NCBI GenBank assembly: GCA_030018355.1
Contig: JASEFN010000004.1
Location: forward strand, 62,001 to 126,000
Length of the DNA stretch: 64,000 bases
Direction of reading: 5' to 3'
Source: Caldisericia bacterium
GTDB lineage: Bacteria > Caldisericota > Caldisericia > B22-G15
Positions 1 to 64,000 of the stretch are shown one piece after another. The translations under genes were made by a program, and so were the position numbers. Each line of letters opens with the position of its first letter. Position 1 is the stretch's first letter. Below the pieces are notes generated by a model. It saw only the letters and a program-made list of their open reading frames with translations, was not told where the DNA came from and ran no database searches.

Positions 1-343
1 CAATAGGATGACCTCCAATGTAAAATGAATTTAACTTTTTCATCTCATCTAAAATAGATCTTTTAGTGCTTCCAGTATCAATAACTATTGAATTTTTATT
101 AAACTTTTCTCTATTATCTTTTATAAAATTTGGTATGTCTTGAACAGGAATCGAAATTAGAATGATATCTTTTTTAAAACCATCATCTAATTCAACTATT
201 TCATCAACTACACCATATTTAATTGCTTTTGTATTAGTCTCTTCATTAATATCAAAACCAAATCTTTTCCACTTTCCGTTAAGTTTTAATCCAATTGAAC
301 CACCAATTAAACCCAAACCTATAATAAAAATGCTATTCAACAT
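1..343 (-). CDS. tyrA: Prephenate dehydrogenase, N-terminal part (runs off window)
   Basis: Oxidative decarboxylation of prephenate (or arogenate) in tyrosine synthesis; cytoplasmic. Only the first ~114 residues are in the window. The reading frame opens with a Rossmann fold, GLGLIGGSIG at residues 8-17, and later has DTGSTK and GGHPI, matching the conserved NAD-binding and substrate-side motifs of TyrA. The ATG at 343 lies inside the last codons of aroF, an 11-base overlap that implies translational coupling. It is the third gene of the aroH-aroF-tyrA operon behind a Tyr-codon leader, which agrees with a tyrosine-directed role. The C-terminal half, and any ACT domain, lies outside the window. 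Confidence 0.88.
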   Translation of the reverse strand, partial: MLNSIFIIGLGLIGGSIGLKLNGKWKRFGFDINEETNTKAIKYGVVDEIVELDDGFKKDIILISIPVQDIPNFIKDNREKFNKNSIVIDTGSTKRSILDEMKKLNSFYIGGHPI

Positions 344-1349
344 ATCTTCCAATTGAATTACTTACAAGTTTACTTTTTTCAACTAATTCTTTAAATTGTT
401 CTGGATATAGAGATTGATAACCATCTGAAAGTGCTTTTTCAGGTTCAATATGTACCTCAACTAAAATTCCATCTGCACCTGCTGCAATTGATGCAAGAGA
501 TACTGGAATTACAAGATTTCTATCACCAGTTGCATGGGATGGATCAACCACAATTGGAAGATGTGTTATTGATTTTAAAACTGGAATTGCAGATATATCA
601 AGTGTATTTCTTGTATAAGTTTCAAATGTTCTTATTCCTCTTTCGCATAAAATTACATTATGATTCCCATTTGAAAGTATATATTCTGCTGCAAGTAGAA
701 ACTCTTCAATTGTTGCAGACATTCCTCTTTTTAAAAGAATTGGCTTATTCAGTTTTCCAACCTCCTCAAGAAGCGAAAAGTTTTGCATATTCCGTGCTCC
801 AATCTGAATTATGTCAACTGTATCATTTAAAAGTTCAATTTGGCTCTCTGACATAACTTCTGTTATAATGGGAAGATTAAAGGTTTCTTTTACCTCTCTT
901 AAATATTTAATCCCTTCTTTTCCTAAGCCTCTAAAACTATATGGAGATGTTCTTGGTTTAAAAACACCCCCTCTTAAAATTTTTGCTCCATAATTTTTGA
1001 CTATTTCAGCAATTTTAAAAACCATTTCTCTTCCTTCAACAGCACATGGACCAGCCATAAAAACAATTCCTTTATCACCAATTTTTACTGAATTAACATT
1101 AATTATTGTATTTTCTTTTTTAAATTCTCTACTTGCAAGCTTAAAAGGTTTTAAAATTCTAATTGCATCTTCAACTTGAGGAAAATTAAGCCAATAGTTT
1201 CTATCTTTTGCTCTTGCATCACCAATTAAACCAATTATAACCTTTTCTTCACCTTTAGAGATATGTGGAATTAATCCAACTTCTTTAATTTTTTCAATTA
1301 GTGCCTCAATTTCTTCATCTTTTACACCCTTCTTTAAAATTAAAATCAT
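333..1349 (-). CDS. aroF: 3-deoxy-7-phosphoheptulonate (DAHP) synthase, class I beta with N-terminal regulatory domain
   Basis: First step of the shikimate pathway: phosphoenolpyruvate plus erythrose 4-phosphate to DAHP. The 338-residue protein has an N-terminal ferredoxin/ACT-like domain (about 1-75), as in the Thermotoga-type feedback-inhibited enzymes, then the TIM-barrel with MAGPCAVE (98-105), KPRTSPYSFRGLG (131-143), the LLKRGM strand near 205-210 and DPSHATGDR (269-277), which carry substrate and metal ligands. The ATG overlaps the aroH stop as ATGA. Erythrose 4-phosphate could come from the transketolase encoded at 37396. The N-terminal domain suggests allosteric feedback by an aromatic amino acid, in addition to the leader-peptide control upstream; that effect is inferred from the family. 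Confidence 0.95.
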   Translation of the reverse strand: MILILKKGVKDEEIEALIEKIKEVGLIPHISKGEEKVIIGLIGDARAKDRNYWLNFPQVEDAIRILKPFKLASREFKKENTIINVNSVKIGDKGIVFMAGPCAVEGREMVFKIAEIVKNYGAKILRGGVFKPRTSPYSFRGLGKEGIKYLREVKETFNLPIITEVMSESQIELLNDTVDIIQIGARNMQNFSLLEEVGKLNKPILLKRGMSATIEEFLLAAEYILSNGNHNVILCERGIRTFETYTRNTLDISAIPVLKSITHLPIVVDPSHATGDRNLVIPVSLASIAAGADGILVEVHIEPEKALSDGYQSLYPEQFKELVEKSKLVSNSIGRYVE

Positions 1350-1705
1350 GTTGCACCTCCAAATAGATCCTCCCTTAAAGATTTTGCTTTTCCAAGATAA
1401 ACTGGAATTAACTTTTTTTCTCCATCAACAAAAATCATCACTCTGATACATTTCTCAAGTGCTCCATCTATTTTTTTATGTTCAAGATCAAGAAATGGTG
1501 TTTCTTTTAAATTAAATTTCTCTCTTACAATTTTAGATGGAAAAATTTTTGTAAGATCATCTGTCATCGTAAAAATGACACCTAAAATCTCCTCTTTTCT
1601 TAAGTTATTAACCTTAATTATCTCTTCAAAAAGATTAATTACTCCATTCTTAATTGAATCTTCACTATTTTCATCCACTGTTATTGCACCTCTTAAAATC
1701 CTCAC
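1346..1705 (-). CDS. aroH: Chorismate mutase, AroH class
   Basis: Converts chorismate to prephenate for Phe/Tyr synthesis. The sequence matches the small AroH-type mutase: RGAITVDENSEDSI at the N-terminus, a central DDLTKIFPSKIVRE, and CIRVMIFV before the C-terminal PVYLGKA segment. The start is set to a GTG at 1705 because it follows an excellent Shine-Dalgarno sequence (AGGAGGTGG on the minus strand, 1709-1717) and makes the protein begin RILRGAITV like other AroH proteins; an upstream ATG at 1735 would lie within the terminator hairpin. About 119 residues, the normal size. It is the first structural gene after the leader peptide and terminator, so its transcription should depend on read-through. 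Confidence 0.92.
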   Translation of the reverse strand: MRILRGAITVDENSEDSIKNGVINLFEEIIKVNNLRKEEILGVIFTMTDDLTKIFPSKIVREKFNLKETPFLDLEHKKIDGALEKCIRVMIFVDGEKKLIPVYLGKAKSLREDLFGGAT

Positions 1706-1717
1706 AAACCACCTCCT

Positions 1718-1746
1718 AAAAATAAAAAAGCCCACTTTCGTGGGCT
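1718..1746 (-). terminator. Intrinsic terminator in the aro leader (attenuator)
   Basis: On the minus strand the RNA forms AGCCCAC-GAAA-GTGGGCT (stem arms 1740-1746 and 1729-1735) followed at once by a U-rich run (1718-1728). It ends only one base before the aroH Shine-Dalgarno site and lies downstream of the Tyr-rich leader peptide, so it is a premature terminator of the aro operon and not the end of another gene. Confidence 0.85.
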
Positions 1747-1794
1747 CTGGTGAAATTCAGAAGAAGGAGAAAACCTTCTCCTGAACTTCACCAG
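1747..1794 (-). promoter_or_regulatory. Long leader hairpin preceding the aro terminator
   Basis: A nearly perfect stem of about 20 base pairs (CTGGTGAA... paired with ...TTCACCAG, loop about TTTT) directly abuts the terminator stem. Its 5' arm contains the Trp and stop codons of the leader peptide, so a ribosome terminating there would melt it, while a ribosome stalled on the Tyr codons would leave it free. The 3' arm ends in CACCAG, whose last two bases can also extend the terminator stem by pairing with its U tract, giving a possible point of competition. The switching mechanism is inference. Confidence 0.7.
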
Positions 1795-1832
1795 TCAATA
1801 TAATAATAGTAATAATATCTAAAATTTCTCAT
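1788..1832 (-). CDS. Tyr-rich leader peptide of the aro operon
   Basis: A 14-codon ORF on the minus strand reads MRNFRYYYYYYIDW then TGA: six Tyr codons in a row, plus one Phe and one Trp, ending within the 5' arm of the leader hairpin. This is the textbook arrangement for ribosome-mediated attenuation of an aromatic amino acid operon (as in trp, phe and his leaders). There is no Shine-Dalgarno site; a TAAAAT box at 1844-1849 lies 11 bases upstream, so translation may be leaderless, like other genes here. The target genes aroH, aroF and tyrA make Tyr precursors, so low charged tRNA-Tyr should favour read-through. Function is inferred from composition and position. Confidence 0.85.
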   Translation of the reverse strand: MRNFRYYYYYYIDW

Positions 1833-1905
1833 AAATTTTAAATATTTTAACTCAACTTATAGAATTCTATTAATTTTTTCTAATTGATATAACCTTTCTT
1901 ACCTC

Positions 1906-1933
1906 TTGACAAAATTTAAAAGTATATTATACT
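1906..1933 (+). promoter_or_regulatory. Sigma-70-type promoter of the winged-helix/ABC operon
   Basis: TTGACA (1906-1911), a 16-base spacer, and TATACT (1928-1933). Predicted transcription start is near 1940, giving a leader of only about ten bases before the ATG at 1951. Confidence 0.85.
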
Positions 1934-1947
1934 TTGTAATACAAAGT
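1931..1947 (+). promoter_or_regulatory. Perfect palindrome overlapping the -10 box: likely autoregulatory operator
   Basis: ACTTTGTA-A-TACAAAGT is an 8+1+8 perfect inverted repeat that covers the end of the -10 box and the predicted start site. It lies just before the gene for a winged-helix regulator, the usual arrangement for autorepression by a dimeric repressor. Confidence 0.75.
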
Positions 1948-1950
1948 AAT

Positions 1951-2265
1951 ATGAAAAACAAAGTTTTTGAGTTTGATGAAATTCTACATGAAAAAACTAG
2001 ACTTATGATTTTAGGTTTGCTTTTAAAAGAAAAAGAACTTTCTTTTACAGATTTAAAAGAGGCTTTAAATTTAACTGATGGAAATTTAACATCACATCTT
2101 AGAACACTTGAGATAAATGGAGTTATAGAGGTAAGAAAATTATTCATTGGTAGAAAACCAAAAACTTATTATAGATTTACAAAAGAGGGAAAGGAAAGAT
2201 TTATTAAATATTTAGAAACAATTGAAAATTTTTTAAAAAACTTGATTAATGAAAAGGAGGTTTAA
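1951..2265 (+). CDS. Winged-helix transcriptional regulator (MarR/ArsR-like, HTH_34 type)
   Basis: A 104-residue DNA-binding protein, probably a dimeric repressor of its own operon. Residues about 1-90 form one winged helix: ILHEKTRLMILGLLL, a recognition-helix segment LTDGNLTSHLRTLE and a wing with RKPKTYYRFTKEGKERF. The start is placed at the ATG at 1951; a TTG 45 bases upstream coincides with the -35 TTGACA and cannot be the start. No Shine-Dalgarno site is visible and the predicted leader is about ten bases. The stop codon abuts the ATG of the following membrane protein, and an ABC exporter follows, so the effector may be an exported toxic compound. No ligand-binding domain is visible. 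Confidence 0.88.
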   Translation: MKNKVFEFDEILHEKTRLMILGLLLKEKELSFTDLKEALNLTDGNLTSHLRTLEINGVIEVRKLFIGRKPKTYYRFTKEGKERFIKYLETIENFLKNLINEKEV

Positions 2266-3009
2266 ATGATTAATAAAGAAGAAATCAAAAAATTATTAGA
2301 GACAATTGATGCTTTTAAGTTAATATCAATAAAGGGAGAAGAGGAAAGGAAAGAGTTTTCAAGGATTACATCTATTTGGGGTTTTATTATGTTTTTAATT
2401 TTTACATTTGTAGGTTTAAAGTTAAAATTTTTAGGTGGAATATCTTGGCTATATATTTATCTTTTAGGTGCTTTTCTTCATACAATGAAAGTATCAAATA
2501 TTTTAATTTCTTTTTTTATATGGGGATCAATAGGTACAATTCTTGTTTTGATTTATTATCTGACTAAAAATTTTACTCTTTTTCTCTTTTTATATGTTAT
2601 TCTTACTATTTTGGGTTTTTCATTAAATTATATCTATAAAGAAAAGTTTAAAAAAGAAAATCTCGAAATTCCTTTAAAATTATCAATATCAGCAAAAGTA
2701 GGAATATCTTGGGGATTAATTACAGCAGGTATGGGATTTTTATTTTTCTCTTTAATAAATTATCTTGCAAAAAATAATTTAAATTTTGATTATGCTTTTA
2801 TTTTTATTTTACTTTTTGGGTATATAACAAGTGTTGGAATATTTATTAGTGGAATAATTATAAATGGTTTATTTTTAATTGGATTAATAGGAATATTTGG
2901 AATTCCAATTTTTTCTTTAATAAATATAAACTTTGGAATAATTATGGCAATTTTTGTAACTTTATTAACTTCTATTTATGGATGCTTAATTTATTTTAAA
3001 AAGGAGTAA
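2266..3009 (+). CDS. Multi-pass membrane protein of unknown function in the ABC-exporter operon
   Basis: A 247-residue hydrophobic protein with about seven predicted membrane helices (first near residues 35-55, last near 225-243) and a charged N-terminal cytosolic stretch (EEIKKLLETI...EEERKEFSRI). I do not recognise a family. It has a good Shine-Dalgarno site (AAGGAGG) overlapping the end of the regulator gene, and the ABC ATPase begins eight bases after it. Its place between a winged-helix repressor and an ABC-2 exporter suggests an accessory or sensing role in the same efflux system, but nothing in the sequence shows the function. Confidence 0.75.
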   Translation: MINKEEIKKLLETIDAFKLISIKGEEERKEFSRITSIWGFIMFLIFTFVGLKLKFLGGISWLYIYLLGAFLHTMKVSNILISFFIWGSIGTILVLIYYLTKNFTLFLFLYVILTILGFSLNYIYKEKFKKENLEIPLKLSISAKVGISWGLITAGMGFLFFSLINYLAKNNLNFDYAFIFILLFGYITSVGIFISGIIINGLFLIGLIGIFGIPIFSLININFGIIMAIFVTLLTSIYGCLIYFKKE

Positions 3010-3017
3010 AGTTAAAA

Positions 3018-3935
3018 ATGGTTGTAATTGAGGTTAAAGATTTAAAGAAGTATTATGGAGAAATTAAAGCAGTTGATGGAGTTAGTTTTTACGTTTCTAA
3101 AGGAGAGGTTTTTGGAATGGTTGGTCCAAATGGTGCTGGAAAAACTACAACAATCGAGTGTATTGAAGGTCTAAGAAAACCAACATCAGGTGAAATTAGA
3201 GTTTTAGGTTTAAATCCTTATGAAAAGAGAGAAATACTTTATAAGAGGATAAGCGTTCAACTTCAAGAAACAAGATATCAAGATAAAATAAAAGTTTATG
3301 AGATTTTAAAACTATTTTCTTCGTTTTATGAAAAACCATTAAATTATGAATATCTTTTGGAAAGATTTGAACTAAAAACATTGAAAAATAGTTTTGTTTC
3401 AGATTTATCAGGTGGTCAAAAACAAAAACTATCGATAATTCTTGCACTACTTCCAAATCCAGAAATTATTTTTTTAGATGAATTAACAACTGGATTAGAT
3501 CCAAAGGCAAGAAGAGATATGTGGAAATTTATTTTAGATTTGAAAAAAGAAGGGAAAACAATATTTTTAACAACTCATTATATGGAAGAGGCTGAAAATT
3601 TATGTGATAGAGTTGCAATAATAGACCATGGAAAAATAATTGCTCTTGATGCTCCTGAAAACATAATAAAAATGAGTAATCTTAATGAAATAATTACTTT
3701 TGAGGGAGAATTTATGCCTCAAGAAAAATTCTATCAAATTAAAGGATTAACAAATTTTATCTCTCAAAATGGCATAATAACTCTTTTTGGGAAAGGAGAA
3801 GATTTCTTAAAAAATGTTGTTGATTTTTTATATACAAATAAGATTTATTTTAAAAATTTAAAAACAAAAAAACCTAATCTTGAGGATGTTTATCTTTCTT
3901 TAACAGGAAGGGTTTATGAGGAGGCTAAACAATGA
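3018..3935 (+). CDS. ABC transporter ATP-binding protein (ABC-2/drug-export type)
   Basis: Energises an ABC-2 exporter. A 305-residue single nucleotide-binding domain: Walker A GPNGAGKT (about 36-43), signature LSGGQKQ (130-136), Walker B IIFLDE (150-155) and H-loop TTHYMEEAE near 185-193. The C-terminal ~90 residues follow the pattern of the extension seen in CcmA/NatA/DrrA-type proteins. The gene overlaps the next permease by four bases (ATGA), so the two are translationally coupled. Closest functional reading is a drug, antibiotic or lipid exporter; the substrate is unknown. Confidence 0.93.
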   Translation: MVVIEVKDLKKYYGEIKAVDGVSFYVSKGEVFGMVGPNGAGKTTTIECIEGLRKPTSGEIRVLGLNPYEKREILYKRISVQLQETRYQDKIKVYEILKLFSSFYEKPLNYEYLLERFELKTLKNSFVSDLSGGQKQKLSIILALLPNPEIIFLDELTTGLDPKARRDMWKFILDLKKEGKTIFLTTHYMEEAENLCDRVAIIDHGKIIALDAPENIIKMSNLNEIITFEGEFMPQEKFYQIKGLTNFISQNGIITLFGKGEDFLKNVVDFLYTNKIYFKNLKTKKPNLEDVYLSLTGRVYEEAKQ

Positions 3936-4699
3936 AAACACTTAAGGAGTTAATAAAAATTGATTTTAAACTTCTTTTAAGAGAGTTTGTTGTGGTTTTC
4001 TTCTCAATAATTTTTCCAGTAGCAATAATTTTAATGATGGGCGGAATTTATGGTAATAAACCTACTCCTTATTTTGGAGGTTTTGGTTCAATTGATGTAA
4101 TGGTTCCATCTTATCTTGGAATAGTATTAGCAGTTAATGGACTTATGAGTTTACCATTAACTCTCGTTGAATATAGAGATAAAAAAATTTTAAAGAGATA
4201 CATGGCAACACCTCTAAAACCAATTTATGTAATCATTTCTCAAATAGTTGTAAATTTTATTTTAACCTTGATAGGATTTATTCTTTTGTATTTAGTTGGA
4301 AAATCTGTTTTTGATTTGAAGTTTTATGGAAATATATTTTTATTTTCTATCTCTTTTATTTTTTCAACTTTATCACTTTTCTCAATTGGTTTTATAATTG
4401 CAAGTTTAGTTTCAAATCCAAGAACTGCAAATACTATTGCATATATAATTTACTTTCCAATGCTTTTCTTATCTGGATCAACTATTCCGCTTGAAAATTT
4501 TCCAAAATTTATGCTTTTCATATCTAAATTTCTTCCATTAACTTATATAGTTGATCTATTTAAAAGAACATGGCTCAATAGTGATATATCATGGATAAAA
4601 ATAAATCTAAGTCTAAAATTAGATTTTTTAGTTATTATATTAATAATGATTGTTTCTCTTATTGTTTCACTTCTTACCTTTAAATGGTATTATGATTAA
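3932..4699 (+). CDS. ABC-2 type transporter permease
   Basis: Membrane half of the exporter. The 255-residue protein has an N-terminal amphipathic segment, then six hydrophobic segments typical of ABC-2 permeases, with the loop LVEYRDKKILKRYMATPLKP (about residues 75-94) and the later SGSTIPLENFPKFMLFISKFLPLTYIVDLFK, both characteristic of this family. Start ATG overlaps the ATPase stop. Last gene of the operon that begins at 1951; a separate promoter for the next gene lies about ten bases after its stop. Confidence 0.92.
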   Translation: MKTLKELIKIDFKLLLREFVVVFFSIIFPVAIILMMGGIYGNKPTPYFGGFGSIDVMVPSYLGIVLAVNGLMSLPLTLVEYRDKKILKRYMATPLKPIYVIISQIVVNFILTLIGFILLYLVGKSVFDLKFYGNIFLFSISFIFSTLSLFSIGFIIASLVSNPRTANTIAYIIYFPMLFLSGSTIPLENFPKFMLFISKFLPLTYIVDLFKRTWLNSDISWIKINLSLKLDFLVIILIMIVSLIVSLLTFKWYYD

Positions 4700-4702
4700 T
4701 TA

Positions 4703-4730
4703 TTACATAAGTGACATTATCACTTATAAT
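4703..4730 (+). promoter_or_regulatory. Promoter with an inverted repeat in its spacer
   Basis: TTACAT (4703-4708), 16 bases, TATAAT (4725-4730). The spacer contains ATAAGTGA-CATTA-TCACTTAT (4707-4727), an 8-base inverted repeat with a 5-base centre, so a dimeric regulator could occlude the promoter. The next ATG (4763) is 32 bases downstream. Confidence 0.6.
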
Positions 4731-4762
4731 GTTAAAGAAATTGAATATTGAAAATAAAAATT

Positions 4763-5590
4763 ATGAAATTAATAAATGGGTTTGATGATTTTAAAAAATT
4801 AGTTGAAGAAAATGAGCAGATGATTCCAAAAATTTGGATAGATAAATATTATTCAAAATATAAAGATATTTTTGATGCAATGCTCAAATATCTATACCAT
4901 TTAAATATTAATGATCTTATGAAAATAGTAGAAAACATTGATTTTAAACATTTATATTATAAAGCACAATTATCAATAGAAAATAATTTAACAGAAAAGG
5001 TCATCTTATTAATAAAAAAATGTAATAAGATTTTAAAAATCAATGAAAAATTTAATGTTTATTTCCTCGTTGGACTTGGACATGTTGATGGAACATCATT
5101 ATTAATAAAAGATTATAAACCTTTTATCTATTTTGGTTTAGAGAGATTACATCACACTAATTTAAATTATCTTGTACCCCATGAATTTAATCACCTTGCA
5201 AGATTATCTAAATTTAAATTTTTAAAAGAGAAATTAAAGTTTAAGGATTATCTCATTTATGAAGGTTTAGCAACTTATTTTTCTATTTATTTTAATAAGT
5301 TAGAAATAAATAGAAAAATTGAAGCAGAAGCATTGTTTCTTCCTGAAGAGACTATTGATTACTTATATAAAAATAAAGAAGATATTTTGAAAGAAATTAA
5401 AGAAGTTTTAGAATTTGAAATGAATAATAAATTGATGATTGAATTTTTTACATATGATAAAGAAAAGAATTTCAAAAAAGGTTATTTTGCTGGATTAAAG
5501 ATCATAGAAAAGTTAATAAATAATGGTGAAGATATAAAAATTCTTACTTTTAAAGAAACTGATGAAATTTTAAAAAAATATTATAATTAA
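4763..5590 (+). CDS. Putative zinc-dependent protease, DUF2268-like
   Basis: A 275-residue soluble protein with VPHEFNHLAR (HExxH near residues 140-144) followed about 25 residues later by IYEGLATYF, the EGLA motif that supplies the third metal ligand in DUF2268-type predicted metalloproteases. No signal peptide, so probably cytoplasmic. The start is placed at the ATG at 4763; an in-frame TTG at 4748 is also possible. It has its own promoter with an operator-like repeat. Substrate is unknown. The N-terminal ~100 residues are helical, charged and without a motif I recognise. Confidence 0.75.
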   Translation: MKLINGFDDFKKLVEENEQMIPKIWIDKYYSKYKDIFDAMLKYLYHLNINDLMKIVENIDFKHLYYKAQLSIENNLTEKVILLIKKCNKILKINEKFNVYFLVGLGHVDGTSLLIKDYKPFIYFGLERLHHTNLNYLVPHEFNHLARLSKFKFLKEKLKFKDYLIYEGLATYFSIYFNKLEINRKIEAEALFLPEETIDYLYKNKEDILKEIKEVLEFEMNNKLMIEFFTYDKEKNFKKGYFAGLKIIEKLINNGEDIKILTFKETDEILKKYYN

Positions 5591-5618
5591 TATAATATAT
5601 AAAAAATAGGAGGTTAAA

Positions 5619-5849
5619 ATGTTCGGTTTAATTTTAATAGCATTAGGTCTGCTTTTTTTACTTAAAAATTTAGGGATTATTTCAGGGGATGTTTGGGGAA
5701 TATTCTGGCCAATCTTACTTATAATACTTGGTCTTTGGATTTTAGTTGATTCTTTTAAAAAAAAGAAAATCTTTAAAAATTTTTTTAACTGTGGAAGAGA
5801 TATTTGGGAAGAATATACATTTGAAAAAAAGGAAAAGAAAGAGAAATAA
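5619..5849 (+). CDS. Small membrane protein, LiaI/LiaF-like transmembrane (DUF5668-type)
   Basis: 76 residues with two hydrophobic helices (about 2-16 and 26-44, the second reading WGIFWPILLIILGLWILVD) and a lysine-rich cytosolic tail. The pattern of short helix, GDVWG-type turn and W-P-rich second helix is that of the LiaI/LiaF-like transmembrane region. Good Shine-Dalgarno site (AGGAGG) ahead of the ATG. In other bacteria such proteins are linked to envelope-stress sensing; here it precedes a two-component system but has no visible LiaF extracellular domain. Confidence 0.7.
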   Translation: MFGLILIALGLLFLLKNLGIISGDVWGIFWPILLIILGLWILVDSFKKKKIFKNFFNCGRDIWEEYTFEKKEKKEK

Positions 5850-5854
5850 AATTT

Positions 5855-5878
5855 TAGTAGATTGTAAAAAATCTATTA
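5855..5878 (+). terminator. Weak hairpin after the LiaI-like gene
   Basis: TAGTAGATT-GTAAAA-AATCTATTA forms a nine-pair stem (one G-U) followed by a moderately T-rich stretch. It sits between the small membrane protein and the promoter of the histidine kinase. AT-rich, so only a tentative terminator. Confidence 0.4.
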
Positions 5879-5894
5879 TTTTATTAATTAAATA

Positions 5895-5923
5895 TTGAAT
5901 TTTAAATTAAATTTTTTTATTAT
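5895..5923 (+). promoter_or_regulatory. Promoter of the two-component system, leaderless geometry
   Basis: TTGAAT (5895-5900), 17 bases, TATTAT (5918-5923), then nine bases to the ATG at 5933, so the transcript would begin at or next to the start codon. No Shine-Dalgarno site is present. A TATAAT also abuts the ATG directly (5927-5932) but is too close to serve. Confidence 0.55.
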
Positions 5924-5932
5924 TTGTATAAT

Positions 5933-7297
5933 ATGAAAGCAATTGACAAATTTGAAAATTATACTAAAGAGGAACTACTTAAAGAAATAAATAAACTTAC
6001 CAAAAAAATCATTTCATTAGAGAAAGAAAAGGAAGATTTAATTATAGATAAACAAAGAGTTAAAAGATTAAATAGAATATACACAATATTAAGTAAAATA
6101 AATGAACTTATAATAAGAACGAAAAATAAAAAAGATTTATTAAAAAATGCATGTAAGATTGCTGTTGAAGATGGCTTATTTAAAATGGTTTGGGTTGGAT
6201 TTATTGATAAAAAAACAAAATTAGTTAAACCTTATACATATTGGGGGTATAATAAAGGATATTTAGAATCAATCATAATTTCTGCAAAAGATATACCAGA
6301 AGGACAAGGCCCAACTGGCACATGTATTAGAGAAGGTAAACCTTGTATTTTTAATAATTTACTATCTAACCCTAAAATGAAAATTTGGATTAATAAAGCT
6401 TTGAAAAGAGGATATAGATCTACTGGTGCTTTTCCAATAAAAATAAACGGACAAACAATAGGTGCATTTACATTCCACGCAAGTGAACCAGATTTTTTCA
6501 ACGAAGAAGAAATTAAGCTTCTTGAAACTTTGTCAGAAGATATCTCATTTGCATTAACACATATTGAATCTGAGAAACAAAAAGAACAGTATGAGAAAAA
6601 ATTAAAAAAATCAAGGGAACAGTTAAGAAGATTGTCAATACATTTACAGAATATAAGTGAAATTGAAAGAGCCAATATTGCACATGAACTTCATGATGAA
6701 TTTGGTCAAATTCTAATTGCAATAAAGATGAATTTATTTTTATTAAAAAATGGTGCACAAAATTTAGATACAGAATATATAAAAAAAATTGAAACAACTA
6801 TTGAATTAATAGAGAAAATTATTAACAGAGTAAGAACTATATCAATGGAATTAAGACCTGTAGTTTTAGATAAATTAGGATTAGGAGCAGCTATAGAGTG
6901 GCAAATATCAGAATTTAAAAAATTATCAAATATTGAATATGAATTTATAAATAAATTGCCCACTAACTTAAAACTCAATCCCCAAATATCAATTACTATT
7001 TTTAGAATATTTCAAGAAGCTTTAACAAATGCTTATAAACATTCTAAAGCAAACAAGATAAAGGTTATATTAGAAATAAAAAAAGGCAAAATTTGGTTAT
7101 TAGTAAAAGATAATGGTGTTGGAATTAAAAAAAATCAAATTAATGATTGTAAAACATTTGGTTTAATAGGAATGAAGGAAAGGGTTTATTCTTTAAATGG
7201 TAAAATTAATATCAGAAGTAGTAGTAATAAGGGAACTGAAATAAAGGTTTTAATACCACTAAATGATAAAAATGATAGAAATTTTAGTAGCCGATGA
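5933..7297 (+). CDS. Sensor histidine kinase with GAF domain (NarL/DegS family)
   Basis: Autophosphorylating kinase of a two-component system. Domain order in the 454-residue protein: N-terminal coiled coil (about 5-50), a GAF domain (about 55-205, with PEGQGPTGTCIREGKP), a second coiled coil, a HisKA_3 dimerisation helix with ERANIAHELHDEFGQ in which the His of LHD (residue ~254) is the phosphoacceptor, and a HATPase domain (IFRIFQEALTNAYKH, VKDNGVGI, FGLIGMKERV). No membrane helix, so it senses an intracellular signal. Start taken at the ATG at 5933; an in-frame TTG lies nine bases upstream. Its end overlaps the response regulator gene. Confidence 0.93.
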   Translation: MKAIDKFENYTKEELLKEINKLTKKIISLEKEKEDLIIDKQRVKRLNRIYTILSKINELIIRTKNKKDLLKNACKIAVEDGLFKMVWVGFIDKKTKLVKPYTYWGYNKGYLESIIISAKDIPEGQGPTGTCIREGKPCIFNNLLSNPKMKIWINKALKRGYRSTGAFPIKINGQTIGAFTFHASEPDFFNEEEIKLLETLSEDISFALTHIESEKQKEQYEKKLKKSREQLRRLSIHLQNISEIERANIAHELHDEFGQILIAIKMNLFLLKNGAQNLDTEYIKKIETTIELIEKIINRVRTISMELRPVVLDKLGLGAAIEWQISEFKKLSNIEYEFINKLPTNLKLNPQISITIFRIFQEALTNAYKHSKANKIKVILEIKKGKIWLLVKDNGVGIKKNQINDCKTFGLIGMKERVYSLNGKINIRSSSNKGTEIKVLIPLNDKNDRNFSSR

Positions 7298-7901
7298 TCA
7301 TCCTATAATAAGAGAAGAGGTAAAACAAATTTTAAAAAATGAACCAGATATTGTTGTTAAAAGCGAAGCATCAAATGGTGTTGAAGTATTAAAATTAATT
7401 AAAAAGAATAAATATGATTTAATATTACTAGATATATCATTGCCAAAAAAGGATGGCTTAGAGGTTTTAAAAGAAATTAAAGCAAAATTACCAAAAATTC
7501 CAATATTAATATTAAGCATACATTCAGATGAATATTTTATAATTGATGCAATTAAAAATGGTGCTTCTGGATATATCACAAAAGATACAATGCCTGAAGA
7601 GTTAATTAAAGCAATAAGAATAGTTTATAGTGGTCAAATATATATAAATCAAAATGTAACTCAAGCATTAGTGGATAATATTAAATATAACAGAGAAGAG
7701 CAACCTCATAATATTTTATCTTTAAGAGAATTACAAGTTATGATTAAAATTGGAGAAGGAAAATCAATAAAAGAAATTGCCAATGAACTTTCGATAAGCA
7801 GTAAAACTGTAAGTACTTATAAAAGGAGAATTTTGGAAAAATTGGGGTTAAAAAATAACTCAGAAATAATTAAATATGTTATGAGACATAAACTTTTATA
7901 A
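7272..7901 (+). CDS. NarL/FixJ-family response regulator
   Basis: Receives phosphate from the kinase just upstream and binds DNA. Receiver domain residues 1-120, with the DD pair in LVADDHP, phosphoacceptor Asp in LLDISLP (residue ~54) and conserved Lys in YITKD (~104). C-terminal LuxR-type helix-turn-helix (about 145-209): LSLRELQVMIKIGEGKSIKEIA, SSKTVSTYKRRILEKLG. Start taken at the second ATG (7272), giving MIEILVADDH as in the family; an ATG at 7263 is equally open. The stop codon is immediately followed by the stop of the convergent NCS1 permease gene, so that purine-type permease cluster is a candidate target; this is only positional. Confidence 0.94.
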   Translation: MIEILVADDHPIIREEVKQILKNEPDIVVKSEASNGVEVLKLIKKNKYDLILLDISLPKKDGLEVLKEIKAKLPKIPILILSIHSDEYFIIDAIKNGASGYITKDTMPEELIKAIRIVYSGQIYINQNVTQALVDNIKYNREEQPHNILSLRELQVMIKIGEGKSIKEIANELSISSKTVSTYKRRILEKLGLKNNSEIIKYVMRHKLL

Positions 7902-9350
7902 TTAATTTTCAATTAAAATATCGATTTCATTATTAATGCTAGTATTAAGGAATTTATCATCTGATTTATCTTTAATTTCTTCCTGTATATATACTTTCGA
8001 GATTATATATTTCATTAATATATAATATAATATCAAAGATACAGGCAAAGAAATTAACCAAGAATATTTTAAGTATTTTAAACCAAAAATTATCGCTACT
8101 AAATATGCTATTATTGCAGCAGGGTTATATCCTTTGAAATATAAATATTCTCCAGTTGTAAAGAGGTGTTTAATTGATAATTTTCTTTTTCTAATTAAAT
8201 AGTAGTCTGAAATTATTATTCCAGCAACTGGCGAAAGTAATGCACCAACGGTAGGAAGATATGTTAAAAAGAAATTGATTAATATCCATGGAAATGTTAA
8301 CAATCCAAATAAACCAGCAATAATTATACCTTTAGAAAAATTAATTTTTGGAGAAAATATTGTACTTAATATATTTCCAGGTGCAAATAAATTTGCTGCT
8401 ATATTAGTACTTAATTGTGCAAGAATTATTATTATAAGTCCAATTATAATAAAAAAAGCTGTAGGTAGCATTGAATAAATCGCTTCTACTGGATTACCAT
8501 ACCCTGTTACAATATGACTAATAATACCAACAATTGCAAAAATTAACATTCCTAATGGTGCACCAATTGTTTGTCCAATTACACTATGAAAATTTCTTCT
8601 TAAAAAATTTTTTGTACCTTTATAATTTTTCATGAACCTAGAAAAATCAGGAATATTAATAGAAACAGTGCTCCAATAACTTAAATTAATAGTAACTGCA
8701 CTCCAAAATGATATCTTCTGTTTTATAGGATATGAAAGAATATAAATAAATGAAGATCTGGATATAAAAATAAATATTATGTATAAGCACAAAATTAATA
8801 ATAAGGGAGCAGCAAAATTTTCTACAAATTTTATCCACTTTATACCTTTTGCAGTAATAATTATTTGAATAACACCAAACACAAAAAACCATAAAGGCAC
8901 ATTTGTAAATTTAAAAAAATGTTTAATAATTAAATCAATTGCAGTGGCTGCGAAATATGTTTGAATGCCAAACCAACATATACCTGCTATACTTCTTAAT
9001 ATCATTGGAATATAACTTCCAAAATAACCAAAAGGTACTCTTATATAAGTTGGAAAATTTATTCCATGTTCTATCCCAATATCACCAATTAAAATTAAAA
9101 TTATCGATGCACCAAAATTTCCTAATAAAATTGCAAGAATAGATTCATAAAAAGACAATTTGCCAACTAATGAAGCACCTAAAAGAAAAACACCCATCTG
9201 TGCAGCCATCCCTAACCATAACCAAATAATATCACTCCAAGACATTATTCTTTGTTCACTTTTAGTTGGTAATATTTCTCTATTAATTAATATATTTTTT
9301 TTAATTATTATTGTTTTATTGCAAGCTTCTTTAAAATTATTTGTCTTCAT
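7902..9350 (-). CDS. NCS1-family nucleobase/hydantoin/allantoin:cation symporter
   Basis: Twelve-helix importer of nucleobases or related ureides. 482 residues. The N-terminal NREILPTKSEQRIMSWSD leads into helix 1 as in the hydantoin permease Mhp1 and allantoin permeases. SIAGICWFGIQTYFAA holds the Trp and Gln expected in the substrate site, and YWSTVSINIPDFSRF the second aromatic position. Good Shine-Dalgarno site (GAGGTG). It is the distal member of a minus-strand group with an isochorismatase-fold hydrolase, DUF1116, FdrA and a BMP/ABC importer, which supports a purine-derived or ureido substrate. Exact substrate cannot be assigned from sequence alone. Confidence 0.88.
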   Translation of the reverse strand: MKTNNFKEACNKTIIIKKNILINREILPTKSEQRIMSWSDIIWLWLGMAAQMGVFLLGASLVGKLSFYESILAILLGNFGASIILILIGDIGIEHGINFPTYIRVPFGYFGSYIPMILRSIAGICWFGIQTYFAATAIDLIIKHFFKFTNVPLWFFVFGVIQIIITAKGIKWIKFVENFAAPLLLILCLYIIFIFISRSSFIYILSYPIKQKISFWSAVTINLSYWSTVSINIPDFSRFMKNYKGTKNFLRRNFHSVIGQTIGAPLGMLIFAIVGIISHIVTGYGNPVEAIYSMLPTAFFIIIGLIIIILAQLSTNIAANLFAPGNILSTIFSPKINFSKGIIIAGLFGLLTFPWILINFFLTYLPTVGALLSPVAGIIISDYYLIRKRKLSIKHLFTTGEYLYFKGYNPAAIIAYLVAIIFGLKYLKYSWLISLPVSLILYYILMKYIISKVYIQEEIKDKSDDKFLNTSINNEIDILIEN

Positions 9351-9428
9351 CTTTTCACCTCTTCAAATATACAGGAGAACAATTAAAACTTAATATAAAT
9401 TAGCTCCTGTTTAACTAATTTATTTAAC

Positions 9429-10115
9429 TTATTTTATTAACTTTTTAATTGAATTGATAAATTCATTTGAATTACTTACCCAACCAAATATTCCGCCTTG
9501 TGCCTTAATCATTTTGATTCCTACTTCTTGAAATTCTGGAAAGTAAGAAGCAACACAATCTTCTAAAACTAAACATTCGTATCCTCTATCATTCGCTTCT
9601 CGAACAGTTGTATGTACACAAACTTCAGTTGTGACACCTGTAACAATTAGATATTTAATGCCCCAATTTTGTAAAATTAAATGTAAATCTGTTGAATAAA
9701 AGGCTCCTTTTCCGGGTTTATCAATAATTGGCTCACCATCAATTGGTTTTAATTCATCAATAATATCGTGTCCTTTATAACCTCTAATCAACACTCTACC
9801 CATAGGTCCCATATCGCCAATTCCAATTCTTAAATTTCCTCTTTTTCTTTTACTAATAGGACAATCTGATAAATCTGGTCTATGCCCTTCTCTTGTATGT
9901 ATAACTTTTATTACATTTGTCTTACGTACAGCCTCTAATACTTTTCTAGTAGGTTCAATAGCTTTTCTTAATAAGCTAACATCATTTCCTAAAAACTCTC
10001 CAAAACCACCTGGATTTATAAAATCATTTTGCATATCAATAATTAAAAGTGCTGTTTCTGAAGGAACAAATTCATAATCATATGGTTCTGCTTTAACTAT
10101 AATTTTTTCGTTCAT
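9429..10115 (-). CDS. Isochorismatase-fold cysteine hydrolase (N-carbamoyl/ureido amidohydrolase type)
   Basis: Hydrolase of the D-K-C triad superfamily. The 228-residue protein has the Asp in ALLIIDMQNDF (residue ~27), a Lys in the KPGKGAFYST loop, and the nucleophilic Cys in VTGVTTEVCVHTTVREAND (~166), followed by the family's usual DCVASYFPEF. Relatives include RutB ureidoacrylate hydrolase, biuret hydrolase and N-carbamoylsarcosine amidase. Its neighbours (NCS1 permease, DUF1116, FdrA) make an amide or N-carbamoyl intermediate of purine/allantoin breakdown the likeliest substrate. Strong Shine-Dalgarno site (TAGGAGG). A TTTTTGTAAGA-N4-TCTTA element upstream resembles one before the bmp gene. 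Confidence 0.85.
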   Translation of the reverse strand: MNEKIIVKAEPYDYEFVPSETALLIIDMQNDFINPGGFGEFLGNDVSLLRKAIEPTRKVLEAVRKTNVIKVIHTREGHRPDLSDCPISKRKRGNLRIGIGDMGPMGRVLIRGYKGHDIIDELKPIDGEPIIDKPGKGAFYSTDLHLILQNWGIKYLIVTGVTTEVCVHTTVREANDRGYECLVLEDCVASYFPEFQEVGIKMIKAQGGIFGWVSNSNEFINSIKKLIK

Positions 10116-10189
10116 AAAGAACCTCCTAAGTTATTATTAAAATAATCTTATTTATGAAAAATTAAATGTAAATCAGATTTATTATTAAG

Positions 10190-10215
10190 TTTTTGTAAGA
10201 TTTTTCTTATTTTTA
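10190..10215 (-). promoter_or_regulatory. Operator-like inverted repeat upstream of the hydrolase gene
   Basis: TTTTTGTAAGA (10190-10200), spacer TTTT, then TCTTATTTTTA. The core TTTTGTAAGA-N4-TCTTA is identical to the core of the perfect repeat upstream of the bmp gene at 17996-18029. Only the TAAGA/TCTTA half is symmetric here. Confidence 0.4.
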
Positions 10216-10216
10216 A

Positions 10217-11647
10217 TTAAATATATGAATATCTTTGGATATAAGCTGTCATTGCTTTTTTAAAAACCTCGAACGGTGCCTGAGCAAAACCAGCTCCAAT
10301 TATTCCAATGTTCGGTTCTTTATGAGCAATAGCAGTATCAATAAATGGTACTATTCCTTTCTCTAAAACTAATTTGATATCTATACCTGTAGGTGTTCCT
10401 CTGAAATTCAAAAAAGGTATTTGGTAAACATTGTTTTCTTTTAAAGTTATTTCATACATCATTTGTGTTTTATAGATAGCATCATTTACTGTTCCTTTAA
10501 CAAATTGAATAAATGTTGGAGAACAGGCTAAAGCAAAAGCACCGAGACCATATGTCTCCGTTATTGAACTATCACCAATATCAGGATTTGCTACTTCTTT
10601 GGTAAATTTTCCAAAATACAATGCATTTGTAGGTATTTCAGCTTTTGCAGTAAACCACTCATCGCCAAGACCAGATATTTGAATTCCAAATTCTACACCA
10701 TTTCTTGCCATTGCTACTACCATAGTGCTTCCATAAATATTTCTTGCGGCATCTAAACTAACTTTTGCAGCAGCCATAGAAAGATTTAAAAAAGTAAAAT
10801 CATTCACATCAATCGATTTTAAAATTTGTTCAGCAAGACAAGAATCCTTTGTTGTCTTTACAATTGCTGGTGCAAGTATTCTAAACAATAAAGAAGTTGA
10901 TGCTTTATGTCTACTATGTCCTTCATCACCCATATGAAGTGCTTGAGCAATAATTGCTTTTAAATCAATTGATCCTAAATATCTAATTGCTTTATCAATT
11001 GCTGGATAAAAGTTTTGCTCCATCCATTTCAATCTTTCAATAACTTCTGGTGTATAGGCACCCATTCTTAAACTTTTTACTACTCCTTCATCATTTAAAG
11101 GTGAAAAAGCTTTATTACCGTATGTTTCATTTTCAACAATATAAACTGACATATTGGGTGATATTACACCTGCCATAGGACCCACCGCTTGATGATTATG
11201 GCAAGGAGAAAATTCAATCTCACCATTTTTAATCATCTCTTCGGCTTCTCTCTCATTTTTTGCTAAACCTTCAAAAAATATAGCACCAAAAATTGCACCT
11301 TTCATGGGTCCACACATTCTTTCCCATGTTATAGGAGGTCCAGCATGTAAAATCATATTTTTTTTCATACCAGGGATAACATCAATTGCTTTTGCCATTC
11401 CTACTAATTTTGGTTTTGAAAATAAAACCCTATTAACAGCTTCTTCATTTGCTTTATAAACATCAATTTTAGTTTTAATTGTCTCAAATTTTTCTAATAA
11501 TTCTAAAATTTCAATATCTCCACCCTCAGGTGGAGACCAATCAACATTTACAGATTTAAAACCAGCCCTATCAAGACTTTCTTTAAAATTATTTAATCCA
11601 ATATTTATAACCTGTATCTCACTTTTAAATAGTTCTTTAATATCCAT
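10217..11647 (-). CDS. DUF1116 protein (YlbE/YahG-like)
   Basis: A 476-residue protein matching the DUF1116 family: N-terminal NVDWSPPEGGD, HAGPPITWERMCGPMKGAI, GEIEFSPCHNHQAVGPMAGVISPNM, LHMGDEGHSRHKA and SITETYGLGAFALACSP, all long conserved blocks in YlbE/YahG. In Escherichia coli ylbE lies beside fdrA in the allantoin utilisation region, where these genes are associated with carbamoyl transfer from oxamate-type substrates. Here it directly follows fdrA (four-base gap) with a strong Shine-Dalgarno site (AGGAGGT). The third partner expected from E. coli, YlbF (DUF2877), is not seen in the window. Reaction is inferred, not shown. Confidence 0.9.
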   Translation of the reverse strand: MDIKELFKSEIQVINIGLNNFKESLDRAGFKSVNVDWSPPEGGDIEILELLEKFETIKTKIDVYKANEEAVNRVLFSKPKLVGMAKAIDVIPGMKKNMILHAGPPITWERMCGPMKGAIFGAIFFEGLAKNEREAEEMIKNGEIEFSPCHNHQAVGPMAGVISPNMSVYIVENETYGNKAFSPLNDEGVVKSLRMGAYTPEVIERLKWMEQNFYPAIDKAIRYLGSIDLKAIIAQALHMGDEGHSRHKASTSLLFRILAPAIVKTTKDSCLAEQILKSIDVNDFTFLNLSMAAAKVSLDAARNIYGSTMVVAMARNGVEFGIQISGLGDEWFTAKAEIPTNALYFGKFTKEVANPDIGDSSITETYGLGAFALACSPTFIQFVKGTVNDAIYKTQMMYEITLKENNVYQIPFLNFRGTPTGIDIKLVLEKGIVPFIDTAIAHKEPNIGIIGAGFAQAPFEVFKKAMTAYIQRYSYI

Positions 11648-11651
11648 AATT

Positions 11652-13205
11652 TTAACCTCCTATAAATTTTAAAATATAACCAGCAAATTTAGATGCTGTG
11701 GCATTTCTTTCAAAAACTTCAATACCTAAATTTTTAAATGATTCTATTAAATCCTTTTTATTTTGTGGATCTTTATCAGTTCCTGTTATAGTAATTATAA
11801 TAAGAACATTGCTCGTCTTTTTTATCTCTAATAAAACTGGTAATAATTCTGACTTTGGATCTGGATTTGTGCCAAATCCTATCACTATATCAAGATATAT
11901 TATAGCTACGCTTTTATCTCTCGCTTCAGATAAAATTCTTTGATTCCTCAATTCATAATTTAGTTGTGGATGTAGTCTACCAACTGTAAAAAACTCATCT
12001 CCAAAATCAATAACTGTGTGTTCTTTACTAAACCATGGGTTTTCCAATTTAATGTTAGATTTTAATGGAACATTTGAATATAGAGTTTTGACAAAATTTT
12101 TTAATATGACTTGATTTTCATATGCAAGGGTTCCTCCTTGAAATAAACCTCTAAAAAATTTTTGTTCATCAGTAAAAGTTTTCGATACTATTTTTGCTTT
12201 TTCCATTAACATATTTTCAGTTTCTTTAATTTTTTCTAAAAAAAAGCTCCATGGTATACCTTTTGAATAACTTATTGCAAGTAAAGCAGCTTCTTCAAGA
12301 TTTTGTGCTGGAATTGCACCATAATTTTTTATAATTTCCTTTTCAACTCCCAAAAAGGCCCCTATAATTGGCTTTTTAGACTTTTTAATAACTTCGCCTA
12401 TTTTTTCGAGAACCTCAAGATCTGGTGGTTTTGAAATTAAAACTATAACTTTTGTATCATTATCTTCTATTAAAGCCTCAAGTCCAGTTATAAAAGACAT
12501 TCCTTCAAAATGTTTTTTAACATCATCTCCTCCAGTACCAATTGCTTGTGATATTCCTCCTCCCATGTTTGTTATAATACAACAAACTTCTTGCAAGCCT
12601 GTACCTCCAGAAGAAACAATACCAATATCTCCTCTATTTATAACATTTGCAAACCCAAGTGGAGCCCCATTAATTATAGCTGTGCCACAACCTGGGCCCA
12701 TAACAAGAAGACCTTTTTCTCTTCCATATTTTTTTATTTCATACGCTTTTTCAAATGGAACATTATCTGAAAATATCATTACATGAAGTCCTTTTCTCAA
12801 TGCATTCATTGCTTCATAAGCAGCAAATTGACCCGGAACAGATATTAATGCTATATTAGAATTTGGTAAAATTTTCAAAGCACTATCTAAACTTTTTGGC
12901 TCATATTTATGTTCTTCTTTTCTTTCGATAGTTCTTGTAGAAAGTAAATCTTGTGCTTTAGAAATTACTTCATCACATAATTTTTCATTTGATGTTTTAA
13001 CTGCTATTAATAATTCGTTATCTCTTGCTTCATCAAATTCATTAATATACATATCTAAGGACTTCAAAATTAATTTATTTTGTTGTGTACCCATTACAAT
13101 TAATATTTCTTCTACACCTTCTAAATTTCTTAATTCTTTTGCAACAGACATTAATGTTATTGAATCATAATATCTTCCTTTTAAAATAGCACCTTTTAAA
13201 AACAT
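11652..13205 (-). CDS. fdrA: FdrA-family protein (succinyl-CoA synthetase-like)
   Basis: A 517-residue protein of the FdrA family, related to the alpha and beta subunits of succinyl-CoA ligase. It has an N-terminal small domain, a CoA-binding-like segment (MGPGCGTAIINGAPLGFAN, then IGIVSSGGTGLQEV), a ligase-CoA-like region and the FdrA-typical RGLFQGGTLAYENQ. Associated in other bacteria with allantoin/oxamate fermentation together with YlbE. Good Shine-Dalgarno site (AAAGGAGG). It follows the ABC permease genes in the same direction with an 18-base gap, so uptake and catabolism are probably one operon. It lacks any ATP-grasp domain, so acyl or carbamoyl transfer is more likely than full CoA ligation. 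Confidence 0.9.
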   Translation of the reverse strand: MFLKGAILKGRYYDSITLMSVAKELRNLEGVEEILIVMGTQQNKLILKSLDMYINEFDEARDNELLIAVKTSNEKLCDEVISKAQDLLSTRTIERKEEHKYEPKSLDSALKILPNSNIALISVPGQFAAYEAMNALRKGLHVMIFSDNVPFEKAYEIKKYGREKGLLVMGPGCGTAIINGAPLGFANVINRGDIGIVSSGGTGLQEVCCIITNMGGGISQAIGTGGDDVKKHFEGMSFITGLEALIEDNDTKVIVLISKPPDLEVLEKIGEVIKKSKKPIIGAFLGVEKEIIKNYGAIPAQNLEEAALLAISYSKGIPWSFFLEKIKETENMLMEKAKIVSKTFTDEQKFFRGLFQGGTLAYENQVILKNFVKTLYSNVPLKSNIKLENPWFSKEHTVIDFGDEFFTVGRLHPQLNYELRNQRILSEARDKSVAIIYLDIVIGFGTNPDPKSELLPVLLEIKKTSNVLIIITITGTDKDPQNKKDLIESFKNLGIEVFERNATASKFAGYILKFIGG

Positions 13206-13223
13206 AAAAACCTCCTTTTAAAT

Positions 13224-14168
13224 TTATTTCTCTTCTTTAAAGAAAGGCTTGCCTAATTCTTTTGGCACACCAATTCTTTTAACTCTCAGGACTACTGTTG
13301 TAATAATTATTATTATCAATGTAGTAAGATAGGGTATCATAGCCAAAAAGGAAGGAGCTATTTTAGTGCCCATAACTTGAAGTTGAAATTGTAAAGCATC
13401 AAGACTCCCAAATAAATACGCACCAATTATTGATATTAAGGGATTCCACATAGAAAATATAACCAAAGCTACTGCAATCCAACCTCTTCCAGCAGTAATT
13501 CCATCCATCCAAAAAGGAGCATAACCTACTGTTAAATATGAACCACCAGCCCCTGCTAGTAAACCTCCAAAAATTGTCCATAAATATCTAGTTTTATATA
13601 CATCAACTCCCATTGCATTTGCAGCAATTGCATTCTCACCTACTGCTCTTAAATTTATTCCAATTTTTGTTTTGTATAGAAGAAACCACATTACAGGAAC
13701 TAGAATATAAGAAAAATAAACAATAATATCTTGATTAAAAAATATTTGACCTATTATTGGGATTTTAGAAAGATAAGGTATAGGAAATGATTTTAGAGGA
13801 TTGTCTAATTTTAAATTAGCAAAATTGCTACCGTAAAAATTTGTAAAACCTGAACCAAAAATTGAAATTGCTAAACCACTAACTACTTGATTACCGTAAA
13901 GTGTTATACAAATATACGAGTGAAGTAATGATATAATTCCGCCAGTTAAAATTCCTATTAAAAAACCAATATATGGATTATTTGAATAAAAGGCAACAAT
14001 AAAAGCTACAAATGCGCTAATTAACATAATACCCTCTAAACCTAGATTTAACACTCCTGATCTTTCTGTAAAAATCTCACCAATTGTCGGAAAAAGAATA
14101 ACTGTGCCAGATCTTACTGCAACAGAAAGCAATGTTATTATTATTAATTGATAATTTGATGTATTCAT
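13224..14168 (-). CDS. ABC transporter permease, BMP/nucleoside-purine type (second permease)
   Basis: Membrane subunit of the importer, 314 residues, about 8-9 helices. It carries RSGVLNLGLEGIMLISAF near the N-terminus and later LRAVGENAIAANAMGVDVYKTR followed by GAGGSYLTVG, the conserved EAA-like region of the RbsC/BMP-associated permeases (YufQ/NupQ type). The ATG overlaps the stop of the preceding permease as ATGA, as expected for a heterodimeric pair. The parallel importer at 49994-54613 has the same two-permease order. Confidence 0.92.
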   Translation of the reverse strand: MNTSNYQLIIITLLSVAVRSGTVILFPTIGEIFTERSGVLNLGLEGIMLISAFVAFIVAFYSNNPYIGFLIGILTGGIISLLHSYICITLYGNQVVSGLAISIFGSGFTNFYGSNFANLKLDNPLKSFPIPYLSKIPIIGQIFFNQDIIVYFSYILVPVMWFLLYKTKIGINLRAVGENAIAANAMGVDVYKTRYLWTIFGGLLAGAGGSYLTVGYAPFWMDGITAGRGWIAVALVIFSMWNPLISIIGAYLFGSLDALQFQLQVMGTKIAPSFLAMIPYLTTLIIIIITTVVLRVKRIGVPKELGKPFFKEEK

Positions 14169-15235
14169 TTTTTACTCCTTTTTTCAAATACAACTTTATA
14201 ATTAATTAAAAATCTACTGCCAATTAAAACAAAAAAAATAGAACTCTGAATCAATGATGAAATACCAATGGGAACTTTCATGGTTAATTGAATAAGATAA
14301 GCACCAGAAATCATCGCTCCAAAAAAATATGAAACAAATATAGATACAATTGGATTTAAATTTGCAAGCCATGCTATGATAATGGCAGTATATCCATAAT
14401 ATGGGTTTATTTCTATTTGTAAAAGATGAAGAACACCTGAAACTTGAACCATGCCAGCAAGACCAGATAATGCACCGCTTATCATTATACAAATAATTGT
14501 GTCGTTTATTACGTTTATTCCAGCATATTTAGCTGCTATTGGATTTCCGCCTATGACTGAAATTCTATATCCAAATTTTGTTTTTTTAAGAATAAACCAT
14601 ATTAGTAAAGCAGCTATAATACCAAATAAAAGACCTAAATTAACCCTTGAATTTGGAATAATTCGTGGAAGTTGAGCATTTACTTCAAATCTTCTGGAGA
14701 GAGGAAAACCTATATGAGATGGATCTTTCCAAGTGCCATACATTAAATATCTGAGAATGTTTAAGGCAATATAATTTAATAAAAGAGTTGATAAAACTTC
14801 ATTTACATCCCAATATGTTTTTAAAAAGGCAGGAATTGCTGCCCAAAATGCTCCACCCAAAAGTCCTAGCAATACCATAATTGTTAATGTAATTAATCTG
14901 GATAAATTTTGAGGTCCAAAAAGAGCAAAATAAGAACTAAAAATCGCTCCAAGAATGTATTGACCAAATGCTCCTATATTCCAAAAAGAGATTTTATAAG
15001 CCATAATTAAACCAACTGATAATAAAATCAAAGGTGTGGTAAATACAAGAGTTTCAGTAAAAGCATACCAGCTGCCAAAAGCTCCTAATATTATAGCTTT
15101 ATATACTATAAGAGGGTTTATTTTAACAATAATCATAGCAATAGCACCTATAATAAGTCCAACTAAAATCGAAATTATTGGAATAATGATTAATAATTTC
15201 TGAGGAATTTTTTCTCTTTTAATAACTTTTATCAT
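14165..15235 (-). CDS. ABC transporter permease, BMP/nucleoside-purine type (first permease)
   Basis: Membrane subunit paired with the next permease (YufP/NupP-like), about 356 residues. The GAFGSWYAFTETLVFTTPLI segment, SFWNIGAFGQYILGAI and RISVIGGNPIAAKYAGINV are hallmarks of this permease type. Start placed at an ATG near 15235 that follows AGAGGTG by six bases; a GTG nine bases upstream falls inside that Shine-Dalgarno site. The start lies within the end of the ATPase gene (overlap of about 17 bases), so translation is probably coupled. Confidence 0.9.
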   Translation of the reverse strand: MIKVIKREKIPQKLLIIIPIISILVGLIIGAIAMIIVKINPLIVYKAIILGAFGSWYAFTETLVFTTPLILLSVGLIMAYKISFWNIGAFGQYILGAIFSSYFALFGPQNLSRLITLTIMVLLGLLGGAFWAAIPAFLKTYWDVNEVLSTLLLNYIALNILRYLMYGTWKDPSHIGFPLSRRFEVNAQLPRIIPNSRVNLGLLFGIIAALLIWFILKKTKFGYRISVIGGNPIAAKYAGINVINDTIICIMISGALSGLAGMVQVSGVLHLLQIEINPYYGYTAIIIAWLANLNPIVSIFVSYFFGAMISGAYLIQLTMKVPIGISSLIQSSIFFVLIGSRFLINYKVVFEKRSKK

Positions 15236-16763
15236 ATTTTTCACCTCTTAAATTTTTCAAATTTGAACCACTCATCATTAAGCCTATTTCATTAATATCA
15301 ACTTCTTCAGGTTTAACAATGCCAACAATTTGACCTTCAAAAATGACACCAATTCTATCAGAAATCATAAGAAGTTCTTCTAAGTCTTCAGATATTAAGA
15401 GAACTGCTCCACCTTTATCTCTTACTTCAAGTAACTTTTTTCTAACAAATTCTGTAGCAGCAACATCTAAACCTCTAGTTGGATAAACTGCGATAAGTAG
15501 AATTGGATTTTCAGAAAGTTCTCTTGCTAAAAGTAATTTTTGCAAATTTCCACCAGAAAGATATTTCACAGGAGCATATATATTAGGGATCATAATATTA
15601 TATTCATTAATTAATTTGTAAGTATATTCTTTTGCTCTAGTATAATTAATTAAAAAACCATTTGAGATTGGTTTTCTTCTAAAGTTTTTCAAAATTGAAT
15701 TTTCAATTGATGACAAAATAGGTACAAGTCCTACTTTTAATCTATCAGCGGGAATATACCCTATTTTATTTTGTATAATTTTTATTGGTGCAAAATTTGT
15801 TATTTCATTATTAAAAATATAAATTTTACCATTAGTGGCCTTTCTTAATCCTGCCAACACTTCAGATAATTCTTCTTGGCCATTTCCAGTTATTCCGGCA
15901 ATTCCAAAAATTTCTCCTTCATGAACTGTCAAATTCAATTTTTTTAAAGTTTTAATTCCTCTATCATTAAAACATTCAAGATTTTCTATTCTTAGAACTT
16001 CTTTTCCTATTTTAGGTGGATTTTTTTCAATTTGGAAAATTATTTCTCTTCCAACCATCATCTCAGCTAAATCCTTTTGAGTTGCCTCTTCTTTATTTAA
16101 TGTACCAACAACTTTTCCTTTTCTTATAACGGTTATTCTATCTGATATCTCCATTACTTCTTCTAATTTATGTGATATAAAAATAATTGATTTACCTTCG
16201 AATTTTAATTTTTTTAAAATTTCAAATAGAGTTTTAGTTTCTTGGGGTGTAAGAACTGCGGTTGGTTCATCTAAAATTAAGATTCTTATTCCTCTATATA
16301 ATATTTTTATTATTTCAACTTTTTGTTGTTCGGATATTGTTAATTGCCAAATTTTCGTATAAGGGTTAATTTTAAAATTATATCTCTCTGAAATTTCAGT
16401 AATTCTTTTTGCAATATTTTTTTTATCAATAATAAACTTTTGTTCTTTTAATCCCAATATTATGTTTTCTAACACTGTTAAGTTATCAACAAGAGTGAAA
16501 TGTTGATGAATCATTCCTATTCCTAATCTTATTGCATCCAAAGGTGATTTAATTCTTACATATTTTCCATCTATATATATTTCTCCTTCATCTGGTGAAT
16601 ATATTCCATCTAATATATTTATAAATGTTGTTTTTCCAGCACCATTCTCTCCTAAAAGAGTGTGAATTTCGCCCTCATATAATTCAAAATTAATATGGTC
16701 ATTTGCCAAAACTCCAGGGAATTTTTTTGTTATGTTAGTTGCCTTCAAAATAATTTTATTCAT
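15219..16763 (-). CDS. ABC transporter ATP-binding protein with two nucleotide-binding domains (purine/nucleoside importer)
   Basis: Double ATPase of the RbsA/YufO type, 514 residues. First domain: GENGAGKT (about 37-44), TISEQQKVEI as the degenerate signature, ILILDEPTAVL. Second domain: ITGNGQEELSEVLAG in place of a classical Walker A, LSGGNLQKLLLAREL signature, PTRGLD. The degenerate second site is normal for the family. It follows a hairpin that separates it from the bmp gene. Cluster context suggests purine or ureide uptake. Confidence 0.93.
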   Translation of the reverse strand: MNKIILKATNITKKFPGVLANDHINFELYEGEIHTLLGENGAGKTTFINILDGIYSPDEGEIYIDGKYVRIKSPLDAIRLGIGMIHQHFTLVDNLTVLENIILGLKEQKFIIDKKNIAKRITEISERYNFKINPYTKIWQLTISEQQKVEIIKILYRGIRILILDEPTAVLTPQETKTLFEILKKLKFEGKSIIFISHKLEEVMEISDRITVIRKGKVVGTLNKEEATQKDLAEMMVGREIIFQIEKNPPKIGKEVLRIENLECFNDRGIKTLKKLNLTVHEGEIFGIAGITGNGQEELSEVLAGLRKATNGKIYIFNNEITNFAPIKIIQNKIGYIPADRLKVGLVPILSSIENSILKNFRRKPISNGFLINYTRAKEYTYKLINEYNIMIPNIYAPVKYLSGGNLQKLLLARELSENPILLIAVYPTRGLDVAATEFVRKKLLEVRDKGGAVLLISEDLEELLMISDRIGVIFEGQIVGIVKPEEVDINEIGLMMSGSNLKNLRGEKYDKSY

Positions 16764-16780
16764 TTATCATCCTTAAAATT

Positions 16781-16816
16781 TTAAAAGCCTCAGTACTAAA
16801 ATACTGAGGCTTTTAA
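16781..16816 (-). terminator. Hairpin between bmp and the ABC ATPase gene
   Basis: TTAAAAGCCTCAGTA-CTAAAA-TACTGAGGCTTTTAA, a 15-pair stem ending in a T-rich tail on either strand. Placed just after the bmp stop codon; a partial terminator here would give more binding protein than transporter. Confidence 0.75.
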
Positions 16817-16834
16817 AATAATAAAATAACTTAT

Positions 16835-17932
16835 TTAACTTCCACCTTGAGGAATAGTACCAACTACACCTTGAACAAACCATTGGATACTCTTCTTTTC
16901 AGCATCAGGTAATTCTTCACCTTCTTTCACTCTTAAGTTTCCTTGTTGATCATAAATTGGTCCCATAAAAGGGTCATATTTTCCTTCGATAATTTCTTTC
17001 TTTTTTTGTTCAACCAATGTTTTTACATCTTCAGGAACCATTTTACCTAATGGAGCCAAATCAACTACTCCTTCCTTTAAACCACCCCAATATGGTGTAT
17101 TTGTCCATGTTCCATCTTTAACTTTCTTTATACAATCCACATAAAAAACACCCCATTTGAAAACACGGGAGGTTAATACATAATCTGGCGCAAAACTTGA
17201 TTTATCGTAATAATAACCAATTGAATAAACACCTTTCTTTGCTGCTTCAATTGTTGCAGTTGGTTCACCCATCAATGAAAATATTATATCTGCACCATTT
17301 GCAATAAGCGTATTTGTTGCTATTGCTACATTTACTGGATCATACCATGCATTTATCCATACTACATGAACTTCTGCTTTGGGATTAACCTGTCTAGCAC
17401 CTATTGTAAATGCATTAATTTCTCTTACCATTTGTGGAATAGGAAATGAAACGACGCAACCTATTTTATTTGTTTTTGTCATTTTCCCCGCTATTAACCC
17501 TGATAAATAATCTGCTTGATACATTCTTCCAAAATAATTACTCATATTTGTTGATGTTTTATATCCAGAACAATTCATAAATATTGTATTTGGAAAATCC
17601 TTTGCAACATTTAATGTTAAATCCATATAACCATATTCACATGTAAATATGACTTTATAGCCTTGACTTGCATAATCTCTAATAACTTTTTCAGCTGCAT
17701 CTTGAGGAACTTGTTCAGAAATTGCTGTTTCAACATAAGGTAAATTGTGTTGTAAATATACCATACCCTCATAATGTGCCTGATTCCAACTAGCATCATT
17801 TCTTGTTCCACTGATAACGAATGCAACTTTAATTTTTTCTTCTTTTGTTTCTTTAGGTTTACATCCAAATGTTAAAGAAAATGATAAAATAATTAAAATT
17901 AATAATGATACTAATTTTAAATATTTACTCAT
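16835..17932 (-). CDS. BMP-family (PnrA/Med-like) substrate-binding lipoprotein
   Basis: Extracytoplasmic binding protein of the importer, 365 residues. Signal peptide with lipobox (hydrophobic stretch 8-20, then SLTFGC, Cys ~24), followed by a linker KPKETKEEK and the BMP domain: VAFVISGTRNDASWNQAHYEG, GCVVSFPIPQMVREINAF, NGADIIFSLMGEPT. BMP proteins bind nucleosides, purines or riboflavin-like ligands; the neighbouring purine-type catabolic genes favour a purine derivative. Strong Shine-Dalgarno site (AAAGGAGGTGAG). First gene of the minus-strand cluster, preceded by a long inverted repeat. Confidence 0.92.
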   Translation of the reverse strand: MSKYLKLVSLLILIILSFSLTFGCKPKETKEEKIKVAFVISGTRNDASWNQAHYEGMVYLQHNLPYVETAISEQVPQDAAEKVIRDYASQGYKVIFTCEYGYMDLTLNVAKDFPNTIFMNCSGYKTSTNMSNYFGRMYQADYLSGLIAGKMTKTNKIGCVVSFPIPQMVREINAFTIGARQVNPKAEVHVVWINAWYDPVNVAIATNTLIANGADIIFSLMGEPTATIEAAKKGVYSIGYYYDKSSFAPDYVLTSRVFKWGVFYVDCIKKVKDGTWTNTPYWGGLKEGVVDLAPLGKMVPEDVKTLVEQKKKEIIEGKYDPFMGPIYDQQGNLRVKEGEELPDAEKKSIQWFVQGVVGTIPQGGS

Positions 17933-17995
17933 AACTCACCTCCTTTTATAAAAATTTAAAAAAGTTAACACAATTTTACAAGTCGAAATATTGCT

Positions 17996-18029
17996 TAATA
18001 TTTTGTAAGAATAATCTTACAAAATATTA
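17996..18029 (-). promoter_or_regulatory. Perfect 15-bp inverted repeat upstream of bmp
   Basis: TAATATTTTGTAAGA-ATAA-TCTTACAAAATATTA. It overlaps the stop codon of the DUF362 gene (18027) and lies about 65 bases before the bmp start on the same strand. It may act as an AT-rich terminator, or as an operator: TTGTAA/TATTAA boxes with 16-base spacing can be drawn across it, and its core recurs at 10190-10215. Confidence 0.55.
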
Positions 18030-19100
18030 TTTAATTTCTATCGCATCTTCTGGACATCGGAGATAACACTCAAAGCAAGCAATACATCTCTTCAAATCAA
18101 TTATGTGATTTGATAAGTCAATACAAGATGTTGGGCAAATTTCAGTACAAATTTCACAATCTGTGCATAAAATACTATTTATTTTAAAAGATGTTTTGCT
18201 AAATAACGTTTTTTTCCTTTTTGTTGGAAATTTAACTTTTCTAATTAATGTATCAAATTTATCACCCTTAATTTCAATATTTATTAATTTGTTTTCACCT
18301 AAATTTCTCAATGAAATTGAGTTAAAAATTGGGTTTTCTTTTGGTCTTAAACCAACTAAAACTGATGCCACCGAATCAATTGATAAAATATCATTTGACG
18401 ATAATAAAACATTCAAATCTTTTATGTTTCCTTTTATTTCATCTCCTTCAAAAATGCTAAATCCTTCCAGAAAAATAAGTTTTATTTTCTCATTTATAAT
18501 TGAAATAATTTCTGAAAGAGCCTCACCAAGAATTGTTAAATTTGCACCATAAAAAAGAGATTCAACTTTTGTATAGGATGGTGTTAAAGATAGAATTCCA
18601 ACCGTTGCTCCTTCAAAAATATAAAAAGGATGAAGTTTTATTTTTGATATTGTAATTAAAGAGTTTGCCCAAAAATAAGACTGAGGAAGATAAAGTTTGC
18701 TTAAAACTCTTCTATGAGTATGTTCTGTACCTTTTCTTTCTGGTCCAATAACAATTTTTTTATGTTGAACTTTAACAAAACCCTCTCTCATAAATGAAAC
18801 TATCTCAATTGGGAAAGATTTTAAAATAGAATAGATATTTTCTGGAAGATATTCAACAACTGAAACTCCGACTCTAAGTTGAACTCCAAAAGAAAGTAGT
18901 TTCTTGATTATTTCTTTTAATAAATTTTCATCTGGATAAGTTGATAAATCTTTTTTTCGATTATAATATCCATCAAAATAAAGTAAAACCCTTTCTCCAT
19001 TAAGAAAATTTATATCTTTAAAAAAAGCAAATGTTTCTGATAAAAAATTAGAAATTCCTTGCTTATCTACTCTTTTTAAATACACCTTTGTTTTTTCCAT
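18027..19100 (-). CDS. DUF362 protein with C-terminal 2x[4Fe-4S] ferredoxin domain
   Basis: A 357-residue protein: DUF362 domain (about 1-290, including VQHKKIVIGPERKGTEHTHR and SLITISKIKLHPFYIFEG), then two [4Fe-4S] motifs, CTDCEICTEICPTSC and CIACFECYLRCP (about 313-350). Likely an iron-sulfur electron-transfer or cofactor-maturation protein in the cytoplasm; DUF362 has no established reaction that I can name with confidence. A TATAAT box (19107-19112 on this strand) stands six bases before the ATG and there is no Shine-Dalgarno site, so the mRNA is probably leaderless. Confidence 0.85.
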   Translation of the reverse strand: MEKTKVYLKRVDKQGISNFLSETFAFFKDINFLNGERVLLYFDGYYNRKKDLSTYPDENLLKEIIKKLLSFGVQLRVGVSVVEYLPENIYSILKSFPIEIVSFMREGFVKVQHKKIVIGPERKGTEHTHRRVLSKLYLPQSYFWANSLITISKIKLHPFYIFEGATVGILSLTPSYTKVESLFYGANLTILGEALSEIISIINEKIKLIFLEGFSIFEGDEIKGNIKDLNVLLSSNDILSIDSVASVLVGLRPKENPIFNSISLRNLGENKLINIEIKGDKFDTLIRKVKFPTKRKKTLFSKTSFKINSILCTDCEICTEICPTSCIDLSNHIIDLKRCIACFECYLRCPEDAIEIK

Positions 19101-19106
19101 GTTTTA

Positions 19107-19112
19107 ATTATA
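19107..19112 (-). promoter_or_regulatory. -10 box of the DUF362 gene
   Basis: TATAAT on the minus strand, six bases before the ATG; leaderless geometry. No clear -35 box. Confidence 0.45.
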
Positions 19113-19166
19113 TAATGTAACAAATATATTTAAAATGAATCATATATACAATAAAAAGGAGGAGAT

Positions 19167-20060
19167 ATGGAAAAGATAGGTTTAATTGTTGATACTGCAG
19201 GGGATATACCAAGAGAAATGGTTAAAGAATACAATATTGTTGAAGTTCCATTTTATCTTTATTTTGAAGGTGAAGAAAATATAGTTTATAAAGAAAATGA
19301 AACTCTAACACCAGAAGATTTCTATAAGATTATGAGAGAAAAGAAGAAACATCCAAGAACATCTCAACCAAATATGGAAGATTATCTTAAACCAATGGAA
19401 AATCTTGTTGAAGAAGGTTATAAAAATATTCTTGTTATGACTTTATCTTCAAAATTTAGTGGTAGTATGCAATCTGCTTTACTTGCAAAAGATGAAATGA
19501 AGAAAAGATATCCAGAGGTAAAAGTTGAAATATTTGATACTAAATCTGCAACCTTAGGTGAGGGAATACAACAAATTGTTGCAGCAAAAATGATTAGAAA
19601 GGGTACTTTAACATTTGATGAAATATTACAAAAACTTACAGTGATAAGGGATAAAACATTTGTCTTTTTTACGGTTGAAGATCTATATTTCTTTTATCTT
19701 GGAGGGAGATTGGGAAAAGGGAGTGCTTTTCTTGGAAACATAATGAACCTTAAACCAATAATGCAAGTAAAAGATGGCGAGGTTGAACCAATTGAAAAAG
19801 TGAGAGGAAGAAAAAAATCACTTATAAGAATTGCTGAACTTGCAAAAGAGAATATAAAAAGTTTAGATAATCTATATATTGCATCACCACATGCAGATTG
19901 TCCAGATGATCAACTATTCTTAATTGAATATTTTAGAGAGATAACTGGGTACAAAGGAGAAATTATTACAAGAATTATGGGAACAACAATTGGTGCCCAT
20001 CCAGGACCTGGTACAACAGGATTGTGTTTTTTTGAAGAAAATTTAGAAGGAGTTATTTAA
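19167..20060 (+). CDS. DegV-family fatty-acid-binding protein (FakB-like)
   Basis: Binds a fatty acid, and in Firmicutes presents it to the FakA kinase. 297 residues with IGLIVDTAGDIP at the start, HPRTSQPNMEDY, VMTLSSKFSGSMQSA, IFDTKSATLGEG, FFTVEDLYFFYLGGRLGKGSAF and a C-terminal IGAHPGPGTTGL, all standard DegV blocks. Strong Shine-Dalgarno site (AAGGAGGAG). Divergent from the DUF362 gene. No FakA (DAK2-domain) gene is in the window. Confidence 0.93.
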   Translation: MEKIGLIVDTAGDIPREMVKEYNIVEVPFYLYFEGEENIVYKENETLTPEDFYKIMREKKKHPRTSQPNMEDYLKPMENLVEEGYKNILVMTLSSKFSGSMQSALLAKDEMKKRYPEVKVEIFDTKSATLGEGIQQIVAAKMIRKGTLTFDEILQKLTVIRDKTFVFFTVEDLYFFYLGGRLGKGSAFLGNIMNLKPIMQVKDGEVEPIEKVRGRKKSLIRIAELAKENIKSLDNLYIASPHADCPDDQLFLIEYFREITGYKGEIITRIMGTTIGAHPGPGTTGLCFFEENLEGVI

Positions 20061-20069
20061 AAATTTTAA

Positions 20070-20075
20070 TATAAT
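20070..20075 (+). promoter_or_regulatory. -10 box before the TPR/CofE-like gene
   Basis: TATAAT six bases before a GTG start, no Shine-Dalgarno site. It suggests a second, leaderless transcript starting right after degV. Confidence 0.4.
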
Positions 20076-20081
20076 TAATAT

Positions 20082-21467
20082 GTGAAAAAATTGCTTTCTT
20101 CTATATATCAAGGTTATGTTTTTTCTCTTTTAAGAAAGGGAAAAGAAGATATTTTATTAAATAAATTAAAAAAGGGAAATAGAAATTTTTTTACTCCAAA
20201 AGTTTATGAAATATTTGGAAATCTACTTATAAAAAATAATGAATTTTATTTTGCTGAAACAATTTTAAAAGAAGGGATTCAAAAATTTAAAAATGGTAAA
20301 GGAATTTACAGAACACTTTCTCAACTCTATTTAAGAAGGGGTGAAACCCAAAAAGCAATTGATGTTATTAAAGAGGCAAAAGAGAACAATAAAGAAGTGT
20401 ATTGGTATAACCTTGTCCTTGGAGATCTCTACTATTATGAAAAAAAAGATTTAAATTTGGCTCTAAAAGAGTACGAAGAATTGCTTAATAGAAACGATGT
20501 TCCGTTAAATGAAGATATAAAATCTCCTGCAAGATATCTTTTTAAAAGATTGTCAAGGATTTACTTTGAAAAGAAAGATTATGATAAAGCACTTATATAT
20601 TATAAAAAATTCTATGATTTAAAACCATCAAACTTTTATGAAAAAGACTTTTTATATTTTGGTGAAGTTCTTTATAATCTTGGTAAGAGAGATGATGCAA
20701 TAAAAATTTGGAAGGAAGGAATTCAAAGAAGAAGAGGAAATATAATAAAAAGTGGTGTTAAAAAATATGGAATTGATTTAGGAGAAGTTGAAAAAATTGA
20801 ATTTAAAGAGGGGGCAATAAGAATTCCAGTTAAAACATCATTAATTACTGAAAGAACAGATTTTTTTAAAGAGATAGAAGAGAAGACAAAAGATATCTTA
20901 AAAAATGGAGATATAATAACAATTGCTTCTAGTGTTGCTGCAATAGCAGATGGTAGAGTTTTCTCTGTTGAAACAATTAAACCTTCAATTTTTGCAATTC
21001 TTTTATCAAAATTTGTTTCAAGAAACAAAAACAATCCATTTGCAACAACTGCTCCATTATCTAACCCATATGCAATGCAAATTGCTATTGAAGAAGCAGG
21101 ATTAATAAAAATTTTATTTGCTGCATTTTTAGGATTTTTAGGAAAAATTTTTGGAAAAAGAGGAATATTTTATATTATTGCTGGAAAAATAGTAACTCAA
21201 ATAGATGATATGCCAGCCTCAATGCCTCCATATGATTATTATGTAATTTCAGGAGTACATAATTCAAAAGAGTTTTTAGAGAAAATAAAAAAAATTACTG
21301 GATGTGAGGCTTGTATAGTTGATGCAAATGACCTTGGAATAGCATGGGTTGTTGACTCAACTGAAAATGTTGATAAAAAATTTGTTGAAAAAGTTTTATC
21401 TGATAATCCTCAAGGAAATGAAGATTTTCAAACTCCAATTGTTATAATTAGAAAGAATACTCTGTAA
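20082..21467 (+). CDS. TPR protein fused to a coenzyme F420:glutamate ligase-like (CofE/PF01996) domain
   Basis: A 461-residue two-part protein. Residues ~1-225 are helical repeats of TPR type (FYFAETILKEGIQKF, RGETQKAIDVIKEAK, DYDKALIYYKKFYDLKP, KRDDAIKIWKEGIQRR). Residues ~240-460 resemble F420-0:gamma-glutamyl ligase: IRIPVKTSLITERTDFFKEI, NGDIITIASSVAAIADGR, ATTAPLSNPYAMQIAIEEAGL, and C-terminal CEACIVDANDLG. No other F420 gene is seen nearby, so this domain may ligate glutamate or another amino acid to something else. GTG start with no Shine-Dalgarno site. The last 20 bases overlap the convergent tmk gene. Confidence 0.78.
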   Translation: MKKLLSSIYQGYVFSLLRKGKEDILLNKLKKGNRNFFTPKVYEIFGNLLIKNNEFYFAETILKEGIQKFKNGKGIYRTLSQLYLRRGETQKAIDVIKEAKENNKEVYWYNLVLGDLYYYEKKDLNLALKEYEELLNRNDVPLNEDIKSPARYLFKRLSRIYFEKKDYDKALIYYKKFYDLKPSNFYEKDFLYFGEVLYNLGKRDDAIKIWKEGIQRRRGNIIKSGVKKYGIDLGEVEKIEFKEGAIRIPVKTSLITERTDFFKEIEEKTKDILKNGDIITIASSVAAIADGRVFSVETIKPSIFAILLSKFVSRNKNNPFATTAPLSNPYAMQIAIEEAGLIKILFAAFLGFLGKIFGKRGIFYIIAGKIVTQIDDMPASMPPYDYYVISGVHNSKEFLEKIKKITGCEACIVDANDLGIAWVVDSTENVDKKFVEKVLSDNPQGNEDFQTPIVIIRKNTL

Positions 21468-22083
21468 TTCGCTCTTTTACAACTTCAAAAATTTCTTTTG
21501 ATAAAGTGTCTTTTTCTTTTTCGCCATCAAAAATTACATATCTATTTTTATAAATTTTTGAGAGAATAAGATATCCATTTCTTACTCTATCAAGATAATC
21601 AATACCTTTCTTTTCAATTCTATCAGGATCTTTTACTCTCTTAAGAGAAGTTGTTGGGGCTATATCTAATAAAATTGTTAAATCTGGTTCTAAAATTGAT
21701 ATTTCTCTATGAATTCTCTCAATAAAATTAATTGAAAGTCCACCACCATATCCCTGATAAGCAATTGAAGAGTCTTTAAATCTCTCTGAAATTACAACTT
21801 TTCCTTTACTTAGCTCTTTTATTATCTCTTTTACATGCGCACTTCTATCAGATGCAAAAAGAAGAAACTCAGTTAATGTATCTATTTCTCCATTAAATTT
21901 TAAAAGAATCTCTCTTATCATTTTACCAATTTCTGTTCCACCTGGTTCTTTTGTCCAAAATGTATCTACTCCTAAAGAATTTAAATTTTCAGCAAGAAGA
22001 CGCGCTTGTGTTGATTTACCACACCCATCAATTCCTTCAAATGTAATAAAAAAACCACCTATTTTGGAAAGATAATTACGCAT
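21448..22083 (-). CDS. tmk: Thymidylate kinase
   Basis: dTMP + ATP to dTDP + ADP. 211 residues with P-loop FEGIDGCGKST (about 15-25), the DR-type motif in LLFASDRSAHV, VISERFKDSSIAYQGYG, and RVKDPDRIEKKG near the lid. ATG at 22083 follows GGAGAGGAGCC and overlaps the 3' end of the R3H ATPase gene by 25 bases. Its own 3' end overlaps the convergent TPR/CofE-like gene by 20 bases. It closes the minus-strand operon that also holds a deoxynucleoside kinase. Confidence 0.95.
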   Translation of the reverse strand: MRNYLSKIGGFFITFEGIDGCGKSTQARLLAENLNSLGVDTFWTKEPGGTEIGKMIREILLKFNGEIDTLTEFLLFASDRSAHVKEIIKELSKGKVVISERFKDSSIAYQGYGGGLSINFIERIHREISILEPDLTILLDIAPTTSLKRVKDPDRIEKKGIDYLDRVRNGYLILSKIYKNRYVIFDGEKEKDTLSKEIFEVVKERITEYSF

Positions 22084-23516
22084 CTAAATGGCTCCTCTCC
22101 TTGACTTTCAGATTTTAATCCAAATTCTCTAATTATTTTATGTTGAATTTTTCTTATGTGGCTTGGAGCAGGATAAAGAGGATATGGTTTTCCAGTTGAT
22201 AAAACCTCTTTTATTCCCTCTTCGATCTCTTTAAGATAATCTCTCTTCTTATCAATAAATGCATTCCTTAATTCAAGACAAACTTTTCTTATATTTGATT
22301 TTGTATTTGATTTAACTTTAAAAACTTCAATTCTTCTTTTCTTCGCTTCATTTAAAATTCTTCCGCTTTTTTTCTCTTGAGTTTTTGTAATAATTAAAAC
22401 TTCTGCATCTTCAATTGAATCAACAAATTCCCAATCAAGTCCAACTGATCTTAAACCTTGTTCTAAAAAATCTCTTGAAACTCCATAAGTAAATATTTTT
22501 AGTGGAGTATAAGTTGGAAGTTTTTCTGCCTCACTTTCTTTTTTAATCTCAACCTTTCCATTTTGAGTTCTTCTTCTAATTTCTGGATTTAATGGATATC
22601 CTCTTAAATATTTATCGACAACTTCTGCAACATCGTAATACACTGCGAGAGTATCTCTATCTCTTATCTCAATTAAAATATCAAAAGATGGAGGAGAAGA
22701 TCTTTCAAGAACAGTTTTTTGTGTTCCTCTTCTCTGTGCCTCTTCATCACCTAAAATAACAGTTGTTATTCCTCCAAGAAGATCAGAAAGTACAGGATTT
22801 ATTAAAAGATTATCAAGAGTATTTCCATGAGCAGTCGCAATAAGTTGAACTCCTCTTTCAGCAATTGTTCTACATGCTTCAGCCTCATCTTTTCTTCCAA
22901 TTTCATCTATTATAATAACTTCTGGATTATGATTTTCAACTGCTTCAATCATGACATCTGCTTGACTTCTTCCATATGGAACTTGCATCCTTCTTGCAGA
23001 TCCAATTGCAGGATGAGGTATATCACCATCACCGCCAATCTCATTTGAAGTATCAACAACAACTACTCTTTTTCCTAATTCTTCAGATAAAACTCTTGCT
23101 GCTTCCCTAAGAAGTGTTGTTTTTCCAACACCTGGTCTTCCAAGAAGAAGAATACTCTTTCCTGTTTCAAAAAGATCTCTTACAATATCTATTGTTCCAT
23201 AAACTGCTCTTCCAACCCTGAGAGTCAATCCAACTATATTTCCCATTCTATTTTTTATACAAGAGATTCTGTGAAGTGTTCTTTCTATTCCTGCTCTATT
23301 ATCTCTATCAAAATCTCCAATTCTATTTTTAACATATTCAATATCTTCTCTTGTTATAATTTCATTTGAAAGATAAACTTTTCCATCAACAAATCTTGCT
23401 TCAGGTTTTCTCCCAAGATCAAGAACAACTTCAATTAATTCATCCCATCTGTCAAGTTTTTTTAATTCATTTTTTACAAATGGAGGAAAAAACTGAAAAG
23501 AAAGTCTCCATTTCAT
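22059..23516 (-). CDS. SpoIIIAA/Ycf45-like AAA ATPase with C-terminal R3H domain
   Basis: A 485-residue nucleotide-binding protein: P-loop GRPGVGKTTLLREAARVL (about 140-157), DTSNEIGGDGDIPHPAIGSARRMQVP, VIIDEIGRKDEAEACRTIAERGVQ (Walker B), then a linker and an R3H single-stranded nucleic-acid-binding domain at the C-terminus (LYPAPSHIRKIQHKIIREFG ... FRCVIIFP). The family includes plastid Ycf45; the AAA part resembles sporulation protein SpoIIIAA, but R3H-bearing members are found in non-spore-formers and their role is unclear. No Shine-Dalgarno site is clear; the start lies five bases after the preceding kinase stop. Confidence 0.88.
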   Translation of the reverse strand: MKWRLSFQFFPPFVKNELKKLDRWDELIEVVLDLGRKPEARFVDGKVYLSNEIITREDIEYVKNRIGDFDRDNRAGIERTLHRISCIKNRMGNIVGLTLRVGRAVYGTIDIVRDLFETGKSILLLGRPGVGKTTLLREAARVLSEELGKRVVVVDTSNEIGGDGDIPHPAIGSARRMQVPYGRSQADVMIEAVENHNPEVIIIDEIGRKDEAEACRTIAERGVQLIATAHGNTLDNLLINPVLSDLLGGITTVILGDEEAQRRGTQKTVLERSSPPSFDILIEIRDRDTLAVYYDVAEVVDKYLRGYPLNPEIRRRTQNGKVEIKKESEAEKLPTYTPLKIFTYGVSRDFLEQGLRSVGLDWEFVDSIEDAEVLIITKTQEKKSGRILNEAKKRRIEVFKVKSNTKSNIRKVCLELRNAFIDKKRDYLKEIEEGIKEVLSTGKPYPLYPAPSHIRKIQHKIIREFGLKSESQGEEPFRCVIIFPK

Positions 23517-23521
23517 ATTCT

Positions 23522-24163
23522 TTAAGTTTGATTAATTCTGTCTCTTTTAACATATCTTTTTGCCTCCCAAAAATAATGTTCAATTTCAGAAATATATTTA
23601 TCTATGTCTAAAAACATATTATAAATATCAATATTTGTTGTATCAAACCTATAAACTGGTGAGAGATTATAATTTTTAATCCATTCTTCATATGCTTTTT
23701 CTAACTTTTTTAAATAACTTCTCTTAATATTTTTTTCATAATCTCTTCCTCTTAACTCAATCCTTTTCATAAGTACATCAACTGGAGCATACATATAAAT
23801 TAATAAGTTTGGGTTTGGAAAATTTCTCTTAACAAGATTATAAATCTTATTATACAAATTATACTCCTCTTTTGAAAGAAGGAGTTTTGCAAAAATTTCT
23901 GCATCTTCATAAATTGTTCTATCAATTATAATAGAATCTTCTATTTTTTCAATCTCTTCAAAAATTTTTAATCTTTGTATAAGAAAAAACAGTTGTGAAT
24001 GCAATGCCCATCTTTTGGGATCTGTATAAAAATTTTTTAAAAATGGATTTTTGTCTTGTGGTTCAGAAAGAATTACAAAACCCCATTTTTTAGATAAAAT
24101 TTTAGCAAGTGTTGATTTTCCAACCCCAATATTTCCACAAATAGCAACAATAAATTTTCCCAT
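23522..24163 (-). CDS. Deoxynucleoside kinase (dGK/dAK family)
   Basis: Phosphorylates deoxynucleosides for salvage. 213 residues: P-loop CGNIGVGKSTLAKIL (about 9-23), the catalytic-region DRTIYEDAEIFAK after IEDSIII, the LID-like RIELRGRDYEKNI, and EKAYEEWI. It lies in an operon with tmk, in keeping with dNTP supply. Substrate preference among dA, dG and dC cannot be read from the motifs. Confidence 0.9.
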   Translation of the reverse strand: MGKFIVAICGNIGVGKSTLAKILSKKWGFVILSEPQDKNPFLKNFYTDPKRWALHSQLFFLIQRLKIFEEIEKIEDSIIIDRTIYEDAEIFAKLLLSKEEYNLYNKIYNLVKRNFPNPNLLIYMYAPVDVLMKRIELRGRDYEKNIKRSYLKKLEKAYEEWIKNYNLSPVYRFDTTNIDIYNMFLDIDKYISEIEHYFWEAKRYVKRDRINQT

Positions 24164-24196
24164 GAATTAATTTTACCATTATGGTTCTCCTATAAA

Positions 24197-24706
24197 TTAA
24201 TATTTTTCAAAAGATATAATATCCTCTAATTTTTTTCTTCTTTTAGGAGGCACTCCTTCTTCAAGTGGATATCCAAGTGTCATAAGTGCAGCAACTCTAA
24301 CTCTCTCTGGAATTTCAAGAAGTTGTTTTACAAGTTTTTCATCAAAATCACCAATCCAACATGTACCAAGACCAAGATGAGTTGCTTGAAGAGCAATATG
24401 TTCCATTGCTATTCCAATATCTAAAATTGAACTATCATACCAACCACCCATTTTAAAACTTGGCTCAGTAACACAACCTACAATCAGAACTGGTGCGTCT
24501 TTTATAAACTTTGCCCAAGTTGTAGGCTCTCCAATTTTTTTTCTTATCTCTGGATCTCTTACAACTATAAATTTCCAAGGTTGTTTATTATTCGCAGAAG
24601 GAGCAAGACGTGCTGCTTCAAGACACTCAAGTACAAGTTCTTGAGGCACATCTTTATTTTTATATTTTCTTACACTATATCTTTCTAAAATTTCTTTTAA
24701 AATCAT
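24197..24706 (-). CDS. Nitroreductase-family FMN-dependent oxidoreductase
   Basis: A 169-residue single-domain flavoprotein: ERYSVRKYKNKDVPQE at the N-terminus (RSxRxY-type FMN phosphate contact), AARLAPSANNKQPWKFIVV, and HLGLGTCWIGDFDE near the C-terminus, all typical. Substrate is unknown; the members act on nitro compounds, quinones or flavins. It starts six bases after the TlpA-like gene, without a strong Shine-Dalgarno site, so co-transcription is likely. Confidence 0.92.
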   Translation of the reverse strand: MILKEILERYSVRKYKNKDVPQELVLECLEAARLAPSANNKQPWKFIVVRDPEIRKKIGEPTTWAKFIKDAPVLIVGCVTEPSFKMGGWYDSSILDIGIAMEHIALQATHLGLGTCWIGDFDEKLVKQLLEIPERVRVAALMTLGYPLEEGVPPKRRKKLEDIISFEKY

Positions 24707-24711
24707 AAGAC

Positions 24712-25257
24712 TTACTCATTTAATAAAAATTCTATGGAATTTTTTAAATCATTTTCAAGAGTTAATGTTAACCCTGTAATTGATAAAGCAATTTTTCCTT
24801 CTTTATCTATTAAGAAAAATCTTGGAATTCCACTAACACCATATTTTTGAGCAACAGAGAAACCCTTTATGGTTATTGGATAATTAATGTTATTTTTTTT
24901 AATATAATCTAAAACTTTATCAAAGTCACTTTCATCATCTAAATTCATACCAATAACTATAAATCCTCTATCTTTATATTTATTATAAAGAGAAACAACA
25001 ATTGGAGTTGCTCTTTTACATGGACCACACCACTCTGCCCAAAAATCAAGCAAAACCACCTTACCTTTTAATTCTTTTAAAGTTATATATCCACCATCTA
25101 TTGTGGATAGACCAAAATCAAATGCTTCAACTCTTTTTTCTTTCTCAATAAATCCACCTGGAAGTGTTGAATTTGAACTTTCAATTTTTGTTTTGCATGA
25201 TGAAAGTATAATAAATAAACTTAAAACAATAAATATTAAAATTAAATTTTTTTTCAT
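24712..25257 (-). CDS. TlpA/ResA-like thioredoxin-fold lipoprotein
   Basis: Extracytoplasmic thiol-disulfide oxidoreductase. From the ATG at 25257 the protein (181 residues) begins MKKNLILIFIVLSLFIILSS then Cys, a clear lipoprotein signal; a longer frame from 25305 would put charged residues before it and is rejected. Active site WAEWCGPCKRATP (CxxC), GMNLDDESDF, and the cis-Pro region VSGIPRFFLIDKEG. The ATG overlaps the stop of the preceding membrane protein. Partner proteins for disulfide or cytochrome maturation are not visible here. Confidence 0.9.
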   Translation of the reverse strand: MKKNLILIFIVLSLFIILSSCKTKIESSNSTLPGGFIEKEKRVEAFDFGLSTIDGGYITLKELKGKVVLLDFWAEWCGPCKRATPIVVSLYNKYKDRGFIVIGMNLDDESDFDKVLDYIKKNNINYPITIKGFSVAQKYGVSGIPRFFLIDKEGKIALSITGLTLTLENDLKNSIEFLLNE

Positions 25258-26288
25258 TTTTTCTTTTTCACCTCTTTTCTTTTTGAAAGTATAACTTTTG
25301 CCCATTTTTTAGATCTAAAGAAAACATACCAGAATGGAATTATAATTGCAGCAATATAAATCGCTCCAGTAAGAATATTTAAAACTCTTGTTATATTTTG
25401 AGAAAAATTAATTTTGTTTAAAATGGGCAAAAGTACTCTAAAATCAAATGTGTTTTCAAGAATTATTCCAACTACAATTAAGACAACTCCTAAAATTGAA
25501 TATGGAATAACCTCATTTAATTTTGATACAAAATAGTCTTGAGGTTTTTTATCTTTATAAACTTTTAATTCATTTTGTATAAGAGAAAAGAAGTGATTTC
25601 CTATTGAGAAAAGATAAACAACAATAAGAATTAAAAGTGGTCCTCTAAATGAAAATAGTTTAACTTCATTATAAATTGGTCTTACTATAAAATATAAAAG
25701 GATTAAGTGAGGCAAAAGATTAAAAATTGAAAATGTGATAATTTTAAGTGTAATAGGTTTGACTTTTGGAAATTTATCTTTAAGTATCCTGTAGACAAAA
25801 ACTGTAAATGATAATAAAATTCCTAAACCAAGTGCAAGGGATAAGAAAAAACCAAAAGAAGAAAGAAGAGTATGTGGAAGAGAAGATAGGAAAAGCGCAA
25901 AACCCTTATATTCTCCTTTTGGAATATTCAAAAGAGAAATTGAACCACTTCTTAAAAAAATAAAAGATAGAAAGTTTATATATTCAATTAATAAAAATAC
26001 TAGAAAAATTAATGGAAATCCTAACCAAGAAAGAAAAATATTACCAAAATAAAATATAACTCCAATTAAAATTGACAAAATTAAATATAAAATTGGAGAA
26101 GAGATTTGGGTTAAAAAATTTTGGTAGAGATTTTTTAGATTTAAGTTTAGAAAGAGATCAAAATTGGGATTTAGAGTGGGTGTAATAAATGAAATTATGA
26201 GTAAAAAAATAATTAAATTAACGACAAATAAAAAGTTATGAGAATCTTTTGAAACTTTAAGAATAAACTCCTCTATCCTTTTTTTCAT
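25254..26288 (-). CDS. Multi-pass membrane protein of unknown function
   Basis: 344 residues with about eight or nine hydrophobic segments, a short charged N-terminus (KKRIEEFILKVSKDSHN) and a lysine-rich C-terminal tail (SKRKEVKKKK). I recognise no family motif; the isolated FVYRILKDKFPKVKP loop and the ELKVYKDKKPQDYFVSKL loop are the most polar parts. First gene of the minus-strand operon continuing into the TlpA-like lipoprotein. A role in the envelope is all that can be said. Confidence 0.65.
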   Translation of the reverse strand: MKKRIEEFILKVSKDSHNFLFVVNLIIFLLIISFITPTLNPNFDLFLNLNLKNLYQNFLTQISSPILYLILSILIGVIFYFGNIFLSWLGFPLIFLVFLLIEYINFLSFIFLRSGSISLLNIPKGEYKGFALFLSSLPHTLLSSFGFFLSLALGLGILLSFTVFVYRILKDKFPKVKPITLKIITFSIFNLLPHLILLYFIVRPIYNEVKLFSFRGPLLILIVVYLFSIGNHFFSLIQNELKVYKDKKPQDYFVSKLNEVIPYSILGVVLIVVGIILENTFDFRVLLPILNKINFSQNITRVLNILTGAIYIAAIIIPFWYVFFRSKKWAKVILSKRKEVKKKK

Positions 26289-26346
26289 TACTTACTCCTC
26301 CTCTTGAATCTCAAGCATTATAGTTAAAATTATACCACTTTTATTG

Positions 26347-26352
26347 TATAAT
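26347..26352 (+). promoter_or_regulatory. -10 box of thpR
   Basis: TATAAT seven bases before the ATG at 26360, no Shine-Dalgarno site; leaderless geometry. It overlaps an upstream ATG (26351), which therefore cannot be the start if this box is used. Confidence 0.55.
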
Positions 26353-26359
26353 GGAAAAA

Positions 26360-26908
26360 ATGAGAACTTTTCTTGCTTTACCTATTGAAAAAGAAACAAA
26401 AAAAGAGGTATTTTCTTACATAGAAAAATTTAAAAAAGAGATAAAGGGAAAAGTTAAGTGGGTTGAAGAAGAAAATTTACATTTCACAATTTTTTTCTTT
26501 GGAGAAATTGATAATGATAAGGTAAAAATGGTAATAGATGTCATTGAAAAAAATAGAAATCGTTTTAAAAAATTTATGGTTGAATTTAAAAAAATATCAT
26601 TTTTCCCAAATGAAAGAAATCCAAGAGTAATTTTTTTAGATATATCTCAAGGTGAAAAAGAGATGAAAGAGATTTATGATACTCTTTATCCTGATTTAAA
26701 TAAAATTTTAAAATTAAAAAAGGAAGAATTTGTACCTCATCTAACAATAGGAAGAGTAAAAGACACTCTTTTTGAAGAAGATATAAAAAAACTTATCAAT
26801 GAAAAAGTTGAAATTAAACCTTTTTATTTAAATAAAATAACTTTTTTTGAATCAATACTTAGAAGTGAAGGCCCAATTTATAAATCAATAAAAGATTTTA
26901 TTTTTTAA
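26360..26908 (+). CDS. thpR: RNA 2',3'-cyclic phosphodiesterase (LigT/ThpR family)
   Basis: Opens 2',3'-cyclic phosphates at RNA ends; 2H phosphoesterase fold. Two catalytic HxT motifs are present: HFTIFFFGE (about residue 43) and PHLTIGRV (about 127). The start at 26360 gives MRTFLALPI, the normal N-terminus of the family; an ATG nine bases upstream overlaps the TATAAT box. 182 residues, the usual length. Followed after 14 bases by a macro-domain gene. RtcB RNA ligase, which seals related ends, is encoded at 32726. Confidence 0.92.
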   Translation: MRTFLALPIEKETKKEVFSYIEKFKKEIKGKVKWVEEENLHFTIFFFGEIDNDKVKMVIDVIEKNRNRFKKFMVEFKKISFFPNERNPRVIFLDISQGEKEMKEIYDTLYPDLNKILKLKKEEFVPHLTIGRVKDTLFEEDIKKLINEKVEIKPFYLNKITFFESILRSEGPIYKSIKDFIF

Positions 26909-26922
26909 TCTGGAGGAATACA

Positions 26923-27471
26923 ATGAAAGTCTTAAAAGAAGAGAATTTTAATGGAAAAACAATTCAAGTTGTTATGGGTGATATAACAGAAGAAACAACA
27001 GATGCAATCGTAAATGCTGCAAATAGAAATCTCTCACATGGAGGGGGAGTAGCAGGTGCAATAGTAAAAAAGGGAGGTTATATTATTCAAGAGGAGAGTA
27101 ATAAAATAATTGAAAAAAGAGGGCCACTTAAAACAGGAGAGGCAGTTATAACAACTTCTGGAAATTTGCCATGTAAATATGTAATTCATACAGTTGGTCC
27201 AGTTTGGGGTGAAGGAGATGAGGAGGAGAAATTAAAAAGAGCAATTGAATCTGCTCTCCAAGTAGCAACAGAAAATTTAATTACTTCAATATCTATTCCA
27301 GCAGTTAGTTGTGGAATATTTGGATTCCCAAAAAAGAAAGGTACAGAGATTATTTATAAGACTGTTAAAGAGTTCTTAAAAAATAGAGAAACTACTATAA
27401 AACTTGTAAGACTAATTGGAATTGGCGATGAAATTCCAAATCTGTTTAAAGAAGCAATGGAAGAGAGTTAA
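26923..27471 (+). CDS. Macro-domain protein (ADP-ribose/O-acetyl-ADP-ribose hydrolase type)
   Basis: A 182-residue single macro domain: GDITEETTDAIVNAANRNLS then HGGGVAGAI, YVIHTVGPVWG and ISIPAVSCGIFGFP, matching YmdB/TM-type macro domains that bind ADP-ribose and deacetylate O-acetyl-ADP-ribose or remove mono-ADP-ribose. Strong Shine-Dalgarno site (TGGAGGA). Pairing with ThpR hints at RNA-end or ADP-ribosyl repair, but this is only by position. Confidence 0.93.
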   Translation: MKVLKEENFNGKTIQVVMGDITEETTDAIVNAANRNLSHGGGVAGAIVKKGGYIIQEESNKIIEKRGPLKTGEAVITTSGNLPCKYVIHTVGPVWGEGDEEEKLKRAIESALQVATENLITSISIPAVSCGIFGFPKKKGTEIIYKTVKEFLKNRETTIKLVRLIGIGDEIPNLFKEAMEES

Positions 27472-27475
27472 AATT

Positions 27476-28366
27476 TTAATGTTTTTTCACTATTAAATCT
27501 TTCTCACAACATCCATTATATTCAATTTGTATGGTTGAATGATTTATATTAAATTTCTCTTTTAGAATATTTTCGGCTTTATTTCTAATTTCATCAACTT
27601 TGCTTAAAGGATAATCTTTTTTAAGAGTTAAGTGACCTTCAAAAAGATAATTTTTCTCATTAAGTTGCCATATATGAACATGATGAAGGTTTGATACTCC
27701 TTCAATCTTCTCAATTTCAAATTTTAATTTTTCAATATCAATATCTTTTGGTTTTGCTTCTAATAGAATCTTTATAGAGTTTACAAAAATTTCAAACCCT
27801 TCTTTCAAAATATAAAGAATTATTAAAAGAGTAAGAATTGGATCTATCCAATAAATTTTAAACGCCATCATAATAATTCCACCAATTACAACAATAACAG
27901 AAGAAAATGTGTCTAAAAGAAGATGAAGATATGAAGATTTTATATTTAAATTTTCTCTTGAAAATTTCTTTAGTAAGATAACTGAAACTCCGTTTAGAAA
28001 AAGACCTATTATCGCAATAATAAGCATTAAATTTAAATTTACATTTTTAGGATTAAAAATTCTTAATATTGCTTCTCTTATTAATAGAAATGAAACAATA
28101 AAAAGAAAGATTGAATTTAAAAGTGATGCTAAAATTTCTGCCCTTTTTCCACCAAATGTAAATTCATAAGAATTTTCTCTTTTTGAAAATCTTATTGCAA
28201 TAAGTGAAATTATTATAGAAAGTGTGTCAGATAAATTATGAAAGGAATCAGATAAAAGTGCTAAACTTTTGGAAAAGATTCCACCCAAAACTTCAGAAAT
28301 AAAAATAAAAAGATTTAGAAAAATAACAATTATTAAATTTCTCTCTTTTAAATCAATAGTTTTCAT
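27476..28366 (-). CDS. Cation diffusion facilitator (CzcD-like zinc/metal efflux)
   Basis: Metal:proton antiporter of the inner membrane, 296 residues. Six helices, with LLSDSFHNLSDTLS in helix 2 and YLHLLLDTFSS in helix 5 giving the HxxxD-type metal site, then a cytosolic ferredoxin-like domain (about 205-285) with HHVHIWQL. The C-terminal CCEKDLIVKKH is a variable tail. The ATG overlaps the metG stop (ATGA), so expression is coupled to metG. Metal specificity unknown; zinc is usual. Confidence 0.93.
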   Translation of the reverse strand: MKTIDLKERNLIIVIFLNLFIFISEVLGGIFSKSLALLSDSFHNLSDTLSIIISLIAIRFSKRENSYEFTFGGKRAEILASLLNSIFLFIVSFLLIREAILRIFNPKNVNLNLMLIIAIIGLFLNGVSVILLKKFSRENLNIKSSYLHLLLDTFSSVIVVIGGIIMMAFKIYWIDPILTLLIILYILKEGFEIFVNSIKILLEAKPKDIDIEKLKFEIEKIEGVSNLHHVHIWQLNEKNYLFEGHLTLKKDYPLSKVDEIRNKAENILKEKFNINHSTIQIEYNGCCEKDLIVKKH

Positions 28367-30240
28367 GAAATTTTTGCTCCTGTATCAACATCTTTATCAA
28401 CTGTTAAAAGAGAAAGTTTTCCATCTTTTGAAGCAGCGAGAAGCATTCCTTCACTTAAAATTCCTTTAAGTTTCTTTGGTTCAAGATTTTTTAATACAAT
28501 TATTTTCTTTCCTATTAACTCTTCATCTCTATAATGTTCTCCAATTCCTGCAACAATAGTTCTTATTTCATTTTCAATTTTTATCTTTATCTCAATTAGT
28601 TTTTTGGAATCTTTAACTCTTTTTGCTTCAATAATTTCTGCTACTCTTAAATCTAACTTTTGGAAATCCTCAATAGTTATATAATTTTCTTTAACTTCAA
28701 CTTTTTCTTTCTCCTCTTCTACCCTTGGAAAAATAGGAGATACTTCTCTTAAATTAAATTCGCCTTTCCATGGGAAAATCTTTTCTTTAAGTAAGGTTCC
28801 ATCTTCATCTTTACCAAGAGCATAGAAAAACTTTTTAGAAGATGAAATTAAAATTGGAGAGATTAAATTGATAATTGTATAAATTCCATGGAAAACAGTT
28901 GATAAAACCTTATCACATTCATCTTTATTCTCTTTATAAAGATTCCAAGGTGCTTTAGTATCAATATATTTATTTAATACATTCGCAAGACTATTTATTC
29001 TAATTGGTACATCAGAAAGTTTTAAATTCTCATATAAACTTATAACCTCATCAAACTCTTTGCTAAAAAGTTCATGTATTTCATTATCATAATTTCCAGA
29101 TAGTTTTCCATTAAAATATTTAAATCCCATATTAAGAGTTCTATAGAGTAGATTTCCAAGATCATTTGCAAGTTCGCTATTATATCTTGTAATGTATGAA
29201 TCGTATGAAAAGTTTCCATCTTCACCAAATGTCATATCACGCAAAATGTAATATCTAAAAACATCAACTGCAGTATCTTTATCAACTTTACTTTTTTCTA
29301 TAAACCATCTTATTACTTCATCTGGTTTAATAAAATTACCTTTTGATTTACTCATCTTTTCACCATGTGAAAGCCAGAAACCGTGAGCATAAATTTTTTT
29401 GGGAAGTGATAGTCCTACTCCTAAAAGCATTGCAGGCCAAATTATTGTATGAAATCTTGTTATATCTTTTCCAATTAAATGTAAATCTGCTGGCCAATAT
29501 TTATTGAATTTTTCTTCGTTTTCTAAAAAAGAAGTAACTGTTACATAATTAATTAATGCATCAAACCAAACGTATATTGTTAAATTTTCTTCTTGAGGTA
29601 CAGGAATTCCCCAACCAATTCCTCTTCTTGTTATTGAAATATCTTTAAGACCACTCTTTATGAGAGAAAGCATCTCGTTATATCTTGATTCTGGCTCAAC
29701 AAATTTTGGATTTTCAAGATAGTGCTTTAGAAGAGTGTCTTGAAATTTTGATAAAGAAAAGAAATAATCTTCTTCTTTTATATATTCAAGAGGCCTACCA
29801 CAAACAGGACATAGATTTCCCTCTTTTATCTCATCTTGTGAGAAAAATGTTTCATCAAAAATACAATACCACCCCTCATAAATCCCCTTATAAATGTATC
29901 CATTTTCTTTCAATTTATTAAAGAAATATTGAACTACTCTTTCATGTCTTTTTTCAGTTGTCCTTATAAATGTGTCATAAGATATATTAAATTCATTAAA
30001 AACTCTTCTAAAACTTTCAGAAAGGGAATCAACAAAGAGTTTTGTATCTACTCCTTTTTCTTGCGCAACCTTTTTTACTTTGCTTGCATTCTCATCTGTT
30101 CCAGTTGAGAAGAGGACATCATATCCTAATTTTCTCTTTTCCCTTGCAATTATATCTGCAATTGTTGTTGTATAAACATGTCCAATATGAGGCTCATCAT
30201 TTACATAATATATTGGAGTTGTAATGTAAAACTTCTTCAT
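28363..30240 (-). CDS. metG: Methionyl-tRNA synthetase with C-terminal tRNA-binding domain
   Basis: Charges tRNA-Met. 625 residues: HIGH motif at 18-21 (DEPHIGHVYTTT), a zinc-knuckle insertion with CIFDETFF ... NLCPVCGRPLEY, KMSKSKGN near 298-305, anticodon-binding helices, and a C-terminal EMAP II/Trbp111-like domain (about 520-625, VAGIGEHYRDEELIGKKIIVL) for tRNA binding and dimerisation. Strong Shine-Dalgarno site (AAGGAGGAG). No T-box leader is seen in the 69 bases before it. Confidence 0.97.
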   Translation of the reverse strand: MKKFYITTPIYYVNDEPHIGHVYTTTIADIIAREKRKLGYDVLFSTGTDENASKVKKVAQEKGVDTKLFVDSLSESFRRVFNEFNISYDTFIRTTEKRHERVVQYFFNKLKENGYIYKGIYEGWYCIFDETFFSQDEIKEGNLCPVCGRPLEYIKEEDYFFSLSKFQDTLLKHYLENPKFVEPESRYNEMLSLIKSGLKDISITRRGIGWGIPVPQEENLTIYVWFDALINYVTVTSFLENEEKFNKYWPADLHLIGKDITRFHTIIWPAMLLGVGLSLPKKIYAHGFWLSHGEKMSKSKGNFIKPDEVIRWFIEKSKVDKDTAVDVFRYYILRDMTFGEDGNFSYDSYITRYNSELANDLGNLLYRTLNMGFKYFNGKLSGNYDNEIHELFSKEFDEVISLYENLKLSDVPIRINSLANVLNKYIDTKAPWNLYKENKDECDKVLSTVFHGIYTIINLISPILISSSKKFFYALGKDEDGTLLKEKIFPWKGEFNLREVSPIFPRVEEEKEKVEVKENYITIEDFQKLDLRVAEIIEAKRVKDSKKLIEIKIKIENEIRTIVAGIGEHYRDEELIGKKIIVLKNLEPKKLKGILSEGMLLAASKDGKLSLLTVDKDVDTGAKIS

Positions 30241-30309
30241 TAATTCTCCTCCTTAATCAAATCTTTATGAGTAAATTTTATAAAGATATGAAATAAATTT
30301 CAAGTACAA

Positions 30310-31116
30310 TCAATCTTTAAAAAGTTTCTTTTTAATAACATTTTTTATACCTTTATATTTTTCTGACATGAAATCTAAAATTTCTTCTTTTGAAAAATTT
30401 AGTTTTTTTAAAATTTCAAAATCTCTCTCCCACTCCTCTTTTTTCTTTCCCTCAATTAAGATAATATATTCACCCTTTATTTCACTTTTACTTATCTCCT
30501 CAAAAATCTCTTTAACTTTTCCTCTATAAACTTTTTCATTAATTTTTGTTAACTCTTTTACAACTGAAGCAAATCTTTCTGGAAATTTCTCATTTAAAAT
30601 TTCAAGAGTTTTCAAAATTCTGTGTGGTGATTCATAAAAAATTAATGTTGCATCAATAAAAAAATAATTTTTTATTATATCCTCAATTTCACCTTTCTTC
30701 CTTGGAAAAAATCCTAAAAATATAAAAGGAGAAGTTCTCATTCCAGAAATTACAAGAGCAGTTATAATAGAGGATGGACCAGGAATTACCTCAACTTTAA
30801 AACCCTCTTTTATGGCTTCTTTAACGATAACCTCACCTGGATCTGAAATACACGGAGTTCCTGCATCTGAAACAAGCGCTAATTTTTTCCCTTTTTTTAG
30901 TAAATCAATAATTTCATTTTTTCTTTTGATTTCATTTCCTTCAAAATAAGAAATGAGTTTTTTATTTTTTATTCTATACCTATTAAGAAGTTTTAAGGTA
31001 ACTCTGGTATCTTCACATAAAATTATTTCAACTTCTCTTAAAATCTTTAGAGCCCTTATTGAAATATCAGAGAGATTACCAATTGGCGTTGAAACAATAT
31101 AAAGTATTCCCTTCAA
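30310..31116 (-). CDS. rsmI: 16S rRNA (cytidine1402-2'-O)-methyltransferase
   Basis: SAM-dependent ribose methylation of C1402 in 16S rRNA. 268 residues with the RsmI N-terminus ILYIVSTPIGNLSDISIRAL, EIILCEDTRVTLKLLN, LVSDAGTPCISDPG and VEVIPGPSSIITALVISG, and a C-terminal extension. The start appears to be TTG at 31116, one base after the roadblock gene stop, without a clear Shine-Dalgarno site; re-initiation is likely. Confidence 0.95.
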   Translation of the reverse strand: MKGILYIVSTPIGNLSDISIRALKILREVEIILCEDTRVTLKLLNRYRIKNKKLISYFEGNEIKRKNEIIDLLKKGKKLALVSDAGTPCISDPGEVIVKEAIKEGFKVEVIPGPSSIITALVISGMRTSPFIFLGFFPRKKGEIEDIIKNYFFIDATLIFYESPHRILKTLEILNEKFPERFASVVKELTKINEKVYRGKVKEIFEEISKSEIKGEYIILIEGKKKEEWERDFEILKKLNFSKEEILDFMSEKYKGIKNVIKKKLFKD

Positions 31117-31117
31117 A

Positions 31118-31459
31118 TTAATATTCTTTTAATTTATTAATTACTTTATTAAGAGAATATTTTATTGTTCCAAGATTCCCTGCTTTTGTTGTTATTATAA
31201 TTAAAATTTTGTCATTAAATTTATTAATAATTAATCTACCCCTTTTCATCTCCACTATAATTTCTTCTATTTCTCCCATATACATAGAATTTGAAATGTC
31301 TGTTAATAATCCGACGAGAGATATACCAAGACCTCCAATAATCTCTCCTTCAAAATCAGTTGAAAGTTCTGAAATTGTTTCATTATTTTGAGCATTAATA
31401 TAAACATAACCTAATACCCCGCTTGTTTTTAAAATTTCTTTTAAAACCTCTTTTATCAT
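31118..31459 (-). CDS. Roadblock/LC7-domain protein (MglB-like)
   Basis: A 113-residue protein whose whole length fits a roadblock domain: LKTSGVLGYVYINAQNN, EIIGGLGISLVGLLTDIS and GRLIINKFNDKILIIITT. In MglA/MglB pairs such proteins activate a small Ras-like GTPase; no MglA-type GTPase gene lies in this operon. The ATG overlaps the stop of the TPR gene (ATGA) and it has its own AAGGAGAG site, so it probably works with the TPR protein. Confidence 0.8.
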   Translation of the reverse strand: MIKEVLKEILKTSGVLGYVYINAQNNETISELSTDFEGEIIGGLGISLVGLLTDISNSMYMGEIEEIIVEMKRGRLIINKFNDKILIIITTKAGNLGTIKYSLNKVINKLKEY

Positions 31460-32592
31460 TTTCTCTCCTTTGATAAATTGAGTGCTTTTGTAAACATTTC
31501 AATTGCTTCTTTATACATTCCTTTCTTTAAATACTCATCGCCAAGTTTTTTATAGTATTCTTTATCTTTAGTAATCTCATCTTCAACTTTAGACTCAGAA
31601 ATTTGCTGAATAGTAGAAACTTCTTCAGTTTTTAATTCCTCTTCGACTACCTCTTCTTTAACAATTTCTTCTTTCTCCTCTAAAATCTCAGGTTTTATCT
31701 CCTCTATCTCTAATTTAGGAACCTCAACTTTTCTCTCTAAAATAACTTCTTTTTCTTTTACAAAAGTCTCAAATATTTTTTTATATAAATTATCTTTAAG
31801 TGATATTAATTCATTAAAATCTTTATTATCAAAGTGGTAATTTTCATATCCAGAACCAAATGATTTAATAAAATCATTAAGTGGATCAACCTCATAGCAC
31901 CTCTCCCAATACTCATCTTTTTTCCTTCTATTTCCTGCCATTTCATGAAATTTTCCTAAAATAAAAAGTGCTTTAGGATAATATGGGTGATAAATTAGAA
32001 TTCTTTCCAATTCTTCTATTGCTTCCATTAATCTGTCTTCATTTTTTAATGTATATGCATAAAGAACCTCATATGGTTTTTTATTGCCACTCTCTTCTTT
32101 TATTTTCTTCATTTCACTACTTGAAATGAAACCATTATAAACTTTTGTTTCTGCCTCTTTAAACTTTGAAATGTCAGGTAACTCCTCTTTTGAAATTATT
32201 GAATATAATTTTCTTATATAAATATTTTTTGGATTATAATCAAAACCTTCATAAAGATATTTTGATGCAATATCATATACTTTAAGTAGATAATAAATTA
32301 ATCCAAGTAAAAACAGTGCAAAATCATTTTCAGGATCAATTTTTAATGCTTGTTTTAATTCAATTTCACAAGATTTAAAATCATTTTTCATAAGATATGA
32401 TATTGATAAGTCTATTTGAGATCTTATATAATATGGAGATAAAAGCAAACTTTTCAAACTTATAAGAGTTGCTTCATCATAATTTCCATTTAATATTAAA
32501 TATTCAGAAAGAACTGCGTGTGAAGATAACAGTTGTGGATTTCTTTCAACTTTCTTCTTATAAAATTCAATTAATGGTATTAACTCTTCCAT
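31456..32592 (-). CDS. TPR protein with acidic linker
   Basis: 378 residues. TPR-type repeats at about 15-130 (NYDEATLISLKSLLLSPYYI, CEIELKQALKIDPENDFALF, ASKYLYEGFDYNPKNIY), again at 165-240 (EDRLMEAIEELERILIYHPYYPKALF), and one at the C-terminus (KKLGDEYLKKGMYKEAIEMF). Between them lies a Glu/Val/Lys-rich low-complexity linker (about 275-335). No signal peptide. Its ATG is only ten bases after the CCA of tRNA-Arg on the same strand, with a GGGG site between, so tRNA processing probably makes the mRNA 5' end. Likely a scaffold for the roadblock protein. Confidence 0.82.
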   Translation of the reverse strand: MEELIPLIEFYKKKVERNPQLLSSHAVLSEYLILNGNYDEATLISLKSLLLSPYYIRSQIDLSISYLMKNDFKSCEIELKQALKIDPENDFALFLLGLIYYLLKVYDIASKYLYEGFDYNPKNIYIRKLYSIISKEELPDISKFKEAETKVYNGFISSSEMKKIKEESGNKKPYEVLYAYTLKNEDRLMEAIEELERILIYHPYYPKALFILGKFHEMAGNRRKKDEYWERCYEVDPLNDFIKSFGSGYENYHFDNKDFNELISLKDNLYKKIFETFVKEKEVILERKVEVPKLEIEEIKPEILEEKEEIVKEEVVEEELKTEEVSTIQQISESKVEDEITKDKEYYKKLGDEYLKKGMYKEAIEMFTKALNLSKERK

Positions 32593-32602
32593 AATCCCCT
32601 TT

Positions 32603-32678
32603 TGGTGCGCCCGAGAGGATTTGAACCCCTATCCGTAGCTCCGGATGCTACCGCTCTATCCACTTAAGCTACGGGCGC
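32603..32678 (-). tRNA. tRNA-Arg (anticodon CCG)
   Basis: 76 bases, full cloverleaf: acceptor GCGCCCG/CGGGCGC, D arm GCTT...GAGC, anticodon stem GTAGC/GCTAC with loop ATCCGGA, T arm AGGGG-TTCAAAT-CCTCT, encoded CCA. Anticodon CCG reads CGG codons, rare in the AT-rich genes here. It is co-directional with and ten bases upstream of the TPR gene. Confidence 0.97.
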
Positions 32679-32686
32679 TTTAAATT

Positions 32687-32715
32687 ATTGTATAATAATT
32701 AAAAGAATTGTTCAA
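32687..32715 (-). promoter_or_regulatory. Promoter of tRNA-Arg and downstream genes
   Basis: On the minus strand TTGAAC (32710-32715), 17 bases, TACAAT (32687-32692), then eight bases to the tRNA. It overlaps a plus-strand TATAAT (32691-32696) that could serve rtcB. Confidence 0.65.
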
Positions 32716-32725
32716 GGAGGAAGTA

Positions 32726-34180
32726 ATGGAGATAAAAAGAGAACACTTGAAAAAAGTTTCTGATACAAAGTATATGATTGAGGTTGGAACAATTCCTGGA
32801 ATGAATGTTCCTGGAATTATTTATGCTTCAGAAAAGATGATTCCAAAAATTCTTATGGATAAATCACCAATTCAAGTTGCAAATGTCGCAACACTTCCAG
32901 GAATACTTAAAGCATCAATGGCAATGCCAGATATTCACTGGGGTTATGGTTTTCCAATTGGAGGAGTTGCAGGGTTTGACATTGAAAAAGGAGTGATATC
33001 TCCTGGTGGAGTTGGTTATGATATAAATTGCGGAGTTAGACTTTTAAGAACCAACTTTAAAAAAGATGAAATAGAGAGTAAATTAGATGAAATTTTAAAT
33101 AAATTGTTTGTTAATATTCCATCTGGAGTTGGTTCAAGTGGAAAACTTCGTCTTGGACCAAGAGATCTTGATGATGTGATGGTTAAAGGTGTTAAATGGG
33201 CTATTGAAAAAGGATTTGGTAGACCTGAAGATCTGGAAACAATTGAAGAGCATGGAAGTATGCAAGGAGCAGATCCAAATGCTGTTTCAGGAAGAGCAAA
33301 AGAAAGAGGTGGACCTCAACTTGGAACACTTGGTGCAGGAAATCATTTTCTTGAAATTCAAGTTGTTGAAGAGATTTATAATGAAGAGATAGCAAAAGTT
33401 TTGGGTTTATTCAAGGGACAAATCACAGTTTTAATTCATACTGGAAGTAGAGGTCTTGGACATCAAGTTGCATCTGATTACATTGAAGTAATGTTAAACG
33501 CAGCAAGAAAATATGGGATTAAACTAGTTGATAAACAACTTGCTGCTGCTCCATTCTCCTCTCCTGAGGCAAAAAGATATTTTTCAGCAATGGTTGCTGC
33601 CGCAAATTATGCATGGGTAAATAGACAATTGATTACGCACTGGACAAGAGAAACATTTAAAGAAGTTTTTAAAAAATCTGATAGAGATATGGGTTTAGAA
33701 ATAATTTACGATGTTGCTCATAACATTGCAAAAGTTGAAGAACATGTTGTTAATGGAAAAAAGATTAAAGTTGTTGTACATAGAAAAGGTGCAACTAGAG
33801 CATTTCCACCAAATCATCCTGAACTTCCACAACAGTATAAATCAATTGGTCAACCAGTTTTAGTTCCAGGAGATATGGGAAGATACTCCTTTGTTCTTGT
33901 TGGAACAAATAAAGCAATGCAAGAGACATTTGGTTCAACATGCCATGGGGCAGGAAGAGTTATGAGTAGAAGTGAGGCATTAAGAGAAGAAGATGCAAAT
34001 GAAATAATTGACACGCTTGGAAAAAGAGGAATTAAGGTTAAAGCAAAAAGTAAAGAAACTCTTGTTGAAGAATCACCTGAAGCATATAAAGATGTTCAAG
34101 ATGTTGTTGATGTACTCCATAAGGAGGGAATATCAATAAAGGTAGCAAAGTTAAAACCAATTGCTGTTATGAAAGGATGA
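32726..34180 (+). CDS. rtcB: RNA-splicing ligase RtcB
   Basis: GTP- and Mn-dependent ligation of 3'-phosphate (or 2',3'-cyclic) and 5'-OH RNA ends. 484 residues with ATLPGILKASMAMPDIHWGYGF split across GGVAGFD, GGVGYDINCGVRLL, TLGAGNHFLEIQ, IHTGSRGLGHQ and STCHGAGRVMSR, the last holding the guanylylated His region. The start is at the ATG at 32726 after AAGGAGG; a TTG at 32708 is inside the leader. It overlaps the following deacetylase gene (ATGA). No archease gene adjoins it. Confidence 0.96.
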   Translation: MEIKREHLKKVSDTKYMIEVGTIPGMNVPGIIYASEKMIPKILMDKSPIQVANVATLPGILKASMAMPDIHWGYGFPIGGVAGFDIEKGVISPGGVGYDINCGVRLLRTNFKKDEIESKLDEILNKLFVNIPSGVGSSGKLRLGPRDLDDVMVKGVKWAIEKGFGRPEDLETIEEHGSMQGADPNAVSGRAKERGGPQLGTLGAGNHFLEIQVVEEIYNEEIAKVLGLFKGQITVLIHTGSRGLGHQVASDYIEVMLNAARKYGIKLVDKQLAAAPFSSPEAKRYFSAMVAAANYAWVNRQLITHWTRETFKEVFKKSDRDMGLEIIYDVAHNIAKVEEHVVNGKKIKVVVHRKGATRAFPPNHPELPQQYKSIGQPVLVPGDMGRYSFVLVGTNKAMQETFGSTCHGAGRVMSRSEALREEDANEIIDTLGKRGIKVKAKSKETLVEESPEAYKDVQDVVDVLHKEGISIKVAKLKPIAVMKG

Positions 34181-35772
34181 AAAAATTTATTTTGGGAGGA
34201 GTAATTTTATTTTTACTCCTCCCATTTTTTTCTTGTAATTTAAATTCAAAAATAGATTTTAATTTTATTTTTCCTCAAAATGGTGATTATGTAACAAAAG
34301 GTGAATTAATAATTGTTGAATTTTCAGATTTAAAAAATATAAATGAGTTAAAACTTTTGCTTCTTGGTGATAATTTTAAAAAAGATTTGCTTTACGAAAT
34401 AAAAGAAAATAGATTATATTCATCTTTTCCACGAGATATTTCAGATGGTGAATATATATTGAATGTTGTTTTTTATATAAAAGATAAATATTTTAAAAAA
34501 GAGATAAAAGTAATATTAAACTCAGAAATTCCAATTTGGGAAAATATAATTTATCCAATCTATGTAAGATCTGGAAGAGAAATAACAATTGAATCAATTT
34601 CCTCAACTCCATTAAAAGAGGTTAAAGCAATTTTTGATGATGGTACAATTTTAAATTTGAATTATTTAAATGAAAAAGATTTATGGCAAGGAAAATATAT
34701 AATATCAAATTTTATAAATGAGGGGAGTCACATTATTAAATTTGAAGGAATTGACTTAAAAGGTGATATTATTGAAGATACAAAAGTTCTATATGTAATA
34801 AATTCTGATCCTGTTATATATTCACCAATTGATGGCCTTGAAACAACCACAAATGAAATAACTATATTTGGATTTTATGAACAAGATAAAAATATAATTA
34901 TCTATTTAAATGACAAACCTTATAAAGAAATAAAAGTTGAGCCTTCTGGAAATTTTTACTCAACTCTATTTTTATTACCAGGAAATTATAAAATTTTCGC
35001 AAAAGACCCTCAATCTCAATTTTTAGGCATATCGTCTCTCCAAAATATAAACTTGAAAATTTTTAATGAGGGAGTTATTGTCTTATGTTATCACAATGTA
35101 AGTGATAAAGGTGGAAATTTATACACTATATCACCTGAAGAGTTTGAAAATCAAATAAAATATATGATAGAAAAAGGATATACCTCAATTACAATTGATG
35201 ATCTTTATGATTACTATTTTAATGGAAAAAGTATTCCTAAAAAAAGTGTACTTATAACTTTTGATGATGGTCTTAAAGGTGTTTATGAATTTGCATATCC
35301 AATTCTTAAAAAATATGGTTTTAAAGCAACATTCTTTGTAATTGTAAGTAGAGTTGGAAGAGTAAGTAGCTATGTAGATTGGGATAATCTTAAAGAAATG
35401 GTTAATAGTGGTGTTTTTTCAATTGGTTCACATACATTTGATTCACATAGAACACATATTTCAAATGGAAAATTTGTATCAATTATTTCACAAAAAAGAG
35501 ATGATGAAGATTTTGAAAATTTTAAAAATAGAGTTGTTGAAGATTTAAAAAAATCAAAAGAAGAAATAGAAAAAAATATTCAAAAAAAGACCATTTCATT
35601 CGCATATCCCTATGGAGAGTATTCTAAAGATACAGTTGAGTTTTTAAAAGAAAGTGGTTTTATTTTTGGATTTACAACTTATAAAGGTATAAATATAAAA
35701 AGCATCTCAAAATATGAATTAAAGAGATATTCTATTTATAGAAGCACTGATATTAAACAAATTATTAATTAA
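34177..35772 (+). CDS. Polysaccharide deacetylase (NodB) lipoprotein with N-terminal beta-sandwich domains
   Basis: Probable extracellular de-N-acetylase. 531 residues: lipoprotein signal (hydrophobic 6-18, FFSC), then ~280 residues of beta-rich Ig-like repeats (SPIDGLETTTNEITIFGFYE, PSGNFYSTLFLLPGNYKIFA), then a NodB domain (about 300-531) starting with VLCYHNVSD. Catalytic features: LITFDDGLKG (Asp-Asp), SHTFDSHRTH (metal His pair) and ISFAYPYGEYS. The start overlaps the rtcB stop. Peptidoglycan or envelope polysaccharide is the likely substrate. Confidence 0.9.
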   Translation: MKKFILGGVILFLLLPFFSCNLNSKIDFNFIFPQNGDYVTKGELIIVEFSDLKNINELKLLLLGDNFKKDLLYEIKENRLYSSFPRDISDGEYILNVVFYIKDKYFKKEIKVILNSEIPIWENIIYPIYVRSGREITIESISSTPLKEVKAIFDDGTILNLNYLNEKDLWQGKYIISNFINEGSHIIKFEGIDLKGDIIEDTKVLYVINSDPVIYSPIDGLETTTNEITIFGFYEQDKNIIIYLNDKPYKEIKVEPSGNFYSTLFLLPGNYKIFAKDPQSQFLGISSLQNINLKIFNEGVIVLCYHNVSDKGGNLYTISPEEFENQIKYMIEKGYTSITIDDLYDYYFNGKSIPKKSVLITFDDGLKGVYEFAYPILKKYGFKATFFVIVSRVGRVSSYVDWDNLKEMVNSGVFSIGSHTFDSHRTHISNGKFVSIISQKRDDEDFENFKNRVVEDLKKSKEEIEKNIQKKTISFAYPYGEYSKDTVEFLKESGFIFGFTTYKGINIKSISKYELKRYSIYRSTDIKQIIN

Positions 35773-35815
35773 TGTGATAAAATTTATTCGGTAATTTTTA
35801 TAATAGGAGGGATTC

Positions 35816-37369
35816 ATGAAAGAGTTTCAAAATGAACCTTTAGTTGATTTTAAAAATGAAGAAAACAAAAAATTGATGGAAGAGGCGATTAAGAAAACAG
35901 AGAGAGAGTTTGGGAAAGAGTATGAGATGATTATTGGGGGAAAAAGAGTTAAATCAGTTGAGAAATTTAAATCAATTAATCCATCAAAAAAAGATGAAGT
36001 TGTTGGTCTCTTTCAAAAGGGTAAAGAGGAACATGCAGAAGAAGCATTAAAAGTTGCATGGGAAACATTTAAAACTTGGAAAAATGTCAGTGCTGAGAAA
36101 AGAGCAGATTATCTTTTGAAAATTGCTGATACTTTAAGAAAAAGAAGATTTGAATTTGATTCATATTTAATTCTTGAAGTTGGAAAAAATTGGTTTGAGG
36201 CAGATGCTGATGTTGCTGAAGCAATTGACTTTTGTGAATATTATGCAAGAGAGATGATTAAATTTGATAAGGGACAAAAAGTTTCCCAATGGGACAATGA
36301 AAAAGACGAAATGTTTTATATACCACTTGGTGCTGGTGTAGTAATTCCACCATGGAATTTTCCACTTGCGATTCTTGTCGGAATGACAACATCAGCAATT
36401 GTAACTGGAAATACAGTTGTTTTAAAACCATCAAGCGATGCTCCTCTTATCGCGACAAAATTTATGGAAGTATTAGAAGAAGTTGGTCTTCCTTCAGGAG
36501 TTGTTAATCTTGTAACTGGCCCAGGTTCAACTGTTGGTGAGTATCTAGTTAAACATCCAAAAACAAGATTTATATCTTTTACTGGTTCAAAAGAGGTTGG
36601 TCTTCATATTGTTGAAGAGGCTGGAAAACATAGAGAAGGTCAAATTTGGATTAAAAGGGTAGTTGCTGAGATGGGAGGAAAAAACGGAATCATTGTTGAA
36701 GATGATGCAAATATTGATAGTGCTGTTCAAGGATGTCTTCATTCAGCATTTGGATTTCAAGGTCAAAAATGTTCTGCTCTTTCAAGACTATTTTTAAATG
36801 AAAAAATTTATGATGAATTTTTAGATAAATTTGTAAATAAAGTTAAAGAAATAAAAATTGGACCAACAAAATATTTTGAAAATTATTTGGGCCCTGTAAT
36901 AAACGAAGCATCATTTAATAAAATTATGTCCTATATTGAAATAGGAAAAAGGGAAGGTAAACTACTTTTAGGTGGAGAACCATATGAAAATAAAGAAGGA
37001 TACTTCATAAAGCCAACACTATTTATAGATGTTGACACAAAAGGAAGATTAATGAAAGAGGAAATTTTTGGTCCTGTTGTTGGAATTGTAAAATATAAAA
37101 CTCTTGATGAAGCAATAGAGATGTTTAATGATACTGAATATGGATTAACTGGTTCAATATACACTAAAGATAATGAAAAAATTGAAAGAGCAAAAAAAGA
37201 AATGCATTGTGGGAATTTATATATAAATAGAAAATGTACTGGAGCACTTGTGGGAGTTCATCCATTTGGAGGCTTTAATATGTCTGGAACAGATTCAAAA
37301 GCAGGAGGTCCAGATTATTTACTTCTATTTTTACAAGCAAAATCTGTTGGTCATTATTTAGGCGAATAA
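35816..37369 (+). CDS. rocA: L-glutamate gamma-semialdehyde (1-pyrroline-5-carboxylate) dehydrogenase
   Basis: NAD-dependent oxidation of glutamate semialdehyde to glutamate. 517 residues, RocA/PruA-type ALDH: IPPWNFPLAILVGMTTS, SFTGSKEVG, EMGGKNG (general-base Glu in VAEMGG), GFQGQKCSALSRL with the catalytic Cys, and KEEIFGPVVGIVKY. Strong Shine-Dalgarno site (TAGGAGGG), and a TATAAT at 35799-35804. No proline dehydrogenase gene is adjacent, so P5C may come from arginine or ornithine. Confidence 0.93.
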   Translation: MKEFQNEPLVDFKNEENKKLMEEAIKKTEREFGKEYEMIIGGKRVKSVEKFKSINPSKKDEVVGLFQKGKEEHAEEALKVAWETFKTWKNVSAEKRADYLLKIADTLRKRRFEFDSYLILEVGKNWFEADADVAEAIDFCEYYAREMIKFDKGQKVSQWDNEKDEMFYIPLGAGVVIPPWNFPLAILVGMTTSAIVTGNTVVLKPSSDAPLIATKFMEVLEEVGLPSGVVNLVTGPGSTVGEYLVKHPKTRFISFTGSKEVGLHIVEEAGKHREGQIWIKRVVAEMGGKNGIIVEDDANIDSAVQGCLHSAFGFQGQKCSALSRLFLNEKIYDEFLDKFVNKVKEIKIGPTKYFENYLGPVINEASFNKIMSYIEIGKREGKLLLGGEPYENKEGYFIKPTLFIDVDTKGRLMKEEIFGPVVGIVKYKTLDEAIEMFNDTEYGLTGSIYTKDNEKIERAKKEMHCGNLYINRKCTGALVGVHPFGGFNMSGTDSKAGGPDYLLLFLQAKSVGHYLGE

Positions 37370-37395
37370 AAAATTTTATAATTTGAGGAGTTTTT

Positions 37396-39708
37396 ATGGA
37401 AAAAGTTAATTTTGATGAGGTTCAAAAATTAGAAGTTGTTAAAGATTTAGTTGATCAATTAATTGACTTAATGTTAAATTATAGGCAAAGTGGGCACCCC
37501 GGTGGTTCAAGGTCAAAAGTTCACATGTTTGTTTCAACTCTTCTTTCAAAACATTTAAGGTATGACATAAGAGATCCTGCAAAACCATTTAATGACAGAA
37601 TAATTCTTGCTGCGGGTCACACAATTCCTCTTGTTTATGCAACACTTGCAGTTTTTAATGAAGCAATGAGATTAAGATATGAGGAGACTAAAGATCCAAG
37701 ATATCTTCCAAAAGATAAAAATTCAACACTATATCCAAAAGACCTTTTAACTTTTAGAAGAAGAGGTGGCCTTCCAGGACATGCTGAAATGGGTGGAAAA
37801 ACTCTTATTTTAAAATTTAATACAGGTCCTTCTGGTCATGGAATTACAGCATCAGTTGGTGAGGCTATTGCACTTAAAAAAATGGGTGCTGAAGGAGTAA
37901 AAGTTGTAGTATTTGAAGGTGATGCGGGTTTAACACCAGGCGCTGCACATGAAACAATGAATTCAGCATGGGCTCTTGGACTTGATAATCTATTTTTTCT
38001 AATAGATTGGAACAATTTTGGAATTGATGATCATCCACTTTCAGAAACTGTCCCAAATACTCCAAAAGAGTGGTTTGGATGTCATGGATGGAGAGTAGTT
38101 GGTACTCTAAATGGAAATGATTTTCCGTCTGTCCTTGAAATCATTGATGAATTATTTGGAAATGTTCAAAAAAATATCCCAAATGTTGCATATTTTAGAA
38201 CAAAAAAAGGAAGAGATTATTTAAAATATGATAACAAATCACATGGTGCTCCTCACCCAATGAATTCAGAAATATTTTGGCAAACAAAGATTCCTTTTCA
38301 AGAAAAATATGGTGTAAAATTCGAAGGATTTATGGAACCACCACCTCCAACATACGAAGAAAGAATGAAACAGTTTGAAAGAAATATTGATGTAGTTATT
38401 TCAGTTTTGAGAGAAAATAAAGAAGTCTTTAGATTTGTTGCTGATAGATTAATTGAACTTGCAGAAAAAGTTCCAGATCATATTGATAACTTAAGAATTA
38501 ATAGAGAAAACAATCCCATTCATGATGAAGCACTTTATGATTTCAAAAATTATCCACCTGAAATTTGGGCAAAACCAGGTGAGAAACAACCAAATAGAGC
38601 AGCATTAAGAAAATGGGGTGCATGGATTAATGCGTATACTTATAAAAAATATGGAAGACCACTTTTTATTGCAATGTCAGCAGATTTAACAGAATCAACA
38701 AATATTGATGGATTTGGACTTCCTTTTGGTGATTTCAAAGGTCTTGGATGGTATGATAAAGAAAAAAACATTGATGGTGTTCTTCTTCCACAAGAAATTA
38801 CAGAATTTGTTAATTCTGGAATTTGTGCTGGAATTGCAACAGTTAATATAGCAAAAGATCCTTATAAAGAATTTTTAGGATATTACTCAGCATGTTCAAC
38901 ATATGGTTCATTTGCATATCTCAAATATGGTATGATGAGACTCTTTTCCCAACTTGCCCAAGATTCACCAATAAAAGTTGGTAAGATAATATGGGTTGCA
39001 GGTCACTCAGGTCCTGAAACAGCAGATGATTCAAGAACACACTTTGGAATTTTTGCAACAGGAGTTACTAAACTTTTTCCAAAAGGACAAGTTATAAGTT
39101 TATACCCATGGGAGTATAATGAAGTACCAGTTTTATTAGGAAGAGCATTAAAAGAAGATGTCCCTATTATTGTTTTACATCTTACAAGACCCCCAATTGA
39201 AATTCCAGATAGAGAAAAACTTGAAATTCCAAGTCATTTTGAGGCTGCACATGGTGCTTATATTTTAAGAGATTATGAAAATGGAAAGGAGAAAATGGGA
39301 ACTGTTATAGTACAAGGTACTAGTCCAGTTAGTGAAATCATTAAGATTCTTCCAAAACTTAAAGAAGAGGGAATTAATGTAAAAATTGTTGTTGCAACTT
39401 CATATGAATTATTTATGTTAGAAAGTGAAGAATATAGAAATAGAATTCTTCCAAAAGAAGATTGGGCAAACTCAATGGTGATAACAAATGAATGTTTAAA
39501 AAATATGAGTGATTGGATCTTCTCAAAAGTAAATGAGGAATATTCAATGTCCTCTGACTGGGATAATAAGTGGAGAACTGGTGGAACGGTTGAAGATGTT
39601 CTTGAAGAGGCTCATCTTACAAAAGAGTACATTTTTGAAGGAATTAAAAAGTTCGCCTTAGATAAAAATAATAGATTAAAAAAGATTAAAGAATATTTTA
39701 ATATTTAA
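37396..39708 (+). CDS. Transketolase-family thiamine-diphosphate enzyme, long single-chain form
   Basis: 770 residues, longer than the usual ~620-670. Features: RQSGHPGGSRSKVH, AAGHTIPLVYATLAVF, GPSGHGITASVGEAIALKK, and a ThDP site reading GDAGLTPGAAHETMNSAWAL ... DWNN, where the usual GDG is GDA. The C-terminal half has the Pyr domain (TESTNIDGFGLPFGDFKG) and AGHSGPETADDSRTHFG. It probably interconverts pentose and hexose phosphates, feeding erythrose 4-phosphate to aroF and taking ribose 5-phosphate from nucleosides. Phosphoketolase was considered, but its motifs are absent. Good Shine-Dalgarno site (TGAGGAG). Confidence 0.82.
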   Translation: MEKVNFDEVQKLEVVKDLVDQLIDLMLNYRQSGHPGGSRSKVHMFVSTLLSKHLRYDIRDPAKPFNDRIILAAGHTIPLVYATLAVFNEAMRLRYEETKDPRYLPKDKNSTLYPKDLLTFRRRGGLPGHAEMGGKTLILKFNTGPSGHGITASVGEAIALKKMGAEGVKVVVFEGDAGLTPGAAHETMNSAWALGLDNLFFLIDWNNFGIDDHPLSETVPNTPKEWFGCHGWRVVGTLNGNDFPSVLEIIDELFGNVQKNIPNVAYFRTKKGRDYLKYDNKSHGAPHPMNSEIFWQTKIPFQEKYGVKFEGFMEPPPPTYEERMKQFERNIDVVISVLRENKEVFRFVADRLIELAEKVPDHIDNLRINRENNPIHDEALYDFKNYPPEIWAKPGEKQPNRAALRKWGAWINAYTYKKYGRPLFIAMSADLTESTNIDGFGLPFGDFKGLGWYDKEKNIDGVLLPQEITEFVNSGICAGIATVNIAKDPYKEFLGYYSACSTYGSFAYLKYGMMRLFSQLAQDSPIKVGKIIWVAGHSGPETADDSRTHFGIFATGVTKLFPKGQVISLYPWEYNEVPVLLGRALKEDVPIIVLHLTRPPIEIPDREKLEIPSHFEAAHGAYILRDYENGKEKMGTVIVQGTSPVSEIIKILPKLKEEGINVKIVVATSYELFMLESEEYRNRILPKEDWANSMVITNECLKNMSDWIFSKVNEEYSMSSDWDNKWRTGGTVEDVLEEAHLTKEYIFEGIKKFALDKNNRLKKIKEYFNI

Positions 39709-39733
39709 TTTATTAAAACTACTTTAAATAACT

Positions 39734-39768
39734 AAAGAGGGAGTAAAAATCTCCCTCTTTTTATTTTT
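39734..39768 (+). terminator. Intrinsic terminator after the transketolase gene
   Basis: AAAGAGGGAG-TAAAAAT-CTCCCTCTTT stem followed by a T-rich run; ten base pairs with a G+C core. It ends the transcription unit of the rtcB/rocA/transketolase group. Confidence 0.9.
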
Positions 39769-39822
39769 ATATTTTATTTTATAATTTTTTTAGATATTTT
39801 ATGAAAAATAAGGAGATCTTCT

Positions 39823-40449
39823 ATGAATAACAAAGATTATTTTGATAAAGTAAGTGAAAAATGGGATGAAATGAGAAAAGAATTTTACTCAGAAAATGTT
39901 AGAGAAAAAGTCATTAATCAAATAGATCTTAGAAAAGATATAATTGCCGCTGATATCGGTGCTGGCACTGGTTTTATTACCGAAGGTTTAATTAAACTTG
40001 GTATTAAAGTTATTGCAGTTGATAAATCACCAAAAATGATTGAGCAAATGAAAAAGAAATTTAAAGATTGTGAACTAATAGAATACAAAATCGTTACATC
40101 TGATACATTACCTATTGAAAATAATTTTATAGATTATGTTTTTGCAAATATGTATCTTCATCATATAGAAAATCCACAAAAAGCAATTAATGAAATGGTT
40201 AGAATATTAAAATTAGGTGGTAAATTAATTCTTACAGATCTTGATAAACATAATTTTGAATTTTTGAAAACAGAACAAAATGATTTTTGGTTAGGTTTTG
40301 ATAGAGAAACAATTAAAAAATGGTTTATTGAATCTGGTTTGATAGATGTTAAAGTAGATTGTATCGGAGAAAATTGTTGTTCGAAATCAACTAATAGTAA
40401 CAATATAGCTAAAATAAGCATTTTTATAGCCACAGGAATTAAGAAATAA
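39823..40449 (+). CDS. Class I SAM-dependent methyltransferase (UbiE/ArsM-like)
   Basis: A 208-residue small-molecule methyltransferase: motif I AADIGAGTGFITEGL (about 43-57), VIAVDKSPKMIEQM as motif II, FANMYLHHIENPQKAI, and MVRILKLGGKLILTDLDKHNFEF. The Cys-Cys pair near the end (GENCCSKS) recalls thiol-binding or arsenite-methyltransferase relatives, but the Cys pattern is too short to assign ArsM. AAGGAG site before the ATG. Substrate not known. Its stop is two bases from the stop of the convergent nuclease-like gene. Confidence 0.82.
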   Translation: MNNKDYFDKVSEKWDEMRKEFYSENVREKVINQIDLRKDIIAADIGAGTGFITEGLIKLGIKVIAVDKSPKMIEQMKKKFKDCELIEYKIVTSDTLPIENNFIDYVFANMYLHHIENPQKAINEMVRILKLGGKLILTDLDKHNFEFLKTEQNDFWLGFDRETIKKWFIESGLIDVKVDCIGENCCSKSTNSNNIAKISIFIATGIKK

Positions 40450-40450
40450 A

Positions 40451-41503
40451 TTACATTTTTTCTTCAAATTGACTTTTAAGTAAACTTAGATTTTTAATAT
40501 TTTCGATAACTTTGGATAAATTTTCATGAGTCTCTATTATTTCTCTAACATTCCAAAAAGTTAATAATTTTCTAAAATTCTCAGGTAAGGTATTAATTTC
40601 ATTTTTAATAATTTCAATCTGACTTCGGTTTGTTGCCACGATTAATTTTTGAACAGTAGGATTATTTAAAGCTTTTTGTAAATTTAAAATCAAACTATCT
40701 ATTGAACCTTTTCTATGAACTTCAAAAACATACGTTACTACACCTAAATTAGCAATCTTTGCTCTCCAAATAACATCAACTCTTGCACCTTTTGAAATAA
40801 TTTCCTCTGTAAATGTTTCAAATCCTAACCATTCTCCAATTTCTGAAATTTTATCTCTTATTTCATCATGATTAAAATCTTCATCAAAAATTTCTTCTTC
40901 TTTATAAATAGATATTTGATATAAGAAATAATCAACTCCAAGCAAATCTAATTCAGGGAATTTTAATTCTTTTAATTCATTAAGAATTTCTTTGTATGTT
41001 TTTATTATCTCTATGTACTCTTTACCTGTTATAAAATATTTATTTATAGGCAAGTGCTCAACCTTCAATTTCTTTAACGCATTTCTTGCCTTATCGTTCC
41101 AGATTACATAATTTTGTGGATCAAATATACATAATATTTCTGTAATTGATGCAGTGCCTAAATATTTAATTTCTTTTCTAAATTTGTCAAATCTTATTTC
41201 AATATTTTTATCACCATATAATAACTCATATAATTCATTTTTCAATTTTGATAAACCATTGGCTTCAATGATTGTTTTAATCTTATAATCTTTATTCCCC
41301 AAAATTTCTGTTGTCCATAAATTAGAAATTATTTGACCAATTTCAAATTCATCAAGATTTTTAATTACATCTTTTTTTAAATATTGTGCTATTTTATCTC
41401 TATCCTTTTTTCTTGCTTCTAATTCCTTTGAAAGATCCTTTTTATAATTTTTTATTTTATTATAAAAATCTCTAATTAAATTTCTTGTTTCAGAACTTAT
41501 CAT
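40451..41503 (-). CDS. Putative PD-(D/E)XK-type nuclease of unknown system
   Basis: 350 residues without a clear family name. N-terminal ~80 residues are charged and helical. The middle contains KEIKYLGTASITEILCIFDPQNY then VIWNDKARNALKKL, a module often found at the N-terminus of restriction-type and McrB-like proteins. The C-terminal part (about 215-340) has GARVDVIWRAK and VVTYVFEVHRKGSIDSLI, compatible with the D...E-x-K core of a PD-(D/E)XK endonuclease, then LIVATNRSQIE. No DNA methylase or helicase partner is adjacent, so it is an orphan candidate for DNA cleavage or defence. No Shine-Dalgarno site; a TATAAA lies eight bases before the ATG. Confidence 0.55.
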   Translation of the reverse strand: MISSETRNLIRDFYNKIKNYKKDLSKELEARKKDRDKIAQYLKKDVIKNLDEFEIGQIISNLWTTEILGNKDYKIKTIIEANGLSKLKNELYELLYGDKNIEIRFDKFRKEIKYLGTASITEILCIFDPQNYVIWNDKARNALKKLKVEHLPINKYFITGKEYIEIIKTYKEILNELKELKFPELDLLGVDYFLYQISIYKEEEIFDEDFNHDEIRDKISEIGEWLGFETFTEEIISKGARVDVIWRAKIANLGVVTYVFEVHRKGSIDSLILNLQKALNNPTVQKLIVATNRSQIEIIKNEINTLPENFRKLLTFWNVREIIETHENLSKVIENIKNLSLLKSQFEEKM

Positions 41504-41524
41504 TAAAATAATTTATAAAATAAT

Positions 41525-43888
41525 TTAATTATGTAAATTTTTTTTCACTTCTATTTTTATTTTATTAATTACCTTAAATACTTTTTCAGGGGTGAATGGA
41601 AGAGAGTTAAGTTTTATTCCAGTTGCATCTAAAAATGCGTTTCTTATTGCTGGTGCAGGTCCATTAATGTTTATTTCTGCAACAGATTTTAATCCAAATG
41701 GTCCTGTTGGTTCATATGTTTCAATAAATTTAACTATAATCTCTGGAATATCAAGAGCAGTTAAAACTTTATAATCGAGAAAATTTGGATTAAGAGGAAC
41801 TCCTCTATTAGAATAAATTAACTCTTCTGTTAAAGCATAACCCAACCCCTGAACAATTGAACCAATTACTTGACCCTTTGCAAGATTTGGATGAACTACA
41901 GTTCCAATATCATTAATTGCGACATATTTAATTGGAATTATTTTCCCTGTTTCAAGATCAACATCAATTAAAACAAAATGTGCTGCAAAAGGAGGTGGTG
42001 ATTTTGGAGAAACAAAGGATGCTGTTACTTCAATTTGTTCCTGTTCAAAACTATAAAAACTTTTCTCACCAATTTCTCTTAGTGATATTCTTTTTTGAGT
42101 TAATTGTGAAATTACAAAATCATCTTCAATTTTCAGATCTTCTGGATACTCTTCTAAAATTTTTGCTGCATATTCAAGAATTTTTTCTTTAATTAACTTT
42201 CCTGCTTTTTGAACTGCACCACCAGAGACATAAGTTGTGCTTGAAGCATATGCACCAGTGTCAAAAGGAGTGAAATCTGTGTCAGATGAATAAACTTTAA
42301 CCTTATCATAAGAAACTCCTATCTCCTCTGCTAAAATTTGAGCAAGAACAGTATCAGATCCAGTTCCAATATCTGTTGCACCAACAAAAAGATGAAATGT
42401 TCCATCATCATTGAGTTTTACTCTTGCACTTGCCATATCAATAAGAGGAATACCAGATCCTTGCATCATAATTGCCATTCCAACTCCTCTAACAAAACTT
42501 CCATTTCTAACCCTTTTTCCTCTCCACCTTTCCCATTCGATTATCTTCTTTCCTAAATCAATACATTCACTGAGTGCAGAACTTTCAATATATTGAACTA
42601 CACCCTCTCTTCCTTCACCAAGTTTTTCAAAAACAGGAGATGTTTCTCCTTCTTTTATATGATTTATCTTTCTAAGTTCAATTGGATCAATCCCTATTAA
42701 TTCTGCAAGATCATCCATTGCACTTTCAAGAGCAAAATATCCATTTGTTGCACCATAACCCCTAAAGGCTCCAGATACAGGTAAATTTGTATAAACCGCA
42801 TCTCCTATAAATGAAACACTTTCTGCTTTGTTATATAATGGTAAAGTTTTACTTCCAGAATTAAATAAAACAGTTGGTCCATGTGTTCCATATCCACCAT
42901 TATTCAATAACACCTTCATTTGAATTGCATTTAATTTTCCTGATTTATCTGCACCTAAACTTATCCAAATTTTTGAAGGATGTCTCAATCTTGAAGCAAT
43001 AAACTCCTCTTTCCTTGTATACTCTATTCTTACTGGTCTTTTTGTCCTTATTGTCATCAAAGCACAAACATCCTCTAAGACCATCTCTTGTTTTACACCA
43101 AACCCCCCACCCACTCTTGGTTTTATAACTCTAATCTTATTCATTGGAAATTCAAGAATTCTTGAAAGTATTCTTCTTATATGAAATGGAACTTGTGTAC
43201 TTGTTCTAACAACAAGATTTCCATATTCATCAAAATATGTAATTGCAATATGTGTCTCAATAGGAGTATGTTGAACAGGCTGAGTTATAAAAAACTCTTT
43301 CTCAATTTTGTAATAAGATTTGCTAAAATCTTTTTCAAAATCTCCAATATTTAATTCAACATGAGAAATTATGTTTCTTTTTTTATCATAAATTCCAGTT
43401 GTCTCTTCCTCATCATGAATTATAACTTCTCCTTTCATTGCTTCTTCTGGATCAAGAACATAAGGAAGTTCTTTATAAGTTACTTTTATTTTTGAAATTG
43501 CCTCTTCTGCAATTTCAATAGATTCTGCACATACAGCACAAACTCTATCTCCAACATATCTAACTTTTTTATCAAACATAAAGTGATCATATGGAGATGG
43601 TTCTGGATATCCTTGACCAGCAGTTGTGTGTGGTATTCTTGGAGTATTTTTATAAGATAAGATAAGTTTTACTCCAGGAATCTTAAGTGCTTCACTCTCA
43701 TCAATCTCAACAATTTCTGCATGAGGATATGGACTTAATAAAAATTTACCATAAAGCATATTTGGTAAAAAAATATCATCAGTAAAAAGTGGATTTCCTA
43801 CAGCAAGTGGTAATCCATCATATTTTTCAACATTTTTTCCAATTACTTTTTTCTCTATAAAAATTTCTTCTTTTACTGTTTTGCTCAT
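41525..43888 (-). CDS. Xanthine dehydrogenase-family molybdopterin-binding (large) subunit
   Basis: Molybdenum hydroxylase catalytic subunit, 787 residues. MPT-binding and active-site blocks are present: PRVGGGFGVKQEM, SGAFRGYGATNGYFALESAMD, VGATDIGTGSDTVLAQILAEE, TDFTPFDTGAYASSTTYVSGGAVQKA, and the C-terminal GPFGLKSVAEININGPAPAI, whose Glu is the catalytic base position. It overlaps the small subunit by four bases (ATGA). In this purine-rich window xanthine or hypoxanthine is the likeliest substrate, but nicotinate- or aldehyde-type relatives share these motifs. No MoCo insertion factor (XdhC) is in the window. Confidence 0.9.
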   Translation of the reverse strand: MSKTVKEEIFIEKKVIGKNVEKYDGLPLAVGNPLFTDDIFLPNMLYGKFLLSPYPHAEIVEIDESEALKIPGVKLILSYKNTPRIPHTTAGQGYPEPSPYDHFMFDKKVRYVGDRVCAVCAESIEIAEEAISKIKVTYKELPYVLDPEEAMKGEVIIHDEEETTGIYDKKRNIISHVELNIGDFEKDFSKSYYKIEKEFFITQPVQHTPIETHIAITYFDEYGNLVVRTSTQVPFHIRRILSRILEFPMNKIRVIKPRVGGGFGVKQEMVLEDVCALMTIRTKRPVRIEYTRKEEFIASRLRHPSKIWISLGADKSGKLNAIQMKVLLNNGGYGTHGPTVLFNSGSKTLPLYNKAESVSFIGDAVYTNLPVSGAFRGYGATNGYFALESAMDDLAELIGIDPIELRKINHIKEGETSPVFEKLGEGREGVVQYIESSALSECIDLGKKIIEWERWRGKRVRNGSFVRGVGMAIMMQGSGIPLIDMASARVKLNDDGTFHLFVGATDIGTGSDTVLAQILAEEIGVSYDKVKVYSSDTDFTPFDTGAYASSTTYVSGGAVQKAGKLIKEKILEYAAKILEEYPEDLKIEDDFVISQLTQKRISLREIGEKSFYSFEQEQIEVTASFVSPKSPPPFAAHFVLIDVDLETGKIIPIKYVAINDIGTVVHPNLAKGQVIGSIVQGLGYALTEELIYSNRGVPLNPNFLDYKVLTALDIPEIIVKFIETYEPTGPFGLKSVAEININGPAPAIRNAFLDATGIKLNSLPFTPEKVFKVINKIKIEVKKNLHN

Positions 43889-44358
43889 TTTTTCTCTCCT
43901 TTCATAATTTCAATTAATTTCTTAGTTGCATCTATTTGTTGTACATAACCTGTACATCTACAGATATGACTGGAGAGAGCTATCTTTATATCTTCTTCTG
44001 TTGGATTTGAAACTTTATCTAATAAATTCTTTACAGAAATTATAATTCCAGGTATACAATAACCACATTGAATTGCACCCTCCTCAACAAAAATTTTCTG
44101 AATTATATTTGGATTATCATAATCTCCTATTCCCTTAACAGTTATAACATTTTTTCCATTTATTTTACCTGCAAGATAAGTACAAGAAGGCACTGGTTCT
44201 CCATCAATAAGAACTGTACAAGCACCACATTCTCCTGTTTTACAATTATTTCCTTTAACCTCAGTATGATGGTTTCTTCTTAAAAGTTCAAAAAGAGTCT
44301 CTCCAGGATAAGCATCAAAAGCAACGTCTTCACCATTAAGAATAAATTTCACTAACAT
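43885..44358 (-). CDS. Xanthine dehydrogenase-family iron-sulfur (small) subunit
   Basis: Electron-transfer subunit with two [2Fe-2S] clusters, 157 residues. Plant-type ferredoxin motif CKTGECGACTVLIDGEPVPSC (split as CKTGECGAC and a final Cys) and the helical domain with IQCGYCIPG and HICRCTGY. Passes electrons from molybdopterin to the FAD subunit. It overlaps both neighbours by a few bases, so the three subunits are translationally coupled. Confidence 0.96.
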   Translation of the reverse strand: MLVKFILNGEDVAFDAYPGETLFELLRRNHHTEVKGNNCKTGECGACTVLIDGEPVPSCTYLAGKINGKNVITVKGIGDYDNPNIIQKIFVEEGAIQCGYCIPGIIISVKNLLDKVSNPTEEDIKIALSSHICRCTGYVQQIDATKKLIEIMKGEKK

Positions 44359-45188
44359 ATTTCCTCCTTTATTTTTTCCAAATTTCTTTTTGTTAACACT
44401 TTTGAAAGATGCATTCTATACTCTTTTGATGCTCTTAAATCATCAAAAAGTGGAACATCTATAAACTCTTTTACATAATTAATATTTTCATCATCAAGTT
44501 TCTTATTTATTAAATATTCTTCTATTTTCTTAAGGTGAACAGGAAAATTTGGTCTACCACCTAATAAAATATTGGCTTCTTGAATAACTCCATCACTAAT
44601 TTTTAATAAAACACCTTCATTTAAAAGAGGTATATCTGCACTAGTTCTTGTAAATCTTATATAAGAAAAGAAATAATTTGAATTAAAATTTGGAAATTCA
44701 ATTTCAACAATAATAAATTTTTTATTTTCTTTTTTAAAATCAATAAACTCTTCAAGAGAAATTGTTTTATACGCTCCATAATAAATCTTAATTTTTGATT
44801 TCAATGTTATAAAAATAGTTAAAATATCAGACCATCCATATCCTCTTGCAATTGTTCCACCAACTGTCATTATGTTTCTTAAAATTGGAGTTGCTACTTT
44901 TGAAATTGAATTTATAAATGAACCTCTTAAAAAATTTTTAAGTTCTCCACATCTTTCAATTGATCCAATTGTTGTGGTTGCACCAATTTTTATTGATGAA
45001 TCCTCTATTTTAATATAATTAAGAGGTATTTTTTCTAAGAAAATGAGACATTCAATATCACTCCTATCTCTCCAAACAATGTCAAGTCCTCCTCCAACAA
45101 TTTCTCCTTTCAAGTCATATTTTTTAATTAATTCATAAGCCTCTTCTATACTTTCTGGATAAAACCATTCCCTTACATTTTTAAGCAT
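44352..45188 (-). CDS. Xanthine dehydrogenase-family FAD-binding (medium) subunit
   Basis: FAD subunit of the molybdenum hydroxylase, 278 residues. WFYPESIEEAYELIKKYD and IVGGGLDIVWRDRSD replace the usual FAD phosphate-binding glycine-rich strand; TTIGSIERC, ATPILRNIMTVGGTIARG and a C-terminal CO-dehydrogenase flavoprotein domain follow. GRPNFPVHLKKIEEYL lies in the last domain. The ATG at 45188 overlaps the end of the PfkB kinase gene by eight bases. Confidence 0.92.
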   Translation of the reverse strand: MLKNVREWFYPESIEEAYELIKKYDLKGEIVGGGLDIVWRDRSDIECLIFLEKIPLNYIKIEDSSIKIGATTTIGSIERCGELKNFLRGSFINSISKVATPILRNIMTVGGTIARGYGWSDILTIFITLKSKIKIYYGAYKTISLEEFIDFKKENKKFIIVEIEFPNFNSNYFFSYIRFTRTSADIPLLNEGVLLKISDGVIQEANILLGGRPNFPVHLKKIEEYLINKKLDDENINYVKEFIDVPLFDDLRASKEYRMHLSKVLTKRNLEKIKEEIC

Positions 45189-46122
45189 TATATCCTCCTC
45201 TCTTTAAATATTTATTTAATAAATCCTTTTTTGGAATATAAATTCCAATTTTTGTTGTTGAAAGGGATGCAACTAAATTCGAAAAGAAGAGAGACTTTTT
45301 AAAATCAAAACCATTTAAGTAAGAAAAAATAAAAGCTGCATTAAAAACATCACCTGCGCCTGTTGTATCTATGCTTCTTACTTTAAAAGAAGGTTCAAAA
45401 ATTTCACCATTTTTAAAAATTATCTTTGCACCTCTCTCTCCCATTTTTACAATAAATATCTTTCCTTCACTAATTGCTTTGTTAAAATTCTCTTTTTTTA
45501 TTATACTCAATTCATACTCATTTGTGAAAATAAAATGCGAGATATCAAAAATTTTAAAGGCATAATCTTTAAAATATTTTATATCCTTTCCAATTCTATA
45601 GTTTATATCAAAAAATATTTTTATTTTTTCTTTTGTTGAATTAAGAAAATTAAATGTCCTTTCATTTAAATTTTTTTCTGTTAATAATCCACCTGAAATA
45701 TAAATAACCGAAAATTTATCTAAATTAATTAAATCAATTTTATTAAAATCTGTATCAACATAACTTGCATTTTTTAAATTTGCAAATGATATTCTTTCGC
45801 CATTTTTATTTAAAACAATAACTATACTCGCTGTATTTTTATTTGAAAATGTTATTAAATCAGTCTTAACACTATTCTCTATTAAATAATCAAAAATAAT
45901 CTTTCCAAATAAATCTCTGCTTAAAGAAGATAAATAATAAGTTTTTATTCCAAGTTTACTTAATGCAACAGAAAAATTAACACCTGTTCCAGCAGGAACT
46001 ATTTTTAACTCTTTAACATGGGAGTTTTCATCATATTCAAATTTAAAACTTACCTTTTTAATTTTTATTCTTATATCTATACAATTATCTCCCAAAACAA
46101 GAACATTCTTTTCTTTTTCCAT
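45181..46122 (-). CDS. PfkB-family sugar/nucleoside kinase
   Basis: ATP-dependent kinase of the ribokinase superfamily, 313 residues from the ATG at 46122 (preceded by AGAGGAG; an open frame upstream is non-coding). N-terminal LVLGDNCIDIRIKIKKVSF, VPAGTGVNFSVALSKLGIKTYYL, and the catalytic C-terminal DTTGAGDVFNAAFIFSYLNG. Substrate is unclear: it is more diverged than the ribokinase at 48128. Its 3' end overlaps the XDH FAD subunit gene, so it is the first gene of the XDH operon, pointing to a nucleoside or ribose-related role. It diverges from the PASTA gene across a 37-bp gap. Confidence 0.88.
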   Translation of the reverse strand: MEKEKNVLVLGDNCIDIRIKIKKVSFKFEYDENSHVKELKIVPAGTGVNFSVALSKLGIKTYYLSSLSRDLFGKIIFDYLIENSVKTDLITFSNKNTASIVIVLNKNGERISFANLKNASYVDTDFNKIDLINLDKFSVIYISGGLLTEKNLNERTFNFLNSTKEKIKIFFDINYRIGKDIKYFKDYAFKIFDISHFIFTNEYELSIIKKENFNKAISEGKIFIVKMGERGAKIIFKNGEIFEPSFKVRSIDTTGAGDVFNAAFIFSYLNGFDFKKSLFFSNLVASLSTTKIGIYIPKKDLLNKYLKRGGYNA

Positions 46123-46147
46123 TTTCTCCTCTATAAAAATTATATGA

Positions 46148-46153
46148 TATAAT
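46148..46153 (+). promoter_or_regulatory. -10 box of the PASTA-rpe-mazEF unit
   Basis: TATAAT six bases before the ATG at 46160, no Shine-Dalgarno site; leaderless geometry in the 37-bp divergent gap. Confidence 0.5.
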
Positions 46154-46159
46154 TTAAAC

Positions 46160-46840
46160 ATGAAAAAATTGATATTGATAATAATATCAATAGTTATAAC
46201 TCTTCCTCTTATTTCATGCGCAATTGGAAAAGAAGAACTCGTTTCTGTTCCATCTCTTGTTGGTCTTAAATTAAGAGACGCAGAAAAAATTGCTGAAGAA
46301 AAAGGATTACTTGTAAAAGTTGTTAAATCTGATTTTGCCAAAGATTATCCAATAGATTATATTATTTCCCAAGATCCTGGACCATATGTATTAGTTAAAA
46401 AGGGTAGAATTATAAATGTTGTCATAAGTAGTGGACCTCCAAAAGTTCTTGTTCCAGATTTTATTGGAATGAACTTCAAAGATGCTCAGGAATTGATTTA
46501 TCAAAATAAGTTACAACTTGGAAACATTGAAGAAATTTCTGTTCCAAATGTTGAGGTTGGAATCATTCTTGATCAATCACCTTCACCAAAAACATATGTT
46601 GAAGAAGGAACAAGAATTGATTTAAAAATTTCAAAAGGAACTTTATACCAAATACCTTCTTTAATTGGTTTATCAATTGAAGAAGCAAAGAGTGTAATTG
46701 TAACAAGTGGATTTAGTGTTGGAAAAATAATAAAAAAGAGTAATCCTGCATATCCATCAAATGTAATTTGGGATCAAGATCCCGCACCATTAACTTATGG
46801 TAGTAAAGATACAATTATTGATCTATATGTTAATCCATGA
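46160..46840 (+). CDS. PASTA-domain lipoprotein
   Basis: 226 residues: lipoprotein signal (hydrophobic 3-18, LISC) and three PASTA repeats: VPSLVGLKLRDAEKIAEEKG (about 31-98), VPDFIGMNFKDAQELIYQNK (about 99-165) and IPSLIGLSIEEAKSVIVTSG (about 166-225). PASTA domains bind muropeptides or beta-lactams; here there is no kinase or transpeptidase domain, so it is a surface lipoprotein with PASTA only. First gene of a unit with rpe and mazEF, joined to rpe by an ATGA overlap. Confidence 0.9.
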   Translation: MKKLILIIISIVITLPLISCAIGKEELVSVPSLVGLKLRDAEKIAEEKGLLVKVVKSDFAKDYPIDYIISQDPGPYVLVKKGRIINVVISSGPPKVLVPDFIGMNFKDAQELIYQNKLQLGNIEEISVPNVEVGIILDQSPSPKTYVEEGTRIDLKISKGTLYQIPSLIGLSIEEAKSVIVTSGFSVGKIIKKSNPAYPSNVIWDQDPAPLTYGSKDTIIDLYVNP

Positions 46841-47475
46841 AAATTGCTCCTTCTATTCTTGCAGCAAATTTTAAAAACCTTGAAGAAGAGATAAAATTAA
46901 TTGAAGAATTTGGAGATATTGTACATCTTGATATAATGGATGGACATTTTGTTCCAAACATATCTTTTGGTTTTCCAATTGTAAAAACAGTAAGAGAATT
47001 AACAAAATTACCTCTTGATGCTCATCTTATGATTGAAAAACCAGAAAATTATATTGATAAATTCATAGAATTTGGAGTAAATATGATTTCTGTTCATATA
47101 GAAAATAATTATCATATAAATAGAATAATAAATAATATTAAAAATAAAGGAGTTCTTGCAGGGGTTGCAATAAATCCAGGGACTTCAATCTTTTCTCTTG
47201 ATTCAATTTTAAAAGATATTGATTTTTTATTAATTATGACTGTTAATCCTGGATTTTCTGGACAAAAATTTATTGAAAGTTCTATTGAAAAAATTAAAAA
47301 AATTGTTAACATAAAAAATGAAATGGGCTTAAGTTTCCAAATAGAAGTTGATGGTGGATTAAATTATGAGATTGCTTTAAAATTAAAAGAGATAGGCGTT
47401 GATATTGTAGTTTTTGGAGATTATTTTTTTAAAAATAAAAAGGAAAATTTATATATTTTAAGGAATTTGATATGA
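46837..47475 (+). CDS. rpe: Ribulose-phosphate 3-epimerase
   Basis: Interconverts ribulose 5-phosphate and xylulose 5-phosphate. 212-residue TIM barrel: APSILAANFKNLEEEI, VHLDIMDGHFVPNISFG (metal and catalytic Asp), DAHLMIEKPENY, MTVNPGFSGQKFIES and EVDGGLN with the second catalytic Asp. Shares ATGA overlaps with both neighbours. With the transketolase at 37396 it supplies the non-oxidative pentose phosphate route for ribose released from nucleosides. Confidence 0.96.
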   Translation: MKIAPSILAANFKNLEEEIKLIEEFGDIVHLDIMDGHFVPNISFGFPIVKTVRELTKLPLDAHLMIEKPENYIDKFIEFGVNMISVHIENNYHINRIINNIKNKGVLAGVAINPGTSIFSLDSILKDIDFLLIMTVNPGFSGQKFIESSIEKIKKIVNIKNEMGLSFQIEVDGGLNYEIALKLKEIGVDIVVFGDYFFKNKKENLYILRNLI

Positions 47476-47738
47476 AAAACGAAAAATTAATTATTGATCT
47501 GCCAAAAGAGTTGGCAGATGCAATCGAAAAGAAAGCAAAAAGAGAGAAAAAGAAAAAAGAAGATCTTATAAAAGAATTAATAGCATTTTACCTTGCACTT
47601 GAAGATAGGAAAACAAGAATAAAAAAAGAAATGATAAAAGGATACAAAGAATCTTCTGAAACAAGTTTATTTTTTTCAAGAGAGTTTTTTGAGATAGAGC
47701 AAGAGTTATTTAGAGATATACTTAAACATATTAAATAA
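47472..47738 (+). CDS. mazE: Antitoxin of a MazEF-type module (ribbon-helix-helix)
   Basis: 88 residues: N-terminal ribbon-helix-helix segment (LIIDLPKELADAIEKKAKRE, EDLIKELIAFYLA), and a C-terminal tail (SLFFSREFFEIEQELFRDIL) of the sort that wraps around MazF. ATGA overlap with rpe and a one-base overlap with the toxin gene, the usual antitoxin-first order. Antitoxin identity rests on the partner. Confidence 0.82.
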   Translation: MKNEKLIIDLPKELADAIEKKAKREKKKKEDLIKELIAFYLALEDRKTRIKKEMIKGYKESSETSLFFSREFFEIEQELFRDILKHIK

Positions 47739-48097
47739 TGAAAAGAGAGCAAATAAGAAGAGGAGAGATCTATCTTGTTGATCTCTCATCTTCTACTGGC
47801 TCAGAACAAAGTGGTTTGAGACCAGTTTTAATAATTCAAAATGATATTGGAAATAAATATTCTCCAACGGTTATTGTAGCAGCAATTACATCTAAAGAAA
47901 TTGAAGAAGCATATCCAATTGTGATAAAAGTTAATGAAAAAGAAGGTGGACTAGATAAACCAAGTTATATTCTTTTAAATCAAATAAGAACAATTGATAA
48001 AAAAAGATTAAGAAAAAGATTGGGAAAACTAAAAAAAGAGACAATGGAGAAGGTTGATATTGCACTAAAAATTTCGTTAGGGTTGATAAAAATTTAA
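47738..48097 (+). CDS. mazF: MazF/PemK-family toxin, mRNA interferase
   Basis: 119 residues of the PemK/MazF fold: IRRGEIYLVDLSSSTGSEQSG, RPVLIIQNDIGNKYSPTVIVAAIT, and SYILLNQIRTIDKKRLRKRLG with the conserved catalytic Arg and Thr positions (R in LRPV, T in AAIT). Length is typical. It cleaves mRNA or tRNA at short motifs; the motif cannot be read from the sequence. It ends the PASTA-rpe-mazE-mazF unit. Confidence 0.94.
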   Translation: MKREQIRRGEIYLVDLSSSTGSEQSGLRPVLIIQNDIGNKYSPTVIVAAITSKEIEEAYPIVIKVNEKEGGLDKPSYILLNQIRTIDKKRLRKRLGKLKKETMEKVDIALKISLGLIKI

Positions 48098-48117
48098 TTT
48101 CATGATATTTATTAATA

Positions 48118-48123
48118 TATAAT
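48118..48123 (+). promoter_or_regulatory. -10 box of the ribokinase/nucleoside operon
   Basis: TATAAT four bases before the ATG at 48128, no Shine-Dalgarno site. Close to the lower limit for a leaderless start. Confidence 0.4.
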
Positions 48124-48127
48124 TTTT

Positions 48128-49045
48128 ATGATTTATGTTTTTGGAAGTATTAATTTTGATTTGACTATTTTTGTAGATAGATTTCCTGAAATTGGAGAAA
48201 CAATAAAAGGTGATTCAATTTTTCTAACTTTAGGGGGAAAGGGTGCAAACCAAGCAATTTCAGTTAAAAAATTAAATGGAGATGTTTTATTTATTGGAAA
48301 ATTGGGCGATGACTATTTTGGAAAATATTTACTAAACACATTAAACTTTTTTGGATTAAAATATGAAATAAAAATTGAAAAAGGAGTAAATTCTGGAATC
48401 GCAATTATAAATGTTGATAAAAATGGAAAAAATAAAATTGTAATTTATGAAGGAGCAAATGGAAAGGTGGGAGATGATGAGTTAATTTTACTTAAAGATA
48501 AAATAAAAAAAGATGATATTTTACTTCTTCAAGGTGAAATTCCTATAAAAACAATACATATGAGTGCAAAAATTGCAAAAGAAAATGGAACAATAGTAAT
48601 TTTTGATCCTGCTCCTGCAAAGAAAGATTTTCTAGAAATAATTCCATATGTTGATTATTTAACTCCAAATGAGAGTGAGCTTGAGATTTTAACTGAAAAC
48701 ATTAACAATTTTGAAGATAAAATTGAATTTTTATTGAGCAAAGGGGTAAATTCAATAATTGCAAAACTTGGAGAAAGGGGTTGTTATTACAAAGATAAAA
48801 GTGGATTAGAATATAAAGTTCCTGCATATAAAGTCAATGCAATTGATACAACTGCAGCAGGAGATATTTTTAATGGTGCATTTGCAGTAGCAATTCAAAA
48901 AAATTGTGATATTTTTTACTCCTTAAAATTTGCAAATGCAGCAGCAGCAATTTCTGTTACAAGAAAAGGGGCAAGTGTATCTTGTCCTGAATATAATGAA
49001 GTAATTAAGTTTATGGAGGAGTATGATGAGAAAAGTAATAATTGA
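48128..49045 (+). CDS. rbsK: Ribokinase
   Basis: D-ribose to ribose 5-phosphate. 305 residues of the ribokinase branch of PfkB: YVFGSINFDLTIFVDRFPEIGETI, GGKGANQAISVKKLNG, GFDPAPAKKD-type FDPAPAKK, LTPNESELEIL and the C-terminal DTTAAGDIFNGAFAV with the catalytic Asp. It overlaps the start of the nucleoside hydrolase gene by 20-23 bases, so ribose released by that enzyme is probably its substrate. First gene of the nucleoside salvage operon. Confidence 0.93.
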   Translation: MIYVFGSINFDLTIFVDRFPEIGETIKGDSIFLTLGGKGANQAISVKKLNGDVLFIGKLGDDYFGKYLLNTLNFFGLKYEIKIEKGVNSGIAIINVDKNGKNKIVIYEGANGKVGDDELILLKDKIKKDDILLLQGEIPIKTIHMSAKIAKENGTIVIFDPAPAKKDFLEIIPYVDYLTPNESELEILTENINNFEDKIEFLLSKGVNSIIAKLGERGCYYKDKSGLEYKVPAYKVNAIDTTAAGDIFNGAFAVAIQKNCDIFYSLKFANAAAAISVTRKGASVSCPEYNEVIKFMEEYDEKSNN

Positions 49046-49943
49046 TACTGATGCTGGAATTGATGATGCTATAGCAATTATGATTGCTTTATCTTTTGAA
49101 GAAAATTTAGTGATAAAAGGAATCACAACTGTTTCTGGGAATACATATGTTGATCAAGTAACAAAAAATGTTTTAAGAATTCTTGACTATTTTGGAAGAG
49201 ACAATATTAAAGTTTATAAAGGAGCAAGCAAACCACTTTTGCACAAATTTGAAAGAGGTGCAAAAGTTCATGGAAATGATGGTCTTGGTGATATTGATCT
49301 TGAGTATTCTTTAAGAAAAGAGGAAGAAATTTCAGCACCTTATGCTATTTATAAAATTGCAAAAGAAGAAGGTAAAATTGATTTAATTACTCTAGGTCCA
49401 CTAACAAATCTTTCTATTGCATTAAATCTTTATCCAGATTTAAAAAATTATATAAATTGCATTTACTCAATGGGTGGTGCAATTGAAAGAGGAAATATAA
49501 CTCGCTTTGCTGAATTCAATTTCTATTTTGATCCAGAAGCAGTTCAAAGTGTAATTGAATCAAAAGTTAAGATGACAATTGTTCCATGGGATCCTATAAT
49601 TAAAAATGTCTTTTTCGAAGAAGAACTCAAAAGAGTTATTGATGAAAAAAGTTATGCTGGTAAATTATTTTTTCAATTAATAAATTATCCAATTTCTTAT
49701 TTTGAAAGACATATAGGCATAAGAGGTGTATCTCTTCCAGATCCAATTTCAATCTCTTGTTACATTGATGAGAGTGTTATTAAACAAAAAAGAAAAACAA
49801 ACCTCCAAATGGAACTTAATAATACTGCTTTAAGAGGGGCATCAATTCTTTTAGAAGGAGAAGATTTAGAAGTTGTTTTGGATTTTGACAGAGAAAAATT
49901 CTTAAAGATTTTGGGGAAGATTAATTCTTTAAAAAGGAGGTGA
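49023..49943 (+). CDS. Nucleoside hydrolase (inosine/uridine-preferring type)
   Basis: Hydrolyses N-glycosidic bonds of nucleosides to base plus ribose. 306 residues: IIDTDAGIDDAIAIM (calcium- and ribose-binding Asp cluster at 7-16), KVHGNDGLGDI, LITLGPLTNLSIAL, MGGAIERGNI and EFNFYFDPEAVQ. The ATG at 49023 (or the next at 49026) sits behind GGAGG within the rbsK 3' end. A second hydrolase in the operon at 54613 differs enough to suggest a different preference. Confidence 0.95.
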   Translation: MMRKVIIDTDAGIDDAIAIMIALSFEENLVIKGITTVSGNTYVDQVTKNVLRILDYFGRDNIKVYKGASKPLLHKFERGAKVHGNDGLGDIDLEYSLRKEEEISAPYAIYKIAKEEGKIDLITLGPLTNLSIALNLYPDLKNYINCIYSMGGAIERGNITRFAEFNFYFDPEAVQSVIESKVKMTIVPWDPIIKNVFFEEELKRVIDEKSYAGKLFFQLINYPISYFERHIGIRGVSLPDPISISCYIDESVIKQKRKTNLQMELNNTALRGASILLEGEDLEVVLDFDREKFLKILGKINSLKRR

Positions 49944-49993
49944 GAGACTTTAAAAAATTTATGTTTTTTAAAAACAATTTTTAGGAGGTAGTT

Positions 49994-51058
49994 ATGAAAA
50001 AATTAATAGCGATTATTTTAGTTAGTGCTTTAATTTTCAGTGTCATTACACTATCTGGTTGTAAGAAAAAAGAGGAAAAACCACCAGAGAAAAAATTAAA
50101 AGTTGTTCTTTACATTAACGGAACTCTTGGAGATAAATCATTCTTTGATTCTGCAAATAGAGGAATTGAGATGGCAATTAAAGAACTTGGAATTGAAGGT
50201 AAAACAATTGAGGGTGGATATGATCCAGCAAGATGGGAACCAGATATTGAACAACTTTGTCAGGGTGATTGGGATATAATAATTGCTGGAACTTGGCAAC
50301 TTCAAGAGATTCTTGAAAAATTGGCACCAAAATATCCAAATAAAAGATTTTTCACTTATGATACATCAGTTGATTATTCAAAAGGAAATCTTGGTAATGT
50401 TTATTCAATACTTTATAAACAAAATGAAGCATCATTTTTAGTTGGTGCTCTTGCTGCTCTTATTACAACATCAAATATGCCACTTGCAAATCCTCAAAAA
50501 ATAATTGGATTTTTAGGTGGAATGGATATTCCAGTTATAAATGATTTTAAAGTTGGATACATTCAAGGCGCAAAATATATTGATCCTGAAATCCAAGTTC
50601 TTGTTTCATATGCTGGTTCATTTTCAGATCCAGCAAAAGGAAAGGAGTTAGTGCTTGCACAATACAATCAAGGTGCAGATATTGCATTTAATGTTGCAGG
50701 TGAAACTGGTTTAGGTCTTCTTGATGCTGCAAAAGAGATGAAAAAATACGCTATTGGCGTTGATTCAGATCAATATCTTATGATTAAAGATAGTGATCCA
50801 GAGAAAGCATCATATATTGTAACTTCAATGATGAAAAATGTTGATTTATCAATTTATAGAGGAATAAAATTACACCTTGAAGGAAAATGTCCATATGGTC
50901 AAGCAGAAGCACTTGGTCTTAAAGAAGGTGGAGTTGGTGTTGCTGATAATGAAAATTATAGAAAACTTGTTCCAGAAGAGTTTAGAAATAAAATAAAAGA
51001 ACTTGAACAGAAAATAATTAAAGGTGAAATCGTTGTAGATACAGCATTTGGAAAGTAA
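49994..51058 (+). CDS. BMP-family nucleoside/purine-binding lipoprotein
   Basis: Binding protein of the second importer, 354 residues: lipoprotein signal (hydrophobic 4-20, LSGC), linker KKKEEKPPEKK, BMP domain with VVLYINGTLGDKSFFDSANRG, EVNP-like IIGFLGGMDIPVINDFKVGY and GADIAFNVAGETGLG, the last a signature of the PnrA/Med class. AGGAGG site. Divergent in sequence from the BMP protein at 16835. Nucleoside hydrolases on both sides make nucleosides the expected ligand. Confidence 0.93.
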   Translation: MKKLIAIILVSALIFSVITLSGCKKKEEKPPEKKLKVVLYINGTLGDKSFFDSANRGIEMAIKELGIEGKTIEGGYDPARWEPDIEQLCQGDWDIIIAGTWQLQEILEKLAPKYPNKRFFTYDTSVDYSKGNLGNVYSILYKQNEASFLVGALAALITTSNMPLANPQKIIGFLGGMDIPVINDFKVGYIQGAKYIDPEIQVLVSYAGSFSDPAKGKELVLAQYNQGADIAFNVAGETGLGLLDAAKEMKKYAIGVDSDQYLMIKDSDPEKASYIVTSMMKNVDLSIYRGIKLHLEGKCPYGQAEALGLKEGGVGVADNENYRKLVPEEFRNKIKELEQKIIKGEIVVDTAFGK

Positions 51059-51064
51059 AAAATT

Positions 51065-51105
51065 AAATTTAAGGGGAGGCAAATATGCCTCCCCTTCTTA
51101 AATTT
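51065..51105 (+). terminator. Strong hairpin between bmp and the ABC ATPase gene
   Basis: AAATTTAA-GGGGAGGC-AAATAT-GCCTCCCC-TTCTT-AAATTT: eight G+C-rich pairs with flanking AAATTT/AAATTT pairs and a short T-rich 3' side. Placed like the hairpin at 16781 in the other importer cluster; the intergenic space is 56 bases. Confidence 0.75.
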
Positions 51106-51114
51106 GGAGGTTAA

Positions 51115-52632
51115 ATGGCAACAATTCTTTCAGTTAGAAATATAGTAAAGGTTTATCCAAATGGAGTTGTTGCAAATAAAGGAGTTTCACTTGATATAGA
51201 AGAAGGAACAATTCATGCAATAGTTGGTGAAAATGGCGCTGGAAAAACAACTTTAATGAAAATAATTTTTGGAATTGAGGAGCCACAAGAAGGTAAAATT
51301 TTATACAAAGGTAAAGAGATCAAAATAAAAAATCCATATGATGCAATTAAAATTGGTATTGGAATGGTTCATCAACATTTTATGTTAGCACCTGACCTTA
51401 CTGTTTATGAAAATTTACTTTTAGGAATAGAACCAAGAAAAGGATTGTTTCTTGATTCCAAAAAGGCAATCGAAACAACCAAAAAAGCATCAGAAGAATT
51501 TGGTCTGCCTGTTCCTTTTGATAAAAAAATAAAAGATCTTCCAATTGGTTTAAGACAAAGAGTTGAAATTTTAAAGGCTCTAATAAGAAATGCAGAACTT
51601 CTGATTTTAGATGAACCAACATCAGTTTTAACTCCCCAAGAGACAGAAGTTTTATTTGCAACTTTAAGAAACTTAAAAAAATCAGGAAAAACAATTATTT
51701 TCATATCTCATAAATTAAAAGAAGTTTTAGAAATTGCAGATAAAATTACAGTTATGAGAGATGGTAAAATAGTTGCTACAAAAGATGCAAAAGATATGAC
51801 TGAACATGAAATTGCTTATCTTATGGTTGGGAGAGAAATCTCTTTTGAAAGAATTCCTCCATGCGAAAAAGAAGGTGAGGTAATTTTTGAAGTAAAAGAT
51901 ATAACTTATATAAATGAAGAAAATATAAAAGTTTTAAATGGTATTTCATTTCAGTTAAAAACTCATGAAATTTTAGGTCTTGCTGGAATTGAAGGAAATG
52001 GTCAAACAGAACTTGTTGAGATTTTAACAGGGTTAAGAAGACCAACTTCTGGTAAAATTTTTCATAAAGGTAAAGATATAACAAATTTAATTCCAAGGAA
52101 AATTAGAGAAAGCGGAATCTCTCATATTCCTGAAGATAGAATGAGAGATGGAGTTGCAGATAAAGCAACAATTGAAGAAAATGTTATTGTTGATAGATAT
52201 TATAAAAATCTCTTTTCTGGAAGAGTTTTATTAAAAGAAAAGGAGATTGAAAATTATACAAATGAACTTATAAAAAAATTCAATATAGTAACTATTTCAT
52301 CAAAAAATCCTGTTAATTCTTTATCTGGTGGAAACATACAAAAAGTTGTTGTTGCAAGAGAACTTTCTTCAAATCCAACAGTTATAATTGCAGATCAACC
52401 AACCAGAGGAATTGATGTTGGTTCAGAAGAGTTAGTGCATAATCTTCTTAAAGAGGCAAGGGATAATGGTGCTGCAATTTTTCTTGTATCTGCAGATTTA
52501 GATGAAATACTTAAACTTTCAACAAGAATTTTAGTAATTTACAATGGTGAAATTGTAAAAGAATTCAAAAATTATGAAGGATTAACTGGTAAAGATCTTG
52601 GTCCATATATGCTTGGTATAAAAAGGGAGTAA
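51115..52632 (+). CDS. ABC transporter ATP-binding protein with two nucleotide-binding domains (nucleoside importer)
   Basis: YufO/RbsA-type double ATPase, 505 residues. Domain 1: GENGAGKTTLMK (about 38-49), GLRQRVEILKAL as a weak signature, LLILDEPTSVLTPQE. Domain 2: LAGIEGNGQTELVEIL with a degenerate Walker A, LSGGNIQKVVVAREL, DQPTRGID. Shine-Dalgarno GGAGG before the ATG lies in the 3' arm of the preceding hairpin's flank. Confidence 0.95.
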   Translation: MATILSVRNIVKVYPNGVVANKGVSLDIEEGTIHAIVGENGAGKTTLMKIIFGIEEPQEGKILYKGKEIKIKNPYDAIKIGIGMVHQHFMLAPDLTVYENLLLGIEPRKGLFLDSKKAIETTKKASEEFGLPVPFDKKIKDLPIGLRQRVEILKALIRNAELLILDEPTSVLTPQETEVLFATLRNLKKSGKTIIFISHKLKEVLEIADKITVMRDGKIVATKDAKDMTEHEIAYLMVGREISFERIPPCEKEGEVIFEVKDITYINEENIKVLNGISFQLKTHEILGLAGIEGNGQTELVEILTGLRRPTSGKIFHKGKDITNLIPRKIRESGISHIPEDRMRDGVADKATIEENVIVDRYYKNLFSGRVLLKEKEIENYTNELIKKFNIVTISSKNPVNSLSGGNIQKVVVARELSSNPTVIIADQPTRGIDVGSEELVHNLLKEARDNGAAIFLVSADLDEILKLSTRILVIYNGEIVKEFKNYEGLTGKDLGPYMLGIKRE

Positions 52633-52635
52633 AGC

Positions 52636-53712
52636 ATGGAGAGATTTATTCTTAAGTATTTTAATCTTATAAGAACAATAATTGCATTTTTGATTGGAGC
52701 ATTTATCTGTGTTTTAATAATATTTATTTATAGCAAAGACCCATCAAACGGTTTAAGATATTTCTTTTTAGGTCCTTTTAGTTCAATTGGTAGATTAGGA
52801 AATGTTATTGAGATGGCATCACCCATAATCTTATGCGGACTTGCAATTGCAATTCCATTTCAAGCAGAACAATTTAATATAGGTGCAGAAGGTGCTCTCT
52901 TTATTTCTGCAGCAGTTGCAACTGGTTTTGGTGTCTCAACAAATTTTCCCAAATTTATACATATTCCTTTAATGCTTTTAGTTGCAGGAGGAGTTGGTGC
53001 TTTTTGGGGTTTTATTCCTGGAATTCTTAAAGCAAAATGGAAAGCAAGTGAACTTGTTATAACTCTTATGATGAATTATGTTGCTCTTTATCTCAGTTTA
53101 TATATAATAAATTTTCATTTTAGAGATAAAAAGGCTGGATTTCTTGTTTCATATCAACTTCCAAAAACTGCATGGTTTGATCAATTTATAAAAAATACAA
53201 GAATTCATTATGGAGTTTTATTAACAATAGTTTTTATAATTCTTGTTTATATACTTTTATATAAAACAAAACTTGGTTATGAAATTAGAATGACTGGTTT
53301 TAACATAAATTTTGCAAAATATGGAGGAATTAATACATTTAAGATAATTTTAATAACTCAAATTATTGGTGGTTTTATTGCTGGAATTGCTGGAATAAGT
53401 GAAGTTATGGGAATTCATAGAAGATTTAACTGGCAAGGAACACCAGGATATGGTTGGGATGGAGTTGTCGTTGCAATTATTGGAAGAAATCATCCTATAT
53501 TAATTGCATTTGCGTCAATTTTTATTGCATATTTAAGGGTGAGTGGTCAAGTTTTAAATTTACTTACTGATATTCCAGCAGAAATAGTTACTGTTCTTGA
53601 ATCTATAATTATTCTTCTTATAACAGCAGAAGCATTTTTAACTCAATGGAAGTATAGAATAACAGTAAGAGAGGCAGAAAAGAGGGAGGTAAAAATTGAG
53701 TCCGCTTCTTAA
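52636..53712 (+). CDS. ABC transporter permease, nucleoside importer (first permease)
   Basis: 358 residues, about eight to nine helices, YufP/NupP-like: FLGPFSSIGRLGNVIEMASPI, FQAEQFNIGAEGALFISAAVA and EIRMTGFNINFAKYGGINTFK with IGGFIAGIAGISEVMG. Starts four bases after the ATPase stop with an AAAGGGAG site. Overlaps the second permease by 17 bases. Confidence 0.93.
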   Translation: MERFILKYFNLIRTIIAFLIGAFICVLIIFIYSKDPSNGLRYFFLGPFSSIGRLGNVIEMASPIILCGLAIAIPFQAEQFNIGAEGALFISAAVATGFGVSTNFPKFIHIPLMLLVAGGVGAFWGFIPGILKAKWKASELVITLMMNYVALYLSLYIINFHFRDKKAGFLVSYQLPKTAWFDQFIKNTRIHYGVLLTIVFIILVYILLYKTKLGYEIRMTGFNINFAKYGGINTFKIILITQIIGGFIAGIAGISEVMGIHRRFNWQGTPGYGWDGVVVAIIGRNHPILIAFASIFIAYLRVSGQVLNLLTDIPAEIVTVLESIIILLITAEAFLTQWKYRITVREAEKREVKIESAS

Positions 53713-54613
53713 AAGTATATTAAGTCCATCATTTGGTTTTGCAATTTTAAGAGTTATGACTCCAATTCTATTTGCAGCAATTGGTGTTGCAATAACTGCC
53801 CTTTCTGGTGCAATTAATATTTCAATGGAAGGAACAATGCTTATTGCCGCATTCTTTGGAGTAATTGTAAGTGCTTTTACTCAAAATCTTCTCCTTTCAT
53901 TTATAGCAGGTGTTCTTGCTGGAATTGGCCTTGCATGTATTCTTGCATATTTTCACCTTAAACTAAAAGCAGACATTATTCTTGCTGCAATTGCTTTAAA
54001 TATGTTTTCTTCTGGTATTACTATATTTCTTCTTTATATTTTTGCAAAAGATAAAGGAACTTCAAGTTCACTTAAAAGTTTAGTTTTTCCATCTATCCAA
54101 ATTCCCATAATAAAAGATATTCCAATATTAGGACAAATTTTTAGTGGTCATAATATTCTTACATATCTTGCTTTGATCTCAGTTATAATCTTTTACATTA
54201 TAACTTTTAAAACTCCTCTTGGATTAAGAATTAGAGCAGTTGGACAAAATCCTGATGCTGCAAGTTCAGTTGGTGTTAATGTAAATAAAATTAGGTTTTA
54301 TGCACTTGTTTTATCTGGAATCTTTGGAGCACTTGGAGGTCTCTATCTTTCAATGGGATATGTTAGTTGGTTTGCGAGAGATATGACTGCTGGAAGAGGT
54401 TTTATTGCAATAGCAGCATCAAATTTAGGAGCCCATTTACCTTTTGGTGTTTTTCTTGCTTCTCTTCTTTTTGGTATTTTAAACACAATTGCAATTTATC
54501 TTGCATCTCTTCAAATTCCATCTGAATTTATTCAAATGATTCCTTATATTGCAACAGTAATTACATTAACGATATATTCAATTCAGGCAGCAAGAAAAAG
54601 AAAGGAGAGATAA
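53696..54613 (+). CDS. ABC transporter permease, nucleoside importer (second permease)
   Basis: 305 residues, YufQ/NupQ-like: TALSGAINISMEGTMLIAAFFG near the N-terminus and LRIRAVGQNPDAASSVGVNVNKIR before LSGIFGALGGLYLSMGYV. Start is TTG at 53696, six bases after GGGAGGT; no ATG is better placed. Ends with a one-base overlap with the next hydrolase (TAATG). Confidence 0.93.
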   Translation: MSPLLKSILSPSFGFAILRVMTPILFAAIGVAITALSGAINISMEGTMLIAAFFGVIVSAFTQNLLLSFIAGVLAGIGLACILAYFHLKLKADIILAAIALNMFSSGITIFLLYIFAKDKGTSSSLKSLVFPSIQIPIIKDIPILGQIFSGHNILTYLALISVIIFYIITFKTPLGLRIRAVGQNPDAASSVGVNVNKIRFYALVLSGIFGALGGLYLSMGYVSWFARDMTAGRGFIAIAASNLGAHLPFGVFLASLLFGILNTIAIYLASLQIPSEFIQMIPYIATVITLTIYSIQAARKRKER

Positions 54614-55548
54614 TGAAAAAAATAATTCTTGATTGCGATCCAGGACATGATGACATGATAGCAATTATGCTTGCTTCATCAAGAAAAGAAATTGAAATTA
54701 TTGGTATAACAACAGTTGCAGGAAATCAAACTGGAGATAAAACTTTTCAAAATGCTTTAAAAACATTAACATTAATTAACAGAAAAGATATAAAAGTTGC
54801 AAAAGGTTTTGATAAACCAATTTTAAGAGAACTTATAACTGCACCAAAAATTCATGGCATTTCAGGTCTTGATGGAGCAAATTTACCAGAACCTGAAATA
54901 GAACCTCTTAAAATTCATGCAGTTGATTTTATAATTGATACTCTTTTAAATTCAAATGAAAAAATTTATATTGTTCCAACCGGACCTTTAACAAATATTG
55001 CGATTTCCTTAATAAAAGAGCCAAAAATAAAAGAAAAAATTGAAAAAATAGTTTTAATGGGAGGTGCAATTTTTGATTCAAACATAACTCCTGCAGCAGA
55101 ATTTAATATTTATGTTGATCCAGAAGCTGCAAAAATTGTTTTTAATTCAGGTATTCCGATAGTTATGGTTGGTCTTGATGTAACAAACAAAGCACTATTA
55201 ACTTTTGATGATATAGAGAAAATAGAGAAAATGAATGGAAAAATTTCAAGTGTTGTTGGTCCGCTTTTAAGATTTTTCGCAAATGCAAATAAAGAGTTTT
55301 TTGGATTTAATGGTGCTCCAATTCATGATGCATTAACAATTTCTTATCTTATAGATGAGACAACTCTTACACTAAAAGAGTATTTTGTCGATATTGAAAT
55401 TCAAGGAGAATTAACAAGAGGAAGAACTATAGTTGATGTATATGGAGTTTTAAAGAGAAAACCAAATGCATTTGTTGCAATAGATTTAGATTTAATTAAG
55501 TTTAAAAATATGATTTTTGAGATGATTGAGTTTTTAGATAAAAGTTAA
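54613..55548 (+). CDS. Nucleoside hydrolase (second copy)
   Basis: 311 residues: ILDCDPGHDDMIAIM (Asp cluster), TTVAGNQTGDKTFQNAL, KIHGISGLDGANLPEP, YIVPTGPLTNIAISL, MGGAIFDSN, AAEFNIYVDPEAAKIV and GAPIHDALTISYLI with the His-Asp pair. Closer to the classical IunH/RihA type than the one at 49023. Start overlaps the permease stop. Confidence 0.95.
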   Translation: MKKIILDCDPGHDDMIAIMLASSRKEIEIIGITTVAGNQTGDKTFQNALKTLTLINRKDIKVAKGFDKPILRELITAPKIHGISGLDGANLPEPEIEPLKIHAVDFIIDTLLNSNEKIYIVPTGPLTNIAISLIKEPKIKEKIEKIVLMGGAIFDSNITPAAEFNIYVDPEAAKIVFNSGIPIVMVGLDVTNKALLTFDDIEKIEKMNGKISSVVGPLLRFFANANKEFFGFNGAPIHDALTISYLIDETTLTLKEYFVDIEIQGELTRGRTIVDVYGVLKRKPNAFVAIDLDLIKFKNMIFEMIEFLDKS

Positions 55549-55563
55549 AATTTGGAGGAATAA

Positions 55564-56856
55564 ATGTTAATTAAAAATACAACAATAATAGATTTTAAAG
55601 ATTTAAAAATAGAAAAAAATAAAGATATTTTAATTGATGGAAATAAAATTAAAAAAATTGGTGAAAATTTAGAAGGAGATGAAATTATTGATGGAAGTAA
55701 CTTTTATACTCTGCCTGGTCTTGTAAATTGTCATTCACATGTTGCAATGACTTTAATAAGAGGATCTGCAGAGGATGTAAATTCAACAGATTGGTTTAAT
55801 AAATACATTTGGATTTATGAAAAAAATTTAAGACCCCATTTTGTGTATTTTGGAACTCTTCTTGGTGCTGCAGAAATGCTTTTATCAGGAGTAACAACTG
55901 TTTTTGATCATTACTTTTATATGGATGAAGCGTATAAAGCATATGAAGAGGCTGGAATTAGAGCAGACCTTGCATGGGCTCTTTTTGGTGTTGGAGAAAA
56001 TGAAGAAGAAAATTTTAAAAAGGCAATGGATTTCATTGAAAAATATAATGGGTTATCAGATAGATTAACAATTTCTCTTGGGCCACATTCTCCATATGTT
56101 TGCCCAGAAGATTTTTTAAAAAAGTTTTCAATGCTTTCTAAAGTTTATGAATTAAAAATTCATATTCATGCATCAGAAATGGAGTGGCAAGTTGAAAAAA
56201 GTATAAAAGAAAAGGGAAAAACGCCAATAAAACATCTTTATGATATTGGTCTTATTAAGGAAAATACTCTCATTGCACATGCATATAGGGCAAGAGATGA
56301 AGATTTAAAAATTATAAAAGACACGAATGCATTTATAGCACATGCACCTAAAACATTTATGAAATTTGGAGATCTTTCAGACATTTTATTTAGAATTCTA
56401 AAAGAGAAAGTAAGATGTGGTTTTGCAACCGATGGGGTTGTTTCTAATAACACTCTTTCTATTTTTGAAGCAGGAAGGTTAGCAGCACTAAATGCTAAAA
56501 TTTCAAAATCTAATCCAGAAATCGCAAGAATAGAAGAATTAATGCCACTTTTCTCTTCAGGTGGCTCTCTTTTAACTCATTTAAAAATTGGAGAAATAAA
56601 AGAAGATTATGTTGCAGATTTAATTCTTATTAACAAAAATTCTCCCTCATTAAATCCAGAAATAAACATTTTTGCAAATCTTCTCTATTCAATATCTGAG
56701 AGAGACATTGATACTGTAATAGTTGATGGTAAAGTTGTTGTTAAAAATGGAAAATTATTAACAATTGATATTCCATACTTAATCAAAGAAATAAATAAAA
56801 TAAAAGATATTATGCTTATTAGAAGTGATAAACCTATGCAAAAATTTGGAGAGTGA
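55564..56856 (+). CDS. Amidohydrolase-family deaminase (MTA/SAH deaminase, ATZ/TRZ type)
   Basis: Zinc-dependent deaminase of a purine nucleoside or base. 430 residues: NCHSHVAMTLIRGSAED (HxH metal site, about 57-73), a central GPHSPYVCPEDF, HIHASEMEWQVEKS, IAHAYRARDED, FIAHAPKTFMKFGD and the Asp in GFATDGVVSNNTLSIFEAGR. Closest to 5'-methylthioadenosine/S-adenosylhomocysteine deaminases; guanine deaminase is a weaker alternative. Strong TGGAGGA site. In this operon adenosine-like or guanine-like deamination would feed the hydrolases and the XDH-family enzyme. Confidence 0.88.
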   Translation: MLIKNTTIIDFKDLKIEKNKDILIDGNKIKKIGENLEGDEIIDGSNFYTLPGLVNCHSHVAMTLIRGSAEDVNSTDWFNKYIWIYEKNLRPHFVYFGTLLGAAEMLLSGVTTVFDHYFYMDEAYKAYEEAGIRADLAWALFGVGENEEENFKKAMDFIEKYNGLSDRLTISLGPHSPYVCPEDFLKKFSMLSKVYELKIHIHASEMEWQVEKSIKEKGKTPIKHLYDIGLIKENTLIAHAYRARDEDLKIIKDTNAFIAHAPKTFMKFGDLSDILFRILKEKVRCGFATDGVVSNNTLSIFEAGRLAALNAKISKSNPEIARIEELMPLFSSGGSLLTHLKIGEIKEDYVADLILINKNSPSLNPEINIFANLLYSISERDIDTVIVDGKVVVKNGKLLTIDIPYLIKEINKIKDIMLIRSDKPMQKFGE

Positions 56857-56861
56857 ATTTT

Positions 56862-57593
56862 ATGAGTGAAGCACATATTAAATGTGAAAAAGAAGATATA
56901 TCAGAAAAAATTATTCTAGTCGGAAATCCAGATAGAGCAAAAAGAATAAATTTTGAATTTTTTAGTAATGGAAAACTTGTTAATGAATATAGATCACTTT
57001 TAGTTTATACTGGATTTTATAAAGATGATAGAATAACAGTTGCAACAACTGGAATGGGTTCTCCATCTGCTGCAATTGTTCTTGAAGAATTAATTAAACT
57101 TGGAGGAAAAATTTTTATTAGAGTTGGAAGTGCTGGTGGATTAAATCCAAAGATTCAAACTGGAGATATTGTTATTGCAACAAGTTCAATTAGAGATGAT
57201 GGAACTTCAATTAAATATTTACCTCTTGGATTTCCAGCAGTTCCAGATTTTGATTTAACATCAATTTTAATTAAAAAGGCGAAAGAGAATTTTGATAGAA
57301 TTTTTTATGGAATAGTACTCTCATCAGATGGTTTTTATGAAGGTTATGATAAAGAGATAATAAAAAAATATGTTGAATCAAATGTTCAAGCAGTTGAAAT
57401 GGAAAGTGGAGTTGTCTTTATTGTTTCACAAAGGAGAAGAGTTAAGGCTGGCGCAATTTTTGTTATTGATGGAAATATTACTCTTGGTAAGATGAAAGAG
57501 AAGGGCAAAGAAAAAGAATTTAGTATGGGTGAATATATTGCGTCAAAAATTGCACTCGAAACACTTTCAGAATATAAAGTTATTTGGAAATAA
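56862..57593 (+). CDS. Nucleoside phosphorylase (PNP/uridine phosphorylase family)
   Basis: Phosphorolysis of nucleosides to base plus (deoxy)ribose 1-phosphate. 243 residues from the ATG at 56862: VGNPDRAKRI (phosphate site), TTGMGSPSAAIVLEELIKLGG, FIRVGSAGGLNPKIQTGDIVIATSS, and VQAVEMESGVVFIVSQ with the ribose-binding Glu-Met-Glu. The frame opens nine bases earlier at a GTG, but the ATG follows GGAG at better spacing. The 3' 47 bases of the gene recur, degraded, beyond the copper ATPase island at 60546. Confidence 0.9.
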   Translation: MSEAHIKCEKEDISEKIILVGNPDRAKRINFEFFSNGKLVNEYRSLLVYTGFYKDDRITVATTGMGSPSAAIVLEELIKLGGKIFIRVGSAGGLNPKIQTGDIVIATSSIRDDGTSIKYLPLGFPAVPDFDLTSILIKKAKENFDRIFYGIVLSSDGFYEGYDKEIIKKYVESNVQAVEMESGVVFIVSQRRRVKAGAIFVIDGNITLGKMKEKGKEKEFSMGEYIASKIALETLSEYKVIWK

Positions 57594-57660
57594 ATGAAAT
57601 GTTTGACATAAGGAGTTATAAAAATGAAGATTTTAGAGAAAAAACGAAAAATAACAGGGT
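57546..57660 (+). repeat. Direct repeat, left copy (3' end of the phosphorylase gene and downstream)
   Basis: About 115 bases that recur at 60546-60662 with roughly a dozen mismatches and two one-base indels (near 88-90 percent identity by eye). It covers the last 16 codons of the phosphorylase and ~67 bases after. Together the copies bracket the copper ATPase segment. Confidence 0.88.
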
Positions 57661-58053
57661 CTATATTTAACAAGAATTATGTTTAGAAAGTATCAATGTT
57701 TAAGAGTTATAGATGCCTCTATTATTATCAAAAATAGTCTAATATTTTTTAAAACATAAAATTTTTCTTTAATATTCATTATTCATCATATTGATTTATT
57801 TACTCTTTTGGATATTAAAAGCAAGAATTAAAGAATTAGTTTTAATTTATAAAAAATATAGGGAAAGGGTTTAGAGCAAATAATATAAGAAAATTGTAAA
57901 ATAAAACAAAAGGATTCCTTTTTAGTATGAAAAATGTCTGATTCAGCGTGATGAAAGAAGATAGTAAAAAAGATAAAAATGAGGATACAAATTTATATTC
58001 TGATAATTTTATTAAAAAGTGCTTTGAATTCTATTGATTATGACTGATAGGGC
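57661..58053. other. Gene-poor AT-rich stretch at the left end of the island
   Basis: No ORF with a plausible start and Shine-Dalgarno site is visible; only short frames, such as 28 codons from an ATG at 57950. Just before it, the left repeat opens a 23-codon frame at 57599 whose MFDIRSYKNEDF resembles the start of a GNAT acetyltransferase and then stops, a possible gene remnant. Confidence 0.5.
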
Positions 58054-58082
58054 TTGACATACAAATTCGATTGGATTATTAT
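58054..58082 (+). promoter_or_regulatory. Promoter of the copper ATPase
   Basis: TTGACA (58054-58059), 17 bases, TATTAT (58077-58082): close to sigma-70 consensus. The transcript would have a leader of about 200 bases that contains the small ORF at 58135. Confidence 0.75.
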
Positions 58083-58134
58083 TAAGTCCAAAGTTTTAGG
58101 TATAGTAAGTTATTTCTCAAAAAGGAGGTAATAA

Positions 58135-58308
58135 ATGTTATTACAAAATCAAGATATAAATTTGATCACAATTTGTTCAAATATGAATTTAATCACTATT
58201 TATAAACCAAAATGTCTTCAATCTTTTGCTTTTTTACAAAATAAATATAAGTTTGTCAAAAAATTACTACAATTTAAAGGAGGAATCAATGAACCAATCT
58301 CAAAATAA
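58135..58308 (+). CDS. Possible 57-codon leader ORF overlapping the copper ATPase start
   Basis: A frame behind an excellent Shine-Dalgarno site (AAAAAGGAGGTAATAA then ATG) encodes [20 protein letters not shown]... with two Cys residues, ending ISK at 58308, 20 bases inside the ATPase gene in another frame. No homology recognised. Its translation could affect access to the ATPase start. The strong ribosome site is the main argument that it is translated. Confidence 0.45.
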
Positions 58309-60379
58309 ACATAAAAATCACCACAATATGCATATGACTCATAAATACATACACTCCAAAACAGATACCCCAAAAAATCATTCAATAAGACATACAGATC
58401 ACACAGGACACGAGCAGATGTTCCGTAAACGTTTCTGGATATGTTTAGTTCTTAGTGTACCAGTTGTAATTTTCAGTCCTATACCCCAACGCTTATTAGG
58501 CTTTAAAATACCAACCTTCCCATGGAGTGAGTGGATTCCTTTCTTATTTTCACTTGTCATTTTCAGTTATGGTGGTATACCTTTCCTTCAAATGTCCATA
58601 CCTGAATTACGACATCGCAGACCAGGTATGATGACACTGATTTCTTTAGCAATCTCCATTGCTTTTGTTTATAGTATTCTGGCACAAATTACCAATCTTG
58701 GAGAGGGATTCTTTTGGGAACTAGTTACATTAATTGATGTAATGCTTCTTGGTCACTGGCTTGAAATGCGTTCTGTACGTCAAGCCTCTGGTGCTTTAAA
58801 CGAACTTGCTAAATTAATGCCAGATACTGCTGAACGTATTTTACCAGATGGAAGTGTTGAAATTGTTTCTACTTCTGCTTTACACATCGGAGATCTTGTA
58901 TTGGTACGCCCAGGCACAAGCATACCTGCTGATGGCGAAGTAGTTGATGGTGAGTCAAATGTTAATGAAGCGATGATCACTGGGGAATCTCGTCCTGTTA
59001 GTAAATTACCTGGATCAAAAGTTATTGCTGGAACAATTAATGGAGATGGTAGTTTGCGTATTCGCGTTACCGCTATTGGTGATCAAACTGCACTAGCAGG
59101 TATTATGCGTCTTGTAAAACAAGCGCAAATGTCTAAGTCTCCAACTCAAGTGCTCGCTGATCGTGCAGCAGGTTGGCTATTTTACATTGCCTTGATTGTA
59201 GCTGCTATTACTGCCATTGGATGGACCATAACTGTTGGTTTCAATGTTGAAGTTCTTATGCGTGTTGTTACAGTATTGGTTATTGCTTGTCCACACGCAC
59301 TTGGTTTGGCTGTTCCATTGGTTGTTGCTATAACAACAGCACTTGGAGCTAAAAATGGAATTTTAGTTCGTGATCGATTGGCATTAGAAACCGCTCGTGA
59401 TATAGATATAGTAGTTTTTGACAAAACTGGAACTCTAACCGAAGGTAAATTTGGTGTGGTAGGCATTGCAGTAAATAAGGGCTGGAATGAAAATGATGCA
59501 TTAGCCCTTGCTGCAGCTATTGAAGGTGACTCGGAACATCTTATTGCCCAAGCAATACGGAAGGCAGCACAAGATCGTGGACTTACATTACCTTCTGTTA
59601 GTGAGTTCACTGCCTTGAAAGGGCGTGGTGTACGAGCCTTTTTCAATAATAAATCTGTTTATGTGGGTGGTCCACGCATGTTAGAAATGTTAGATTTACA
59701 TCCGCCAGACTATTTTAAAACTTTTATCCAAACTGCAGGGGAGAAAGCGCAATCAGTAGTTTATTTAATTGTTGATAAACAAGTAGTTGCTGCATTCGCT
59801 GTAGCAGATGTTATACGCCCTGAAAGCAAAGAAGCTGTTCGTCGATTACATGAAATGGGTATTGAGGTTGCAATGTTAACAGGTGATAGTCAAGAAGTAG
59901 CACAGGCTGTTGCTGCTGAATTGGGTATTGATTATGTCTTTGCTCAAGTTCTCCCAGAACATAAAGTTCAGATAGTGGCTGATTTACAAACTAAAGGAAA
60001 ACGTGTTGCTGTAGTTGGCGATGGAGTAAATGATGCACCAGCCCTAACCAAAGCGGATGTTGGAATTGCAATTGGCAGTGGTACAGATGTTGCAATCGAA
60101 TCTGCTGGAGTAATTCTGGTTAAAAGTAATCCATTAGATGTGGTTAAGGTAATTGCTCTAAGTCGAGCTAGTTACCATAAGATGATCCAAAATCTATGGT
60201 GGGCTGCTGGCTACAACATTATTGCTCTACCACTTGCAGCAGGTGTTCTCGCTCGTTGGGGTATTTTGTTTTCTCCAGCCATTGGAGCACTCTTTATGTC
60301 ACTTAGCACAATTATTGTTGCCATAAATGCTCAATTGTTACGTAGTGAGCGTCTATCAATACTAACACCCACTAAGTGA
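58289..60379 (+). CDS. copB: Copper-translocating P-type ATPase, CopB-like (CPH motif)
   Basis: Exports copper (or silver). 696 residues. N-terminus is His-rich ([28 protein letters not shown], residues ~8-45) in place of CxxC domains; eight helices; actuator motif [14 protein letters not shown] in helix 6, the CPH signature of the CopB (P1B-3) group; phosphorylation site [20 protein letters not shown] and [11 protein letters not shown]. The start at 58289 follows AAAGGAGG. Codon use is unlike the neighbours: CGT, CGC and CGG arginines instead of AGA, and higher G+C. With the flanking direct repeats this argues for lateral acquisition. Confidence 0.95.
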
Positions 60380-60545
60380 TTACTACTATCGTTCAAATGA
60401 ACAATGAAAATAGCCTTAATGTACATAAGATGAGAATAGTAGTCGATATTTTTTACCATCATGATCAAACTAAAACTGAAATATACAAATCTATATTAAT
60501 CTAAAGTTTTTAATGAGAGAATATATGAAATTCTCAAGGATATTT
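60380..60545. other. Right end of the island, no gene seen
   Basis: AT-rich; GTTCA-AA-TGAAC is a short palindrome near 60391, and ACTACTAT/ATAGTAGT arms about 50 bases apart followed by a T run (near 60450) could form a long-loop terminator for the ATPase gene. Neither is convincing. Confidence 0.35.
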
Positions 60546-60662
60546 AAAATTGCACTTTAAACAACTTTCAGAATATAAAGTTATTGGGGAATAAATGAAA
60601 TGTTTCACATAAGTAGTTATAAAAAATGAAGGTTTTAGAGGAAAAACGAAAAATAACATGGT
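60546..60662 (+). repeat. Direct repeat, right copy (degraded phosphorylase 3' end)
   Basis: Counterpart of 57546-57660. It begins AAAATTGCACTT (compare AAAATTGCACTC in the left copy), keeps CTTTCAGAATATAAAG and AATAAATGAAATGTTT, and has a frameshift and a changed stop region, so it no longer codes for the phosphorylase end. Confidence 0.88.
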
Positions 60663-60743
60663 ATGAGATTGAACCTAGTTGAGCAGAAGAAGAAATGTTT
60701 TTACCATTTTAAAAAATGATTTTAAGAAATATAATTTAGATAT

Positions 60744-60959
60744 ATGAATTTTAAAAGAACAAAACTAACAGACAAGAGAAAAGATTACTGCATACTACCT
60801 ACAATTGATGAATCAATAAAAAGTATGTATAGAAAAGGACAGTGTGAGGGAATTTTGTGGAATAGTAAAGAAAGAAAACAAAATTATAAAATAATTCTTG
60901 ATAAAAAAATCCCGAGTTGGTTTCAAAATGAACCTGTAATTTATTATTTATCTAATTGA
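60744..60959 (+). CDS. Small hypothetical ORF, possibly a gene remnant
   Basis: 71 codons: basic, with CEGILWNSKERKQNYKIIL and an aromatic end PSWFQNEPVIYYLSN. No family recognised. There is no Shine-Dalgarno site; a TATAAT (60730-60735) lies eight bases before the ATG, so a leaderless start is possible. Upstream frames are broken by stops, and the right repeat ends only 80 bases before it, so it may be the tail of a gene interrupted by the island event. Confidence 0.35.
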   Translation: MNFKRTKLTDKRKDYCILPTIDESIKSMYRKGQCEGILWNSKERKQNYKIILDKKIPSWFQNEPVIYYLSN

Positions 60960-60980
60960 TTAATAAAAAGGAGGTTTTAA

Positions 60981-62216
60981 ATGAAAAAAGTTTTAGAAAG
61001 ATTTCTAACTTTTGTAAAATTTGACACACAATCAAAAGAGGGAAGCGAGACTTATCCATCAACTGAAACACAAAAAATTTTTGCTGAATATCTTAAAAAT
61101 GAGTTAATATCAATTGGAATGAAAGATGTTGAAGTTGATGAATACTCATATGTTTTTGCAACACTTCCTTCAAATGTTGACAAAGATATTCCACCTCTTG
61201 GATTTATGGCCCATATGGATACAGCACCAAATATGAGCGGTAAAAATGTAAATCCAAAAGTTATAGAAAATTATGATGGAAAAGAAATTATTCTTAATGA
61301 AAAAGAAAATATTGTCCTTTCTCCAAAATATTATCCTGAAATTTTAAAATATATTGGTGATGATATTGTTGTAACTGATGGAACAACTCTTCTGGGCGCA
61401 GATGATAAGGGTGGAATTGCCGAAATTATAACTGCAATAGAATACATGATAAATCATCCTGAAATAAAACATGGAAAAATAAGAATTTGCTTTACTCCTG
61501 ATGAAGAAATTGGAAAGGGTGTTGAATATCTTATTCCAGAAAAATTTGGAGTAAAATTCGCCTACACAGTTGATGGTGGTGAAGTTGGTGAACTTCAATT
61601 TGAAAATTTTAATGCAGCAAAAGCACTTATTGAAATCAATGGTATAGATATTCATCCAAAAGAAGCAAAAGGAAAAATGAAAAACTCAATTCTTATTGCA
61701 AATGAATTAATTAATATATTACCGCCACAAGAAAGACCAGAACATACAGAAGGCTATGAAGGCTTCTTTCACCTTATTTCGTTTGAAGGAAAAGTAGAAA
61801 AAACAAATCTTTATTTTATAATTAGAGATTTCTTTAAAGATGGTTTTCAAAAAAGAAAAGAATTTATGAAAAAGATAGTAGATTTATTAAATTTCAAATA
61901 TGGTGAAGGAACTGTCAATTTAACTATTGAAGATACATATTACAATATGAGGGAAATTGTCGAAAAACATATGGAACTTATTGAAATTGCAAAAAAATCT
62001 ATGGAAGAAGTTGGAGTAACTCCAAAAATAATACCAATTAGAGGTGGAACAGATGGAGCAAGACTTTCTTATAAAGGCATACCAACCCCAAATATTGGTG
62101 TCGGAGGTTTTAATTATCACGGAAGATATGAATATATACCTGTTTCATCTTTAGAAAAAGTTACAGAAATTATTGTTAAAATTTGTGAAAATTATACTAA
62201 ATTTTATAATAAATAA
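60981..62216 (+). CDS. pepT: Peptidase T (tripeptide aminopeptidase)
   Basis: Zinc aminopeptidase of the M20B family, releasing N-terminal residues from tripeptides. 411 residues: FVKFDTQSKEG, FMAHMDTAPNMSG (first metal His), LLGADDKGGIAEIITAIE (bridging Asp), ICFTPDEEIGKGV (catalytic Glu pair), YTVDGGEVGELQFENFNAA, and PIRGGTDGARLSYKGIPTPN at the C-terminal metal site. Strong AAAGGAGG site. Its stop is separated by one base from the end of the convergent pseudogene. Confidence 0.96.
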   Translation: MKKVLERFLTFVKFDTQSKEGSETYPSTETQKIFAEYLKNELISIGMKDVEVDEYSYVFATLPSNVDKDIPPLGFMAHMDTAPNMSGKNVNPKVIENYDGKEIILNEKENIVLSPKYYPEILKYIGDDIVVTDGTTLLGADDKGGIAEIITAIEYMINHPEIKHGKIRICFTPDEEIGKGVEYLIPEKFGVKFAYTVDGGEVGELQFENFNAAKALIEINGIDIHPKEAKGKMKNSILIANELINILPPQERPEHTEGYEGFFHLISFEGKVEKTNLYFIIRDFFKDGFQKRKEFMKKIVDLLNFKYGEGTVNLTIEDTYYNMREIVEKHMELIEIAKKSMEEVGVTPKIIPIRGGTDGARLSYKGIPTPNIGVGGFNYHGRYEYIPVSSLEKVTEIIVKICENYTKFYNK

Positions 62217-62217
62217 T

Positions 62218-62767
62218 TCATTTAAAAATAAAGCTAAATAAAACACAAAGGAATGTAAGATAAAAATTTTTTTGAATAGAATATATATAAAAACCAGGAA
62301 TAAAAGAAAATATAGCAATTGATGTAGCTCCTACTGAATGTGAGATAAAATGACCAATACCCCATGTTAAAAATAAACCAATACTACCCCATGGAATAAT
62401 TTTTAAATTAAACCATAACTCTCCTGCCTTTTGAAAAAAGCAACAATAAGGATTATAAGCGAAGATTCAAAAAAGTAATAAATATTTTGAAAAATAGATA
62501 AAATACATGCATTTCTTCCATGAATTTTTTGAAAGCATAAAAACTCTTTTATGATCTGAAAAGATTTATAAGAAAAATTTTTTGATTCAATAAAAGAAAA
62601 TATATTAGAAAGAATTTCTCTCTTTTTAAGCCATATAAAAACTAATAATGCTCCTATTAACCAAATTATAATTGTTATTGACCAGTGGAAAACAAGATAA
62701 TACCATCTTTCTTTCCATAAATTCAACTCTTTAAAACTTTTTCCTAAAATTAAGGAATCTAGATATT
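62218..62767 (-). pseudogene. Frameshifted membrane-protein gene remnant
   Basis: On the minus strand one frame reads LNLWKERWYYLVFHWSITIIIWLIGALLVF in pieces (hydrophobic helices) to about 62430, then stops; a neighbouring frame carries on with LWFNLKIIPWGSIGLFLTWG, GHFISHSVGATSIAIFSFIPGF and FYLTFLCVLFSFIFK to a stop at 62218. The break is near an AAAAG/TTTTTTC stretch. About 180 residues in all with four to five helices. No start codon with a ribosome site is seen upstream (TTG at 62726 is the best). Family not recognised. A real single gene with a sequencing error cannot be excluded. Confidence 0.6.
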
Positions 62768-62903
62768 AAAAAAACTCAGAACTAAGAATCAAAAAACCAA
62801 AAGACCCATTAAAAAAATTTTAATCCATTTATTTTATTTAAGATTATCTCTTATTAAAGTAAAAAATTTATAGAATAAGAATTTTGAGTTATTTTTATAA
62901 TTC

Positions 62904-62978
62904 TGGTGGAGCAGACGGGATTTGAACCCGTGACCTCCTGAGTGCAAATCAGGCGTTCTCCCGCTGAACTACTGCCCC
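62904..62978 (-). tRNA. tRNA-Ala (anticodon TGC)
   Basis: 75 bases: acceptor GGGGCAG/CTGCTCC, D arm GTTC...GAAC, anticodon stem CCTGA/TCAGG with loop TTTGCAC, T arm ACGGG-TTCAAAT-CCCGT, encoded CCA. Stands alone; a minus-strand TATAAT lies at 62997-63002, about 20 bases before it. Confidence 0.97.
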
Positions 62979-63040
62979 ACCACACAATCTTTTTTTATTA
63001 TATCATAAAATAAAAAATTTAAATTTATTTTTAAAATAAA

Positions 63041-64000
63041 TTAACCTTTAGGATATATAATTGTTATTTTTTTTGTATTTCCATCCCAGAGAACTTCACA
63101 TCCAAGATTTTCAGCAACAAATCTAATAGGTAGCATTGTTCTTCCATTTATAATGATTGGTTTAACATTATGGTTATTTTCATCTATCCATTTTGTTACT
63201 CCATTAACTTTTGCTTGCGGATTATCAATCCAGAGCTCAATTGTGCTTCCTTTAAATAAAATTGTAACTTTTCGGGTTGCGCCATCCCAAAGAATTTCAC
63301 CACTTAACTCTTCAACTATTGCTCTTATTGGAAGGAGAGTTCTTCCCCACTCTTTTATAATAACTGGTACTGTTCCTCTTCCAGGATCTATCTCTTTATA
63401 TATTCCATTGACACTCATATTTGGATTTCCAATCCAAAGAAGAATTGTTATTTTCTCTTGCGATGGTGGAGGAGCACTGCTATCTTCAAATGCATAAAGG
63501 TCACTCCCTGAACCTATATAAATAGTTTTATTTTTATCAATAGCCACAAAGGAGTTAAAAATTTTTTTCTTTAAATCAAGTTCCCATTTTAAAGTTCCAT
63601 CTGATTTAATTGCATAAAGATGTCCACTTTCATCGCCTATATAAATAATTCCATTTCCATCAATTGATGGGGATGAGTTAACATAATAATTTGTTTTATA
63701 TATCCATTTTATTTTTCCATCTGGATTAATAGCAACAACTCCTTTACCTATAACTCCTACATAAATTGTTCCATCAAAACCGATTGCAGCAGTTGAATTA
63801 ATAGTGGATTCACTTCCAAAATCTATTTCCCATTTTTTAGTTCCATCAGGATTTAAAGCATAAAATTTATGATCAGTAGAACCAAAATAAATTGTTCCAT
63901 CTTCACCAATTGTTGGTGAAGCATTAATATAGTTTCCTGTTGGAAAGATCCATTTTTTTGTACCATTAGGATTAATTGCATAAAGTTTTCTATCATGTGA
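63041..64000 (-). CDS. PQQ-type beta-propeller protein with C-terminal stalk (copper amine oxidase N-like) domains, partial
   Basis: Likely a secreted or surface protein; the N-terminus is outside the window. 319 residues visible. The first ~175 are PQQ/BamB-like propeller repeats: LYAINPNGTKKWIF, FYALNPDGTKKWEI, VVAINPDGKIKWIY and LYAIKSDGTLKWEL, alternating with SPTIGEDGTIYFG-type strands. After a short APPPSQEK linker come two copies of the copper-amine-oxidase-N-like stalk domain: GRTLLPIRAIVEEL then GEILWDGATRKVTI, and GRTMLPIRFVAENL then CEVLWDGNTKKITI. Such stalks are common in surface proteins of anaerobic clostridia-like bacteria. Confidence 0.88.
   Translation of the reverse strand, partial: SHDRKLYAINPNGTKKWIFPTGNYINASPTIGEDGTIYFGSTDHKFYALNPDGTKKWEIDFGSESTINSTAAIGFDGTIYVGVIGKGVVAINPDGKIKWIYKTNYYVNSSPSIDGNGIIYIGDESGHLYAIKSDGTLKWELDLKKKIFNSFVAIDKNKTIYIGSGSDLYAFEDSSAPPPSQEKITILLWIGNPNMSVNGIYKEIDPGRGTVPVIIKEWGRTLLPIRAIVEELSGEILWDGATRKVTILFKGSTIELWIDNPQAKVNGVTKWIDENNHNVKPIIINGRTMLPIRFVAENLGCEVLWDGNTKKITIIYPKG

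Follow-up and report, generated by a model that had tools for sequence, protein, structure and literature searches.

A predicted tyrosine-specific leader-peptide attenuator upstream of a shikimate pathway operon in Caldisericia

The window analyzed here is the whole 64,000-nucleotide stretch of a Caldisericia genome, and it opens on the minus strand with the first genes of an aromatic biosynthesis operon and the leader region that precedes them. In order of coordinate, these features are as follows.

1..352, minus: tyrA, prephenate dehydrogenase (start of the gene, which runs beyond the window), assigned from gene order and a profile search
333..1349, minus: aroF, DAHP synthase with a ferredoxin-like domain (PF00793 and PF18152)
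1346..1705, minus: aroH, AroH-type chorismate mutase (CM_1), GTG start at 1705 (PF07736, E=2.3e-33)
1712..1717, minus: Shine-Dalgarno sequence of aroH, AGGAGG (A at 1717, then GGAGG), directly after the U tract; read from the sequence
1718..1728, minus: U tract TTTTTATTTTT; read from the sequence
1727..1748, minus: intrinsic terminator T, extent with two further pairs, 7-bp core at 1746-1729; folding and two compensatory changes
1747..1794, minus: hairpin A, 21 bp, proposed antiterminator; folding and covariation in three genera
1788..1832, minus: leader ORF MRNFRYYYYYYIDW-stop; direct sequence reading, orthologues in L004 and L007, chance tests
1817-1800, minus: six consecutive Tyr codons (codons 6-11, TAT TAT TAC TAT TAT TAT), proposed sensor
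1844..1873, minus: candidate promoter TTAATA-18-TAAAAT, a weak consensus match (9/12) whose -10 box ends 11 nt before the leader ATG

The original prediction took aroH-aroF-tyrA as the regulated unit. These three genes do belong to it, but the unit is longer and continues outside the window (L002) through aroA-aroE-aroC-aroKB-aroQ, giving eight genes that are closely spaced in one row. The later genes encode EPSP synthase, shikimate dehydrogenase, chorismate synthase, a fused shikimate kinase-dehydroquinate synthase and a type II dehydroquinase.

Direct reading of the sequence bears out the six-Tyr leader ORF that had been proposed on the minus strand ahead of the terminator. From the ATG at 1832 its codons are ATG AGA AAT TTT AGA TAT TAT TAC TAT TAT TAT ATT GAC TGG TGA. 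The ORF had also been described as running with its last codons into a long hairpin, and both the last sense codon and the TGA (1790-1788) are indeed found within the 5' arm of hairpin A. A run of five Tyr codons, (TAY)5, has an expected count of 0.02 in the window and occurs at a single site, the leader, across the whole 1.4-Mb genome. A short ORF with six Tyr in six codons arose in none of 4000 shuffles of the window leader region. The same test gave 1/4000 for the five-Tyr leader of a second genus (L004) and 98/4000 for the three-Tyr leader of a third (L007), where the Tyr signal is modest taken alone. Past the TGA the leader frame stays open (window 1787-1717, minus) until a TAG that immediately precedes the aroH ribosome site, an arrangement that is not conserved in L004.

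The promoter of L004, TTGACA-16-TATAAT, matches the consensus at 12/12 positions and lies 10 nt before the leader ATG, and that of L007, TTGACT-16-TATAAT, matches at 11/12 and lies 7 nt before it. No Shine-Dalgarno sequence precedes the leader ATG in any of the three genera. Because the -10 boxes lie 7-11 nt before the ATG and a Shine-Dalgarno sequence is lacking, the leader ORF is probably translated from a leaderless or nearly leaderless message. Transcription would start at the leader AUG or a few nucleotides upstream, so that the ribosome would load on an almost leaderless message. On the far side of the promoter, a perfect inverted repeat, ACTTTGT-ATT-ACAAAGT (window 1931-1947), lies just upstream of a divergent gene for a winged-helix regulator (ATG 1951), with genes for a membrane protein and an ABC-2 transporter beyond it; the repeat is likely an autoregulatory operator.

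The leader region folds with a predicted energy of -63.8 kcal/mol, compared with a shuffle mean of -32.5 (z = -7.9), and an intrinsic terminator stands between the leader and the first gene. The overlap of about two bases reported earlier between the long hairpin and the terminator is correct for A against the extended form of T. In all three genera A and T adjoin at their bases, with 0 nt between them. A comparable flush hairpin was present at 5 of 73 other terminator-like sites, most of them in E. coli, and at the end of the E. coli sRNA RaiZ (L110 position 2019) a predicted hairpin lies 1 nt upstream of the terminator. Since the RaiZ-end site presumably still terminates, flush hairpins do not necessarily prevent termination. 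Within the inner part of hairpin A, GGAG...CUCC is kept in the window (1781-1765, minus), L004 and L007, with GGAG 0-6 nt past the leader stop.

The DAHP synthase of this operon is found in only 6 of 49 Caldisericia genomes, and three genomes of the window's own genus are without it. All six operons (the window genome and five others) have the same gene order as far as their contigs reach. The leader module is present in three of the six: the window genome, G004 (L004), which belongs to another genus of the same family, and G045 (L007, the same as L018), from a genus of another family. The comparison covers three leader sequences from draft genomes. The orthologous peptides are MFVMSYSYYYYLLR in G004 and MDKNIFVYYHYRRGKT in G045. 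Each leader carries several codons for the product amino acid of the operon (6 Tyr in the window, 5 in L004 and 3 in L007, with the orthologue patterns Y.YYYY and YY.Y). In all three the last Tyr codon is codon 11, hairpin A begins at nt 37-38 (0-based) from the AUG, and the leader stop codon lies inside hairpin A. The other three aro operons (L005, L006 and L008) are without the entire module, having neither the Tyr ORF nor the terminator.

Alignment of the three leaders also provided evidence for both helices. All 39 cells of helix A (13 basal pairs in three genera) are paired, with double changes in six columns, and when the L007 substitutions were placed at random all 13 pairs stayed intact in 3.5e-5 of trials. 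Terminator T is likewise paired in 21/21 cells (seven pairs in three genera), with two double changes. A covariance model searched against 54 genomes of the phylum found only the three leader sites to be significant (E 1e-16 to 1e-20); nine weaker matches were considered as further copies and rejected as ordinary terminators. No Tyr leader was found before AroH outside Caldisericota (71 of 80 named-genome loci scanned), no copy of the module was found in viral contigs, and no leader was found among His-codon runs in the class. Together these comparisons favor the attenuation reading of the original prediction, as the relatives keep the Tyr codons, the codon-11 position, the stop within the hairpin, helix A with its compensatory changes, and the terminator. 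Relatives missing the Tyr codons or the terminator had been named as the observation that would count against it; in L005, L006 and L008 the two are missing together.

A tyrosine leader on a general aromatic unit had initially seemed odd. In profile searches with both controls positive in 14/14 genomes, the chorismate-binding family (TrpE, PabB, MenF) was found in 0/49 Caldisericia genomes, as was PheA-type prephenate dehydratase (0/49); several of these genomes are drafts, and the window genome, which is rated 100% complete, also lacks the MqnA family. Without those branches, tyrosine is the sole fate of the chorismate made by the operon, by way of chorismate mutase and TyrA. The class thus apparently makes no aromatic amino acid but tyrosine, and would have a tyrosine-only aromatic pathway that is patchily retained. 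Because tyrosine is apparently the sole aromatic amino acid product, a Tyr leader over the entire shikimate pathway is the expected feedback logic. The apparent absence of the Trp, PABA and Phe branches accounts for the oddity.

Ribosome positions were modeled on the assumption that the footprint extends 10 nt past the A-site codon. In each of the three genera, a ribosome that has reached the stop codon hides almost the entire 5' arm of A, and one held at codons 6-10 leaves hairpin A free. For each ribosome position, transcripts cut before the 3' arm of T were folded to score sequestration of the T 5' arm. With the ribosome at the first Tyr codon, 2.1/9 nt of this arm are sequestered in the window, 3.6/9 in L004 and 0.1/8 in L007. 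Early-Tyr stalls in the window give 2.0-2.1 of 9, and at the last Tyr codon the values are 0 in the window, 0.01 in L004 and 2.0 in L007. In contrast, E. coli control leaders stalled at their first regulatory codons sequester 9.0/11 (thrL), 5.0/7 (trpL) and 8.4/10 nt (pheL), and fewer than 0.1 at the stop; the truncation method thus recovers these three switches, although not that of hisL. Folds of the three genera contain no 2:3 antiterminator that takes the 5' strand of T in the stalled state, and no 1:2 pause hairpin in which the leader-coding region pairs with the 5' arm of A.

These results bear out the earlier suspicion that the switch does not use classical 2:3 versus 3:4 pairing. Folding with a ribosome footprint had been suggested as a check, and it gave a divided answer: the stop-state footprint covers the 5' arm of A, but T stays formed throughout. 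Because static folds keep T in every ribosome state, base pairing does not predict read-through. Broadly defined, the leader would be a ribosome-mediated attenuator, but we would not place it in the classical strand-exchange type, because the strand sequestration that defines that type was looked for and not found.

We consider it likely that the leader acts as a ribosome-mediated transcription attenuator, one that would respond to charged tRNA-Tyr and regulate the eight-gene operon, of which tyrosine is apparently the sole aromatic amino acid product. Judged from the sequence, leader and terminator most likely form a switch that would turn the operon on when tyrosine is short. The analysis establishes how the leader is built, that it is conserved and covaries, where the Tyr and stop codons lie, and, by profile search, that the other branches are missing; what the ribosome does and which way the operon responds are inferred. 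With ample Tyr-tRNA, the ribosome would reach the stop codon within the 5' arm of A. Hairpin A could not form, since the footprint at the stop masks nearly all of that arm, and with A prevented T would halt transcription before aroH. Under a shortage of Tyr-tRNA, it would stall on codons 6-11, upstream of A, which would fold once its 3' arm is transcribed and allow read-through into aroH. If starvation is to induce the operon, A must antagonize T, since A is the hairpin that forms in the starved state.

How A would do so is a more tentative matter. One proposal, to which we give somewhat less than even weight, is that A antagonizes T sterically and not by strand capture, as a helix of this length directly adjoining T would occupy the RNA polymerase exit channel. 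T must close in this channel with its base beside the RNA-DNA hybrid, and there would be no room there for a long flush helix. A and T would then be mutually exclusive on steric grounds, because a flush A would sit in the exit channel where T closes. A little more doubtful still is the full form of this idea, an attenuator with essentially no nucleotides common to antiterminator and terminator, in which a ribosome on Tyr codons gates a flush hairpin that acts by steric exclusion alone.

Nearest-neighbor folding might instead have missed a classical shared-strand antiterminator, such as a pseudoknot, a long-range pair or a form of A that extends into the terminator. The stalled state of L004 lends this some substance, since there A can be extended by AUUUGU/ACAAAU to take the 3.6 of 9 T 5' arm nucleotides, and A and extended T overlap by 2 nt in the window. 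We nevertheless regard it as unlikely: such sequestration is not conserved, as is clear from the low values at early Tyr codons (window and L007) and at the last Tyr codon (window and L004), and for thrL, trpL and pheL (not hisL) the truncation method does detect the classical switch. Control might also be translational or mixed, with A opened by the ribosome and its freed, CUCC-containing 3' arm pairing with the aroH ribosome site. GGAG/CUCC is conserved in inner A, aroH has GGAGG, and the stop-state fold of the window does pair the CUCC region with the ribosome site. This pairing is absent from the stop-state folds of L004 and L007, any CUCC complements a Shine-Dalgarno site, and T already separates the 3' arm of A from the aroH ribosome site, all of which makes this reading quite improbable.

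Slightly more improbable again is that A serves as an RNase III or stability element and T as a constitutive attenuator, the Tyr codons being incidental. The unusual length of the A duplex and the prediction of T in every state would suit this explanation, yet the Tyr run is unique in the genome and is kept in other genera with synonymous and spacing variation while its position relative to A is fixed. An AT-rich genome could also place a TAT repeat beside an ordinary terminator by chance, and the run does look like a simple repeat; given the expectation of 0.02 per window, the single genomic site and the covarying orthologues, we assign this a negligible probability. An attenuator responding to charged tRNA-Tyr is the reading we prefer.

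The trp, phe and his operons are controlled by ribosome stalling at leader codons for the amino acid. The Caldisericia leader resembles E. coli trpL, pheL, thrL and hisL in its short ORF with codons for the product, in the masking of an alternative hairpin at the stop codon, and in the intrinsic terminator before the first gene. It differs in its Tyr codons, in a long hairpin flush with the terminator, in having neither an antiterminator that takes the 5' strand of T nor a 1:2 pause hairpin, and in an ORF that begins 7-11 nt after the -10 box. The RAT hairpins of BglG/LicT antitermination are antiterminators that touch the terminator by only a few nucleotides, much as here; unlike the Caldisericia leader, they are stabilized by a protein and have no leader peptide.

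In Corynebacterium glutamicum, the AroR leader with its Phe-Tyr-Phe codons mediates attenuation of aroF, a DAHP synthase gene (PMC11802643, PMC4046766), and is reported to respond to Phe, not Tyr (PMC11802643). Both systems involve leader-peptide attenuation of a DAHP synthase unit, whereas the Caldisericia leader has Tyr sensor codons and its unit is the whole shikimate-Tyr pathway. Mycobacterial leaderless poly-Cys ORFs (Canestrari 2020), as they are presented in a citing paper (PMC13236596), are nearly leaderless, as the Caldisericia leader probably is, and like it have a homopolymeric run of sensor codons. That account describes them as translational attenuation, whereas the Caldisericia leader has an intrinsic terminator between leader and gene. 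A 2005 comparative survey lists attenuators for His, Thr and Phe, and T-boxes for Tyr (PMC1262725). Tyrosine T-boxes also sense tRNA-Tyr charging upstream of Tyr genes (PMC1262725), but the Caldisericia transcript to the terminator is only ~115 nt and sensing would be by translation. A T-box or other known RNA family was rejected here, with no Rfam match at the leader (the window yields only two tRNAs).

We found no tyrosine-specific leader-peptide attenuator described in the open-access literature, where AroR was the only Tyr-codon leader to turn up. The predicted tyrosine-specific form of ribosome-mediated attenuation thus appears to be new. It would extend this type of control to Caldisericota, with the logic of a shikimate operon that serves tyrosine only, and it would allow a straightforward test of antitermination by a flush upstream hairpin in the absence of strand exchange.

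Additionally, a genome of another phylum (G126:C16; L159 1335-1400) carries, directly upstream of DAHP synthase, the leader ORF MASTERLVRLFNFYFGYYWTW, whose codons include those for Phe, Tyr and Trp. It is accompanied by a terminator and an 11-bp alternative helix (GGUAGAUUGAG/CUCAAUCUACU) that overlaps the upper arm and loop of the terminator. This antiterminator takes 4/12 terminator-arm nucleotides and the loop in every state tried, so L159 is only a loose classical comparator. The L159 leader apparently serves attenuation by all three aromatic amino acids.

Follow-up and report, generated by a model that had tools for sequence, protein, structure and literature searches.

Several described systems resemble parts of the locus analysed here. 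In Corynebacterium glutamicum, a ribokinase, a uridine transporter and a uridine hydrolase are encoded in one operon (PMC3146418), whose products yield a free base and ribose 5-phosphate. Nucleoside ABC importers of the BMP/PnrA type are represented by TmpC/PnrA in Treponema pallidum and BmpA/BmpD in Borrelia burgdorferi; the latter organism reportedly makes neither purines nor pyrimidines de novo and depends on salvage (PMC13325309). The Sulfolobus solfataricus nucleoside hydrolases IAG-NH (3T8I) and CU-NH (3T8J) are termed "non-standard" in the literature (PMC8910321), and a 2023 review describes "proline" hydrolases as unstudied and states that there is no explanation for how they activate the leaving base (PMC10526354).

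We analysed a window of 64,000 nucleotides (the whole stretch of DNA under study) from a 1.4-Mb Caldisericota assembly. Positions 48128-57593 of its + strand hold nine same-strand genes whose neighbours are separated by short gaps or overlap (rbsK and NH1 by 23 bp at 49023-49045, with further overlaps of one base at 54613 and of 4 bp at 56853-56856) (Table 1). An earlier note on this DNA had placed the gene run correctly; the coordinates match, and the Pfam scores of all nine genes far exceed the cut-offs. Like the C. glutamicum operon, the locus joins a ribokinase to genes for nucleoside import and hydrolysis; it differs in that its importer is a BMP/PnrA-type ABC system and in that two hydrolases of different classes flank this importer, with a deaminase and a phosphorylase in addition. 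We consider it probable that the operon is a nucleoside import-and-cleavage system that supplies bases and ribose to a member of the Caldisericota in which marker genes for making purines and pyrimidines de novo are missing.

Table 1. Features of the operon and its surroundings (positions within the window)
Feature	Length (aa)	Position	Strand	Family scores and remarks
Ribulose-phosphate 3-epimerase Rpe		46837..47475	+	PF00834 231 bits; upstream of operon
Ribokinase RbsK	305	48128..49045	+	TIGR02152 309.4 bits, PfkB 206 bits; ribose to ribose 5-phosphate
Nucleoside hydrolase NH1, "proline" type	306	49023..49943	+	PF01156 (IU_nuc_hydro) 261 bits
BMP/PnrA-type substrate-binding lipoprotein	354	49994..51058	+	PF02608 (Bmp) 207 bits
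Intercistronic hairpin		51071..51096	+	11 pairs; between binding-protein and ATPase genes
ABC importer ATPase	505	51115..52632	+	ABC_tran 190 bits, two stretches; two ABC domains
Importer permease 1		52636..53712	+	BPD_transp_2 135 bits
Importer permease 2		53696..54613	+	BPD_transp_2 132 bits; TTG start in listed ORF, start uncertain
Nucleoside hydrolase NH2, RihA-like	311	54613..55548	+	PF01156 (IU_nuc_hydro) 338 bits
Putative amidohydrolase-superfamily nucleoside deaminase	430	55564..56856	+	Amidohydro_1 154 bits
PNP/UP-family nucleoside phosphorylase	246	56853..57593	+	PNP_UDP_1 137 bits

The order rbsK-NH1-importer-NH2 recurs in related Caldisericota genomes, and NH1-importer-NH2 recurs in Spirochaetota; the same gene order in other genomes argues against a chance arrangement. 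A BMP gene is found no more than 3 kb from NH1 at 7 of 7 loci in Caldisericota and at 38 of 73 other loci. Such linkage to an importer might be commonplace for all nucleoside hydrolases, but in a very small tblastn control no BMP gene was found at any of seven distant-genome loci with other hydrolase matches (L048-L054). In family f1 the gene order is Rpe, then a mazEF-like pair, then the operon; the Rpe and mazEF neighbours are alike in relatives G001, G002 and G003, and in G004 rbsK begins 1.4 kb after mazF. Among the matches listed in the open-licence literature, none dealt with a nucleoside operon of Caldisericota or with hydrolases of the NH1 type from Chloroflexota and Spirochaetota.

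The importer has the architecture of BMP/PnrA systems, namely a BMP binding protein, an ATPase with a double ABC domain and two BPD_transp_2 permeases. Its binding lipoprotein belongs to the same family as those of T. pallidum and B. burgdorferi and has TmpC (2FQW, E 8.7e-40) as its best PDB match; what may set the present locus apart from these named importers is that cleavage enzymes and a ribokinase are encoded in the importer's own operon. The NCBIfam BMP-type systems named as putative B6 transporters are far from reached (57 bits against a cut-off of 400). The genome has six BMP genes in all, and the five beyond the operon's own could import nucleosides too. All 19 matching intergenic stretches between BMP and ATPase genes form, when folded, a stem with 8 or more consecutive pairs; these were chosen by hand from the loci with a complete BMP-ATPase junction rather than being all those available, and the analysis also folded the L055 stretch, where the next gene runs in the opposite direction. 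With regard to regulation, we infer that the hairpin probably trims transcripts or lifts expression of the binding protein over that of the permease. An Rfam search gave only two tRNAs over gathering scores and no riboswitch, and a promoter scan gave 70 consensus matches where 70.3 were expected.

In the genome that carries the operon, purC and pyrF give no match at all, and neither purF nor pyrB scores over its cut-off. Among 49 genomes of the class, purF is over cut-off in 0 of 12 NH1 carriers and 15 of 37 non-carriers (Fisher p = 0.0095, a figure that ignores kinship in a contrast that follows family lines). The 12 carriers also show no pyrB over cut-off and no pyrF (14 of 14 control genomes were positive for the latter), and a single one has purC (G001, on a 4-kb contig). 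Absence of a single gene is an imperfect marker, since pyrF is also absent from two genomes that have pyrB (G005 and G035), and the case for auxotrophy is argued from gene absence in draft assemblies. Salvage does not require this operon, as neither purF nor NH1 is present in 22 of the class's genomes. The genome has Apt, Hpt and Upp over their cut-offs, as well as a Prs-like ORF, so named from its family match and its length. Given the missing de novo markers and the presence of Apt, Hpt and Upp, import and cleavage are probably an obligatory supply of bases.

The pentose-phosphate surroundings bear on whether the operon instead serves chiefly for carbon and energy, the ribose of external nucleosides being fermented and the bases excreted or degraded. 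RbsK passes the cut-off of the TIGR02152 bacterial ribokinase equivalog (309.4 against 299.65 bits) and falls below that of another ribokinase model, NF008353 (263 against 341 bits). Of the companions that the earlier note had placed in the same window, Rpe is there, on the strand of the ribokinase, and so are XDH-family genes (three, at 41525-45188, on the strand opposite to the operon and close by); the "transketolase" at 37396-39708 proved to be a distant relative only (108.8 bits against a cut-off of 682). A phosphopentomutase, DeoB, is encoded on contig 3 (430 bits, cut-off 341), and deoC was found outside the operon. The operon is therefore "complete", as had been claimed, in its hydrolase arm, which reaches ribose 5-phosphate within it; the phosphorylase arm needs the phosphopentomutase encoded elsewhere. 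Use of nucleoside ribose as a carbon and energy source would be compatible with these genes, and the ribokinase, Rpe, the deo genes and the XDH family all speak for it, but with the transketolase reduced to a remote relative and the bases probably needed by the cell, we regard carbon and energy as an improbable chief role. Of the growth on nucleosides that had been proposed without sight of the genome, uptake and breakdown to pentose phosphate are supported, and the first use is probably rather the supply of bases.

The genome gives two IU_nuc_hydro matches and no more, namely NH1 and NH2, and the metal- and ribose-binding residue set is conserved in 12 of 12 NH1 and 10 of 10 NH2 sequences of Caldisericota (seven further Caldisericota loci, duplicating sequences under G handles, were left out of this alignment). 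NH2 belongs to group I of the nucleoside hydrolases, as all ten sequences carry the group I His immediately before the final metal-binding Asp. Its best PDB match is E. coli RihA (3G5I, E 1.8e-91), with which it aligns over nearly the full length, and its three best matches are all named or titled as pyrimidine hydrolases; however, its score falls short of the RihA equivalog cut-off (NF007761, 380 against 433 bits). The hydrolase pair is not indispensable, since relative G002 lacks NH2 and has NH1 as its only nucleoside hydrolase match.

NH1 is of a different kind. It keeps D10, D14, D15, N40, T128, N158, E164, N166 and D240 in the alignment, but has P239 where group I enzymes have the His (His241 type) before the last metal-binding Asp, D240; Pro stands there in all 12 Caldisericota NH1 sequences, which places them outside group I. 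A signature of H83, W189 and Pro or Ala at 239 is present in 84 of 84 NH1-type sequences after two exclusions, or 84 of 86 with them; the excluded sequences, each the second copy in its locus (L116 and L118), have Trp at position 83 and Leu at 189, but had scored nearer NH1 than NH2. In a quick tree, from which three fragments under 240 aa were left out, NH1 shares a clade with 3T8I and 3T8J (SH-aLRT 93), separate from RihA, RihB and RihC; together with the residue signature, this groups NH1 with the S. solfataricus-like "proline" hydrolases, as far as a quick tree can. NH1 and the two S. solfataricus enzymes have in common the His of the loop, the Trp, and a Pro just ahead of the final metal-binding Asp. 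In contrast to them, NH1 is bacterial, is 31-32% identical to either, and has Leu where both have His immediately before that Pro; its DxDxxxDD fingerprint is also the usual one and lacks the Glu found in CU-NH.

NH1 is predicted from its relatives to serve purines and NH2 pyrimidines. The best PDB sequence match of NH1 is 3T8I, and three of its best five (3T8I, 6BA1 and 8DB6) bear titles that call them purine-specific, purine-preferring or adenosine/guanosine hydrolases. Second comes the S. solfataricus enzyme specific for pyrimidines, which has identical residues at 83, 189 and 239. Trp189 by itself was ruled out as a purine-specificity residue, as it occurs in both the purine- and the pyrimidine-specific S. 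solfataricus isozymes. The predicted NH1 model (pLDDT 93.3) compares with 3T8I at Z 43.4, tied with several other hydrolases in a range of 42.0-43.9 across the first 13 rows, so that 3T8I is not set apart by fold. NH1 might instead cut another riboside, for example nicotinamide riboside or a modified tRNA nucleoside; its separate clade and the missing catalytic His would suit this, as would its greater divergence across the genera and families of the class (48-57% identity, compared with 66-72% for NH2). Fast change is not specific to NH1, however, since the adjoining ribokinase is equally diverged across these genomes (47-52%), and the conservation of every metal- and ribose-binding residue checked, the purine and pyrimidine hydrolases as nearest solved relatives and the recurrent BMP neighbour all make such a substrate unlikely.

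We tentatively suggest, giving the idea somewhat less than even weight, that nucleoside hydrolases have a fourth catalytic class, widespread among Bacteria and Archaea, to which NH1 belongs and which is marked by the loop His, the Trp and the Pro or Ala at 239. Its members would often serve PnrA-type importers, and either the His of the loop or the invariant Trp would stand in for the usual general-acid His; in these operons the class would provide the purine enzyme complementing a RihA-like pyrimidine enzyme.

The last two genes could form a separate branch. The deaminase appears to be of the adenosine/SAH/MTA type, presumably COG0402 (MTA/SAH/adenosine deaminase), and its PDB matches include 4F0R, a MTA/SAH deaminase, and TM0936. 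The phosphorylase has MTA phosphorylase 1JDS as its best PDB match and reaches the cut-off of none of the NCBIfam families that it matches, including the uridine phosphorylase and DeoD PNP models (169.5 against 280.3 and 154 against 230 bits); both the PNP catalytic-Asp region and the uridine-binding residues of UP align ambiguously, which leaves purine and uridine types undivided. Recycling of MTA or S-adenosylhomocysteine, rather than nucleoside salvage, would suit both PDB resemblances, and a contig 7 phosphorylase beside MtnA, which passes the methylthioinosine phosphorylase cut-off (226.4 against 223 bits) and narrowly misses that of MTAP (266.8 against 274.85 bits), could be fed by a MTA deaminase and would fit such a role for the operon's enzyme. 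Nevertheless, a second phosphorylase gene on contig 4 already passes MTAP cut-offs (300.8 against 274.85 and 342.9 against 306 bits), so that MTA can be handled apart from the operon, and the two genes stand behind a nucleoside-type importer; we think a dedicated recycling branch improbable. The phosphorylase is present at this locus only in family f1, of which it is a family-specific addition to the operon, and other PNP/UP-family genes are located elsewhere in relatives' genomes; the pairing of hydrolases and phosphorylase is thus not an old, tight design. With deoB and deoC present, a division between hydrolases and phosphorylase by sugar is possible.

From gene families, order and conservation, active-site residues and the listed genes present or absent in the assemblies, all observed directly, we infer the following substrates and direction of flux. 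The BMP/PnrA-type importer would take up nucleosides, of which NH2 would hydrolyse pyrimidine ribonucleosides and NH1, most likely, purine ribonucleosides, with the deaminase converting adenosine-type substrates to inosine-type ones. The freed bases would pass to Apt, Hpt and Upp, and the ribose, through RbsK, to ribose 5-phosphate and on to PRPP (Prs) or, via Rpe, the pentose phosphate pathway. The phosphorylase branch would give (deoxy)ribose 1-phosphate and be completed by DeoB and DeoC, encoded elsewhere in the genome.

NH1 supplies a large bacterial set of "proline" hydrolases whose residue signature is fixed and whose genetic setting is clear, so that three point mutants would suffice to put the question of their mechanism to the test. 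Stable NH1 protein may come from relatives that bear the name of the thermophile Caldisericum exile. If the reading of a fourth class is true, it would include both S. solfataricus "exceptions". For those Caldisericota lineages that lack de novo synthesis genes, nucleosides are the probable source of bases.

The nine-gene operon is real and conserved, and of a type already known, in which an importer, a hydrolase and a ribokinase occur together. All nine genes of the earlier note were recovered in the order it gave, by gene position and family profile matches, in an assembly of 1.41 Mb (14 contigs, completeness rating 100%). The overlaps of rbsK with NH1 (the "proline"-type nucleoside hydrolase), of the two permease genes, of the second permease gene with NH2 (the second hydrolase) and of the deaminase with the phosphorylase gene, together with remaining gaps of at most 56 bp, indicate a single predicted transcription unit. 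Since rpe and the antitoxin and toxin genes run into the operon on the same strand across a 30-bp gap, its transcript may start further upstream, before rbsK. The gap between the binding protein (BMP) and ATPase genes contains an 11-pair stem, and a hairpin fold was predicted there in 19 of 19 stretches selected by hand (z -1.9 to -7.2 against mononucleotide shuffles). A hairpin 3' of a binding protein gene is a usual device for producing that protein in excess.

Features of the operon, its surroundings and one related locus
Feature	Position	Strand	Remarks
rbsK, NH1, BMP binding protein, ABC ATPase, two permeases, NH2, amidohydrolase deaminase, PNP/UP-family phosphorylase	48128-57593	+	operon, in this order
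Ribbon-helix-helix antitoxin / PemK-MazF-like toxin pair	47472-48097	+	between rpe and operon; kept in G001-G004
P-type (E1-E2) cation ATPase	58226-60379	+	GC 0.40 from 58289, window 0.28
Three XDH-family subunits, PfkB-family kinase	41525-46116	-	beside operon also in G001, G002, G003
770-aa transketolase-like protein	37396-39708	+	94% identity in G003
Second BMP-type ABC importer, then FdrA, AllG-family protein, isochorismatase-type amidohydrolase, cytosine/purine permease	7902-17932	-	possible ureide or carbamoyl-transfer cluster
ADP-ribosylglycohydrolase-family gene	L044:14430-15830		between NH2 and deaminase, f3 genome; similar ORFs in L041, L043

Among the other genes of the window, the P-type ATPase gene did not turn up after the operon in the stretches of G002 and G003 that were examined; this absence and its higher GC content suggest that it was perhaps acquired recently. 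The PfkB-family kinase meets no equivalog cut-off, and the isochorismatase-type amidohydrolase comes near biuret hydrolase (279.9 against a 370-bit cut-off). What the earlier note called a transketolase scores 108.8 bits against a cut-off of 682 and is possibly another thiamine-diphosphate enzyme.

An NH1 orthologue (E < 1e-80) was found in 12 of the 101 genomes searched, this one included, all of the same class. In these carriers the BMP gene follows NH1 (12/12), and rbsK precedes it wherever upstream sequence exists (11/11). NH2 is present in 10 carriers, after the second permease gene or, in G026 and G048, after the deaminase gene instead; in G003 and G046 it lies on a separate contig that starts inside a permease gene. 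G002, with an intact junction, lacks NH2; the contig of G001 stops before its position. The G018 locus lacks the deaminase gene. The phosphorylase gene follows the deaminase gene in all four genomes of family f1 with a long enough contig (G000, which is the present genome, G002, G003 and G004); it was not found at the operon in four genomes of family f3 (G006, G018, G026, G048; at least 1.6 kb visible past the last operon gene), which have PNP/UP-family genes at other sites. Three f3 genomes have an extra gene between NH2 and the deaminase gene; the one tested matches the ADP-ribosylglycohydrolase family (137 bits) and is possibly a third ribose-releasing enzyme. In G004 a four-gene insert (L039:14334-16091; roadblock/LC7, protoglobin-like, small GTPase, plus a small protein whose roadblock-like match stays below threshold) splits NH2 from the deaminase gene. 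G022, otherwise without NH1, has a fragment matching NH1 residues 66-148 (L025, C42:24481-24729), which may be a remnant or an artefact of the contig.

Eight loci of Spirochaetota MAGs (L059, L067-L070, L073, L075, L077) have the order NH1-BMP-ATPase-permease-permease-NH2, followed in six by the deaminase gene; in L055, L060 and L066 the deaminase and NH2 genes are on the opposite strand. Among the 80 named loci retained by the search (the best 80 of 244), the BMP gene is no more than 3 kb from NH1 in 7/7 from Caldisericota and 38/73 others (19 same strand, 19 divergent); of the remainder, two have a more distant BMP gene and 33 show no BMP gene, and in 12 of those 33 the flank is shorter than 2 kb.

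The two hydrolases were compared at NH1 positions 83, 189 and 239 (loop His, Trp and the residue that precedes the final metal-binding Asp), which were not part of the search patterns that collected the loci. NH2, which matches 3G5I (E 1.8e-91) and scores below the RihA equivalog cut-off, is RihA-like by sequence; 22 of 26 NH2-type sequences and E. coli RihA, RihB and RihC have H-L-H. All 12 Caldisericota NH1 proteins have Pro before that Asp, with metal and ribose residues intact, and 84 NH1-type sequences (two excluded) from Caldisericota, Spirochaetota, Chloroflexota and a few others divide into H-W-P (71) and H-W-A (13). Since these sequences form one clade, Trp may have come to accompany Pro or Ala only once. 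The two S. solfataricus hydrolases share H-W-P and, in a quick tree, a clade with NH1 (SH-aLRT 93), and differ from it in a His directly before the Pro; in an alignment read by eye, His, Trp and Ala stand at these sites in 8DB6, an adenosine/guanosine hydrolase of Trichomonas. The NH1 model has an ordinary NH fold (pLDDT 93.3), and its match to 3T8I (Z 43.4, rmsd 1.6 over 298 residues) ties with many NHs. Its five best PDB sequence matches are 3T8I, 6BA1 and 8DB6, purine-type by entry title, pyrimidine-specific 3T8J, and 8QND; these relatives and complementarity to NH2 lead us to predict a purine preference. In the review PMC8910321 the S. solfataricus enzymes count as exceptions because they lack a homologue of His241, and the loop His is proposed to donate the proton in the IAG-NH; the review PMC10526354 calls the "proline" hydrolases unstudied and guesses at a group II-like mechanism.

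Of the 49 genomes in the class, 15 have a purF match over the cut-off, 0/12 carriers and 15/37 non-carriers (counting as such G015, whose NH match is distant, and G022), a contrast that is confounded with descent, since no searched f1 or f3 genome exceeds the cut-off, operon or not. The present genome has one weak purF match (E 7.3e-25); this and most of the comparable weak matches in the class lie in frames of about 600 aa matched, where listed, over the first 200-230 positions, the shape to be expected of GlmS. PurC has no match here and, among carriers, one only in G001, on a 4,071-bp contig. No carrier exceeds the 237-bit pyrB cut-off; the strongest matches in carriers, at 168-183 bits (109 for G047), appear ArgF-like. 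A pyrF match was obtained in 2/19 genomes (G007, G008) and 0/12 carriers (controls positive 14/14); G005 and G035 have pyrB and no pyrF match. Because these de novo markers are missing, while Apt, Hpt and Upp exceed their cut-offs and a 314-aa Prs-like PRT, DeoB and DeoC are present, cleavage by the hydrolases could provide both components needed to rebuild nucleotides, base and ribose, the latter passing through RbsK and Prs to PRPP. Use of the ribose for energy alongside salvage would be compatible with this.

The deaminase groups by sequence with MTA/SAH/adenosine deaminases, so that it and the phosphorylase might instead form an MTA/SAH recycling branch. The phosphorylase gene adjoining MtnA (427.8 against 279 bits) narrowly misses the MTAP cut-off (266.8 against 274.85) and passes that for methylthioinosine phosphorylase (226.4 against 223), which would fit a partner MTA deaminase; we therefore rate this branch slightly higher, and nucleoside supply slightly lower, than we would without that match. 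MTA has that gene and a second over the MTAP cut-off (300.8 against 274.85), and the branch seems unlikely. Since the deaminase sits behind a nucleoside importer, we think conversion of adenosine to inosine its likelier job. Given the MTA-side phosphorylases and a uridine-phosphorylase-like paralogue on contig 3 (278.9 against 280.3 bits), the operon phosphorylase is an extra PNP/UP-family member of unassigned type.

We thus read the operon, with fair but not full confidence, as one for nucleoside import and cleavage that supplies base and ribose. It varies from the known type in that two hydrolases of differing catalytic classes flank a PnrA-type importer in lineages without de novo base marker genes, and specialist interest centres on the NH1 class.
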